This document shows, one piece after another, positions 1-37,480 of a stretch of 37,480 bases of DNA. The translations under genes were made by a program, and so were the position numbers. This DNA comes from a virus, in IMG/VR virus record IMGVR_UViG_3300044821_000048, positions 1 through 37,480 of that record; one strand, given 5' to 3'. Under the pieces are notes generated by a model. That model ran no database searches and was not told where the DNA came from. It saw nothing but the letters and a program-made list of their open reading frames with translations. The first letter of the stretch is position 1. Every line of letters starts with the position of its first letter.

Positions 1-81
1 TCGATCTGTACATATCGCGGTGAACGACACATCGTCTGAGGTTATCATATGCACGCAACTTGAAAATGTTTTTATCGGCAT
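1..81 (-). CDS. Partial left-end copy of the gene at 37146-37433
   Basis: The minus-strand ATG at 81 opens the same 27 N-terminal codons (MPIKTFSSC...) as the gene at 37433, because this lies in the terminal repeat. It is cut by the contig edge and is not a separate gene. The Shine-Dalgarno-like AAAGGGG sits about 7 nt upstream. On the joined genome it follows the Lar-like gene ending at 134. Confidence 0.8.
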   Translation of the reverse strand, partial: MPIKTFSSCVHMITSDDVSFTAICTDR

Positions 82-126
82 TTCGCGCCCCTTTTAAAAG
101 TGATCTCGCCAACTATTTCGCCCAAC
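1..126. repeat. Left copy of 126-bp terminal direct repeat
   Basis: These bases are identical to 37353-37478. After base 126 the two copies diverge (GT here, TA at the contig end). This fits an assembler overlap at the ends of a circular or circularly permuted genome, or a short direct terminal repeat. The repeat cuts through the start of the gene at 37146-37433, so the natural genome joins position 37478 to 127. Confidence 0.9.
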
Positions 127-133
127 GTTTGCG

Positions 134-493
134 TTACTGCCCGAAGTGCCGGGCGATAATACTATAAGTCAACTGAACGATTTCAGCGATGTACTCACGC
201 TTATTGATAGAACAATCGTGATAGGTTTCAAACACCTCGTTTTCTACCTTATAAACGCCCGGCATTTCGCGGCTAACGCTGTTGGGCGATGTGCCCGTTT
301 TTTCCATAGTGTCAGGCCGCCGATTCCACTCTAATGCGGCACGCTGTTTCGACGCTTCACAAATATCCAAAACGTGATCACCACAACCAACATTATAAAG
401 AGGCTTAGTTTCGCAACCAAACCACATTTCGATATAATCTGCCTTACCACCACAAAAAGGGCACGGAGATAGTTCTATGTTTTCGGCGGCCAT
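134..493 (-). CDS. Lar-like restriction alleviation protein, zinc-binding
   Basis: A 119-residue protein resembling the Lar (restriction alleviation) family. It opens with a CPFCGG zinc knuckle, has further cysteines in the middle, and then an ALEWNRRP segment, which is the typical Lar ending. The last 60 residues are an extra tail of unknown role. Lar from the Rac prophage modulates host type I restriction-modification; that this one does the same is inferred. The start at 493 is chosen over the upstream ATG at 529 because AAAGGA lies about 8 nt before it. On the joined circle its next downstream gene is the one at 37433, followed by a DNA methyltransferase, so it belongs to a likely anti-restriction operon read from the promoter at 799-827. 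Confidence 0.7.
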   Translation of the reverse strand: MAAENIELSPCPFCGGKADYIEMWFGCETKPLYNVGCGDHVLDICEASKQRAALEWNRRPDTMEKTGTSPNSVSREMPGVYKVENEVFETYHDCSINKREYIAEIVQLTYSIIARHFGQ

Positions 494-518
494 ATAATAT
501 CCTTTCTTCAAAACGGGC

Positions 519-530
519 ATTTCGCCCAAC
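519..530. repeat. 12-bp direct repeat ATTTCGCCCAAC, second copy at 115-126
   Basis: The same 12 bases occur at 115-126 and 519-530 and bracket the Lar-like gene. The contig's right end reads ATTTCGCCCAAC followed by TA, which matches what follows this copy (TAG at 531), not what follows the copy at 115-126 (GTT). Confidence 0.6.
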
Positions 531-564
531 TAGCTACAGTAAGTAACATACACCGCAAAACTCC

Positions 565-792
565 CTATTCATCCCAATTTATACCGATTATATTTCTTCG
601 TGATTTGGCTTCTTGAGCCATCCAACGCTTCGCGCAAACGCGAATCTGTGTGCTGCGAGATTTTCCGGTAATGGATCCAACCGATTTAAGCAGGTCCCAG
701 AACTCGGGCTCTGCGTAAACCATCCTGGCTACCATGAGTGGCCGTCCGTCTTTGCGCTTCTGGTTGATCTTCGATCCGTCTAGTCTTAACAT
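565..792 (-). CDS. Small RHH-like putative DNA-binding protein
   Basis: A 75-residue basic protein. After a charged N-terminus (SKINQKRKDGR) comes a segment that reads like a ribbon-helix-helix fold: a short strand (MVARMVYA), a helix (PEFWDLLKSV), a turn with GKSRST, and a second helix (QIRVCAKRWMAQEA). RHH proteins bind operator DNA as dimers, so an autoregulatory role is plausible but not shown. It is the first gene after a sigma70-like promoter (799-827) whose predicted +1 is the A of its ATG, with no Shine-Dalgarno; the message is probably leaderless. An internal ATG at 735 is the alternative start. The operon continues to the Lar-like gene. Confidence 0.6.
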   Translation of the reverse strand: MLRLDGSKINQKRKDGRPLMVARMVYAEPEFWDLLKSVGSITGKSRSTQIRVCAKRWMAQEAKSRRNIIGINWDE

Positions 793-798
793 AATAGG

Positions 799-827
799 AA
801 TATGCCTATAACGGTGCTGGTTGTCAA
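799..827 (-). promoter_or_regulatory. Sigma70-like promoter (TTGACA-N17-CATATT)
   Basis: On the minus strand TTGACA (827-822) is followed by a 17-base spacer and CATATT (804-799). The expected +1 falls at about 792, exactly on the ATG of the RHH-like gene. It would drive that gene, the Lar-like gene and, across the contig join, the methyltransferase operon. Confidence 0.7.
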
Positions 828-836
828 CTGTTTTTT

Positions 837-1271
837 TTAAACCGACCGAATTCCGGACCCTCGTTTATAGCACCCTTCGCCTACCGAGGACTGGAATATT
901 TCGAGCTTGTTGAATCGCAACCAGAACACTCCTACGAACGCGCATTGAGACGGTATCTTGCTCATCCATAGGCGCTGCTCGACAGACAGGCGAGAGTGTG
1001 GCATTGATATTTCAGAATCGCATTCTTTGATTTCGCATGCAATGTAGTTTGTTTGGAATGTTGCCTTGATTGCATTTGTCAAGTTAAGAAGACATAGCCC
1101 GTATCCTGTGTAATCGGCTATTCCCCCCTTCGCGCAATCGACAATAACCAGCTTGCCACGCTGAATGATTCTCTTTGTTGGCGGTTGCGTCCTGAACATC
1201 GTCCATCCGAGTTCGCGAAACCCATATCTCTCCGCGTACTGCTCGCCGACGGTTCCGTTGTGTTTCTTCAT
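837..1271 (-). CDS. PD-(D/E)XK nuclease, Holliday-resolvase/VRR-NUC-like
   Basis: A 144-residue protein with the layout of a small PD-(D/E)XK nuclease: an N-terminal helix with E10, an acidic residue in GIADYTGY (D53), the E-x-K pair in CEIKE (E80, K82), then a helix with EQR (Q99). This is the arrangement of phage Holliday-junction-resolvase-like and VRR-NUC proteins, which cut branched or flapped DNA. The strand and junction preference cannot be read from sequence. Its ATG overlaps the upstream stop as ATGA (1268-1271), so it is translationally coupled. It is the last gene of the recombination operon and ends 10 bp before the next promoter's -35 box. Confidence 0.6.
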   Translation of the reverse strand: MKKHNGTVGEQYAERYGFRELGWTMFRTQPPTKRIIQRGKLVIVDCAKGGIADYTGYGLCLLNLTNAIKATFQTNYIACEIKECDSEISMPHSRLSVEQRLWMSKIPSQCAFVGVFWLRFNKLEIFQSSVGEGCYKRGSGIRSV

Positions 1272-1786
1272 GCTGCCCTACTTTCTTCTAAGAAGTCCCT
1301 CGACCTCTTCAGGCTGGCAAGTTTATTGTTTGCTCGGACAGGGTTGTATTCGTATTTGTAAACCACACCGCGTTTTGCGTTGTACTTCTTTGATCCCTCG
1401 ATTGAGATGTATCCAGACTTGAGGAGAGACCGCCACACGATGGCACCCCATGCGCCTTTTGCGAGAGACATTTTGCGTGTGATGAAAACCTCTTCCAGCT
1501 TTTGCCTGAACGCTTCCCAATCAAACGACTTTGGGTTGTCCATCAGATATAGAGCGTGGATCACGCAAGGCTCGATTGCCCTGACCGCATCCCCGCGATT
1601 GACCTTCAGGCATTCGATTTGAAGCGACCTCTCGAAGAAGCGGCGGCGAATGGTTGCGATGTCGCACGTCTTTTCATCGCACTTTCCCATTTCCTTTTTC
1701 TGGCCGCCCATACACTTGAGGCAATGGCGATTTATCAATCGCTCAAATTCTTTCATGTCTTTGCAGTAGGCAAAACACTCACTCAT
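1268..1786 (-). CDS. Hypothetical Cys-containing protein of recombination operon
   Basis: A 172-residue protein I do not recognise. The N-terminal third has two cysteine pairs (CLKC and CDEKTC) that could hold a metal ion. The rest is mostly helical and basic, ending in KRSRDFLEESRAA. The start at 1786 rather than the longer ATG at 1840 is chosen because it overlaps the upstream stop as ATGA and follows GAGGTGG. It lies between the NinB-like gene and the PD-(D/E)XK nuclease, coupled to both, so a role in DNA metabolism is likely. Cysteine content near a recombination cassette could mean a DNA-binding adaptor, but this is a guess. Confidence 0.6.
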   Translation of the reverse strand: MSECFAYCKDMKEFERLINRHCLKCMGGQKKEMGKCDEKTCDIATIRRRFFERSLQIECLKVNRGDAVRAIEPCVIHALYLMDNPKSFDWEAFRQKLEEVFITRKMSLAKGAWGAIVWRSLLKSGYISIEGSKKYNAKRGVVYKYEYNPVRANNKLASLKRSRDFLEESRAA

Positions 1787-2187
1787 ACTTCCACCTCTCC
1801 GGCCTCGGGTATGTAACAATGCAAGAATTCGCTGGCCCATTGCTTGATAGATTCGACGTATTCACTGAATTCGTCTTTTGTCAATTTCGTTGTTGATTGT
1901 ATCTTGTACAGGCCGGTGGTTCGGCCATCCTCGACGCGAAGGAACTTATATCGCATCAGATCGTGGACATCGTCCCTGGAATATCCAAGATAATCCCCAA
2001 TTACTTTGTATACCACTCCGTTCAAATAACGATTCTGCGGAGTGCTCCTAGTGGTGCGGTGTCTTTCAACGGTAATGTCAACACTCTTTCCCTCAAGCCC
2101 ACACAGGAACAAATCAAAATCCTTTCGGTGCTCTATGTGCAACTTACCGAGCTTGACATTACCGTGAAAGATGTGCCGTATTGACAT
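1783..2187 (-). CDS. NinB (Orf)-like recombination protein
   Basis: A 134-residue protein that parallels lambda NinB (Orf), a recombination mediator that binds ssDNA and SSB. Shared marks are an early basic segment followed by TPQNRYLNGVVYKVIGDYLG (lambda has a comparable QNR motif) and a C-terminal STTKLTKDEFSEYVESI stretch that corresponds to lambda's STS...EFAELLELI. The ending IPEAGEVEV is frequent in this family. Its start overlaps the upstream stop (TAATG at 2187) and its stop overlaps the next start (ATGA). Its place directly after a Sak-like annealing protein fits a RecFOR-like loading role. The assignment is from motif memory, not from a search. Confidence 0.65.
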   Translation of the reverse strand: MSIRHIFHGNVKLGKLHIEHRKDFDLFLCGLEGKSVDITVERHRTTRSTPQNRYLNGVVYKVIGDYLGYSRDDVHDLMRYKFLRVEDGRTTGLYKIQSTTKLTKDEFSEYVESIKQWASEFLHCYIPEAGEVEV

Positions 2188-2429
2188 TACCAGCCGTCAC
2201 CTGTCGGCATAGGTGCTGCTCCTTCGTTTCCACCTCCGGTAGATTCTTGTCTGGGCTGGAAGCTGAGAGAAAGAAAAGTCTTGCCGTTCTTGTCTTTCTT
2301 TTTCCACACTGACACCCATACAAGAGCACCATTGACCATGCCTCGCCCCTTGAGGTCTGGCCGGTTCTGGTTGTCTCCCTTGTCGTTTTCAAAACAGACT
2401 GCGGAATTGTCTTTCTGATCGTATCCCAT
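2187..2429 (-). CDS. Small conserved phage protein next to annealing protein
   Basis: An 80-residue protein with a single beta-rich core: an N-terminal NSAVCFEND strand, then RPDLKGRG, then ALVWVSVWKKKDKNGKTFLS, with a Gly/Pro-rich tail. I recall similar small proteins beside single-strand annealing genes in many phages; their function is unknown to me. The core looks like a compact OB- or SH3-like barrel, which is only an impression. The start is supported by AGGAG 8 nt upstream. The gene starts just after the Sak-like gene, and its stop overlaps the NinB-like start. Confidence 0.6.
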   Translation of the reverse strand: MGYDQKDNSAVCFENDKGDNQNRPDLKGRGMVNGALVWVSVWKKKDKNGKTFLSLSFQPRQESTGGGNEGAAPMPTGDGW

Positions 2430-2439
2430 GATGTGACTC

Positions 2440-3150
2440 CTAGAACGGTAAGTCGTCGCTATTCGCGTTATTGGTTACGGTTTCGATGTGAATTTTCAAT
2501 TCGTTGAAATGGTGTCCGATTGCATCGCCAAGCGTCATGCCGGAACAATCAAACGTTTCCTTGAGCCATTGCTTGGCTTGATCGTATGTAATGGCCCCGT
2601 TAGAAGCTGCGCACATGGCTTTAGCCGCTTCTGCTCCTACCCCTTGGTTGTTTTGCGTTGGCGAGGGCTGCTGCGCGCTTTTTGATGGTTTGGGTGGTTC
2701 GGTGGTCTGTCGGTTGTATTTCGTGTCGTGCGCCCCTCCCTCGTAGATGTCAGAAGCAACTCCTAGGTACTTCAAGGCATTCCCGATGGCATCGGTTGTG
2801 GCCATCTTGTACGCCTCATCATTCGAGTGCATGCCGGATGATTCTTTCTCGATCAAAAAATCACCACCGATACCAGTTATTTTGTCACTCCACAGATCAC
2901 CGGCAATCTGTTTGACCTGAACAGAGACCTCGACAAACACCATGAGCTGGTTTTCGCTTGCCGGATGTGTCCATGTTTTTTCGACTGTGAATTTCCAGCC
3001 GAACCCGACCTGACCGTATACCTCAGTCATTCGCTTGTATCGCCACTGAGGGCTGATGTCGCTTTTTCCTTTGAGCCTCCCGCCCGTGATTGGTTTGATG
3101 GCCCATGAGTCAGGTGTGCGCAATTTGTCCCACAATTCAAGATTTGTCAT
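2440..3150 (-). CDS. Rad52/Sak-like single-strand annealing protein
   Basis: A 236-residue recombinase of the phage Sak/Rad52 superfamily, which anneals complementary single strands. The family pattern runs from ITGGRLKGKSDISPQWRYKR and MTEVYG..GFGWKF (about 20-55) through IGGDFLI to DEAYKMATTDAIGNALKYLG (about 110-130) and ASDIYEG. Residues after 140 are a Pro/Gln-rich linker and a helical tail. The last residues, NSDDLPF, copy the acidic-hydrophobic C-terminal tip of bacterial SSB. That tip docks RecO, PriA, exonuclease I and others, so this protein may recruit the host SSB interactome. The ATG follows AGGGAG by 5 nt and comes right after the exonuclease gene; the two form the usual exonuclease-annealase pair. 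Confidence 0.85.
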   Translation of the reverse strand: MTNLELWDKLRTPDSWAIKPITGGRLKGKSDISPQWRYKRMTEVYGQVGFGWKFTVEKTWTHPASENQLMVFVEVSVQVKQIAGDLWSDKITGIGGDFLIEKESSGMHSNDEAYKMATTDAIGNALKYLGVASDIYEGGAHDTKYNRQTTEPPKPSKSAQQPSPTQNNQGVGAEAAKAMCAASNGAITYDQAKQWLKETFDCSGMTLGDAIGHHFNELKIHIETVTNNANSDDLPF

Positions 3151-3159
3151 GTCGGCTCC

Positions 3160-3960
3160 CTATATTCCGTTTTTGATCTGGTAGATTCTTCTGCACAGAT
3201 GAAACATTTCCCAGCCCTCTGTGACCTCTGCCGGCGTCCACTCCTTGACCATCATAAGGGCTTGGCCGTGATCGTCAAGGGAGGTTGTTGACACATAAAC
3301 GTTGATTACCCTGATATCGTCAAGGGTGTCGAACGCGGCTTTGCAGTTTGCTGCAAGCTGGTAGGCGTGATCTTCCCAAGCATTGAGCTTGCCATTCGGT
3401 GACTTCTGCGTTTTCCAATCAATGATAACGCGCCTGAAATTCCGGTCTGTACCGATGGCATCAACGCGGCACCCGAACTTGTGCAAGTCGCTGACCTTGG
3501 TAACTTCTAACTGTTCGATCTTGATGCCCTGAGAGGTAAGCCAGTTATCAACCGGCTGGACGTATTTGACCATAACCTCTGCCGGAATCTGTTCTCCTGA
3601 AAGATATCGCTCGATTGCATTGTGTACGGTGGTTCCCAAGTCCATAGAGTCTTTGCTGACGCTATCCGCATCTACAACCACCCTGGCAGCAAATGCGTCC
3701 GCGTCTTCTCCATCAATGCGGGGCAATGTCAGGGCGGCTGTTACCGCGTTGCTGATTTTCCACGCCGTGAGGGCTGGCTTTTCGAGTACATTGAGAACTG
3801 TTGTGACGCTCGGCCATGCTCCTGCCGATTTTGCGTCTTTGATCGTAGCCTTGCGATACTGGCCGGGTTTTGACTTGTTTGGAACATCGTATAAAGCCGA
3901 TGCGTCCGGCTTGTAAAAGTGTGACCCCTCTGTTGGCACAACTAATCGTTGGTCGCTCAT
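3160..3960 (-). CDS. RecB/Cas4-like PD-(D/E)XK exonuclease
   Basis: A 266-residue nuclease with the motifs of the RecB-like PD-(D/E)XK exonucleases found beside phage annealing proteins. It has GTTVHNAIERYL (conserved His at 113), a Glu-rich segment near 151, CRVDAIG (D167), VIIDWKTQK (D181, K183) and HAYQLAANC (Q201), in the canonical order. It would resect dsDNA ends to give single strands for the Sak-like partner encoded next. The start at 3960 is preferred to 4002 because AAGGAG lies 6 nt upstream and the longer form overlaps the preceding gene. No iron-sulphur cysteine cluster of the Cas4 type is evident. Confidence 0.85.
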   Translation of the reverse strand: MSDQRLVVPTEGSHFYKPDASALYDVPNKSKPGQYRKATIKDAKSAGAWPSVTTVLNVLEKPALTAWKISNAVTAALTLPRIDGEDADAFAARVVVDADSVSKDSMDLGTTVHNAIERYLSGEQIPAEVMVKYVQPVDNWLTSQGIKIEQLEVTKVSDLHKFGCRVDAIGTDRNFRRVIIDWKTQKSPNGKLNAWEDHAYQLAANCKAAFDTLDDIRVINVYVSTTSLDDHGQALMMVKEWTPAEVTEGWEMFHLCRRIYQIKNGI

Positions 3961-3970
3961 TTGCTTCTCC

Positions 3971-4183
3971 TTAGTGGCGTGATGGTGTGACACATTTTCC
4001 ATTGACGGTTACCGATCCGCATTCTGGACAATTGGGCAGGCAGTAATGCTCTGCCGCCCATTCCCGATCCCATTGACGCAACAATTCCTCTGCCTCTTCT
4101 TCGGGCGTAAGTTGCGACCAGCTGTAGCCATGGGGTATCGGGTCGTCTAGTCCGTCTCTCCCAGATGCATCCTCGTAGCTCAT
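3971..4183 (-). CDS. Small acidic protein with C-terminal zinc knuckle
   Basis: A 70-residue protein. The first 45 residues are acidic and helical (LTPEEEAEELLRQWDREWAA); the C-terminus carries four cysteines in CLPNCPECG...GKC, a likely zinc ribbon. The family is unknown to me. The start at 4183 is chosen because it overlaps the stop of the 36-aa membrane gene (TGATG) and follows AGGGGG; the longer open frame to 4384 has no support. Its stop lies inside the exonuclease gene's ribosome-binding region. Confidence 0.6.
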   Translation of the reverse strand: MSYEDASGRDGLDDPIPHGYSWSQLTPEEEAEELLRQWDREWAAEHYCLPNCPECGSVTVNGKCVTPSRH

Positions 4184-4293
4184 CAGCAACCCCCTATGAT
4201 CGTGCAAATCACGATGGCAACCGCCGCCGTGAGCGTCAAGAGAAGCCAATCTCTCAGATCCATGCGGATGGGTATATCTGGTCGCGTTCTCAA
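4183..4293 (-). CDS. 36-residue single-span membrane peptide (TTG start)
   Basis: A very short gene that begins with TTG at 4293 overlapping the upstream TGA (TTGA) and preceded by AGGAGG about 6 nt away. It ends in TGATG, overlapping the next start. The product has a basic N-terminus (RTRPDIPIRM) and then a hydrophobic helix, WLLLTLTAAVAIVICTII, ending GGC: one membrane span, N-terminus probably inside. Coupling at both ends makes translation likely. The role is unknown; small phage membrane peptides can block superinfection or modulate host membrane enzymes. A shorter start at ATG 4263 would keep the hydrophobic helix. Confidence 0.55.
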   Translation of the reverse strand: MRTRPDIPIRMDLRDWLLLTLTAAVAIVICTIIGGC

Positions 4294-4643
4294 TTTGGCC
4301 TCCTTTTGCCCCATTCGATGGCCTCCCGCATCTGTATAGCATGGCACGAGTGGCATGATCCGTGAGACACCCTGGCCGGATCATGCCGCACCTTGGCCCA
4401 TGTCAGGCCGTCCGGCTGTCTGACAACGCCACAGGACGCACAAACGCTGCCAAAACCGCATTTTACGCATATTCCGTGGTGAGAAAGTCCACCGCACATG
4501 CGACATCGCCCGAATATCGGCGATTTAGGCCCCTGCGAGGCCCATAGGCCGCGAGTAACCGTCGGGGTCGTTCCGACGTACCCGAAAGATGCAGGATTGA
4601 TTCTAGGCCCTCTGCGTGCGTTTTGCCATTGGGTGACGATCAT
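4290..4643 (-). CDS. Multi-CxxC zinc-finger protein
   Basis: A 117-residue protein with four CxxC pairs (CRMCG, CVKCG, CASCG, CHSC) in the central and C-terminal part, enough for two zinc ribbons. Basic residues flank them and the N-terminus is Arg-rich. It probably binds nucleic acid or is an adaptor; no catalytic motif is seen. The ATG follows GGAGGT and overlaps the preceding stop as ATGA (4640-4643). It is one of three small Cys-rich proteins in the early operons, with those at 3971 and 35000. Confidence 0.65.
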   Translation of the reverse strand: MIVTQWQNARRGPRINPASFGYVGTTPTVTRGLWASQGPKSPIFGRCRMCGGLSHHGICVKCGFGSVCASCGVVRQPDGLTWAKVRHDPARVSHGSCHSCHAIQMREAIEWGKRRPN

Positions 4644-4837
4644 GACACTACCTCCTGGGCAAATCCGCGTTTTATCTGCTCCTTTGCCCTGCGTCGCAGC
4701 TTGGGGGCATATACGCGCTTGTACTGCTCGTTGATGCTCTCGGACACCTGTGCGGCTATGCTGATGCCAAGAAGGCGTTTGACGGCATCCATAGATGCGG
4801 CAATGTCGTCGGCGAGGAAGATTGTTGTTTTTTTCAT
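4640..4837 (-). CDS. Small RHH/CopG-like protein
   Basis: A 65-residue basic protein with a ribbon-helix-helix-like pattern: KKTTIFLADDIAASMDAVKR (strand plus helix 1), a GISIAA turn and QVSESINEQYKRVY (helix 2), then a basic tail. Such proteins usually repress their own operon. A palindrome inside the upstream promoter (4970-4985) would be a natural operator, but the pairing is inference. The start is preceded by AGGGAG, which lies at the end of the 19-codon mini-gene; the stop overlaps the zinc-finger gene start. Confidence 0.6.
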   Translation of the reverse strand: MKKTTIFLADDIAASMDAVKRLLGISIAAQVSESINEQYKRVYAPKLRRRAKEQIKRGFAQEVVS

Positions 4838-4840
4838 CGC

Positions 4841-4900
4841 CTACTCCCTGCTATACGTGCGCACGATTACGTACTGTTCGGTCTTTTTCTTTGCAGCCAT
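4841..4900 (-). CDS. 19-codon mini-gene, truncated YVIVRTYS-type protein or leader
   Basis: A 20-codon frame with a near-perfect Shine-Dalgarno (AGGAGGCGTCTG then ATG), encoding MAAKKKTEQYVIVRTYSRE and a TAG. As I recall, the segment YVIVRTYS is the N-terminal signature of a small phage protein family (DUF6948-type) that is normally 70-100 residues. Here the frame stops directly after it, so this looks like a decayed remnant kept as a translated leader. It is the first open frame after the promoter at 4962-4990, and its last codons provide the ribosome binding site of the RHH-like gene. Confidence 0.5.
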   Translation of the reverse strand: MAAKKKTEQYVIVRTYSRE

Positions 4901-4961
4901 CAGACGCCTCCTAGAAAATTGTGATTAGTAGAAGAATTGGGGAATTCCTCCCCGCAAGGTT

Positions 4962-4990
4962 AATATACTACCGTATTTTTACGGTGTCAA
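4962..4990 (-). promoter_or_regulatory. Early-operon promoter (TTGACA-N17-TATATT)
   Basis: Minus-strand TTGACA (4990-4985) and TATATT (4967-4962) are separated by 17 bases. The predicted +1 is near 4955, giving a leader of about 55 nt to the mini-gene at 4900. It should transcribe the whole recombination operon to 837. Confidence 0.75.
4970..4985. promoter_or_regulatory. Perfect 6-bp inverted repeat inside promoter spacer
   Basis: The plus strand reads ACCGTA-TTTT-TACGGT, a perfect palindrome with a 4-base centre that fills most of the spacer between -35 and -10. A repressor dimer bound here would block RNA polymerase. The RHH-like product at 4640-4837 is the nearest candidate. Confidence 0.5.
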
Positions 4991-5062
4991 TAGGGAAAAT
5001 CAAAACAGTTAATTTTTTTCATGCGGAAACACAACGGCAGATCGCGTAGAGCGTGCGGGCTG

Positions 5063-5785
5063 TTATCTCCCGGATAATTGACATTTGATAAACTCCACAG
5101 CGGCCAAGTATTTCGTTTCGTAGGGAGTTCCCGCATGCTTCTTTTTAACCGCTGCAACAAACTCTTGCTCTGTACCGGAAAAACACCCGCGATTGTATTT
5201 CAAAATTCCATCATCGCCGCGCATAACCCAAAGGCATCCATTCTCTGAGCCAATAGGCGAGATTGACAAAAAGCAATATTTTAAATCGAGGTCGGCCCCG
5301 GCGAGGTTGGCACAGGTGAGGTCGGCCCCGGCGAGGTTGGCCCCGGTGAGGTCGGCCTTGGTGAGGTTGGCCCCGGTGAGGTCGGCCCCGGCGAGGTTGG
5401 CACAGGTGAGGTCGGCCCCGGCGAGGTTGGCACAGGTGAGGTTGGCCCCGGCGAGGTTGGCCCCGTAGAGGTTGGCCCCGGTGAGGTCGGCCCCGGCGAG
5501 GTTGGCACAGGTGAGGTTGGCCCCGGCGAGGTTGGCCCCGTAGAGGTTGGACCCGGCGAGGTTGGCCTTGGTGAGGTTGGCACAGGTGAGGTCGGCCCCG
5601 GCGAGGTTGGCCCCGTAGAGGTTGGCACAGGTGAGGTTGGCCCTGTAGAGGTTGGACCCGGCGAGGTCGGCCTTGGTGAGGTTGGCACAGGACTTAGCCG
5701 CTGAGACAACAGCGTCCGAAACAGACTCAAACTCTCCCGAAAACAAAACCTTACAATCTATCCACGATTTTATCTCTATCAGCAT
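5063..5785 (-). CDS. Pentapeptide-repeat protein
   Basis: A 240-residue protein. The N-terminus ([20 protein letters not shown]) resembles phage pentapeptide proteins, followed from about residue 35 to 170 by some 25 repeats of A(N/D)L-x-x, forming a right-handed quadrilateral beta-helix. The last 70 residues ([16 protein letters not shown]...) are a separate non-repetitive domain. Family members such as MfpA and Qnr mimic B-DNA and bind gyrase; whether this one does is not known. The start at 5785 is chosen because GGGGGAGAGG sits just before it; the upstream ATG at 5803 has no such site. The repeats are so uniform at DNA level that other frames stay open too. Confidence 0.85.
5289..5691. 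repeat. Tandem 15-bp repeat block encoding pentapeptides
   Basis: Units of 15 bases (plus-strand pattern GAGGTYGGCCCCGGC or GAGGTTGGCACAGGT) are repeated about 26 times with few variants. The uniformity suggests recent expansion by slippage or unequal recombination, and copy number may vary between genomes or be wrong in a short-read assembly. Confidence 0.85.
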
Positions 5786-5839
5786 CCCTCTCCCCCTTGC
5801 CATGTCGGGCGGTTCGCGCCGTTGCCGGTGCGGTGGTTG

Positions 5840-6346
5840 TTAGTCTATTCTATGAGGCATAAACGACGGCCTCAAAACTGGAAACTGTGACAGATCAGAA
5901 ATGCACTTGTCTAAAAACTTATTCAGATCGTCTCCAAAATTGCGCTTCCACTCTTTAGGAAAGAATTTGCAAAAGTCAACGTACCTGGTTTCTATAGGAA
6001 GCACCGAACTAGCAAGACGGAACACGTCCAAGAATTTGAGTGTTTGTTCTTTTGTCACTTCTTTGAGGTTCGGGTCACCAAAGTGGCCGCGCGAAAGGTT
6101 CTTGAACATCTGAACAGCCGTCTTTATTTCGTCCTGTCGAAGGTTTGAGAAATCCTTTTTGAGCCCGCGGTAAACAATCTGCACCGCTTCACCGTTGTAG
6201 TACCCGTTGTTGTATGCCAAGGCTAACAGGTCATCCATTTGATCACATTGGTCGTAGAAATCAGAGTATCCTAGCGACTTTGCGAATGCGTTTTTTTCAC
6301 CCATCTGGGACGGTGAGTAATTAAAGCTCCTAGATTTCGAGCCCAC
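5840..6346 (-). CDS. Hypothetical protein coupled to replication initiator
   Basis: A 168-residue protein I do not recognise. It begins with GTG at 6346, preceded by AAGGAGG at 5 nt, and overlaps the end of the initiator gene by 17 bases. It is mainly helical and hydrophilic, with a Ser-rich N-terminus (GSKSRSFNYSPSQMGEKN) and a C-terminal aromatic and basic part (FCKFFPKEWKRNF). By position it corresponds to a helicase-loader or replication partner (as lambda P follows O), but no Walker motif or DnaC-like signature is visible, so this is inference from context only. Confidence 0.6.
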   Translation of the reverse strand: MGSKSRSFNYSPSQMGEKNAFAKSLGYSDFYDQCDQMDDLLALAYNNGYYNGEAVQIVYRGLKKDFSNLRQDEIKTAVQMFKNLSRGHFGDPNLKEVTKEQTLKFLDVFRLASSVLPIETRYVDFCKFFPKEWKRNFGDDLNKFLDKCISDLSQFPVLRPSFMPHRID

Positions 6347-7244
6347 AGAGCCTCCTTGTTTCTTTGGCTTTTTCTGTTAACTCAGTTCGCGGCGTAGGCG
6401 CCTTGTCCATGTTCCCGGTTTGCTCGGCATCCATCTTGGCTTTCCAAGGCGTCAACCATTGGGAGTCCTTTAACCAATTGGCAGCTTGGCTAATAAACCC
6501 TATGTGTGGGTATTTTGGCCCGTATTTGACTTTGCAGTATTCAGCGTATTCGGCGGCTGACACGATGATAACATCCGAGGAGGTTCCGACGTCTACCGCG
6601 TGATTGAAGGCGATCCGAGCAGGCGGCATTATGGTTGACCCATTGGGAGGATATGCGCGTTCAAAAGCCAGCCATTCTTCTCGGTGGCGCTCGTAAACCT
6701 GCGCTATGGTAGGTTGATTAGGCGCGCGCAAACCTATAATATCAGCCTGTATTGGTTTCCCCCCGGTCCCCTCTTCCTGAAGAGAAGAATCCTTATCCTT
6801 ATCCTTATCCTTATCCTTATCCTTATCCTTATCCTTAGCCCCTACCAAGGGGCTACGTAGGGGGGTACTAGCCCCTAGTTTGTAACCCATTGATAAATAT
6901 GGCACTTGATTAAAGTCTAAAGATTTAAGAACTCCTCGGATAGCAGAATTGTCAGAATTGAGAATATTGGTTTTGTACTGATCCTCAATGAATCCAACCA
7001 TCCACCATTTGCCATTAGGAAGGATAATCATTCGATCAACGGAGTCGGTGTTAACCGCTGCAAGGTATTCCCCAGGAGATACCCGAAAGCCCGTTGTTTG
7101 CTCGAAGCGCTTAAATGATGGTTGCCATACCCCGGCGTGATCACAATGCTCGCGAAGGTACAACGCAAAGAGTTGTAAGCGCCCCTCAAGATTCAAGAAC
7201 CAATCACGGTTCCATAGGTCGCTGTTGAACATGCGTGTTGCCAT
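6330..7244 (-). CDS. O-like replication initiator with KD-repeat linker
   Basis: A 304-residue protein. The N-terminal 110 residues (MFNSDLWNRDWFLNLEGRLQLFALYLREH...) resemble the winged-helix domain of phage replication proteins of the O/DnaD type. A charged linker of eight Lys-Asp pairs follows (residues about 140-155), then a C-terminal helical domain with FERAYP and AANWLKDSQWLTPWK. Such proteins bind origin iterons and recruit the helicase. The ATG at 7244 is chosen over TTG 7253; neither has a clear Shine-Dalgarno. The gene faces the late operon across a 279-bp gap. The origin could lie inside the gene, as in lambda, or in that gap. Confidence 0.7.
   Translation of the reverse strand: MATRMFNSDLWNRDWFLNLEGRLQLFALYLREHCDHAGVWQPSFKRFEQTTGFRVSPGEYLAAVNTDSVDRMIILPNGKWWMVGFIEDQYKTNILNSDNSAIRGVLKSLDFNQVPYLSMGYKLGASTPLRSPLVGAKDKDKDKDKDKDKDKDSSLQEEGTGGKPIQADIIGLRAPNQPTIAQVYERHREEWLAFERAYPPNGSTIMPPARIAFNHAVDVGTSSDVIIVSAAEYAEYCKVKYGPKYPHIGFISQAANWLKDSQWLTPWKAKMDAEQTGNMDKAPTPRTELTEKAKETRRLCGLEI
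6789..6836. repeat. Hexanucleotide microsatellite (ATCCTT)x8
   Basis: Eight perfect ATCCTT units (AAGGAT on the coding strand) encode (Lys-Asp)8 in the linker of the replication initiator. Gain or loss of units keeps the frame and changes only linker length. The repeated run inside the initiator gene is also reminiscent of iterons inside lambda O. Confidence 0.9.
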
Positions 7245-7269
7245 AAGCACCAAGGCGTACCCCGGCGAG

Positions 7270-7307
7270 CCCTCTGCCGCTCAGTGTGTGCTGGTGCGGT
7301 TAGAGGG
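7270..7307 (-). promoter_or_regulatory. Bulged hairpin in leader of replication initiator
   Basis: The plus strand reads CCCTCT-GCCGC, a 15-base loop, then GCGG-TT-AGAGGG. The arms pair over about 11 bp with one bulged base. The hairpin ends 26 bases before the initiator ATG in the minus-strand transcript, so it may affect translation or transcription there. Confidence 0.4.
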
Positions 7308-7487
7308 GCAAGCCGAAGCGCGGGCAGTTGCCTGCCAGTTTGATTACGAGATTTTTATACGGTGATTGTCCAGCACACAAGAAGCAATATACACCAAAAT
7401 CGGCCGTCGCGCAAAGAGAATTTATAGGCGCGCCCCAAAACAAAAAGGCCCCCGGTACAGCAAACTATTACCGAAACAAGAAAAATA

Positions 7488-7516
7488 TTGACAAGTTAAG
7501 GTCGAATAGGTATACT
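7488..7516 (+). promoter_or_regulatory. Late promoter (TTGACA-N17-TATACT), probably leaderless
   Basis: TTGACA at 7488-7493, 17 bases, then TATACT at 7511-7516. The expected +1 is 7523-7524, on the ATG of the small terminase gene, leaving no room for a Shine-Dalgarno. It is the only strong plus-strand promoter I found and would serve the 27-kb virion operon. Confidence 0.75.
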
Positions 7517-7523
7517 TCGGGAT

Positions 7524-7904
7524 ATGGGAAGACCACGCAAAAACCCCGATATCGACAAAATAACCGAGTGGATTGACCGATATGTAGACGGAAGCGGTCA
7601 ATTTAAGATCGAAAGTATCACTGATCCACCGACAATTAATGGATTGGCATGGCACCTTGGATACTGCTCAAAACAATCTTTGTACGACAAAGCCGGAGAC
7701 AAAGACCAAGCAATTTCTAGACCCGTAAGGCGTGCTATGATGATTGTTGAGCGATGGCACGAGCGTGGATTGAGTGCTGGTCAATGTACTGGCCACATCT
7801 TTGGGCTTAAAAACGCCGGATGGAAAGACAAGACTGAAACTGAACATTCTGGCACACTCTCGATAGCGCAGCAGATTATCGGAGCATACCGAACCCATGA
7901 CTGA
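7524..7904 (+). CDS. Terminase small subunit
   Basis: A 126-residue DNA-recognition subunit of the packaging motor. The N-terminus MGRPRKNPDIDKITEWIDRY and the following TINGLAWHLGYCSKQSLYDK helix-turn-helix-like segment are typical of P22 gp3-type/HTH small terminases, and the C-terminal GHIFGLKNAGWKDKTETEHSG is common in them. The conserved MGRPRK opening supports this ATG, although no ribosome binding site precedes it and the predicted transcription start coincides with it. It overlaps the large-subunit gene by 8 bases. Confidence 0.8.
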   Translation: MGRPRKNPDIDKITEWIDRYVDGSGQFKIESITDPPTINGLAWHLGYCSKQSLYDKAGDKDQAISRPVRRAMMIVERWHERGLSAGQCTGHIFGLKNAGWKDKTETEHSGTLSIAQQIIGAYRTHD

Positions 7905-9279
7905 TGGTGAATTCTTTGTCAAGGAATACGCCAATGACCCAGTGAAATACTGTGTCGAGGTTTTGGGCTATGAACCTGACACATGGCAAGCCGAAGACCT
8001 CGCCGCTACGGTACAACATCAACGCATCGCGGTTGCCTCTGGTCACGGCGTAGGAAAAACCCGTCTGGTAGCCTCAAAGATTCATTGGTTTCTGTCAACT
8101 CGCCCCATCCCTCAAGTCGTAGTTACAGCAAATACTCAAACTCAACTAGCGACCAAGACCTGGCGCGAGTTGGCAAAAGTCAATGACTCCGCGAGAAACA
8201 AAGATTGGTTTGATAAGTCGGCGCAAAAGTTTTGGTTAAAAGACTCGCCTGAAACCTGGTTTGCTTCCGCTATTCCGTGGACAGAGAACAGGTCAGAGGC
8301 TTTTGCCGGAACGCACGAAGAACATGTGCTTTATCTTTTTGATGAAGCCAGCGCGATAGCTGATATCATATGGGAAGTTTCAGAAGGCGCAATGACAACC
8401 GCAGGCGCGAAGTTTTGCGTTTATGGCAACCCAACAAAAAACACCGGGCGATTCTCAGAGTGTTTCGGTAGGTTCAAACACCGTTGGCACACGATGCAGA
8501 TTGATTCTCGAACTGCGAAGATGGCCGACAAGAAGCAAATCCAGGAGTGGGTTGACGATTACGGCGAGGATTCTGACTTTGTTCGTGTTCGCGTTAGAGG
8601 TGTGTTCCCCCGCGCTGGATCCAGCCAGTTCATTGACTCCGATTCTGTCGAGAAGTGCCGCCAGTACCACGCGGAAGGCTATGAGTCTCATGCGGTTGTT
8701 TTTGGCGTTGATATTGCCAGGTTTGGAGACGACCAGAACGCCGTTGCCATTCGCCAAGGTCGCAAGGTAGAGCCGCTTGTAAAGTGGCGTGGTATTGACA
8801 CAATGCAGACAGCTAGCCGGGTTGTTGATCTTTATGAAGCCATCAAGCCAGACATGATATTTGTTGACGGCGGCGGCGTTGGTGGTGGTGTAATTGACCG
8901 GTTGCGCCAACTCCTGCCTAAAGAGAAAGTGACCGAAGTCAACTTTGGATCAACGTCTTTCAAGCCGAAGAAATACTTCAACAAACGTGCCGAGATTTGG
9001 GGAGAGATGAAAGACGCGCTTGTTGCTGGAATTGAGATACCCGATGACAACGAGCTTATCAGAGAACTCACATCGGTCGAGTATGGCTTTAGCGTGGAGC
9101 AGAAAATACAGCTCGAACACAAGGCCGACATGAAGCGCCGCGGGCTGTCTTCTCCCGACTGTGCCGATGCCTTGGCACTCACATACGCTGCGACCGTTAT
9201 CAAGAATCGTGAAGCCCCGAAGGGTAAGCAGAACCCTTACGCAAGCATACAAACCGGTTCAGATGGGTGGATGAATTGA
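7897..9279 (+). CDS. Terminase large subunit
   Basis: A 460-residue packaging ATPase-nuclease. The ATPase domain has Walker A SGHGVGKT (48-55), Walker B VLYLFDE (144-150) and a coupling-type GNPT near 178. The RNase H-like nuclease has its first acidic residue in FGVDIARFGDD (D272), the second in FVDGGG (D324), and the third in SSPDCADALAL (D421/D424). Length and motif order match the headful (P22 gp2-like) terminases of podoviruses. It sits between the small subunit and a 36-codon gene that overlaps its stop. The packaging type (headful or site-specific) cannot be fixed from motifs alone. Confidence 0.92.
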   Translation: MTDGEFFVKEYANDPVKYCVEVLGYEPDTWQAEDLAATVQHQRIAVASGHGVGKTRLVASKIHWFLSTRPIPQVVVTANTQTQLATKTWRELAKVNDSARNKDWFDKSAQKFWLKDSPETWFASAIPWTENRSEAFAGTHEEHVLYLFDEASAIADIIWEVSEGAMTTAGAKFCVYGNPTKNTGRFSECFGRFKHRWHTMQIDSRTAKMADKKQIQEWVDDYGEDSDFVRVRVRGVFPRAGSSQFIDSDSVEKCRQYHAEGYESHAVVFGVDIARFGDDQNAVAIRQGRKVEPLVKWRGIDTMQTASRVVDLYEAIKPDMIFVDGGGVGGGVIDRLRQLLPKEKVTEVNFGSTSFKPKKYFNKRAEIWGEMKDALVAGIEIPDDNELIRELTSVEYGFSVEQKIQLEHKADMKRRGLSSPDCADALALTYAATVIKNREAPKGKQNPYASIQTGSDGWMN

Positions 9280-9386
9280 GCTACAAATCAAGAAGCAATT
9301 ACGCGCTTGGTCAGAAGATGACTCGAGAGCAATGGAATAAGGTTTTCGGTAACAAGCAGAATCAGCAACCGAAAAAGGCCAAATAA
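9276..9386 (+). CDS. 36-residue basic protein between terminase and portal (TTG start)
   Basis: A short gene starting with TTG that overlaps the terminase stop (TTGA) and ending in TAATG, which overlaps the portal start. Its product is hydrophilic and basic: MSYKSRSNYALGQKMTREQW, then NKVF and a Gln/Lys-rich tail. I recall similar tiny proteins (an aromatic-Gly start and an EWN motif) between terminase and portal in other phages; function unknown. A TTGA start overlap is also used by the membrane peptide at 4293. Coupling at both ends is the main evidence. Confidence 0.6.
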   Translation: MSYKSRSNYALGQKMTREQWNKVFGNKQNQQPKKAK

Positions 9387-11512
9387 TGAATCCCGAAAAA
9401 GAAACCGCTCTCGCTGGTGATCCAGCATACACCGAAGACCACGGCACGCCGCAACCTGCTCCGAAGAAGTCCGAGCAGACCGACGCGGAGATACTCAAAG
9501 AAGCGCGTGACCGGTGCGATGAGGATGAGAGCGAGAATTCATACATATTCACCGAGATCGAAGACGGGCAACGCTTCTTTCTCGGCGGCAAGCAATGGGA
9601 TTCCAAGCAGGAGATCAACCGTCTACAGAACGAGGGTGGGCCGCGCCCGTGTCTGACGTACGACAAGTCATCTACGTACATCAACCGCCTGTGCAACGAT
9701 CAGCGGATGAACCGCCCCGGCCTCAATCTCAAGCCCAAGAATGACGGTGCAGACCCCAAGGACACCGAGATAGGCGAAGGGCTGGTACGTGACATTACCA
9801 ACAACGCAGACAGCTCCACGGCTCACGATACCGCTATGGACATGGCCGCGAATTGCGGTATCGGTTACTTCCAAGTCAAGACGCGCTATTGCGACGATGA
9901 TTCTTTCGACCAAGATATTTATCTCGAAAGAATTGTCGACTCTCGCAGCGTCATTTTTCCGTTTCATCAGTCGAAGAAGATAGACCTATCAGACTGCAAT
10001 CACGCGTTTCTTGTCGATGATATTGACAAAGAGGAGTACAAGCGTGACAATCCGAACTTTGCCGACAACTCAGGGCTTGCGGATTGGACAACGACTCTCT
10101 CTCCTCCGTGGGTGCGAGAGAAGATGTTACGGAGAGCCTACTATTTCCGCAAGGTCTTTACTCGCACACATCTCTGCCTGCTCGAAGACGGTACCAAGTG
10201 CTTCCAAGAAGACAAGCCAGAAGGTGCTAAGATCATCAACAAGCGCCCGGTAAAGAAGACCACGGTTGAGTGGTTCCTGATGGTCGCTCATCAGATTCTT
10301 GACCGTGGTATCGTGCCGGGAGAATACATCCCGATTGTTCCTTGTGTCGGCAAAGAGACGTTTTACGACGGCAAGCGTCATTTCGAGGGTGTTGCGTATC
10401 GAGCTCGTGACGCTCAGAAGATGTTGAACTACGCAAAGAGCGGTTTCGCCGAGTACGTTGCTTTGGCCCCCAAGGGTCAATGGATGATTGCCGAGGGTCA
10501 GGACGAGGGTTACTCGCATGAGTACAAGATGGCGAATCAGGCAAACATCATTGCCATTCATTACAAGCCAACCACGTTTGAAGGCATTCTAACACCGCCC
10601 CCGCAACGCATACAACCACAACAACTCAACATGGCACTTGTGGAAGAAATGCGCGTTGCGGATGCTGACCTAAAAGAGATCATCGGATTACCCGATGTCA
10701 ACATGGGTAAGAGCAAGGGCGAGAAGAGCGGCAAGGCTATCATGGCCAATCAGCGCGAGGGCGAACTTATCAACTTCCATTTTGCCGACAATCTGCGCAA
10801 GGCACTTATTTACTCGTGGAAAATCATCGCTTCCATGATACCGGTTGTGTACGACACTCCGCGCACCATCCAGATTCTCGGTAAGACGATGGAAGAGCAG
10901 TTTGTCAAGATCAACCAGGAATACACGGACGACAACGGGGAGAAGCGGACACACGACCTTACAAAGCTGAAGTACGCGGTTGTTGCCGACTCTGGCCCCA
11001 ACTACTCGACCAAGCGCGAGAAGACCGCCGAGCTTCTTATGCAGATGATCGAGCATTTGCCGGAGCTTGGGCCGAACATGATTGACCTATTGGCTGAGAG
11101 CATCGGGGCATCTGAGGTTGTGGTTGACCGGTGCAAGATGTTGCTGCCGCCTCAACTACAAGACAACCCCAACATGAAAGACATCCCTGCCGGTGTCCGC
11201 GCCCTACTTCAGAAGCTGGAGCAGGGATTACAGCAGGCTCATGTCGTAGCCCAGCAGAAAGACCAGATCATCAGCCAACTCACGGCGGCGGTCAACGACA
11301 AGAGCGCAGAGCGAGAGGTCAAGATCAAGACCGCGCTTATCAGGGCACAGGCAGAGCTTCATAAGGCCAACATCGAGGCGCAGAAGGAAGAGCGACACTT
11401 GCACATTAATCACGCGCATGAGATTGCCTCTAAAGAGCATTCCCACGTGCTTGAAAATATGGCTGTACCGGCTCAGTCAACCGGTGATGAATCAACTGTG
11501 GCGGCTCAGTAA
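9386..11512 (+). CDS. Portal protein, P22 gp1-like
   Basis: A 708-residue portal, the dodecameric ring at the capsid vertex through which DNA passes. The length and plan fit P22-type portals: an acidic N-terminus, a conserved early core (LNRLCNDQRMNRP-like at about 95-107, then a DAKDTEIGEGLVRDI-like segment), a stem and crown region with GIVPGEYIPIVPCVG, and a conserved IIGLPDVNMG...KSGKAI segment near 430-450. The C-terminal 120 residues are a long helix rich in Gln, Ala and Lys (the barrel seen in P22). It follows the terminase and precedes the scaffold, as expected. Confidence 0.88.
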   Translation: MNPEKETALAGDPAYTEDHGTPQPAPKKSEQTDAEILKEARDRCDEDESENSYIFTEIEDGQRFFLGGKQWDSKQEINRLQNEGGPRPCLTYDKSSTYINRLCNDQRMNRPGLNLKPKNDGADPKDTEIGEGLVRDITNNADSSTAHDTAMDMAANCGIGYFQVKTRYCDDDSFDQDIYLERIVDSRSVIFPFHQSKKIDLSDCNHAFLVDDIDKEEYKRDNPNFADNSGLADWTTTLSPPWVREKMLRRAYYFRKVFTRTHLCLLEDGTKCFQEDKPEGAKIINKRPVKKTTVEWFLMVAHQILDRGIVPGEYIPIVPCVGKETFYDGKRHFEGVAYRARDAQKMLNYAKSGFAEYVALAPKGQWMIAEGQDEGYSHEYKMANQANIIAIHYKPTTFEGILTPPPQRIQPQQLNMALVEEMRVADADLKEIIGLPDVNMGKSKGEKSGKAIMANQREGELINFHFADNLRKALIYSWKIIASMIPVVYDTPRTIQILGKTMEEQFVKINQEYTDDNGEKRTHDLTKLKYAVVADSGPNYSTKREKTAELLMQMIEHLPELGPNMIDLLAESIGASEVVVDRCKMLLPPQLQDNPNMKDIPAGVRALLQKLEQGLQQAHVVAQQKDQIISQLTAAVNDKSAEREVKIKTALIRAQAELHKANIEAQKEERHLHINHAHEIASKEHSHVLENMAVPAQSTGDESTVAAQ

Positions 11513-11531
11513 TAACCGTTGAGGAGTGATT

Positions 11532-12440
11532 ATGGATCGAGCAGACCTTGACAAGATCGAAGTGAGCGGAACCGACGCACCGGCAGTGCAGGCCGAGACC
11601 AACTCCAATGACACAACGCCGAACCCGCAACCGGCAACTGAAAAAAAGGTTGACGAGGGAACGGACAAGGCAAGTGACAAGGGTGATGGATCGGAAAAAC
11701 CTGTTGCAGATAAGACCGGAGACGAGAAGGCCGCTGACGACGAAGGCAAGGACAAAAAAGGCGATGACGGAGAGCGCAAGCCCAACAGGGCCGACCGCAA
11801 ATGGGACCGGTTGCAGAAGAAAAACGCCGAACTAGCATACGAGAATAAGCTCCTTCGGGAGGGGAAGCTCACGGCTGGTGGTGACAAGCAGACCGAACAG
11901 CGTCAAGCGCCGACTGATCGACCCAAGCGAGCGGATTACCAAAACCCAGACGACTACGACGACGCACTGGCGGCATACCTTGACAACAAGGTGACGGAGG
12001 CGAGGGAAGAGGGGCGAAGATTGGCCCACTCAGAGCGAAAGGCGCAGGAGATATCGCAGAAGATAGAGGCATTCAAAAAAGAACACGCAGACTACGACGC
12101 AAAGGTCAAAGAACTCGATGACCTCACGTTGTCAGAGGCGATGTTTTCACTTGTTCGCAAGGAAAAAAACCCAGCGGCTATTGCCTACTACTTTGCGAAC
12201 CACCAAGACGAAGCCGAGAGAATCAACGGCCTGCCTCCTGTCGAAATCTCTCATGAGCTTGGCCGAATATCGGTAATCGTTGAGGCCAACGCCTCACCCG
12301 CTGCCGAGAAGAAGCCTGCCATCTCAAAGGCTCCGAGGCCGGTGCCCGACGCAGAGCCGGGGAAGTCAGATAACCACGAAGAAACCGACGCGGAATACGC
12401 CATGCGCTATAAAAAGCGCAAAGGGCTCATTCCCGCCTAA
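11532..12440 (+). CDS. Capsid scaffolding protein
   Basis: A 302-residue, highly charged protein without globular signature. The first 95 residues are Asp/Lys/Glu-rich and low complexity; the middle is a predicted coiled coil (RLQKKNAELAYENKLLREGK); the end has the helical AEYAMRYKKRKGLIPA, the sort of basic C-terminal helix that contacts coat protein in P22 gp8. It lies directly between portal and coat genes. The ATG at 11532 is chosen over GTG 11526 because GAGGAG stands 5 nt before it. It should guide procapsid assembly and then leave. Confidence 0.8.
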   Translation: MDRADLDKIEVSGTDAPAVQAETNSNDTTPNPQPATEKKVDEGTDKASDKGDGSEKPVADKTGDEKAADDEGKDKKGDDGERKPNRADRKWDRLQKKNAELAYENKLLREGKLTAGGDKQTEQRQAPTDRPKRADYQNPDDYDDALAAYLDNKVTEAREEGRRLAHSERKAQEISQKIEAFKKEHADYDAKVKELDDLTLSEAMFSLVRKEKNPAAIAYYFANHQDEAERINGLPPVEISHELGRISVIVEANASPAAEKKPAISKAPRPVPDAEPGKSDNHEETDAEYAMRYKKRKGLIPA

Positions 12441-12455
12441 CCAAAAGGAAAGATT

Positions 12456-13757
12456 ATGGCACAGACTCTTTTGCAGCCTGCGGAGATTACCCGTCTCCCC
12501 CTTATGGTTGCACACAGTTCGACCCGGTTTGCCAAGGCCGTAGACCGCTCATACGGTAACGACTTCGGCAACAGCGAAAAGTCGATGAGCGGCAAGATCG
12601 GTAAACAGCTTCAGATCCGTCTGCCCAACAAGTACAGCATCCGCTCGGGTTCGACCATGCAGGTGCAGGCACATCAGGAACAGTCAACCGCCATCGTGAT
12701 CGGTACTCAGTACGGTATCGATACCGAAATGTCGGATTTTGAGACTGCCACACTGGTTGATGAGTACGAGCGTCGCTGTGCAGAGCCGATGGGTAAAACC
12801 ATTGCTTCGGCTGTCGATGCTGACCTGGCCTCGATGTATACGCTGATCGCTCAGTCGGTACTCATCGATACGACCAGCGCCGTGACGCAGACTCAGACGA
12901 TTCTTCAGGGAAAGCAGAAAATAGTTGAAGCCAACGTGCCTCTCGATGATGAGCTTTCTCTCATCATGGGCGCATCGGCAGAGCCGAAGCTCGTGCCCAA
13001 CTACACGAACGTGTACAACCCCCAGGGAGACATTTCCAAGATGTTCCGCGAGGGACGCATGAGTACCGCGCACAGCCTCAATTGGTACCTCGATCAGGAA
13101 ATGCCGATTCACACATGCGGGACGCGTATTGCCGGTTCGGGTACAACTATCGGTGCAACCGTTACGGCTCAGGGCGTAAGCTCGCTGACCCTGAAGAACA
13201 GCTCCAACCAGACCGTCAAGGTTGGTGATGTGTTCTCCATCGGTTCGGCTGGTGCAAACCCTGTGTACAGCGTCAAGCCTGAGACCAAGAAAAGCACCGG
13301 TTCGCTGGCGCAGTTTGTGGTTCAGCCTGCCGCATCGGGTACCGCTGGGTACACTCAGAGCGATGCCAACGACGTTACGACCGGGTATTACACCCTGTCA
13401 GCCGGTGGCGTGGTTGTGTACATCGACCGGCCCATTTACACATCAACCTCTGCCGGGCTTCAGAATGTCGATTCTCTCCCGCAGAACACCGCCGTTTGTA
13501 CGTTCGTCGGTGCGGCTTCGACCGCCTACGCGCAGCTTATCGGTCTGCACAAGACCGCTGCCGCTGCCGCAATGGTCAAGCTCCCGCTGTACAACGGTCT
13601 TGGCACGATCAAACGGGCCGACTACGACGGTATGAGCCTTCGGTACTGGAAGGGCCCTGACATCACCAACGGGCGCGAAGTGACACGCTTTGACATCCTG
13701 TATGGCAAGGCCGTACCTCGTCCCGAATGGGCGTTCCGGCTGTTCCTCGCTGTCTAA
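12456..13757 (+). CDS. Major capsid protein, P22 coat-like
   Basis: A 433-residue protein between scaffold and neck genes, with the length and features of P22 gp5-type coat proteins: N-terminal RFAKAVDRSYGNDF and GKIGKQLQIRLPNKY, an SFDxE-like stretch (IDTEMSDFETATLV), NPQGDISKMFREGRM, and an inserted Ig-like region (GTTIGATVTAQGVSSLTLKN onward). This is an HK97-fold protein with a telokin/I-domain-like insertion. AAAGGA lies 8 nt upstream of the ATG. It is followed by a terminator hairpin, suggesting separate control of its dosage. Confidence 0.88.
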   Translation: MAQTLLQPAEITRLPLMVAHSSTRFAKAVDRSYGNDFGNSEKSMSGKIGKQLQIRLPNKYSIRSGSTMQVQAHQEQSTAIVIGTQYGIDTEMSDFETATLVDEYERRCAEPMGKTIASAVDADLASMYTLIAQSVLIDTTSAVTQTQTILQGKQKIVEANVPLDDELSLIMGASAEPKLVPNYTNVYNPQGDISKMFREGRMSTAHSLNWYLDQEMPIHTCGTRIAGSGTTIGATVTAQGVSSLTLKNSSNQTVKVGDVFSIGSAGANPVYSVKPETKKSTGSLAQFVVQPAASGTAGYTQSDANDVTTGYYTLSAGGVVVYIDRPIYTSTSAGLQNVDSLPQNTAVCTFVGAASTAYAQLIGLHKTAAAAAMVKLPLYNGLGTIKRADYDGMSLRYWKGPDITNGREVTRFDILYGKAVPRPEWAFRLFLAV

Positions 13758-13763
13758 TTAACC

Positions 13764-13788
13764 GGGAGGGGTGAAAGCCCCTCCTTTT
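13764..13788 (+). terminator. Rho-independent terminator or attenuator after coat gene
   Basis: GGAGGGG, a 6-base loop (TGAAAG) and CCCCTCC form a 7-bp GC-rich stem (13765-13784), followed by TTTT at 13785-13788. It lies 7 bp after the coat stop. As genes continue downstream on the same strand, partial read-through is likely, which would raise coat mRNA over the rest. Confidence 0.7.
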
Positions 13789-13810
13789 ACTCAACAAAAA
13801 AGGACTTATC

Positions 13811-14080
13811 ATGGCTGCTGCAAATGATCCCTATATCGCATCAACAACTGCGACTATCACGCAGACCCCGACGACCAAGGAGTTGGTAGGCTCAAACACT
13901 CCTGACGGTCTCGTTGTCAACGCCACAAAGATCAGCTTCTATGCCAGTTCGACCCCGGTCGCGCAGGCTGCGGCTATCACGGCGATTGATGGCTCGTCCA
14001 CAATGACGCAGGCGGCGGTTGCCGTCAACGCCCTCATTGTGGCCTGTGGGGCCTCGTCTGGTATCGGTATCACTCTTTAG
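13811..14080 (+). CDS. Small virion-associated (decoration-like) protein
   Basis: An 89-residue Ala/Thr-rich protein. Its middle (KISFYASSTPVAQAAAITAI) and its ending with paired hydrophobic residues (AVNALIVACGASSGIGI) match a motif that I recall in many small phage head or fiber-like proteins next to coat genes. It may be a decoration or head-fiber protein. AAGGAC lies upstream of the ATG. It follows the coat gene and its terminator. The exact role is not known. Confidence 0.55.
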   Translation: MAAANDPYIASTTATITQTPTTKELVGSNTPDGLVVNATKISFYASSTPVAQAAAITAIDGSSTMTQAAVAVNALIVACGASSGIGITL

Positions 14081-14148
14081 TGTGGTTCGGGCGGGGCGGC
14101 GCAATGCTACCCCGCTATGCCCATTACTTTGATCTTAGAGGGGTATTG

Positions 14149-15027
14149 ATGCCGTCTAATAAAAAGGTGTTTCTGGCTGTTCCGGCAAAGGACGGAGCCG
14201 TCAAGTGCTCCACGGTTCGAAGCATCATTGCCGGAATCCGTGCTCTTGGCGAGGCGGGTTATAGCGTCCAATATGGCGATGTGCCGGGAGACTGCTACGT
14301 CCAGCTTGCGAGAAACCACCTGGTAAAGAAGTTCCTTGAATCAGACTGTATGGACATGATTTTCATTGACGCCGATGTCGATTTTCCAGAGTCGGCGCTC
14401 GTTCGTCTTATGTCCTACGACGTTCAACTCGTAGGAGGGGCTTACCGGTATCGCAAGGACGAAGAAGATTACCCGGTTAGACTGTGCGTTGATGGGTCTC
14501 TCCGCGCAATGTTCAACCCAGACAGCGGCCTGATTTATGCGCAGATGGTTCCTACAGGTCTGATGAGGATCAATCGCACCGTGTTTAGTCAGATGCAAAT
14601 GTCTCATCCCCGGTGGCTCAAAAGGCTCGGTGCTGATGACAATGATTTGATGTGGCATTTCTTCCAAACCGGAGATCTGTGGTATGAGGGCAAATGGTGG
14701 GGAGAAGATGTCGCATTTTGTCGATATTGCCGAGAGGAAGGTGTTCAGGTGTGGATTGACCCTAATATCGACCTTGGGCACACAGGAGAGAAACGGTGGA
14801 GTGGAAATTACCACCAGTATCTTTTAAGACAGCCAAAGCCCGAACAGTTGGTAAAAGAGCAATATGAATCTCTGGTTGTGTCAAAGTGCCCGGTGGCTGA
14901 CGATGATCACACCCGATCCTTTGAACGGGCAATATCTGATTCTCAAAAGAATTTTGTTCCTCAATTGTCTGGGCCTATTTCTCGCATTGGAATGCTTCAA
15001 GAACTTAGGCCGGAGGTTTTGATATGA
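14149..15027 (+). CDS. Glycosyltransferase-like protein 1 (GT-A, DXD)
   Basis: A 292-residue protein with a GT-A glycosyltransferase plan: N-terminal VFLAVPAKDG strand, a conserved LARNHLVKKF helix, IFIDADVDFP with the DXD motif at 74-76, a GGAYRYR strand, and C-terminal GEDVAFCRYC (catalytic-type ED) and WIDPNIDLGHTG. DXD binds a metal-nucleotide sugar in this fold. Similar proteins occur in phage and prophage structural regions. Target unknown: capsid or tail protein, or a host glycan. The ATG at 14149 follows GAGGGG; the longer frame to 14080 lacks a site. The stop overlaps the next start as ATGA. Confidence 0.75.
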   Translation: MPSNKKVFLAVPAKDGAVKCSTVRSIIAGIRALGEAGYSVQYGDVPGDCYVQLARNHLVKKFLESDCMDMIFIDADVDFPESALVRLMSYDVQLVGGAYRYRKDEEDYPVRLCVDGSLRAMFNPDSGLIYAQMVPTGLMRINRTVFSQMQMSHPRWLKRLGADDNDLMWHFFQTGDLWYEGKWWGEDVAFCRYCREEGVQVWIDPNIDLGHTGEKRWSGNYHQYLLRQPKPEQLVKEQYESLVVSKCPVADDDHTRSFERAISDSQKNFVPQLSGPISRIGMLQELRPEVLI

Positions 15028-15752
15028 AAGTGCTGGATTTGATAATCGCTGCAGAGCGATCCATTAACGCTATAGGTATTGACGATGACCTTGACGCGGC
15101 AGAGGCCAATGCGGCTTTCAATCTACTCAATGGTATGCTCGACGAGTGGAACAACCAGCGCTTCGCGTGCTACCAACTTGTTGAAGATACGTACACAATG
15201 GCTGCGAACAAGGCAACGTATACAATCGGCCCTGATGCTACGGCAGATTTCAACGGTGCTCGACCAGTTGAGATAGACAAGATGTTCATACGCGACACCA
15301 GCCAGCCTGGTAACGTGGTAGACTATCCGATTGCGCTCATTACGAATGACCAATACCAATCAATCATGCTGAAGAAGGTGGGCAGCACCTACTCATATGT
15401 GGCGATGTACGTGCCATCGTTCCCTCTTGGAACAATCTCTTTCTTCCCGATGCCGTCGGCGGCGTTTGAGTTTCACATCACGCGATGGTATCAGTTCTCA
15501 TCTTTTAAGTCGTTGACTGATACGGTTTCTTTTCCACCTGGCTACCAGCTTGCTTTGACTTACGGCCTTGCCGAACTTCTCCCGACATTGGGCCACAATC
15601 CGCCCGATGCCGTAATGGCGAGAGTTGAGAGAATGTCTAAGAAATACATGGCAAGCATCAAAAGGATTAACGCAAAAGAGCCGATTATCGCATCTATCGA
15701 CCCGTACCTTATTGGGCGAAACATTGGCAACCCGAACATATTGACAGGATAG
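15024..15752 (+). CDS. Neck protein / packaged-DNA stabilisation protein, P22 gp4-like
   Basis: A 242-residue neck protein. The N-terminus KVLDLIIAAERSINAIG...NAAFNLLNGMLDEWNNQRF is the typical helical start of the P22 gp4 family (tail accessory factor), which attaches to the portal after packaging and carries the tail hub. The rest is beta-rich, ending in helical AVMARVERMSKKYMASIKRIN and NPNILTG. P22 gp4 is 166 residues; many podoviruses have about 200-250. Start overlaps the glycosyltransferase stop. It lies directly before the gp10-like gene, as in P22. Confidence 0.8.
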   Translation: MKVLDLIIAAERSINAIGIDDDLDAAEANAAFNLLNGMLDEWNNQRFACYQLVEDTYTMAANKATYTIGPDATADFNGARPVEIDKMFIRDTSQPGNVVDYPIALITNDQYQSIMLKKVGSTYSYVAMYVPSFPLGTISFFPMPSAAFEFHITRWYQFSSFKSLTDTVSFPPGYQLALTYGLAELLPTLGHNPPDAVMARVERMSKKYMASIKRINAKEPIIASIDPYLIGRNIGNPNILTG

Positions 15753-15753
15753 A

Positions 15754-17280
15754 ATGAAAACCAAAATTCCATTCGTTTCGGGTCAGTCTCAATCTAGGTC
15801 TAAATCTATAGACCTTCGCGAGGCCATCAATGTCTATCCTGAGAAGGAAAAGGCAGACGCTAAGAATGTCGCAGCATACATTGGTACTCCAGGATTGAGG
15901 CTCAAGACGGTTGTCAACGACGATAATGGCAACCTAATTCAATCCCCCCCGCGCGGATTCTATGTGACCGGACAGAAGCGTAGGTTTTGCGTTTACTCCA
16001 ACGGTCTTTACGAGATAATCCCACCGGGCTATGTCGTCAAGAGGGCAACGATCCTCACGACAAACGGATATGTGTACATGGCAGACAACGGAAATCAGAT
16101 GATGATTACCGATGGCCGAAACGGTTATGGTTTTGATCTGAAGACCAGCAAGCTCACCAAAATAACCGACCCTATTTTCCCGCAGTTTCCAGGCACATGC
16201 ACGTATCGGGATGGTTATTTCATCACGCATGACACGGATACGAACTACACATATGCCAGTGCGGCATTCGACGTATTTACGTGGCCGGTTGCTCACAAGG
16301 TGGCTAAAGAAACCAATAGCGACAATGTAGTCGCGGTAATCAGCACCGCAACATATCTCTGGGTGTTTGGTCAATCAACCGCTGAACTATGGTACAGCAC
16401 CGGGCAAGACGATATAGGGGCTCCTCCGTTTGTTAGGGCCCAAGAGATGGTGATATCTGTCGGGTGCATGGCCCCTGCTTCGGTGGTGACAAACGGAAAT
16501 GATGTGTTTTGGCTTGGAAGCAACCCAGCTGGCGGAAACGTAATCTGGATGGCAAACAGCTTTACTCCTCAGAGAATCACTACACACTCGGAAGAATTTT
16601 TGATTGGTCAAATGGATTCGGCCACAGATGCGACGGCTTATTGCTATCAGGAAGAGGGCCATTTCTTCTATGTCATCAACTTCCCAGAGGGAAGCACAAC
16701 ACATTGTTACGACCTTTCTACGGGGCTATGGCACCGTCGCGGGTATTGGAACGCAACGACGGGACAACTTGAAACCCATCTTGCTCTGTTCGCTTGTTCT
16801 GTTGGCTCTGATGTTTTATGTCTTGACAGGCGCAACGGGAATGTCTACTCTTTCGATCTCGGGATGTACAGCGACAACGGAGATTACATTCATCGCATTG
16901 CAACCATGTCGCACATACACCAAGATGAGCTAGACCTATTCATAGATCTGTTTGAGTTGACTATGGGGGTAGGTGTTGGGTTGGGTGACGGCATGATGAG
17001 TGGTGGAGTTACCACAGCATCAACCACCACGGTTACGACCGATAGCGACCCCGTGAATGACAACCCTCAGATATCTTTGCAATGGAGCAAAGACGGCGGT
17101 CATACTTGGTCTAAAGAGCACTGGGCATCAATAGGAAAGATCGGAAACTTCAAGAAGCGCGTTAGGTGGTGCTTTACAATGGGGAAGTCTCGCGATTGGG
17201 TTTTCAGGGTATCGACCATCGCAAAAGTAAAAACAGTTTGGATTGCAGCATACGCAAACATCGAGATTGAACCGAAATGA
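15754..17280 (+). CDS. Tail hub / DNA stabilisation protein, P22 gp10-like
   Basis: A 508-residue protein whose N-terminus (PFVSGQSQSRSKSIDLREAINVYPE) and middle (GYVYMADNGNQMMITDG; GTCTYRDGYFI; FGQSTAELWYSTG; NDVFWLGSNPAGGNVIW) are typical of P22 gp10-like hub proteins with a beta-propeller-like body. The C-terminal third has SLQWSKDGGHTWSKE, an Asp-box-like repeat. It plugs the neck and holds tailspikes. The pair gp4-gp10 supports the podovirus assignment. Its stop overlaps the next start. Confidence 0.82.
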   Translation: MKTKIPFVSGQSQSRSKSIDLREAINVYPEKEKADAKNVAAYIGTPGLRLKTVVNDDNGNLIQSPPRGFYVTGQKRRFCVYSNGLYEIIPPGYVVKRATILTTNGYVYMADNGNQMMITDGRNGYGFDLKTSKLTKITDPIFPQFPGTCTYRDGYFITHDTDTNYTYASAAFDVFTWPVAHKVAKETNSDNVVAVISTATYLWVFGQSTAELWYSTGQDDIGAPPFVRAQEMVISVGCMAPASVVTNGNDVFWLGSNPAGGNVIWMANSFTPQRITTHSEEFLIGQMDSATDATAYCYQEEGHFFYVINFPEGSTTHCYDLSTGLWHRRGYWNATTGQLETHLALFACSVGSDVLCLDRRNGNVYSFDLGMYSDNGDYIHRIATMSHIHQDELDLFIDLFELTMGVGVGLGDGMMSGGVTTASTTTVTTDSDPVNDNPQISLQWSKDGGHTWSKEHWASIGKIGNFKKRVRWCFTMGKSRDWVFRVSTIAKVKTVWIAAYANIEIEPK

Positions 17281-17927
17281 AAAAGCTCGACGTTATAACT
17301 ATTCACTTTGGAGACAAGCCTCTTGACGATATGCGGCTGGCGTGCGTTGCCAATACCCACGAGTTAGCCATTAAGGGTGGACATAATCATCACATTGTAA
17401 GCGATCAATCAGAAGTCGCAGGGCTTCAAACTACCATGACGCTATCTGAGGTTGACCGTCAGATCATGGAGAATGAACACGCCAAAAGAATATGGCTTAG
17501 AGCAAAGAATACAAAGTCCACAAACTACCGCGGTGACGACTTCTCTCCTATCGCAATGTCAGATGTTGCCAGGGTGTGGTTGTGCGGTCAGTATGATCGT
17601 GCGGCATACTTCGACACCGACATGATGGTGTCTATCCTAGACATCCCGTTGCCGTATGGCAAGCCGTGTTTCAATCAAATGAAATCGGTATGGGTTGATA
17701 TCGGCATTGTGTACACAAATGGTTGTCCTGAATGGTTCAACCAGTGGGCAAAGTTTGAGAGGCACGCGGACGCAATCGACAGGGGACACGGGTTTATCTG
17801 GCCGTTCCTGAACAGTAATCAACAGTTGCCGGGGATAGCCTTCCCCGGAATGCGTTCTATGATATCTCCTGATATCGGAATGATACCTCACACCTATTTT
17901 ACCCATAAGGGTGATACGTGGGCATGA
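17277..17927 (+). CDS. Glycosyltransferase-like protein 2 (DXD)
   Basis: A 216-residue protein with a GT32-type DXD plan: an N-terminal strand (LDVITIHFGDKPL), a SDVARVWL helix (95-102), AAYFDTDMMV with DXD at 113-115, and C-terminal ISPDIGMIPHTYFTHKG. It appears to be a paralog of the gene at 25898, which has SDRLRVWL, AMYFDAD and a LIP...FTH ending in the same order. The function as an enzyme is likely but unproven; the donor sugar and acceptor are unknown. It starts with ATGA overlap after the tail-hub gene and precedes the lysozyme gene. Confidence 0.7.
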   Translation: MKKLDVITIHFGDKPLDDMRLACVANTHELAIKGGHNHHIVSDQSEVAGLQTTMTLSEVDRQIMENEHAKRIWLRAKNTKSTNYRGDDFSPIAMSDVARVWLCGQYDRAAYFDTDMMVSILDIPLPYGKPCFNQMKSVWVDIGIVYTNGCPEWFNQWAKFERHADAIDRGHGFIWPFLNSNQQLPGIAFPGMRSMISPDIGMIPHTYFTHKGDTWA

Positions 17928-17928
17928 T

Positions 17929-18375
17929 ATGAACACAAATATCTTTGACAGCCTGATTAAGCCCGAAGAAGGCTTGTCTCTAACGGTCTATGCTGACAAG
18001 TTCGGCATATCAACGGTCGGCTTCGGCCACAAGGTGCTACCGGCTGACAACTTGAAGCTGGGCGACGAAATAGACATGGCGCGAGCTATTGCGCTGTACA
18101 ATGCTGACCGTGCGGAGGCGATTCGGTGCTGCGGGTTGCTTTTCGGCGATGCGTTTGTGACATACCCCGATGTGATCCAGGTCGTCATAGCTGACATCAT
18201 TTTCAACATGGGTTTGTCGAGGTTTTCAGCATTCCACGACACGATAGCGGCGGTTAAGGCGCACGATTGGAATGGCATGGCCGACGGGCTTACAGACAGC
18301 CTATGGCACCGGCAGTTACCGGAGCGGTCAAATAAGCTCATAGCGATGGTGCGCGAGGAGGCGAAGAAGGCATGA
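17929..18375 (+). CDS. Endolysin, T4-type lysozyme (GH24)
   Basis: A 148-residue muramidase. The catalytic triad has exactly T4 lysozyme spacing: E14 (EEGLSLTVY), D23 and T29 (ISTVGFGH), corresponding to E11, D20, T26. ADIIFNMGLSRFSAF and SLWHRQLPERSN are the usual second-lobe motifs. No signal peptide or SAR helix, so it needs a holin; the following small membrane genes supply candidates. The ATG at 17929 is chosen over 17911, which would overlap the previous gene. It cleaves peptidoglycan at the end of infection. Confidence 0.92.
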   Translation: MNTNIFDSLIKPEEGLSLTVYADKFGISTVGFGHKVLPADNLKLGDEIDMARAIALYNADRAEAIRCCGLLFGDAFVTYPDVIQVVIADIIFNMGLSRFSAFHDTIAAVKAHDWNGMADGLTDSLWHRQLPERSNKLIAMVREEAKKA

Positions 18376-18668
18376 ACATCGTAGGCCGTTACTTTCTGAA
18401 TATCGCGTTGGGCCTTGACCAGTTTGCGAACACGTTTGCCGGTGGTGAACCGGACGAGACTATTTCCTCTCGCCTTGGACGCATCAAAGAGGCTCACGGC
18501 GGCAAGATACCGGCGTACCGCCCCTTGGCCTGCTTCCTCGATTGGGGCCTTGACAAGATACAGGAGGATCACTGTATCAGGGCGATCGAGCGCGACGAGT
18601 TTCCAAAGATACGCGAGGACTCCGTTTTTGACGGCAACGAGGACACACAACCAAAGGGGAAAATATGA
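18372..18668 (+). CDS. Conserved small protein of lysis cassette
   Basis: A 98-residue protein of a type commonly found beside phage lysis genes: RYFLNIALGLDQFANTFAGG, PDETISSRLGRIKE, FLDWGLDKIQEDHCIRAIERDE. The two conserved pieces (DETISSRL and HC..AIE.DE) are characteristic. The function is unknown; it is often annotated as helicase without basis. Start overlaps the lysozyme stop (ATGA) and the stop overlaps the next start. Confidence 0.7.
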   Translation: MNIVGRYFLNIALGLDQFANTFAGGEPDETISSRLGRIKEAHGGKIPAYRPLACFLDWGLDKIQEDHCIRAIERDEFPKIREDSVFDGNEDTQPKGKI

Positions 18669-18886
18669 TGAACTGGATCATGCATAATCAGGTACTAGTT
18701 GGCGGCGGCATTGGTTTTGTGCTGTTGCTCCTCGGCATATGGGCGAACAAAACGAACCTCGAAAAATGGGGCGTTGCCTTTGCTGGTCTTCTCATCAAGT
18801 CGCTTGGAAAGAACAATGCGAAGATCATCATTGACGATCTCAACGTTTTTGTCGATGCGGCAGATTCAGAAGTTGACAAACCGTAA
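18665..18886 (+). CDS. Single-span membrane protein, holin candidate
   Basis: A 73-residue protein with one strong membrane helix (VLVGGGIGFVLLLLGIWAN, about 10-28), then a second moderately hydrophobic segment (WGVAFAGLLIK) and a charged acidic tail. Placed right after lysozyme in the lysis cassette, it is a candidate holin or pinholin. A class cannot be assigned by sequence alone, as the gene at 18926 and the one at 19520 are also possible. The starts ATGATG at 18665 and 18668 are equally placed. Confidence 0.55.
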   Translation: MMNWIMHNQVLVGGGIGFVLLLLGIWANKTNLEKWGVAFAGLLIKSLGKNNAKIIIDDLNVFVDAADSEVDKP

Positions 18887-18925
18887 TAACAACCACAATA
18901 ATCATAGACAGCGAAAACCAACATC

Positions 18926-19180
18926 ATGGAGCAGTGTTTAGAGCATCAGAGCGTAAAGTCGGCGTGTGCAGACATACCGGAACTGGTTAAGACCGTGCAT
19001 GAGCTTGTTTGTGCCCTCAATGGCGAGGTTGGCAAGCCGGGATGGATGACGCAGCAGGAATTGCGCATGGCGGCGATGGAACGACAGGTGAGCGTTATCA
19101 TGCGGGTTATGTGGGGGCTTGGAAGTGTGATCGGCCTTACGGTTCTCGGTATGATCCTACGGTCTGCGGGCATAGTATGA
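18926..19180 (+). CDS. XhlA-like membrane protein, lysis cassette
   Basis: An 84-residue protein: an N-terminal amphipathic helical part with Cys residues (CLEHQSVKSACADIPELVK), a helical linker (ELRMAAMERQVSVIMRV) and a C-terminal membrane span (MWGLGSVIGLTVLGMIL). This layout resembles XhlA-type haemolysin-associated phage proteins, which are membrane-anchored partners of holins. No Shine-Dalgarno precedes the ATG, so the start is less certain. The stop overlaps the next ATG. Confidence 0.55.
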   Translation: MEQCLEHQSVKSACADIPELVKTVHELVCALNGEVGKPGWMTQQELRMAAMERQVSVIMRVMWGLGSVIGLTVLGMILRSAGIV

Positions 19181-19347
19181 CCCGCATAACCCGCGCCGAG
19201 TTTGATCTGCAGCTATCCGAACGGAACTACACTGAGCACATGCTCAACTATCTATGGGATCGATACCCAAGCGATCGGAAGCGCGAGGAGCGGGAGAATG
19301 TGCTCGACTTGGAGACGAACGTGTTGCCGACAGCGGGGAAACGATGA
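19177..19347 (+). CDS. Small hydrophilic protein (56 aa)
   Basis: A 56-residue charged protein (MTRITRAEFDLQLSERNYTE...) translated from an ATGA overlap with the membrane gene before it; its own stop overlaps the next start. It is Arg/Glu-rich and helical, with no motif that I recognise. The double overlap is the evidence. Confidence 0.5.
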   Translation: MTRITRAEFDLQLSERNYTEHMLNYLWDRYPSDRKREERENVLDLETNVLPTAGKR

Positions 19348-19511
19348 CGGCTGGCGACATCATGGCAATTGACGCGATGCTGCGCGATATGAACGGCTCA
19401 GATTTTCGAGTCGACCTGCACAGGAAAGCAGAGCGCGATTTGATCGATCGGATGGAGCGCAATAGGCGAGATTCGAGACAGGCTAAGGGCGACGACAAGC
19501 GATACAAATAG
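19344..19511 (+). CDS. Small hydrophilic protein (55 aa)
   Basis: A 55-residue highly charged protein (MTAGDIMAIDAMLRDMNGSD..., Arg/Asp-rich end). The start at 19344 overlaps the previous stop (ATGA); longer frames upstream run through the previous gene and are unlikely. No family is recognised. It belongs to the lysis-region gene run. Confidence 0.5.
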   Translation: MTAGDIMAIDAMLRDMNGSDFRVDLHRKAERDLIDRMERNRRDSRQAKGDDKRYK

Positions 19512-19519
19512 GATACACC

Positions 19520-19732
19520 ATGCGACTCAATGAAAATCGTTACTTGGCAACAACGCGACAGTTAAACCGTTCCGTTGACAGGATATTGTGGCCGTGGCAC
19601 CGCTCGCACTGGATGAAACTCATTGCACTACTACTATTGGTGATCGTCGGGCAGGCGGGGGCTGGGGCTATCTCTCACAACTACGTAATTGCGGCATCGG
19701 CTGCGCCTGTGACGGATTCAAAAGTTCAGTAA
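19520..19732 (+). CDS. Small membrane protein, possible holin or spanin partner
   Basis: A 70-residue protein: a basic N-terminal 30 residues (RYLATTRQLNRSVDRILWPW), one membrane helix (MKLIALLLLVIVGQAGAGA, about 32-50) and a short, likely external tail. The N-in/C-out layout resembles small holins or inner-membrane spanins, but there is no coiled coil. AGGATACACC precedes the ATG. It is the last short gene before the 1297-codon gene. Confidence 0.5.
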   Translation: MRLNENRYLATTRQLNRSVDRILWPWHRSHWMKLIALLLLVIVGQAGAGAISHNYVIAASAAPVTDSKVQ

Positions 19733-19749
19733 ATACGGGAGATTGACAA

Positions 19750-22700
19750 ATGAAAATAGCTCTTGCTTTGTTGTTTCTTTATTCAAGCGCAATGGCTTCG
19801 GGATCATGGGGAACTGCTGGAAGCGTTACCAAAACCTATGGCGGGGGCGGTAATGTACCAGATAGAAAGACGGCATACGATAGCTGCGCATCCTCGGGTT
19901 GGTCTGCTGCGGCTCGTGTTGTTTTACTCCGAGTAGGAAACTCTGCTCGTAGTGCGTATATCGCTACAACAATCAATACTGGAACCGGGGAACTTGTAGA
20001 CTCGTCGGCGTCTCTTATGAACGGAGATCCAACGAGTGGGTATACCGACTCGATGTACGGCGGAGGGGGTTCAGATGCCTTCACGTTCACGGGAGCAGTA
20101 AAGTGGTATGGCCTGAGAGAAGTATATCGTCCATCAGGAGCATGCACATACGCATCTTCATTTGGTGGCAGCGGAGTATTGCAAGACACAATAGCCCAAT
20201 GCGCATTCATGTCAAAAAAGGATGCCGGATATTATAGCTATTGCTTTTACATCAATGATGCACAGGGAAAGTTCTTCATATACGACAACTATCTCGAAGG
20301 CCTAAATTATGGAGTACGCACTGTGAATATTAACGCGGCTTCGATATTTGAAAACAACTTGATCGACTCCATGGCATACGGAATCTATGCCTCATCCCAA
20401 ACCTTTACTGCCATTAATAATGTTTGCATGCGCAGCGCAGGAAACGACTTCGCCACATGCACAAATGTAACCGGATACAATAACACATCAATGGACGGTA
20501 CGGGCTTAGACGGGAATTTTAAGACAGGATCGTCAGGCAACACGGCGAACATGATTCCTGTCAACGAATTTGTTTCCCAATCAACCTACAATCGGTATTA
20601 TGGTAAACTGCTTGCAACAGGGTCGCTATATAATTCGGGCCGCGCGCCCCTGATATCTAAAAATACAAAAGGCATTCGGGGAAACAACCGACCTTACGAT
20701 GGCACTCATTATTCAAGGGGGGCTGACGAATATCTTCTTCCAGTCATGTATGTAACAAGGACTATGCCTTCAACCGGTTATACCTTCGGAGGTACGATCA
20801 TAAAGATCATCTCCGATTCTGCTTCGTTCAATGGCACCCCTGCCTGTTCTTTAATTTCAGGAGCAGCAAGATCCTCAATTACTATTACGTCAGCAACGAA
20901 CTCGGTGCTATTTGGAAAAACGACGGCTCATGTTGCCGGTGCGTGCAGCTTAAAAGTCGTCAATGGTGATGCGAGCGACCAAGCAATTGTTGCAGCGGCA
21001 TTTTCCTATGTGGCACCGGTCGTTTCATATTCTCCTATTAATTTGTCGGCACATCAGTGGAGACAATGCTCTGACACCCTTCTGAAAAACATTGGACCTT
21101 TCGATTCAGTAACAACAAAATCGACATTACCCAAAGGGTTGAATATTGCAAAAATCGGGAAGATGATGGGCCGTATTTATGGAGTCCCATCGGTCGCCGG
21201 AACATTCACCGACACGTCGTATTGTTGGTATGGCGGAGCAAGGCAATGCACTACCTATTTGCCTATTTCAATTTCAACGGACACAATGGCCGTTGATACT
21301 TCGTATCATTATTACAAATCAATTAAGCTTAAGAAAAGCAATGGGACCCATACTCAGGTGATCGCTTGGAACAAAACTGGTCATGCCGATACAACACTCT
21401 ACAACGACATGGTTATATCTCTTGCAAATGGTAAGCCTCAGTATTTCTATCCAATGAATCGAAGCAAAAGTACCTGTTCGCTTTGGGTTCATACGCCGGA
21501 TACAATCCTCCAGGACAATGCCCTGTTGCGTATTTATTACGGTAAAACTGGAGTACAATTGAATTCATGGATGAATCCTGACAGTGTAGGTAAAGGAGTA
21601 ATTCCGGTATTCTCAACTCCGGTTAATTATTCATATGCGCCAAATGTGAACATAAGCAAAAGAACAGCTTCTCTTGTCGCAAACGACGCAATGATGCTCG
21701 ACCCATCGAATGGAAAAACATACATACCCTACGCTCTTTATTATGCTGATGGAATGCTTCAAATGAGGTGCCGAATTTCTTCCGACAGTTGCAATACTAT
21801 CGATACTGATTTCGTGCTCTTAGATACAACGATGGGATTTACCTTCTGGGATGTTGAGGCTGGAGCGGCATATACCGTTGACAATGGTATCCGATATATG
21901 AATTTGCTCTCAGCCTGGACCCACAATGGAACTCGGCACACTGGACTTCTGAAGATTCCATGTGATTCAATTCTTGCCAAACGCACTCTTGACACTACGA
22001 TCTCAACCTTTATTCGAATTCCTCTGGATACCGGCAGGCTTGCGCTTTCCGATCCTGCCCATACCCCTCCTTTTTATTTTAGATCAAATCTTCAACGGTT
22101 ATCAAATGGGCGTTGGTGTGCAGCCGCCTATCACGTTGGAGGTAGCGAAAGTGGCCACACTGGAACAGGTACAATCTTCTTTATCTATTCTGATGACAAT
22201 CGAGTGAATTGGAATTACGACACCATGGCGGTGGATGCTTCCGTGGAAATTTCCGAAACCTCAATCGGAGAGATTAGAACAAATTGGGGTTATAACGGTG
22301 GAATTGTCGCCATTATTCGTACAGACGTGAGCGACACAAAGAAGACTCCGAAATTCGTTTTTTCCTATCAATATGGTGATTCTGGAACATGGGTCAATTA
22401 TGCAAATAGTCCTTGCACAACTACTCACTCCGGACCAACTCGTGGATACTCAAACTTTATGATTCGGACTGGAGATAGCACCTGTTTGATGACGTTAGGA
22501 TCATACTACTTTGGAGACGTATACGCAACCTATCCTGATACAAACGGAAATGAAGGTACGATATGGGAGCATAAAGAAGCATTCTCATCTGGAGATTCGT
22601 CTGGAATGACGTTATATCCTTCTGCAGTAACATATGGAAAATATGAGGCGATCACCTTCCTGAACAACGGTGGCCCAACCGGTAACGGTCATATAATTCG

Positions 22701-23643
22701 ATATTCTCATTCAGACAATGCCATTGCTTCCCCTTCTTTAAGTTCTGTTTATTGCAATACTCCAGGTTCTATCACAATGAATAAAAATGGCACTGTCATG
22801 GGCAGTACGCTCAAAACCTTGACACCCAAAACTGATTCGATCGTTGGAATGTTCAATTTCAAGGCATACACAACACCCGACAATAGTGGTGGGTTTGGTC
22901 TTTATGATAGATCTGCTGCCAAGGGGGTTCAATTTTATCCGTGGTCGCCGATGATTTATAAAATCAATTGCGACACATCTAGCAATGTCACACTTAACCC
23001 CTCTGATTGGTACAACAAATGGAACACCGCAAATTTCACGTGGTCACAAAATCAGATGCGTCTTTATCGAGATACCGTATTAAAAGCAACTGGATCAGTT
23101 CCATGTACGACTACCACTAAACTCGGCATGGAAATGTATGGATCTGATTCGGCGTGGGTGTTTTCGGCCATTGGCGCACGGTCTATGAGTTTGATTCCTT
23201 CTGCCGATAGCGAATACTCGGAACAGACCCGAAACAGCTCTGACACCGTTCCACCAACCGTGACCGCCTACAGCCCCGCCAACGGTGCTACGGCTGCGGA
23301 TACGGCTTTTGCGGGTGGCAAGACGGTGGTGATACAGTTCAGCGAGGCGGTCAAGGCTGGTAGCGGGAGCTTCACCTTGTACAAGTGGAGCAACGACTCG
23401 TCGATGAAAGTCGTAGCGGTCGCATCGGCCACGATCAACGGGTTTACCGTTACCGTGCCGTTTACAGGGGTTCACGCGGATACATCGGCCTACTACTATG
23501 TCAAGTATCCCACCGGTATCGTCACAGACTCCGCTGGCAACTCGGCGGCGGGGGTGACGACCAGCACTGGGTGGCGGTGGAAAACATCCAATTATAAAAC
23601 ACAGGCTAGAGATTGGTTTTTCTTTTGGAAACGTCACAGATAA
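19750..23643 (+). CDS. Large exported multidomain carbohydrate-binding-type protein
   Basis: A 1297-residue protein starting with a classic signal peptide (MKIALALLFLYSSAMA, then SG), preceded by GGGAG. Modules, as I read them: a right-handed beta-helix-like region (about 20-330, with NYLEGLNYG, NNLIDSMAYG and the end GADEYLLP), an IPT/TIG-like Ig domain (330-425), a putative-Ig/He_PIG-like domain (430-510, LPKGLNI...GRIYGVP), a DUF2341-like domain (515-610), a sialidase-like propeller region (620-1010, with FFIYSDDNRVNWNY), a lectin/LamG-like domain (1020-1150) and a C-terminal Big_5-like Ig domain (1175-1280). It sits between lysis and tail genes. A signal peptide is unexpected for a tail protein; it may be displayed on or released from the host, or the peptide is vestigial. 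Confidence 0.6.
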   Translation: MKIALALLFLYSSAMASGSWGTAGSVTKTYGGGGNVPDRKTAYDSCASSGWSAAARVVLLRVGNSARSAYIATTINTGTGELVDSSASLMNGDPTSGYTDSMYGGGGSDAFTFTGAVKWYGLREVYRPSGACTYASSFGGSGVLQDTIAQCAFMSKKDAGYYSYCFYINDAQGKFFIYDNYLEGLNYGVRTVNINAASIFENNLIDSMAYGIYASSQTFTAINNVCMRSAGNDFATCTNVTGYNNTSMDGTGLDGNFKTGSSGNTANMIPVNEFVSQSTYNRYYGKLLATGSLYNSGRAPLISKNTKGIRGNNRPYDGTHYSRGADEYLLPVMYVTRTMPSTGYTFGGTIIKIISDSASFNGTPACSLISGAARSSITITSATNSVLFGKTTAHVAGACSLKVVNGDASDQAIVAAAFSYVAPVVSYSPINLSAHQWRQCSDTLLKNIGPFDSVTTKSTLPKGLNIAKIGKMMGRIYGVPSVAGTFTDTSYCWYGGARQCTTYLPISISTDTMAVDTSYHYYKSIKLKKSNGTHTQVIAWNKTGHADTTLYNDMVISLANGKPQYFYPMNRSKSTCSLWVHTPDTILQDNALLRIYYGKTGVQLNSWMNPDSVGKGVIPVFSTPVNYSYAPNVNISKRTASLVANDAMMLDPSNGKTYIPYALYYADGMLQMRCRISSDSCNTIDTDFVLLDTTMGFTFWDVEAGAAYTVDNGIRYMNLLSAWTHNGTRHTGLLKIPCDSILAKRTLDTTISTFIRIPLDTGRLALSDPAHTPPFYFRSNLQRLSNGRWCAAAYHVGGSESGHTGTGTIFFIYSDDNRVNWNYDTMAVDASVEISETSIGEIRTNWGYNGGIVAIIRTDVSDTKKTPKFVFSYQYGDSGTWVNYANSPCTTTHSGPTRGYSNFMIRTGDSTCLMTLGSYYFGDVYATYPDTNGNEGTIWEHKEAFSSGDSSGMTLYPSAVTYGKYEAITFLNNGGPTGNGHIIRYSHSDNAIASPSLSSVYCNTPGSITMNKNGTVMGSTLKTLTPKTDSIVGMFNFKAYTTPDNSGGFGLYDRSAAKGVQFYPWSPMIYKINCDTSSNVTLNPSDWYNKWNTANFTWSQNQMRLYRDTVLKATGSVPCTTTTKLGMEMYGSDSAWVFSAIGARSMSLIPSADSEYSEQTRNSSDTVPPTVTAYSPANGATAADTAFAGGKTVVIQFSEAVKAGSGSFTLYKWSNDSSMKVVAVASATINGFTVTVPFTGVHADTSAYYYVKYPTGIVTDSAGNSAAGVTTSTGWRWKTSNYKTQARDWFFFWKRHR

Positions 23644-23655
23644 ACGGGAGGCTTT

Positions 23656-23949
23656 ATGTCAACGGTAAACGTGATTCTTCAGGGTGGCAATCCGGCAACA
23701 CCAGACATCAGCACTATTCTCGCTGCTGGTAATGATGTTCAGGTTAGGGATGCTGACGGTCGCAAGTGCAACGCATCGCGCATCATGCTCAGTGCCGGAA
23801 CGGATGGAACGGTTAACTGCCGAAGCATTGATGACGATGTTTTGCACACCGAGAAATTTGTATCGGAAGGATGGCATGAGAATGTTGCCATCAGCTTCAT
23901 TTCTCACACGTCAACCGATGCCAGTTTAGGTATATTGCTTAGAAGGTAA
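23656..23949 (+). CDS. Small structural-region protein
   Basis: A 97-residue protein, no family recognised. It is beta-rich with alternating hydrophobic residues (NDVQVRDADGRKCNASRIML) and has no signal peptide or membrane segment. Placed between the exported protein and a fiber-like gene, with AGG about 8 nt upstream, it is probably a small virion component or chaperone. Confidence 0.5.
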   Translation: MSTVNVILQGGNPATPDISTILAAGNDVQVRDADGRKCNASRIMLSAGTDGTVNCRSIDDDVLHTEKFVSEGWHENVAISFISHTSTDASLGILLRR

Positions 23950-23951
23950 CA

Positions 23952-25901
23952 ATGGCCTCAACGATATCCCCAACGCCAGTAACAACGCCCATAGCCGGGA
24001 ATATGCTCATATCTCCCGCGTGGGCTAATTGGTTGCGACAGTTACAGCTATCGACAAACGGCTGGAACACCAGCCCGGCGATAAATGTGACTGATGCTGA
24101 GATAGCCAACTGGAACACGGCCTTTTCTTGTGGAGATTGGAGGCCAAGGGTTACGGCAATCGAGGCGTGGCCAGCGGCGGCGATAACCGGGGCGGAGATA
24201 TCAAACTGGAATGCCGCGTATGCGTTCGACAATGCCGCTAATCTTACCGCAAATCACTTGATCGGTTTCGATGGTGCAACCCTTGTCAATTCTCCGGTAC
24301 TTTACAACACCTATGGCGCATACATAGGGTCAACGGCATCCGATTCAACATATAAGCTAAGATTAGATTCTGGGGCGGTTTTTTTAGGCGCATCGGCAAT
24401 TGGAACAATTTCAGAAGGAGCTCCGGCTAGAACGGCCCTAAACCTTTCTGCTTATCGTGACGGCTTGTTGATTAATAGGCTTGTTGACGCTGGTGGCTAC
24501 GGAACGTCTGCCGGTATAACGATTAATGATGGTTCTATTGTCGCCGTAAATCCGTTGACTGCTTACGGATTGAAAATTGAGAATCAGACAATCGGCCTTA
24601 ATAATAACTGGTCAATCTACACCGGCAACGCCCCGAGCTGGTTTGGTTCAAATATCACTACCAGATTGACAGATGCAAATAACGCTTCGGTTATTTACCC
24701 GCTTCGCGTAGACCATGCTTTGTCAAGCGGCAACGCGGCGGCGGGGATGGGGACGGGTATCGAGATTTACGGCCAATACTATAATGGGTCGGCCAATATT
24801 TCGTACGCTTTGGGGTCAGTTGCTTGTTCGCTACTATCTGGCGGCCCACCTATTTACAAAATGGGGATCTCCGTTGGCTATGCCGGAAACCTTTCGGAGA
24901 TGGTGACCCTTTCGAGGGGCCCGGTGTCCTATCAAGAATCCGTATCTCTTAACGCATTTTCAATTATCGCTGGGTCTGCGGCATCAAACAATACCATCTC
25001 CTCGGCCCTCACATACAAGGCGACGATCGGAAACACTTCTGCCGGTTTCGGCGCTCAATTGCAGTGCAAACTCGACAACTCCACAGGGTCAAATGCCGTA
25101 GCCTCCAACATCCTGACTAAATGGGTATCGGCCAGTAATCCTGACTCGCGCATGGTATTGCAGACCGTGACGGCTGGTGCGGCGGATACGGGATTGTCGG
25201 TTTACATGCACTCGTGGGCCAATAGCGATATCGCGCCAGCGGCGACTATCGACCTGATGTATGCCGATAACACATGGGCAAAACCATTCGGACTAATGCA
25301 TGTTTCGGGGTTGGCACACGGAATTACAGCTTACGCTCCGACAGATGCCTTTGGCTTTTTATCGATGGCTGGCGCAGGGACAGGGGGTCTATTGGGCGGA
25401 CTTCTTGTTCGTGGGCTAGGAAGACAGACCAGTGGAATCAGGATTGAGGGCCTAACCAATGATGTTACAACGCTCGGAACCACCCCGCTTGTCCTCATGG
25501 GGGCCAAGGCCAACGGAGTAAATATTCAGGCCCTGGCCTCAACGGAAAAAGTATTCAGCCTGCTGAATTATACGACAGAGTGCATGTCTTTCAATGGTGC
25601 CGGAAGCACTACGATTCTTGGGGCCATTTCGATCACATCGAAAACCACGGTCGGGGCCGGTGGAGCATTTCCAGGTACGGCAGTATCCATTGCAACGGCC
25701 AATGTCTCCCGAGCCTCGATAACTCCTACCGCCGGAAACATTTACTATTTCTTGAGTCTCACCGGGGCTGTCGATGGGCAGGTCGTTGTGGTATACAACT
25801 TGTCGGGGTTTGTGGCAAACATTGGCACGGCAGGAGCCACCGTTGCGGCGAACCTTTCCCGCTCGTTCGTCTACGACTCCGGCTTTGGGGGCTGGCTGTG
25901 A
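23952..25901 (+). CDS. Tail fiber-like structural protein
   Basis: A 649-residue protein. The N-terminus has two copies of a short motif: TDAEIANWNTAF and TGAEISNWNAAY, about 50 and 90 residues in. The body is Gly/Ser/Ala-rich and beta-structured (repeated ASDSTYKLRLDSGAVFLG-type strands), fitting a trimeric fiber shaft, with a C-terminal GLSGFVANIGTAG-like stretch. No catalytic motif is visible. Located among tail genes; its stop overlaps the GTG start of the third glycosyltransferase gene. Confidence 0.6.
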   Translation: MASTISPTPVTTPIAGNMLISPAWANWLRQLQLSTNGWNTSPAINVTDAEIANWNTAFSCGDWRPRVTAIEAWPAAAITGAEISNWNAAYAFDNAANLTANHLIGFDGATLVNSPVLYNTYGAYIGSTASDSTYKLRLDSGAVFLGASAIGTISEGAPARTALNLSAYRDGLLINRLVDAGGYGTSAGITINDGSIVAVNPLTAYGLKIENQTIGLNNNWSIYTGNAPSWFGSNITTRLTDANNASVIYPLRVDHALSSGNAAAGMGTGIEIYGQYYNGSANISYALGSVACSLLSGGPPIYKMGISVGYAGNLSEMVTLSRGPVSYQESVSLNAFSIIAGSAASNNTISSALTYKATIGNTSAGFGAQLQCKLDNSTGSNAVASNILTKWVSASNPDSRMVLQTVTAGAADTGLSVYMHSWANSDIAPAATIDLMYADNTWAKPFGLMHVSGLAHGITAYAPTDAFGFLSMAGAGTGGLLGGLLVRGLGRQTSGIRIEGLTNDVTTLGTTPLVLMGAKANGVNIQALASTEKVFSLLNYTTECMSFNGAGSTTILGAISITSKTTVGAGGAFPGTAVSIATANVSRASITPTAGNIYYFLSLTGAVDGQVVVVYNLSGFVANIGTAGATVAANLSRSFVYDSGFGGWL

Positions 25902-26368
25902 TATTCACCATTTGGCTCTCAGGTACAATACCTCCGGCTTATCAACGATGCATCGACAGTCTGAAATCGGTATACCCTGATTTGGCTGTTTTCACTGATT
26001 GGGGAGATTGCCCGTTATCTAGGACCGGAAACGACCGCGACGATAGCGACCGGCTCAGAGTGTGGCTTCTTTCGGAGCACGAAGAGGCCATGTACTTTGA
26101 TGCTGATATCGAGGCAAAAGAGACTCTCGAGATGCCCAAATCTGGCGAGGTTGTGATGTCTCACCATTGGGGGATGCTCGACATTTTCGCAATGGGCCAC
26201 AATTACGCCAAAAGGTTATTTGAGAATGCCGTTGAAATCTATAAAAATGGTGGTGACACACTCAAAGTTTTAAGGTATTTTGAGTGCAATAAGGGTATAA
26301 TTACTCTTATACCCAATGATGGGAGATTTACCCACCTCTGCCTAACCGGGAGAACTCAAAATGCCTGA
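25898..26368 (+). CDS. Glycosyltransferase-like protein 3 (DXD), GTG start
   Basis: A 156-residue protein beginning with GTG that overlaps the fiber stop (GTGA). It shows SDRLRVWL (50-57), AMYFDADIE with DXD at 68-70, and a C-terminal LIPNDGRFTHLCLTG, the same order as in the gene at 17277, so the two are probable paralogs; this one is 60 residues shorter. The nucleotide-sugar core is intact. The coupling to a fiber gene suggests that it could modify that fiber, but host-glycan modification is equally possible. An upstream in-frame extension to 25580 is a shadow of the fiber gene. Confidence 0.65.
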   Translation: MIFTIWLSGTIPPAYQRCIDSLKSVYPDLAVFTDWGDCPLSRTGNDRDDSDRLRVWLLSEHEEAMYFDADIEAKETLEMPKSGEVVMSHHWGMLDIFAMGHNYAKRLFENAVEIYKNGGDTLKVLRYFECNKGIITLIPNDGRFTHLCLTGRTQNA

Positions 26369-26525
26369 ACAGAACAACCAGCCCAGTCTCGATACGATCA
26401 TTCTCAACTTCGAGACACAGCTTCACGGCCTTCTTTTGGCAATGAGGAACGAAATATCGGTCAGGGATCAGAAAATAGCCGAGCTTACAAAAACTGCACA
26501 GTCGCAGGAACCAAAGGCGGAGTAA
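26361..26525 (+). CDS. 54-residue coiled-coil-like protein
   Basis: A 55-codon gene overlapping the end of the glycosyltransferase gene by 8 bases. The product (MPEQNNQPSLDTIILNFETQ, then helical LHGLLLAMRNEISVRDQKIA) is an amphipathic helix with a charged end. GGGAG stands 7 nt upstream of the ATG and the stop is 1 bp before the next gene. The function is unknown; it may be a small chaperone or virion component. Confidence 0.55.
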   Translation: MPEQNNQPSLDTIILNFETQLHGLLLAMRNEISVRDQKIAELTKTAQSQEPKAE

Positions 26526-26526
26526 T

Positions 26527-27297
26527 ATGAGCGCAGGCGGAAACGCGATGAGCATTAGCGGGATGGCCGAGCAGGACATTGCCGGATACATTGGGTCTTA
26601 TGCCGCAACCAAGGCCGAGGATGTTGCCATTGGTCACGGCATGGACGAGATACGCGATAGCTACAAAAAGGCTACCGGTAGGTATGACCCGTATACCGGT
26701 GTTGGCAAGATGGGGGTGCAGCGCCTTAGTGACCTAGGCAACTTCTCGTTCAACCCGTCCGACCTTCAGAACGACCCCGGCTATCAATTCCAGCGCCAGC
26801 AGGGGCAGCAGGGGATTAACGCCAGCGCGTTTGCAAAGGGCATAGGAACGAGCGGAGCCACGGCACAGGCAATGGACTACTTTGACCAACAGCTTTCCGG
26901 GACGGCCTATCAGGGCGCGTTTAATAGGACATTGGAGGGATACAAGACTAATGCCGGTGTTGGAGAGTGGGAAACGCAGTTTGGCGGCAACGTGGCAGGT
27001 TCGCTTGCGACCCTCGACCAGAATTACGGCGAGAACATGAGCAACTTGCAGTTACAGCGAGGCAACGCCCGTGCGGCAGGCTGGAAGGGCGCGCAACAGG
27101 CGGCACAGAGTCAGGGCAGCCACTTGCAGCAAATCGGCCAGATGGATTTGGGCGGCAGCGGTGGAGGTTCTTCGGGTGGTTCCGGTGGTGGAGGGTTCAA
27201 CCTTTCCAGTCTTGGATCTATGGGATCACAACAGGACAATCAGTATAACAATTCTTCGGTTAACTGGCAGGGTATGGGAAGTACGCCAAGCGCCTAA
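26527..27297 (+). CDS. Ejection (DNA transfer) protein, P22 gp7-like
   Basis: A 256-residue protein with the NDPGYQFQRQQGQQGINASA motif (about 80-100) that marks the gp7/p32-type DNA-transfer proteins of podoviruses, followed by a Gln/Gly-rich middle (TSGATAQAMDYFDQQLSG, FNRTLEGYKTNAG) and a Gly/Ser-rich tail. Internal virion proteins of this kind are ejected before DNA to build a channel through the envelope. It is the first of three large ejection-type genes (next 27312 and 28937). Confidence 0.75.
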   Translation: MSAGGNAMSISGMAEQDIAGYIGSYAATKAEDVAIGHGMDEIRDSYKKATGRYDPYTGVGKMGVQRLSDLGNFSFNPSDLQNDPGYQFQRQQGQQGINASAFAKGIGTSGATAQAMDYFDQQLSGTAYQGAFNRTLEGYKTNAGVGEWETQFGGNVAGSLATLDQNYGENMSNLQLQRGNARAAGWKGAQQAAQSQGSHLQQIGQMDLGGSGGGSSGGSGGGGFNLSSLGSMGSQQDNQYNNSSVNWQGMGSTPSA

Positions 27298-27311
27298 TTG
27301 GAGGTTTTGAT

Positions 27312-28934
27312 ATGCCGTCTATTGGACAGATAGATACAAGCCTTATTTCCGGTGGTCAGGGGTCAAACGTACTCGATTACGTTGAGCAGGGCAACCGGAT
27401 CAAGCAGCAGAACATTGTGCAGGGTCAGGAGCGACAGGATCAAGAGGAGCAGCGCCTTTTGTCAAAGATAGCCTCTGACAGTGTAGGTCAAGATGGTCAG
27501 TTGGACTACAACAAGTTCTCTGGCAACATCGCGGCAAACCCCAACATAAGCGGTAGAACCAAACTCGACACCATTGAGAAGGCCCAACCACTGGCGAAAC
27601 AGCAGGCGATGACACGCGCTCTTTCGAGCTACAACGGAAATCTTCAAGACCTTTTCAAGCAGAACAAGAACACCGGTATACTGCCAGACCTGATAAAGTA
27701 CACGCAAGAAAACATGGACTTTTTCAACGAACACCAGAAGGAACGAGACGCATACTATACCGATCTGGCGGCAAAGGCTGCGGCGGCAAAGACCCCTGAA
27801 GAGCAGGCCGACATTATCAACTCTGGGCGTTTCGCGGCAAGCAACCGGTGGAACCCCGTTACAGTTCGGGGAGACTTCCCACAAAGCATGACCAACGAAC
27901 AGTGGATTGCACAGCATCAAAAGGCATTGACTCCAGAAGAGAAAAACGCACAGGCTACGCAGCAGCAAACCGCCGTGCGAGATTTCGAGACACAGCGCCA
28001 CAATCGGGCAATGGAGCTTATCGATGACTATAAGGCGAAGCACCCAGCATCCTTCCTTACAAACGCAACCAACACCCCTACAACTGACGACATCGGTTAT
28101 CTTGGTGGACAACTGGCAACCGGCGACATCACCCCCAAAGAGCTTTATTCTCTCACCCAGGCAAGGGCAGGCGGCGGTATTGTTCGTACCCATGCATTGC
28201 GAGAGGCTCAAGCCCAATACGCAGAGTCTCACCCCGGAGAGCGACCCTTGTCGTTCGCCATGCTCGATGGCTGGGACAAGAATTTCAACAGCGCACCGAA
28301 TCAGCAGGCTCGTGGAATGGTTACGACATTCATGTCGTCTCTTGACTTATACACCAACCTTGTCAACCAACTTCCGCAAGGTTCAAAGCTGAAAGACCTT
28401 GACAAGATTTTGCAGAGTGGTCAGTATGCGTTTGGTGGCAAGACTATAACCGACGTGAAGACCCTTCAGGCAATTCTAGGGTCAGAGTTTCAGGCCAGCT
28501 TGACCGGTTCTCGATCCGAGTCTGACCAACGTGCACAGACTGCCATGAACGCACTTAATCCTGCAATGGACAAGGATGCGGCCATAGAAAAATTCAACCT
28601 CATTCGTGACCGTGAACAAAACCGGATTGTAAACAACGCTCTTCAGGGTGGAATTTACGGTGAGAACTGGCTGAAGTATACCTATGGTGACGATCAGGCA
28701 AAGACGATGATCGACAGGGTGAAAGAAGAAAACAAGATGATTGCCGGGAGAGTTGCCCGAGGGGATCAGGGGGCCAGCGGTACGAAGACCCCGCGAGACG
28801 GAGAAACCACGCCAGAAAAATTTACGTTCAAGCCTGAAGTTATCGCTTTGGCAAAAAAGGCGATTAACGATCCAAATGCCAGCGAAGAGCACAAGGCAAA
28901 GGCGCGAGACATTCTCGCCAAGGCCGGGGAATAA
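27312..28934 (+). CDS. Internal virion / ejection protein 2, gp20-like by position
   Basis: A 540-residue, mostly helical, Gln/Lys/Asp-rich protein (NIVQGQERQDQEEQRLLSKI; NAQATQQQTAVRDFETQRHN). No catalytic motif is seen; its position between gp7-like and the long last ejection-type gene and its composition match P22 gp20. The start follows GGAGGTTTTGAT by 4-9 nt, and the stop is 2 bases before the next ATG. Probably one of the proteins that extend the ejection channel. Confidence 0.65.
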   Translation: MPSIGQIDTSLISGGQGSNVLDYVEQGNRIKQQNIVQGQERQDQEEQRLLSKIASDSVGQDGQLDYNKFSGNIAANPNISGRTKLDTIEKAQPLAKQQAMTRALSSYNGNLQDLFKQNKNTGILPDLIKYTQENMDFFNEHQKERDAYYTDLAAKAAAAKTPEEQADIINSGRFAASNRWNPVTVRGDFPQSMTNEQWIAQHQKALTPEEKNAQATQQQTAVRDFETQRHNRAMELIDDYKAKHPASFLTNATNTPTTDDIGYLGGQLATGDITPKELYSLTQARAGGGIVRTHALREAQAQYAESHPGERPLSFAMLDGWDKNFNSAPNQQARGMVTTFMSSLDLYTNLVNQLPQGSKLKDLDKILQSGQYAFGGKTITDVKTLQAILGSEFQASLTGSRSESDQRAQTAMNALNPAMDKDAAIEKFNLIRDREQNRIVNNALQGGIYGENWLKYTYGDDQAKTMIDRVKEENKMIAGRVARGDQGASGTKTPRDGETTPEKFTFKPEVIALAKKAINDPNASEEHKAKARDILAKAGE

Positions 28935-28936
28935 CC

Positions 28937-30982
28937 ATGAGCGAATATGATGCTCTGTTATCGGTAGACACCGGAACTCCTGCGAAGGCGGCAACCGATG
29001 GCAGTGAATATGATGCGCTGTTGTCTGTAGACACAACAAAACCTACCCCTAAAGCCGACCCAGAGGGTCCGATAACTCGAGGTTTTAAGTCTGCCGCACA
29101 ACAGTTTAGAGAGCATCAGGCAATACCGACAAATCCAGCAGAACACGCACTATGGGGGGCAAGAGATGTCATCCTATCACCAGCACTAAACACCGCCGGA
29201 GAAGCGGCAAAGGACGTTTACGGGGTAATGCCTAAACCGGTTCAGGATTTTGTTGGAGAAGGCGGGAAAATATTATCGAACATAGTGGAAGGAGTTGGAA
29301 CTGACATACTCGGAAAACAGGGAATGCAAGATGCTGGAAAAAAATTAAGCAATCTTTCACCGAGAGTAAAAGCCAATATTGGCCTGGTTGGAGACGTTGC
29401 ATCTTTGCTACCATTTGGAGGCATTACGAAGGCCGGAGAGTTTGCTCTATCAAAGGTTCCGATAAGAGAAATGACAAGAGAGGGCGTTTTGTCATTAAGC
29501 AAAATTGCAGAAAGAGAAATACCAAGAGAACTAACGGATAGAGAAATAGCCAATCAGACGGCAGAGAAAACATTGGGGGTTCCGTTGTCACGAGCAGAGG
29601 CTTCGGCCCCTATCGGTTCGGCGCCTGCTTCTGGGTTTTGGGCAACCATTGACCGAACGCTTGCCAAGGTTCCTGGTATAGAAAGTGTTTATGCTGGAAA
29701 GCAGCAAGCAAAAGAGGCTGGATTTAAAGAGGCGGTTGGAAGGACGTTTAATGCTCCTAATAATGTTGAACAACAGTTTCAGAAGTCTCTTGAGGCCGAT
29801 CTTGATTTGAGAAAAAAGACATTCAACGATATGTACCAAATGTTTGAGGAACAGGGTAAACGAGGGTACATAGACGGCGAGGGCGTAGCATCAAGAGTGA
29901 TCAAAGATATTTCTTCAAAGGAAAGAATATTCGATAAAGATGGTAACATTCTTTCTGGTGTTAAGGGTGTTTCTGATCAAGCGGCAGAAAAACTAGCCCA
30001 ATATATAGGACAGATAAAGAACATAGGATCAGACATAACAACAAACACCGCAACCAAGGCCGGAGAAAATTACTCTTCTTGGTCTGTTCTTAGAAAAAAC
30101 ATAGGTGGAGAAATTGGCCGTATTAGGTCTGAGCTTTCAAATCCAATGAGTGCGGTGAATAAGTCACAACTTGGAGCAGAGCTTAATTCATACAACTCAA
30201 TATACTCAAAAATGAAAACGGCAGAACGCGCCCATATGGAGCAAATCGGAGGCAAGGAACTTGCAAAAACTTGGGATGATGTGAACGAGATATTTGCCGA
30301 AGACAAGCCCATAACCGATACCCTCAAGAAGCTGACCGGATACGGTAAAGATGTTGGGGAAAAGGGTGCAGTATCTGTTGATAGAGCAATAAAAAGCCTT
30401 CTTAACCCTGACGAATTTCAGAGGCTTGATAAGGCAATGTCTTTGATGAGCGACGACACTAGAAATGCCCTGCGAGGGGTTATGTTGTCAAAGATTGTAG
30501 AAAATGCATCAGAAAAAATCGTTGTCAATGGGAGTGAAATCGTTTCTAGAATCAGCGTTCCGAAGCTACAAAATCAGTACAAGGCATACGGCAAAGAGAT
30601 GCTTGAACGTGTTATCGGTAAGGATGCAACCAAGCAATACGAAGACATCTTGACTACCGCCAGTAGGGCAAACATGAAGCAAATTGGATTGTTCGATACG
30701 TCTAACCCTTCACAAACTGGATACGGTTCTGTGCTTGCCGGACTGATAACCGGAATGATTACCGGAGGCTCTGTTTTGGCAACAACCAAAGATGCAAAAA
30801 GTAGCGCGGCTACGGCTCTTGGTTTTGCTCTTCTAGGAATGCCGCTTGGCAAGGCTCTAGCTAGAACATCGCTGAATATTCGCAAGGCAGCACCGGCAAT
30901 AAAAGAAGCAAGAACGCTTTCCGGCGGCGGCGGACTCTATTTGTCAAAAAAACGAAAACTATCTCAAATAGGCTCACCGTAA
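28937..30982 (+). CDS. Internal virion / ejection protein 3, gp16-like by position
   Basis: A 681-residue protein, third of the ejection set. The N-terminus has a duplicated 11-residue motif, SEYDALLSVDT at 2-12 and 23-33, separated by a Lys/Ala/Thr linker, which may dock to another virion protein. The middle (GITKAGEFALSK, REIPRELTDREIANQ, ETLGVPLSRAEASAPIG) is helical; a membrane-active segment near the C-terminus (GYGSVLAGLITGMITGGSVL, then AATALGFALLGMPLG) fits P22 gp16, which inserts in membranes. Ends in a basic stretch (SKKRKLSQIGSP). Confidence 0.65.
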   Translation: MSEYDALLSVDTGTPAKAATDGSEYDALLSVDTTKPTPKADPEGPITRGFKSAAQQFREHQAIPTNPAEHALWGARDVILSPALNTAGEAAKDVYGVMPKPVQDFVGEGGKILSNIVEGVGTDILGKQGMQDAGKKLSNLSPRVKANIGLVGDVASLLPFGGITKAGEFALSKVPIREMTREGVLSLSKIAEREIPRELTDREIANQTAEKTLGVPLSRAEASAPIGSAPASGFWATIDRTLAKVPGIESVYAGKQQAKEAGFKEAVGRTFNAPNNVEQQFQKSLEADLDLRKKTFNDMYQMFEEQGKRGYIDGEGVASRVIKDISSKERIFDKDGNILSGVKGVSDQAAEKLAQYIGQIKNIGSDITTNTATKAGENYSSWSVLRKNIGGEIGRIRSELSNPMSAVNKSQLGAELNSYNSIYSKMKTAERAHMEQIGGKELAKTWDDVNEIFAEDKPITDTLKKLTGYGKDVGEKGAVSVDRAIKSLLNPDEFQRLDKAMSLMSDDTRNALRGVMLSKIVENASEKIVVNGSEIVSRISVPKLQNQYKAYGKEMLERVIGKDATKQYEDILTTASRANMKQIGLFDTSNPSQTGYGSVLAGLITGMITGGSVLATTKDAKSSAATALGFALLGMPLGKALARTSLNIRKAAPAIKEARTLSGGGGLYLSKKRKLSQIGSP

Positions 30983-30991
30983 GGAGACAAC

Positions 30992-32899
30992 ATGGCAACA
31001 TACGTACCGTTTTTTCTCGACCGATCTTTTAACGACACGGGAACACCTCTTGCGGGGGGCCTGCTGTACACCTACGCGGCGGGAACCGGTAACACGGCTC
31101 AGCTGCCGACATACCAAGACCCTGCCGGAACGATACCATTTACCAACCCTATCGTACTGAATGCTGGCGGCTTCCCGACGAACGGAAGCGGAAACCCCGT
31201 GCCGATCATATGGTTACCGTCAGGAGTGGCGTACAAGTTCATTCTCACGGATTCTCTGTCTAACGTGATATGGGAGAACGATAACTATTCTTCGGGTTCG
31301 GGGATTGTCGGGTTTACGACAAACCTTGTGACAGACCTTAGGGGGATAATCGGGTCAGGCGCCGGTCAGCCGGTTTTTGTTGATGGCGTTACGTTGGTAG
31401 GTGACGGGGGCCAAGGTTGGTGGTATTGGGATGCTGCGAGCACCGCAGCCGATGACCTTGGGATAGTGATAAAGCCAACGCCAAACTCGGGAGCTGGTCG
31501 GTGGTTGCGTTTTGTTGTTGACAAAGTTAATGTCAAGTGGTATGGCGCAAAAGGCGACGGAACAAACGACGATTATCAGGCCTTCTCATCTGCCCAATCG
31601 GCGGCACTATCGTTGATTGTTCCAATGTATGCGCCTGTCGGGAGCTACAAGCTCAGGACAGACCCAGGCATAACGGTTTCTCCGATAATCCTCGATACAC
31701 ATGCGGTTCTTGTTGCGATGGGATTTTCTATGAACCTTTGCCCGATCATTGCAGACAAGGGAAAACATTTCGATATCGTAACCGGTGGAACAGGAACAGC
31801 ATACCATTTTGTACAGGCCAACACCTATTATTCAGCATACAACAACGCAATTGTGCAAGACGTTTTCCCCGAATGGTTTGGGGCGTGGGGCGACAACGCG
31901 CTCGATGACAGCGCGGCGATTCAGGCAGCCATATACTCGGTGTCCGGGGCCGTTGTTCGGCTTACCGCCCCTCTCTATCACACTCTGATCGGGCTTAATT
32001 ACACATCCAATCTTACCGTAATAGGCAATGGGTCAAACGGCATACGCTCCGCAGATGCAAACGTATTTGTAGGAATAAATGCAGCAAGCAATGTCTTGTT
32101 CAAAGATTTCACGGTTCAGGCAACATCGTACCCAATAGTAATAGGCAATGGAACGGGAGACAACATTGTTATTGACAACGTGAAAGAAGTCAATACGTCT
32201 TTCGGATTCTTGGTCGGGTATGCAACAACTCGCCTCAAAATAAACCGGTGCAAAACTGCCGGAAGAATATCTGTAACGGATTGCCCTGGTGCGGTCATAA
32301 CAAACAATTCATATGCTAACTTGTACCTTCTCGGATCATCTCCATTTTGCAACGTGAAAGACAACGTGACAACCGGAACCGTGTCTATCAGCGCAACAAG
32401 CTCTATGACCAGCCTTGGAAACTCCAACGGTGGAACGTCAACCGCTATTGTCGAGACCGTTCCCCGGTGGTTGAGATTTAGGGTTTCGGCGGCTGACATT
32501 CAGATAGGAAATCAATGCTATTCAAAGAAATTGTTTTACCTTCCTTCGGGATGCATGATTGCAGATGCCATAATGGTCAACTACAACTCGTGGTCCGGTG
32601 GCGGGGTGTCTTGGGTGGCCATATCGCTAGGATTTGGAGTGTGGTATTCCGCTGACGGGTACTATGGCACTCCTACAGGATACGATGATATAATTAGCTG
32701 CTACACCCCGATCACATATCTGCAAGGGTACCGGTTCCCTGGAAATAACAGACACTTAGCGTATGGAAACGTCTACGTTGGATATCCAATCGTTTGCACA
32801 GTGCAAACCGACGTAAACCTTAACACCGTGGTAGCTGGAGCAGTAGATATTTTTGTTCAAGTGGTACAATTGCCAGTCAACAACTATCCATACTGCTAA
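30992..32899 (+). CDS. Tailspike with head-binding domain and pectate-lyase-like beta-helix
   Basis: A 635-residue tailspike. Residues 1-100 form a phage head-binding-type domain (FFLDRSFNDTGTPLAGGLLY, then YKFILTDSLSNVIWENDNY). Two Pectate_lyase_3-type starts follow: WYGAKGDGTNDD near 185 and EWFGAWGDNALDD near 300. From there a right-handed beta-helix repeats until about 480, and a C-terminal beta-rich domain ends the protein. It binds and probably cleaves a surface polysaccharide; active-site acids cannot be identified by eye. It is the last virion gene, followed 11 bp later by homospermidine synthase. Confidence 0.8.
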   Translation: MATYVPFFLDRSFNDTGTPLAGGLLYTYAAGTGNTAQLPTYQDPAGTIPFTNPIVLNAGGFPTNGSGNPVPIIWLPSGVAYKFILTDSLSNVIWENDNYSSGSGIVGFTTNLVTDLRGIIGSGAGQPVFVDGVTLVGDGGQGWWYWDAASTAADDLGIVIKPTPNSGAGRWLRFVVDKVNVKWYGAKGDGTNDDYQAFSSAQSAALSLIVPMYAPVGSYKLRTDPGITVSPIILDTHAVLVAMGFSMNLCPIIADKGKHFDIVTGGTGTAYHFVQANTYYSAYNNAIVQDVFPEWFGAWGDNALDDSAAIQAAIYSVSGAVVRLTAPLYHTLIGLNYTSNLTVIGNGSNGIRSADANVFVGINAASNVLFKDFTVQATSYPIVIGNGTGDNIVIDNVKEVNTSFGFLVGYATTRLKINRCKTAGRISVTDCPGAVITNNSYANLYLLGSSPFCNVKDNVTTGTVSISATSSMTSLGNSNGGTSTAIVETVPRWLRFRVSAADIQIGNQCYSKKLFYLPSGCMIADAIMVNYNSWSGGGVSWVAISLGFGVWYSADGYYGTPTGYDDIISCYTPITYLQGYRFPGNNRHLAYGNVYVGYPIVCTVQTDVNLNTVVAGAVDIFVQVVQLPVNNYPYC

Positions 32900-32910
32900 A
32901 GGGTTTCAAC

Positions 32911-34488
32911 ATGCCAAAACTATCAGACATATCGACCTCAAATGTAAAGATGGTTTCCAACGGACACGAGGGAGAGGAAGAGCCTCAACTCATCGCCAAG
33001 CCTGCCCCCATTGCCAAGAAGACAGTCAAGTTTGACGGTAACGTGGTGTGCATCGGAGCCGGCAGTGTTTGGGAATGCATGTTCCCTCTTCTTGTCAAGC
33101 ACCTCGATTTAGACCTGTCTAAGGTAACGATAATCGACATGCTGGATCGCAAGCCAGTATTGAAAAACTGGATCGATGCAGGAGCCACTTTCGAGCAGAT
33201 ACAAATCGTGCCCGAAAACTTTGAGGAGGTCATGGAGAACCATTTCGCTGCCGGAGATCTGTGCATTGACCTGGCGTATGACATTTGTTGCATAGAGATA
33301 TTGCAATGGTGCCGAGACAATGAGGTTTTGTACATCAACACATCTATCGAGGAGTGGGATTACACCGATGGTTTTGACTCCCGAAGCTCATACGACAAGA
33401 GCTTGTACGCACGCCGCCAAGAGATTGACGCTGTTATGCACGAATGGAATGGCGGAGAGACTACGGCGGTACTCGAATACGGAGCCAACCCCGGCCTGAT
33501 ATCGGCGTTTATGAAACAAGGTTTGATGGATTTAGCAAAATCAGAGGGGGTAAAATTCAAGGGAGATTTTGCCGAGCTTGCCCGTGATCTGGGTGTTAAG
33601 GTAGTTCTCGACACTGAGCGAGACACCCAGCGCATGATCAGGCCCCGCGAATCTGGCGAGTTTGTTGGCACGTGGTCTTGTCTTGGCCTCCTAGAAGAGG
33701 CTACAAGCCCGGCTGAGCTAGGATGGGGTACCCATGAGGGTAAGCCGCCAATCGAGGCCACTGTGCCCTCAAAGGGCCCTAAGAATCAAATCTTCCTGCA
33801 TCAGATGGGCATGAATACCCGCGTAAGGGGTTTTGTACCACCTCCGATCGATGCGGACTACCTGGATGAGGGCGGAGACGAGAAAACCGAGCCGATCAGC
33901 GCAGACGGCCAAATCATGGGGGTTCTGATTCGTCACGGTGAGGCTTACACCATAAGCGACTTTCTGACCACCAAGGACGGAAAGTATAGGCCAACGGTCT
34001 ATTATTGCTATATGCCTTGTGATGCTACTCAGGCGAGTTTGCAGGAGCTACGCGCTAACGACTACAAGCCACTTTGCCAGCAGAGAATCGCCTACGAGCA
34101 CGAGATAGAGTATGGTTCTGATGTTCTCGGGGTGATGATCGGGGGCTATGACGATGAGCACGTTTGGTGGTGTGGATCGTCTTTGAGCATCGAGGATGCC
34201 CGTAAACTTGCCCCGCTACAGAACGCTACTACTTTGCAAGTTGCGGCGGGAATCGTGTCGGCAATCTGTTGGATGATAGAGAACCCCAATGAGGGGGTAG
34301 TAAATCCAGAAGATATTCCCCATGAGTACATTCTCAAGAACGCGAAACCGTACCTTGGGGATTTCATATCCAAGGAATACGAGTGGACGCCGGTAGACAA
34401 CGCGACAAATTACTTTCCCGAACGCAAAGAGCTTGATGTTGACGAAAAGGATATATGGAAATTTTCAAACTTTCTTGACAGGCAGTGA
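32911..34488 (+). CDS. Homospermidine synthase
   Basis: A 525-residue NAD-dependent enzyme of the bacterial homospermidine synthase family (saccharopine dehydrogenase fold), making homospermidine from two putrescines and releasing ammonia. Characteristic pieces, in order: Rossmann loop IGAGSVWECMFPLL (48-61) and acidic strand end IIDMLDR (74-80); LEYGANPGLISAFMKQGL (188-205); TERDTQ (235-240); EFVGTWS (250-256); PAELGWGTHE (267-276); IRHGEAYTISDFL (340-352); RPTVYYCYMPCDA (360-372); QNATTLQVAAG in the C-terminal domain. Residues 1-45 are an extra N-terminal extension. The ATG follows AAAGGG. Its 3' end overlaps the convergent minus-strand gene by 24 bp. As the last gene of the late operon, it may supply polyamine for packaging or rescue host polyamine levels. 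Confidence 0.85.
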   Translation: MPKLSDISTSNVKMVSNGHEGEEEPQLIAKPAPIAKKTVKFDGNVVCIGAGSVWECMFPLLVKHLDLDLSKVTIIDMLDRKPVLKNWIDAGATFEQIQIVPENFEEVMENHFAAGDLCIDLAYDICCIEILQWCRDNEVLYINTSIEEWDYTDGFDSRSSYDKSLYARRQEIDAVMHEWNGGETTAVLEYGANPGLISAFMKQGLMDLAKSEGVKFKGDFAELARDLGVKVVLDTERDTQRMIRPRESGEFVGTWSCLGLLEEATSPAELGWGTHEGKPPIEATVPSKGPKNQIFLHQMGMNTRVRGFVPPPIDADYLDEGGDEKTEPISADGQIMGVLIRHGEAYTISDFLTTKDGKYRPTVYYCYMPCDATQASLQELRANDYKPLCQQRIAYEHEIEYGSDVLGVMIGGYDDEHVWWCGSSLSIEDARKLAPLQNATTLQVAAGIVSAICWMIENPNEGVVNPEDIPHEYILKNAKPYLGDFISKEYEWTPVDNATNYFPERKELDVDEKDIWKFSNFLDRQ

Positions 34489-34647
34489 CTTTGCTTTTAT
34501 GTGAAAATTCTTGTCTTCTATCCATTTGACCATCTCGGCCTTTTTTCTCAATGACAACCCGCGAAACTGTGCGATAAGTTCTCGCCTTTGCTTTCGGTTG
34601 TAATGATTGAGGTCAAAATGCTCGTTGAGTACAGCAAGCGTGTTCAT
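34465..34647 (-). CDS. Small basic helical protein
   Basis: A 60-residue basic protein (NEHFDLNHYNRKQRRELIAQ, then RGLSLRKKAEMVKW). The ATG at 34647 overlaps the GroES stop (ATGA) and follows GAGGAG, which rules out the longer frame. No family is known to me; basic and helical, it could bind nucleic acid. Its end overlaps the homospermidine synthase end, so the two operons converge here. Confidence 0.6.
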   Translation of the reverse strand: MNTLAVLNEHFDLNHYNRKQRRELIAQFRGLSLRKKAEMVKWIEDKNFHIKAKSLPVKKV

Positions 34648-34988
34648 TCTACGCTCCTCGGATGAACCTTGTATTTGTTCCACGAGGTTACTGATGTGCC
34701 AGGCTCTATCACGGCAAGGATGTTGCACTCTGTAACTGATAACACCATTCGCTTGTCATCAAGGTACTCGCCAGCAAGCGGAGAAAAAAGAACCTCATCA
34801 CCTACCGACACCTTAGGGGACTCATATCGTCCAGCTTTTTCCAACCACTCCCCGTGACCTACAGAGTCAACCGTACCAACACAGAAAGATAGCTGGTTAG
34901 CTCCTTGGGGCAAGAACAGCAAGCCGGATTGTGTTTTTTCTGGGATCTCTTTCAGCTTAATTATTACTCTATCTTTTAGTGGAATCAT
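34644..34988 (-). CDS. GroES-like co-chaperonin
   Basis: A 114-residue co-chaperonin with the Cpn10 pattern: IPLKDRVIIKLKEIPEKTQSG (start to mobile loop; GroES has LHDRVIVKRKE), the mobile loop with LLFLPQ in place of the GroEL-binding IVL tripeptide, CVGTVDSVG, VSVGDEVLFSPLAG (GroES VKVGDIVIF) and VTECNILAVIE (GroES MSESDILAIVE). It would cap host GroEL, as T4 gp31 does, perhaps to fit a larger coat protein. A 15-residue tail follows. The ATG has GAGG 9 nt upstream. It lies in the operon from the promoter at 35774-35802. Confidence 0.88.
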   Translation of the reverse strand: MIPLKDRVIIKLKEIPEKTQSGLLFLPQGANQLSFCVGTVDSVGHGEWLEKAGRYESPKVSVGDEVLFSPLAGEYLDDKRMVLSVTECNILAVIEPGTSVTSWNKYKVHPRSVE

Positions 34989-34999
34989 GCCAACATCCT

Positions 35000-35212
35000 C
35001 TATTTTCTATGGTCGCCGCAAAATTGCGTGTTGCACGGCGAAGCGGACTGTTGCCCGGCACTCCCCTTGTCCTGCGGCTGGGCGGCGCACTTGGCACAAA
35101 GCACCTTGACAACGACTGCCTTGTCGCACGACATACACCTACATTGTGCAACTACACCACCGCACTGCTCACACACCTGCTGCCTACAAATTGCACACAA
35201 CGTTTCAGGCAT
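35000..35212 (-). CDS. Small zinc-ribbon protein
   Basis: A 70-residue protein with four cysteine pairs: CAIC, CEQC, CRCMSC and CAKC, in a MPETLCAICRQQVCEQCGG opening, giving one or two zinc ribbons, then a hydrophilic tail. Its first codons (ATG CCT GAA ACG TT...) are the same as those of the methyltransferase at 37153 because they lie in the duplicated 155-bp cassette. The start overlaps the RHH-gene stop by 8 bases (ATGCCTGA). It precedes the co-chaperonin gene by 11 bp. Confidence 0.65.
   Translation of the reverse strand: MPETLCAICRQQVCEQCGGVVAQCRCMSCDKAVVVKVLCAKCAAQPQDKGSAGQQSASPCNTQFCGDHRK
35009..35030. repeat. 22-bp repeat, also at 36211-36232
   Basis: The 22 bases starting ATGGTCGCCGCAAAATTGCG and ending TG are identical at 35009-35030 and 36211-36232. 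Both lie shortly before a minus-strand gene start (GroES-like, and the basic protein at 36194). The centre CGCAA-AA-TTGCG is palindromic. A shared linker of this kind may mark where genes were swapped. Confidence 0.7.
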
Positions 35213-35344
35213 GGCGAAGTTGCCGCGCCCACTTTTCGAGCAACATCCTATCGACCGTTACGAAGCGATTACTATGAGCGCCGATGATCTCATTTTCAAT
35301 CTGCGCGGCAATTTGCGCTGCTTCAGCCGCCATGCCTGTGTTGG
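35190..35344. repeat. Duplicated gene-junction cassette, copy 1
   Basis: These 155 bp match 37131-37285 with 3 mismatches by my count. The cassette holds the 3' half of one gene, the ATGCCTGA overlap, and the first codons of the next gene. Upstream and downstream sequences differ, so it is not a whole-gene copy. Confidence 0.9.
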
Positions 35345-35561
35345 TGGATGTTGGCGCGGACTCCGCTGTCTCCTGCGGCGGCTCTTCCGGCACCGAGCGT
35401 GCCGGCCATGATTTCCTCTTTGAAAGCCACTCGTTTAGAGCAATCCTGCACTGGCTCGAAAATGTGCGGCCTTCTTTTTCCGCAATTTCTTGCAGCCTTA
35501 TTTTGTCGGATGAACCGAGGCGGATTTTAACCACCTCAGTTGTTTCGGGTTGTTTGGTCAT
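35205..35561 (-). CDS. RHH-domain protein with duplicated C-terminal module
   Basis: A 118-residue protein. Residues 1-50 resemble an Arc/CopG ribbon-helix-helix domain (VVKIRLGSSDKIRLQEIAEK, then TFSSQCRIALNEWL). A Pro/Glu-rich linker follows (to about 75). The last 43 residues (from GMAAEAAQIAAQIENEII) are nearly identical to the C-terminus of the unrelated protein at 37146; only W/C and M/V differ. The start at 35561 overlaps the upstream stop (ATGA). The RHH end may bind DNA and the C-terminal helix pair may bind a partner that both proteins share. Confidence 0.65.
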   Translation of the reverse strand: MTKQPETTEVVKIRLGSSDKIRLQEIAEKEGRTFSSQCRIALNEWLSKRKSWPARSVPEEPPQETAESAPTSTNTGMAAEAAQIAAQIENEIIGAHSNRFVTVDRMLLEKWARQLRHA

Positions 35562-35731
35562 GCCTGCACCACACTGCAACGCGTGCCCGTATTTCTCAGC
35601 ATTTTCGCTATGTTTTCGGCCCTTCGATAGTCGTACAAACTGGCTGAACCATAACCTACGCACTCGCAAGAATCACCAGAGAAACGAGCGTATTCTACCG
35701 AAAACCCGCTTTTTGTGATAACTTTGAACAT
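35558..35731 (-). CDS. Small protein, first gene of co-chaperonin operon
   Basis: A 57-residue protein starting at ATG 35731 (AAAGGAG 6-7 nt upstream): MFKVITKSGFSVEYARFSGD, then a helix and Cys. It might equally start at 35767, where the promoter's +1 coincides with an ATG in the same frame (69 residues), a leaderless option. No family is recognised; the beta-alpha look resembles small phage proteins. Its stop overlaps the RHH gene start (ATGA). Confidence 0.55.
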   Translation of the reverse strand: MFKVITKSGFSVEYARFSGDSCECVGYGSASLYDYRRAENIAKMLRNTGTRCSVVQA

Positions 35732-35773
35732 CGCCTGCTCCTTTGTGGATGTTGTTTCTTTTCTCATATTATA

Positions 35774-35802
35774 AATATACCACAAAAGACAACAGAAGTC
35801 AA
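35774..35802 (-). promoter_or_regulatory. Promoter of co-chaperonin operon (TTGACT-N17-TATATT)
   Basis: Minus-strand TTGACT (35802-35797), 17 bases, TATATT (35779-35774). The predicted +1 is at 35767, exactly an in-frame ATG, with the SD-led start 36 nt further on. It should transcribe the operon down to 34465. Confidence 0.75.
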
Positions 35803-35834
35803 CAGTTATTTTACTTAATTTTCATTTAATTTAC

Positions 35835-35851
35835 CATGCCGCCCCGGCATG
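35835..35851. terminator. Perfect hairpin between two minus-strand operons
   Basis: CATGCCG-CCC-CGGCATG, a 7-bp perfect stem with 3-base loop, in the gap between the stop at 35934 and the promoter at 35802. The minus-strand sequence after it is AT-rich without a T run, so it may be a weak terminator or an operator. Confidence 0.4.
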
Positions 35852-35933
35852 AATGTATTGCCGCCGCCTCAGTATTCAGATTCTCAGGCCAGCATTGCTT
35901 ACAACGTTTACGCAACGGGTTTTTGCCGTGCGG

Positions 35934-36194
35934 TTAGTAATACTGTTTGCATTTAGAGGTACATTTTCTAAAACACGAATCCCAGTCGGAAGAATGACAG
36001 ACCCGCACGGTTGAAACCTTGCGTTGTTGCACGGCTGGCTTGGCAGCTACTGTTTTGCGGCGCTCCTTTTTTCTTTGGGCAACGCACGCCTGCCAGCCAA
36101 TTTTAAAACCCCACTCAAAATGACTCGTCGGATCTACTTGACTAAGAGCATAAGGCTCGTATTCGACCAGCGCTTTTTCTAGTTCGCGTTTCAT
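35934..36194 (-). CDS. Small basic Cys-rich protein
   Basis: An 86-residue protein. The middle (HFEWGFKIGWQACVAQRKK) is a motif common in small phage proteins. The tail is Lys/Arg-rich with several Cys (CFRKC, SKCKQ). The ATG at 36194 follows GAAAGGG by 6 nt; the TTG at 36209 is less likely. The 22-bp shared linker lies just upstream. Function unknown; possibly nucleic-acid binding. Confidence 0.55.
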   Translation of the reverse strand: MKRELEKALVEYEPYALSQVDPTSHFEWGFKIGWQACVAQRKKERRKTVAAKPAVQQRKVSTVRVCHSSDWDSCFRKCTSKCKQYY

Positions 36195-36210
36195 GCGTTG
36201 CCCTTTCAAA

Positions 36211-36232
36211 ATGGTCGCCGCAAAATTGCGTG
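36211..36232. repeat. 22-bp repeat, second copy
   Basis: Identical to 35009-35030. It begins 17 bases upstream of the ATG at 36194, between the methyltransferase stop and that gene. Confidence 0.7.
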
Positions 36233-36262
36233 CTACGTTTGCAGCAGGTACGAACGTGCCGC

Positions 36263-37130
<868 letters not shown>

Positions 37131-37153
<23 letters not shown>

Positions 37154-37285
37154 GGCGAAGTTGCCGCGCACACTTTTCGAGCAACACCCTATCGACCGTT
37201 ACGAAGCGATTACTATGAGCGCCGATGATCTCATTTTCAATCTGCGCGGCAATTTGCGCTGCTTCAGCCGCCATGCCTGTGTTGG
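37131..37285. repeat. Duplicated gene-junction cassette, copy 2
   Basis: Second copy of the 155-bp cassette found at 35190-35344. In this copy it links an unknown protein gene to the DNA methyltransferase; in the other it links an RHH gene to a zinc-ribbon gene. Confidence 0.9.
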
Positions 37286-37433
37286 GCGATTTTGTTGGCG
37301 ACTCCTCTGCTTCAGGGGCGCGATTTATTGCCTCGTCAATTATCGCTGCTTCTCGATCTGTACATATCGCGGTGAACGACACATCGTCTGAGGTTATCAT
37401 ATGCACGCAACTTGAAAATGTTTTTATCGGCAT
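37146..37433 (-). CDS. Unknown protein with duplicated C-terminal module
   Basis: A 95-residue protein. The N-terminal 50 residues (MPIKTFSSCVHMITSDDVSF, then TDREAAIIDEAINR) share nothing that I see with the RHH protein at 35205; the C-terminal 43 are nearly the same. The start is preceded by AAAGGGG at about 7 nt. The stop overlaps the methyltransferase ATG (ATGCCTGA). On the joined circle it follows the Lar-like gene, so it lies between two anti-restriction-type genes. Function unknown. Confidence 0.6.
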
Positions 37434-37478
37434 TTCGCGCCCCTTTTAAAAGTGATCTCGCCAACTATTTCGCCCAAC
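37353..37478. repeat. Right copy of 126-bp terminal direct repeat
   Basis: Exact copy of positions 1-126. It contains the first 27 codons and the ribosome binding site of the minus-strand gene ending at 37146. The two final contig bases (TA) do not match positions 127-128. Confidence 0.9.
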
Positions 37479-37480
37479 TA

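Follow-up and report, generated by a model that had tools for sequence, protein, structure and literature searches.

The homospermidine synthase gene and its setting

The viral DNA analysed here (the window, 37,480 nucleotides) begins and ends with an identical 126 bp (1-126 = 37353-37478), and is thus probably a complete, circularly assembled genome of ~37.35 kb. Its portal (PF16510, E 5e-129) and coat protein (PF11651, E 5e-11) mark it as a P22-like phage. A gene for a homospermidine synthase (HSS) is the final gene of the rightward virion block, with the next ORFs on the minus strand. The locus is laid out as follows.

30992-32899, plus strand: tailspike gene, 635 aa, directly upstream of HSS (Pfam Pect-lyase_RHGA_epim and PHROGs tail spike/EPS depolymerase matches)
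32898-32903, plus strand: Shine-Dalgarno-like AAAGGG overlapping the tailspike stop codon (sequence read directly)
32911-34488, plus strand: HSS gene, 525 aa (Pfam, phmmer against PDB, AlphaFold/Foldseek, pocket residues)
32911-33042, plus strand: N-terminal extension, residues 1-44 (in 12/12 clade members and in none of the cellular or large-phage HSS; pLDDT ~90 for residues 11-40)
32944-33015, plus strand: motif VxxVxNGxxGExEPxxxAxPAPIA, residues 12-35 (alignment conservation)
33043-33471, plus strand: NAD-binding Rossmann domain, residues 45-187 (Pfam PF03435, model secondary structure)
33481-34362, plus strand: C-terminal catalytic domain, residues 191-484 (Pfam PF16653; N193, P194, E236, W255, E263, H342, E344, Y365, Y367 and T440 conserved)
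33841-33918, plus strand: loop insertion, residues 311-336, immediately preceding the catalytic H342 strand (clade alignment)
34465-34728, minus strand: next ORF
34644-34988, minus strand: cpn10/GroES-like gene, convergent with HSS (Pfam E 2.6e-14)

The 525-codon HSS frame opens with an ATG at 32911, leaving a gap of 11 nt after the tailspike stop at 32899, as a preliminary description of this DNA had reported. That description also made HSS the last gene of the virion operon, which is true of the window but not as a rule, since two further plus-strand ORFs lie 3' of HSS in the closest relative, L001. A plus-strand promoter scan returned nothing beyond chance level, and we infer late expression solely from gene order. 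A cpn10 homologue also lies near HSS in L001 (13456-13794, minus strand), and GroES is annotated in the P22-like phage MW202674.

Several other features of the window were recorded. A perfect (GCA)12 tract at 36809-36845, within a DNA methylase gene (36263-37171, minus strand), encodes a run of 12 cysteines and possibly reflects in-frame repeat-number variation or an assembly artefact. Two adjacent leftward gene modules each carry, at the 3' end, one copy of a 180-bp direct repeat (35189-35368 and 37130-37309, 94% identical). On the leftward, early side, the ORF at 6330-7253 (minus strand) holds eight exact 6-bp copies at 6789-6837, giving a DKDKDK run. A long tandem array in a 15-bp register encodes a pentapeptide-repeat protein (Pfam E 1.2e-41) at 5063-5803 (minus strand). 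Within the virion block, the 1297-aa product of 19750-23643 (plus strand) has a Big_5 domain and begins with a signal-peptide-like stretch. Two further virion-block ORFs (17277-17927 and 25580-26368, plus strand) look glycosyltransferase-like by eye; Pfam assigned no family to the former and gave only a sub-threshold match for the latter. Host searches among Omnitrophota yielded a single weak match for the portal protein (285 genomes) and chance-level matches only for window DNA 7400-19600 (384 genomes).

Fold and active site

The motifs from which an HSS had originally been recognised (EYGANPG, ERDTQ, PAELGWGTHE and IRHGEAYTISDF) are all present in the ORF, and independent searches agree with that identification. 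Pfam recognises two domains of saccharopine-dehydrogenase type, Sacchrp_dh_NADP (E 1.3e-20) and Sacchrp_dh_C (E 6.7e-19), the former (PF03435) covering the NAD-binding Rossmann domain with its glycine-rich loop GAGSVWE. Phmmer matches are exclusively homospermidine synthases, the best being 2ph5 (E 6.7e-91, query residues 37-521). NCBIfam gave no match for the window HSS, nor for one cellular relative, and PHROGs gave none for the window HSS. An AlphaFold model built with 72 related sequences, the one used throughout, reached pLDDT 92.1 and pTM 0.93; with 7 sequences only, pLDDT was 45. In Foldseek the model matched 4xq9 (E 3e-48, TM 0.92), and the top 21 matches were all HSS (TM 0.90-0.93 by target length). 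Carboxyspermidine dehydrogenase, the next family, was far weaker (E 2e-12, TM 0.68-0.69). We had considered this identity on account of the decarboxylase neighbour seen in cellular relatives, and rejected it on the much weaker fold match; moreover, the phages have no PF02784 decarboxylase partner, and the cellular neighbour is lysine/ornithine-decarboxylase-like.

The preliminary description had proposed checking the pocket by alignment with bacterial enzymes, and this revealed no loss. Eleven pocket residues of the Blastochloris viridis enzyme (BvHSS) map onto the window protein (E117 to E147, N162 to N193, P163 to P194, E210 to E236, W229 to W255, E237 to E263, H296 to H342, E298 to E344, Y323 to Y365, Y325 to Y367 and T396 to T440), and all 11 are identical to BvHSS in the window and in 12/12 members of its clade. 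BvHSS mutants N162D, E237Q, H296S and E298Q (PMC4725965), as well as E210A/K/Q, W229A/E/H/K and E117K (PMC8489232), are inactive or nearly so, and the seven mutation-sensitive positions (E117, N162, E210, W229, E237, H296, E298) are kept by every one of the 12 clade members. Some residues at the pocket rim depart from BvHSS (V93Y, Y123D/E, E232L, S236E, N297G), so the substrate range could differ. In the HSS core, pN/pS between relatives is 0.15-0.27, synonymous sites being almost saturated.

Fold, pocket residues and phylogeny strongly support the view that the window gene is a real, apparently intact bacterial-type HSS. Taken together with the purifying constraint, the fold and pocket residues make it very likely that the enzyme is active.

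A separate phage clade within cellular HSS

The rarity of HSS on phage genomes, also part of the preliminary description, was borne out: tblastn across 50,697 annotated phage records found HSS in Achromobacter phage Motura alone, and no member of the window's clade. IMG/VR contained 29 HSS loci, twelve of which (L001-L006, L009-L014) carry a window-type HSS; a repeat of the viral scan with the 12-member alignment returned the identical locus set. L013 and L014 are near-identical, leaving, with the window, 12 distinct clade members, all from uncultured phages.

Phylogeny against cellular homologues, another check proposed at the outset, placed the window HSS and the other members in a single phage-only clade (support 100/100) that lies inside cellular HSS, apart from large-phage HSS. 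The clade arises within the HSS of Omnitrophota, Elusimicrobiota and related lineages; its closest non-phage relatives, from Omnitrophota, Elusimicrobiota and Margulisiibacteriota, reach up to 48% identity. The cellular set was picked by peptides conserved in the phage proteins and is a sample of nearest relatives only. Motura formed a long branch in one tree and was omitted from the second. A scan of 84,980 species genomes, in which a single-protein query gave nothing and an alignment query gave loci, returned no phage-clade member among the best 80 loci, and the clade phages were therefore not seen as prophages there.

Comparison with known systems sets the clade in context. It shares its fold, NAD domain and full catalytic set with bacterial HSS (B. 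viridis 4plp/4xq9, Legionella pneumophila 2ph5, Pseudomonas aeruginosa 6y87), but adds an extension of 44-92 residues, a loop of 15-33 residues and the pocket-rim changes. The Omnitrophota-type cellular HSS within which it branches lack both extension and loop, and often adjoin an ornithine-decarboxylase-type gene. Phage HSS as a kind is already known, although the preliminary description did not mention it, from Motura and from phiRSL1, whose enzyme has been shown to be active (PMC9992855) and which we took to be the IMG/VR isolate record L018 (231,255 bp). These two enzymes have the same catalytic set as the present clade, yet form a separate branch without extension or loop, in genomes of >200 kb as opposed to 37 kb for the window. 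In Motura, HSS lies one small gene from a glutathionylspermidine synthase gene, whereas the present clade records are without PF03738. HSS is also virus-encoded in Chlorovirus PBCV-1 and Imitervirales, several of these enzymes being active (PMC9992855); they belong to eukaryotic viruses, are 23-27% identical (two found in BFVD) and often occur with other polyamine genes.

Two phage-specific segments

A 45-residue N-terminal extension had been noted before. The extension is real (residues 1 to ~44), but it is not mere extra length, being conserved in the phage clade, and a second addition, of 26 residues at 311-336, had been missed. All 12 clade members have an extension of 44-92 residues. Cellular and large-phage HSS, among the homologues compared, begin near the Rossmann strand and do not have the extension motif. 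Within the motif, V15, G18, G21, E22, E24, P25, P33 and A35 are invariant in alignment A1, as are the matching columns of A2, and the stretch 5' of it (toward the N-terminus) varies among phages. The motif pattern is absent from every other frame of the window and of all loci. In the model the conserved part has a pLDDT of ~90 and forms short strands, and thus probably packs on the enzyme. The loop region measures 26 residues in the window and 20-38 in 12/12 clade members, versus 5-6 in 60/60 others aligned, an addition of 15-33 residues over other HSS. The model is less certain at the first ten residues and at the loop (pLDDT 59-66 for residues 311-330).

Position in the virion gene block

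In 12/12 clade phages HSS shares the strand of the virion gene block and lies inside it, although its exact place differs. It follows the tailspike in the window and L001, and a 770-aa virion-block protein in L002, and it adjoins very large virion-block proteins in L010 and L013. The neighbours in L002, L010 and L013 have no family match and would be virion proteins to judge by gene order. In L003 HSS lies between portal and MuF; in L009, and by gene order likewise in L004-L006, L011 and L012, it lies between MuF and the scaffold/major-head-protein genes. PHROGs confirmed portal, head morphogenesis and major head protein in both L003 and L009, together with terminase in L009. The virion gene plans that contain HSS are thus of at least two unrelated types. 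On the tree, MuF-type and P22-type members interleave (L003 stands apart from L004-L012), so a transfer of the HSS gene or of the virion module from one plan to another is probable. L004 also encodes, at 1211-3607 (plus strand), a terminase large subunit of 798 aa with an apparent intein by eye (Hint-like start, HN end).

The HSS and an internal-virion-type protein of the window and L001 share an MPxLSxI start. We considered this as a packaging signal and rejected it, as it is absent from other clade members and was not seen when virion-block proteins of two P22-like relatives were inspected. MPx(L/I)(S/G)xI-like starts occur at 32911 and 27312 in the window and at 10001, 4774 and 11714 in L001 (HSS and two other virion-block proteins), probably by chance.

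Pathway context

No ornithine/arginine decarboxylase of family PF02784 was found in the window or in the clade phage records (mostly fragments), so the phage HSS probably draws its putrescine from the host. Glutathionylspermidine synthetase (PF03738) was likewise absent from the window and the other, mostly fragmentary, clade records; it is present in the phiRSL1-size record G309 and three others. Among the nearest cellular relatives, an ornithine-decarboxylase-type gene lies within 1.5 kb of HSS in 48/80 loci, its best PDB match being lysine/ornithine decarboxylase, and at one cellular locus (L069) an arginase-type gene adjoins HSS. These neighbours fit the expected route from ornithine through putrescine to homospermidine; they favour HSS as the function of the parent family and suggest that the phage uses host putrescine. 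Four cellular genomes (G001, G002, G003, G009) have 2-3 HSS paralogues each; an ornithine-decarboxylase-type gene adjoins one but not another.

Discussion

Phage polyamine genes are usually read as general metabolic help. The explanation that we favour as a whole, with a probability of roughly 0.65, is that the phages encode a competent HSS, expressed as a late gene, which makes homospermidine from host putrescine and goes back to a single old acquisition. It infers activity, product, late timing and product use from computed homology, fold, pocket residues, clade, gene position and constraint. The NAD-dependent enzyme would join two molecules of host putrescine into sym-homospermidine. It would be carried, and probably expressed, alongside the virion proteins, and its product would then be available when the genome is condensed and packaged and late proteins are translated. 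Homospermidine would serve to condense DNA, to aid late translation, or for both purposes; polyamines in phage particles and phage dependence on polyamines are established generally, in other phages (PMC7226272; PMC9992855). The preliminary description had suggested that the polyamine might neutralise the charge of packaged DNA, replace host polyamines or serve host recovery; our results favour none of these over the others, beyond pointing, through the missing PF02784 decarboxylase, to the host as the probable source of putrescine. A single ancient transfer from an Omnitrophota-type cellular HSS would have brought the gene into phages. Purifying selection would since have preserved it as it spread between differing virion architectures and gained the N-terminal segment that packs on the enzyme and the loop near the active site.

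The same gene position could be read as that of a virion protein, with the extension docking HSS in or on the particle so that it is delivered with the genome and acts as the next infection starts. HSS is placed with virion genes in every one of the 12 members (though with differing neighbours), follows a large virion-block protein in L002 and L013 and flanks MuF in L003 and the L009-type loci, and the extension is conserved and clade-specific. Late co-transcription accounts for that position equally well, however; the model has the conserved stretch of the extension ordered on the enzyme (pLDDT ~90), as a loose cargo tag would not be, residues ahead of its motif vary among phages, and no other virion protein examined carries the motif. 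We consider such a role quite unlikely, and are as doubtful that the extension tethers HSS to the particle or packaging machinery, whether to provide homospermidine at the packaging site or to deliver the enzyme with the genome. An HSS-fold enzyme with shifted specificity, making another amine (e.g. from cadaverine, diaminopropane or agmatine) or a mixture, is unlikely but deserves somewhat more weight. Clade-specific rim changes at BvHSS positions 93, 123 and 232, and a long insertion right before the catalytic His strand, would be compatible with it. Every inner-site putrescine-binding and catalytic residue is nevertheless kept, and the rim changes S236E and N297G (59/80) are common to cellular relatives, many of them beside ornithine decarboxylase genes.

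The absence from the window of a putrescine-making decarboxylase of PF02784 means that the host pool would be consumed, and HSS might therefore serve to drain host putrescine or unbalance host polyamines, as take-over or counter-defence, rather than to supply particles or translation. No linked partner gene points to host take-over, and early take-over genes are not usually kept in the virion block; we regard this as very unlikely. That HSS is a functionless neutral passenger is compatible with its place at the end of the virion block in the window genome, but is strongly disfavoured, to the point of being scarcely credible, by an open frame that is intact in 12/12 phages, under strong purifying selection and retained through long divergence.

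Our literature search found no published description of a phage-only HSS clade. What appears to be new is a separate clade with two phage-only segments, and its occurrence in a 37-kb P22-like phage and in HK97/MuF-type phages, always in the virion block. At least two unrelated virion plans thus share a polyamine enzyme that has stayed in the virion block and bears phage-only segments, which opens to direct test the long-standing idea that phages themselves manage the cations condensing their DNA. The result also points to an uncharacterised group of HSS in Omnitrophota and related phyla.
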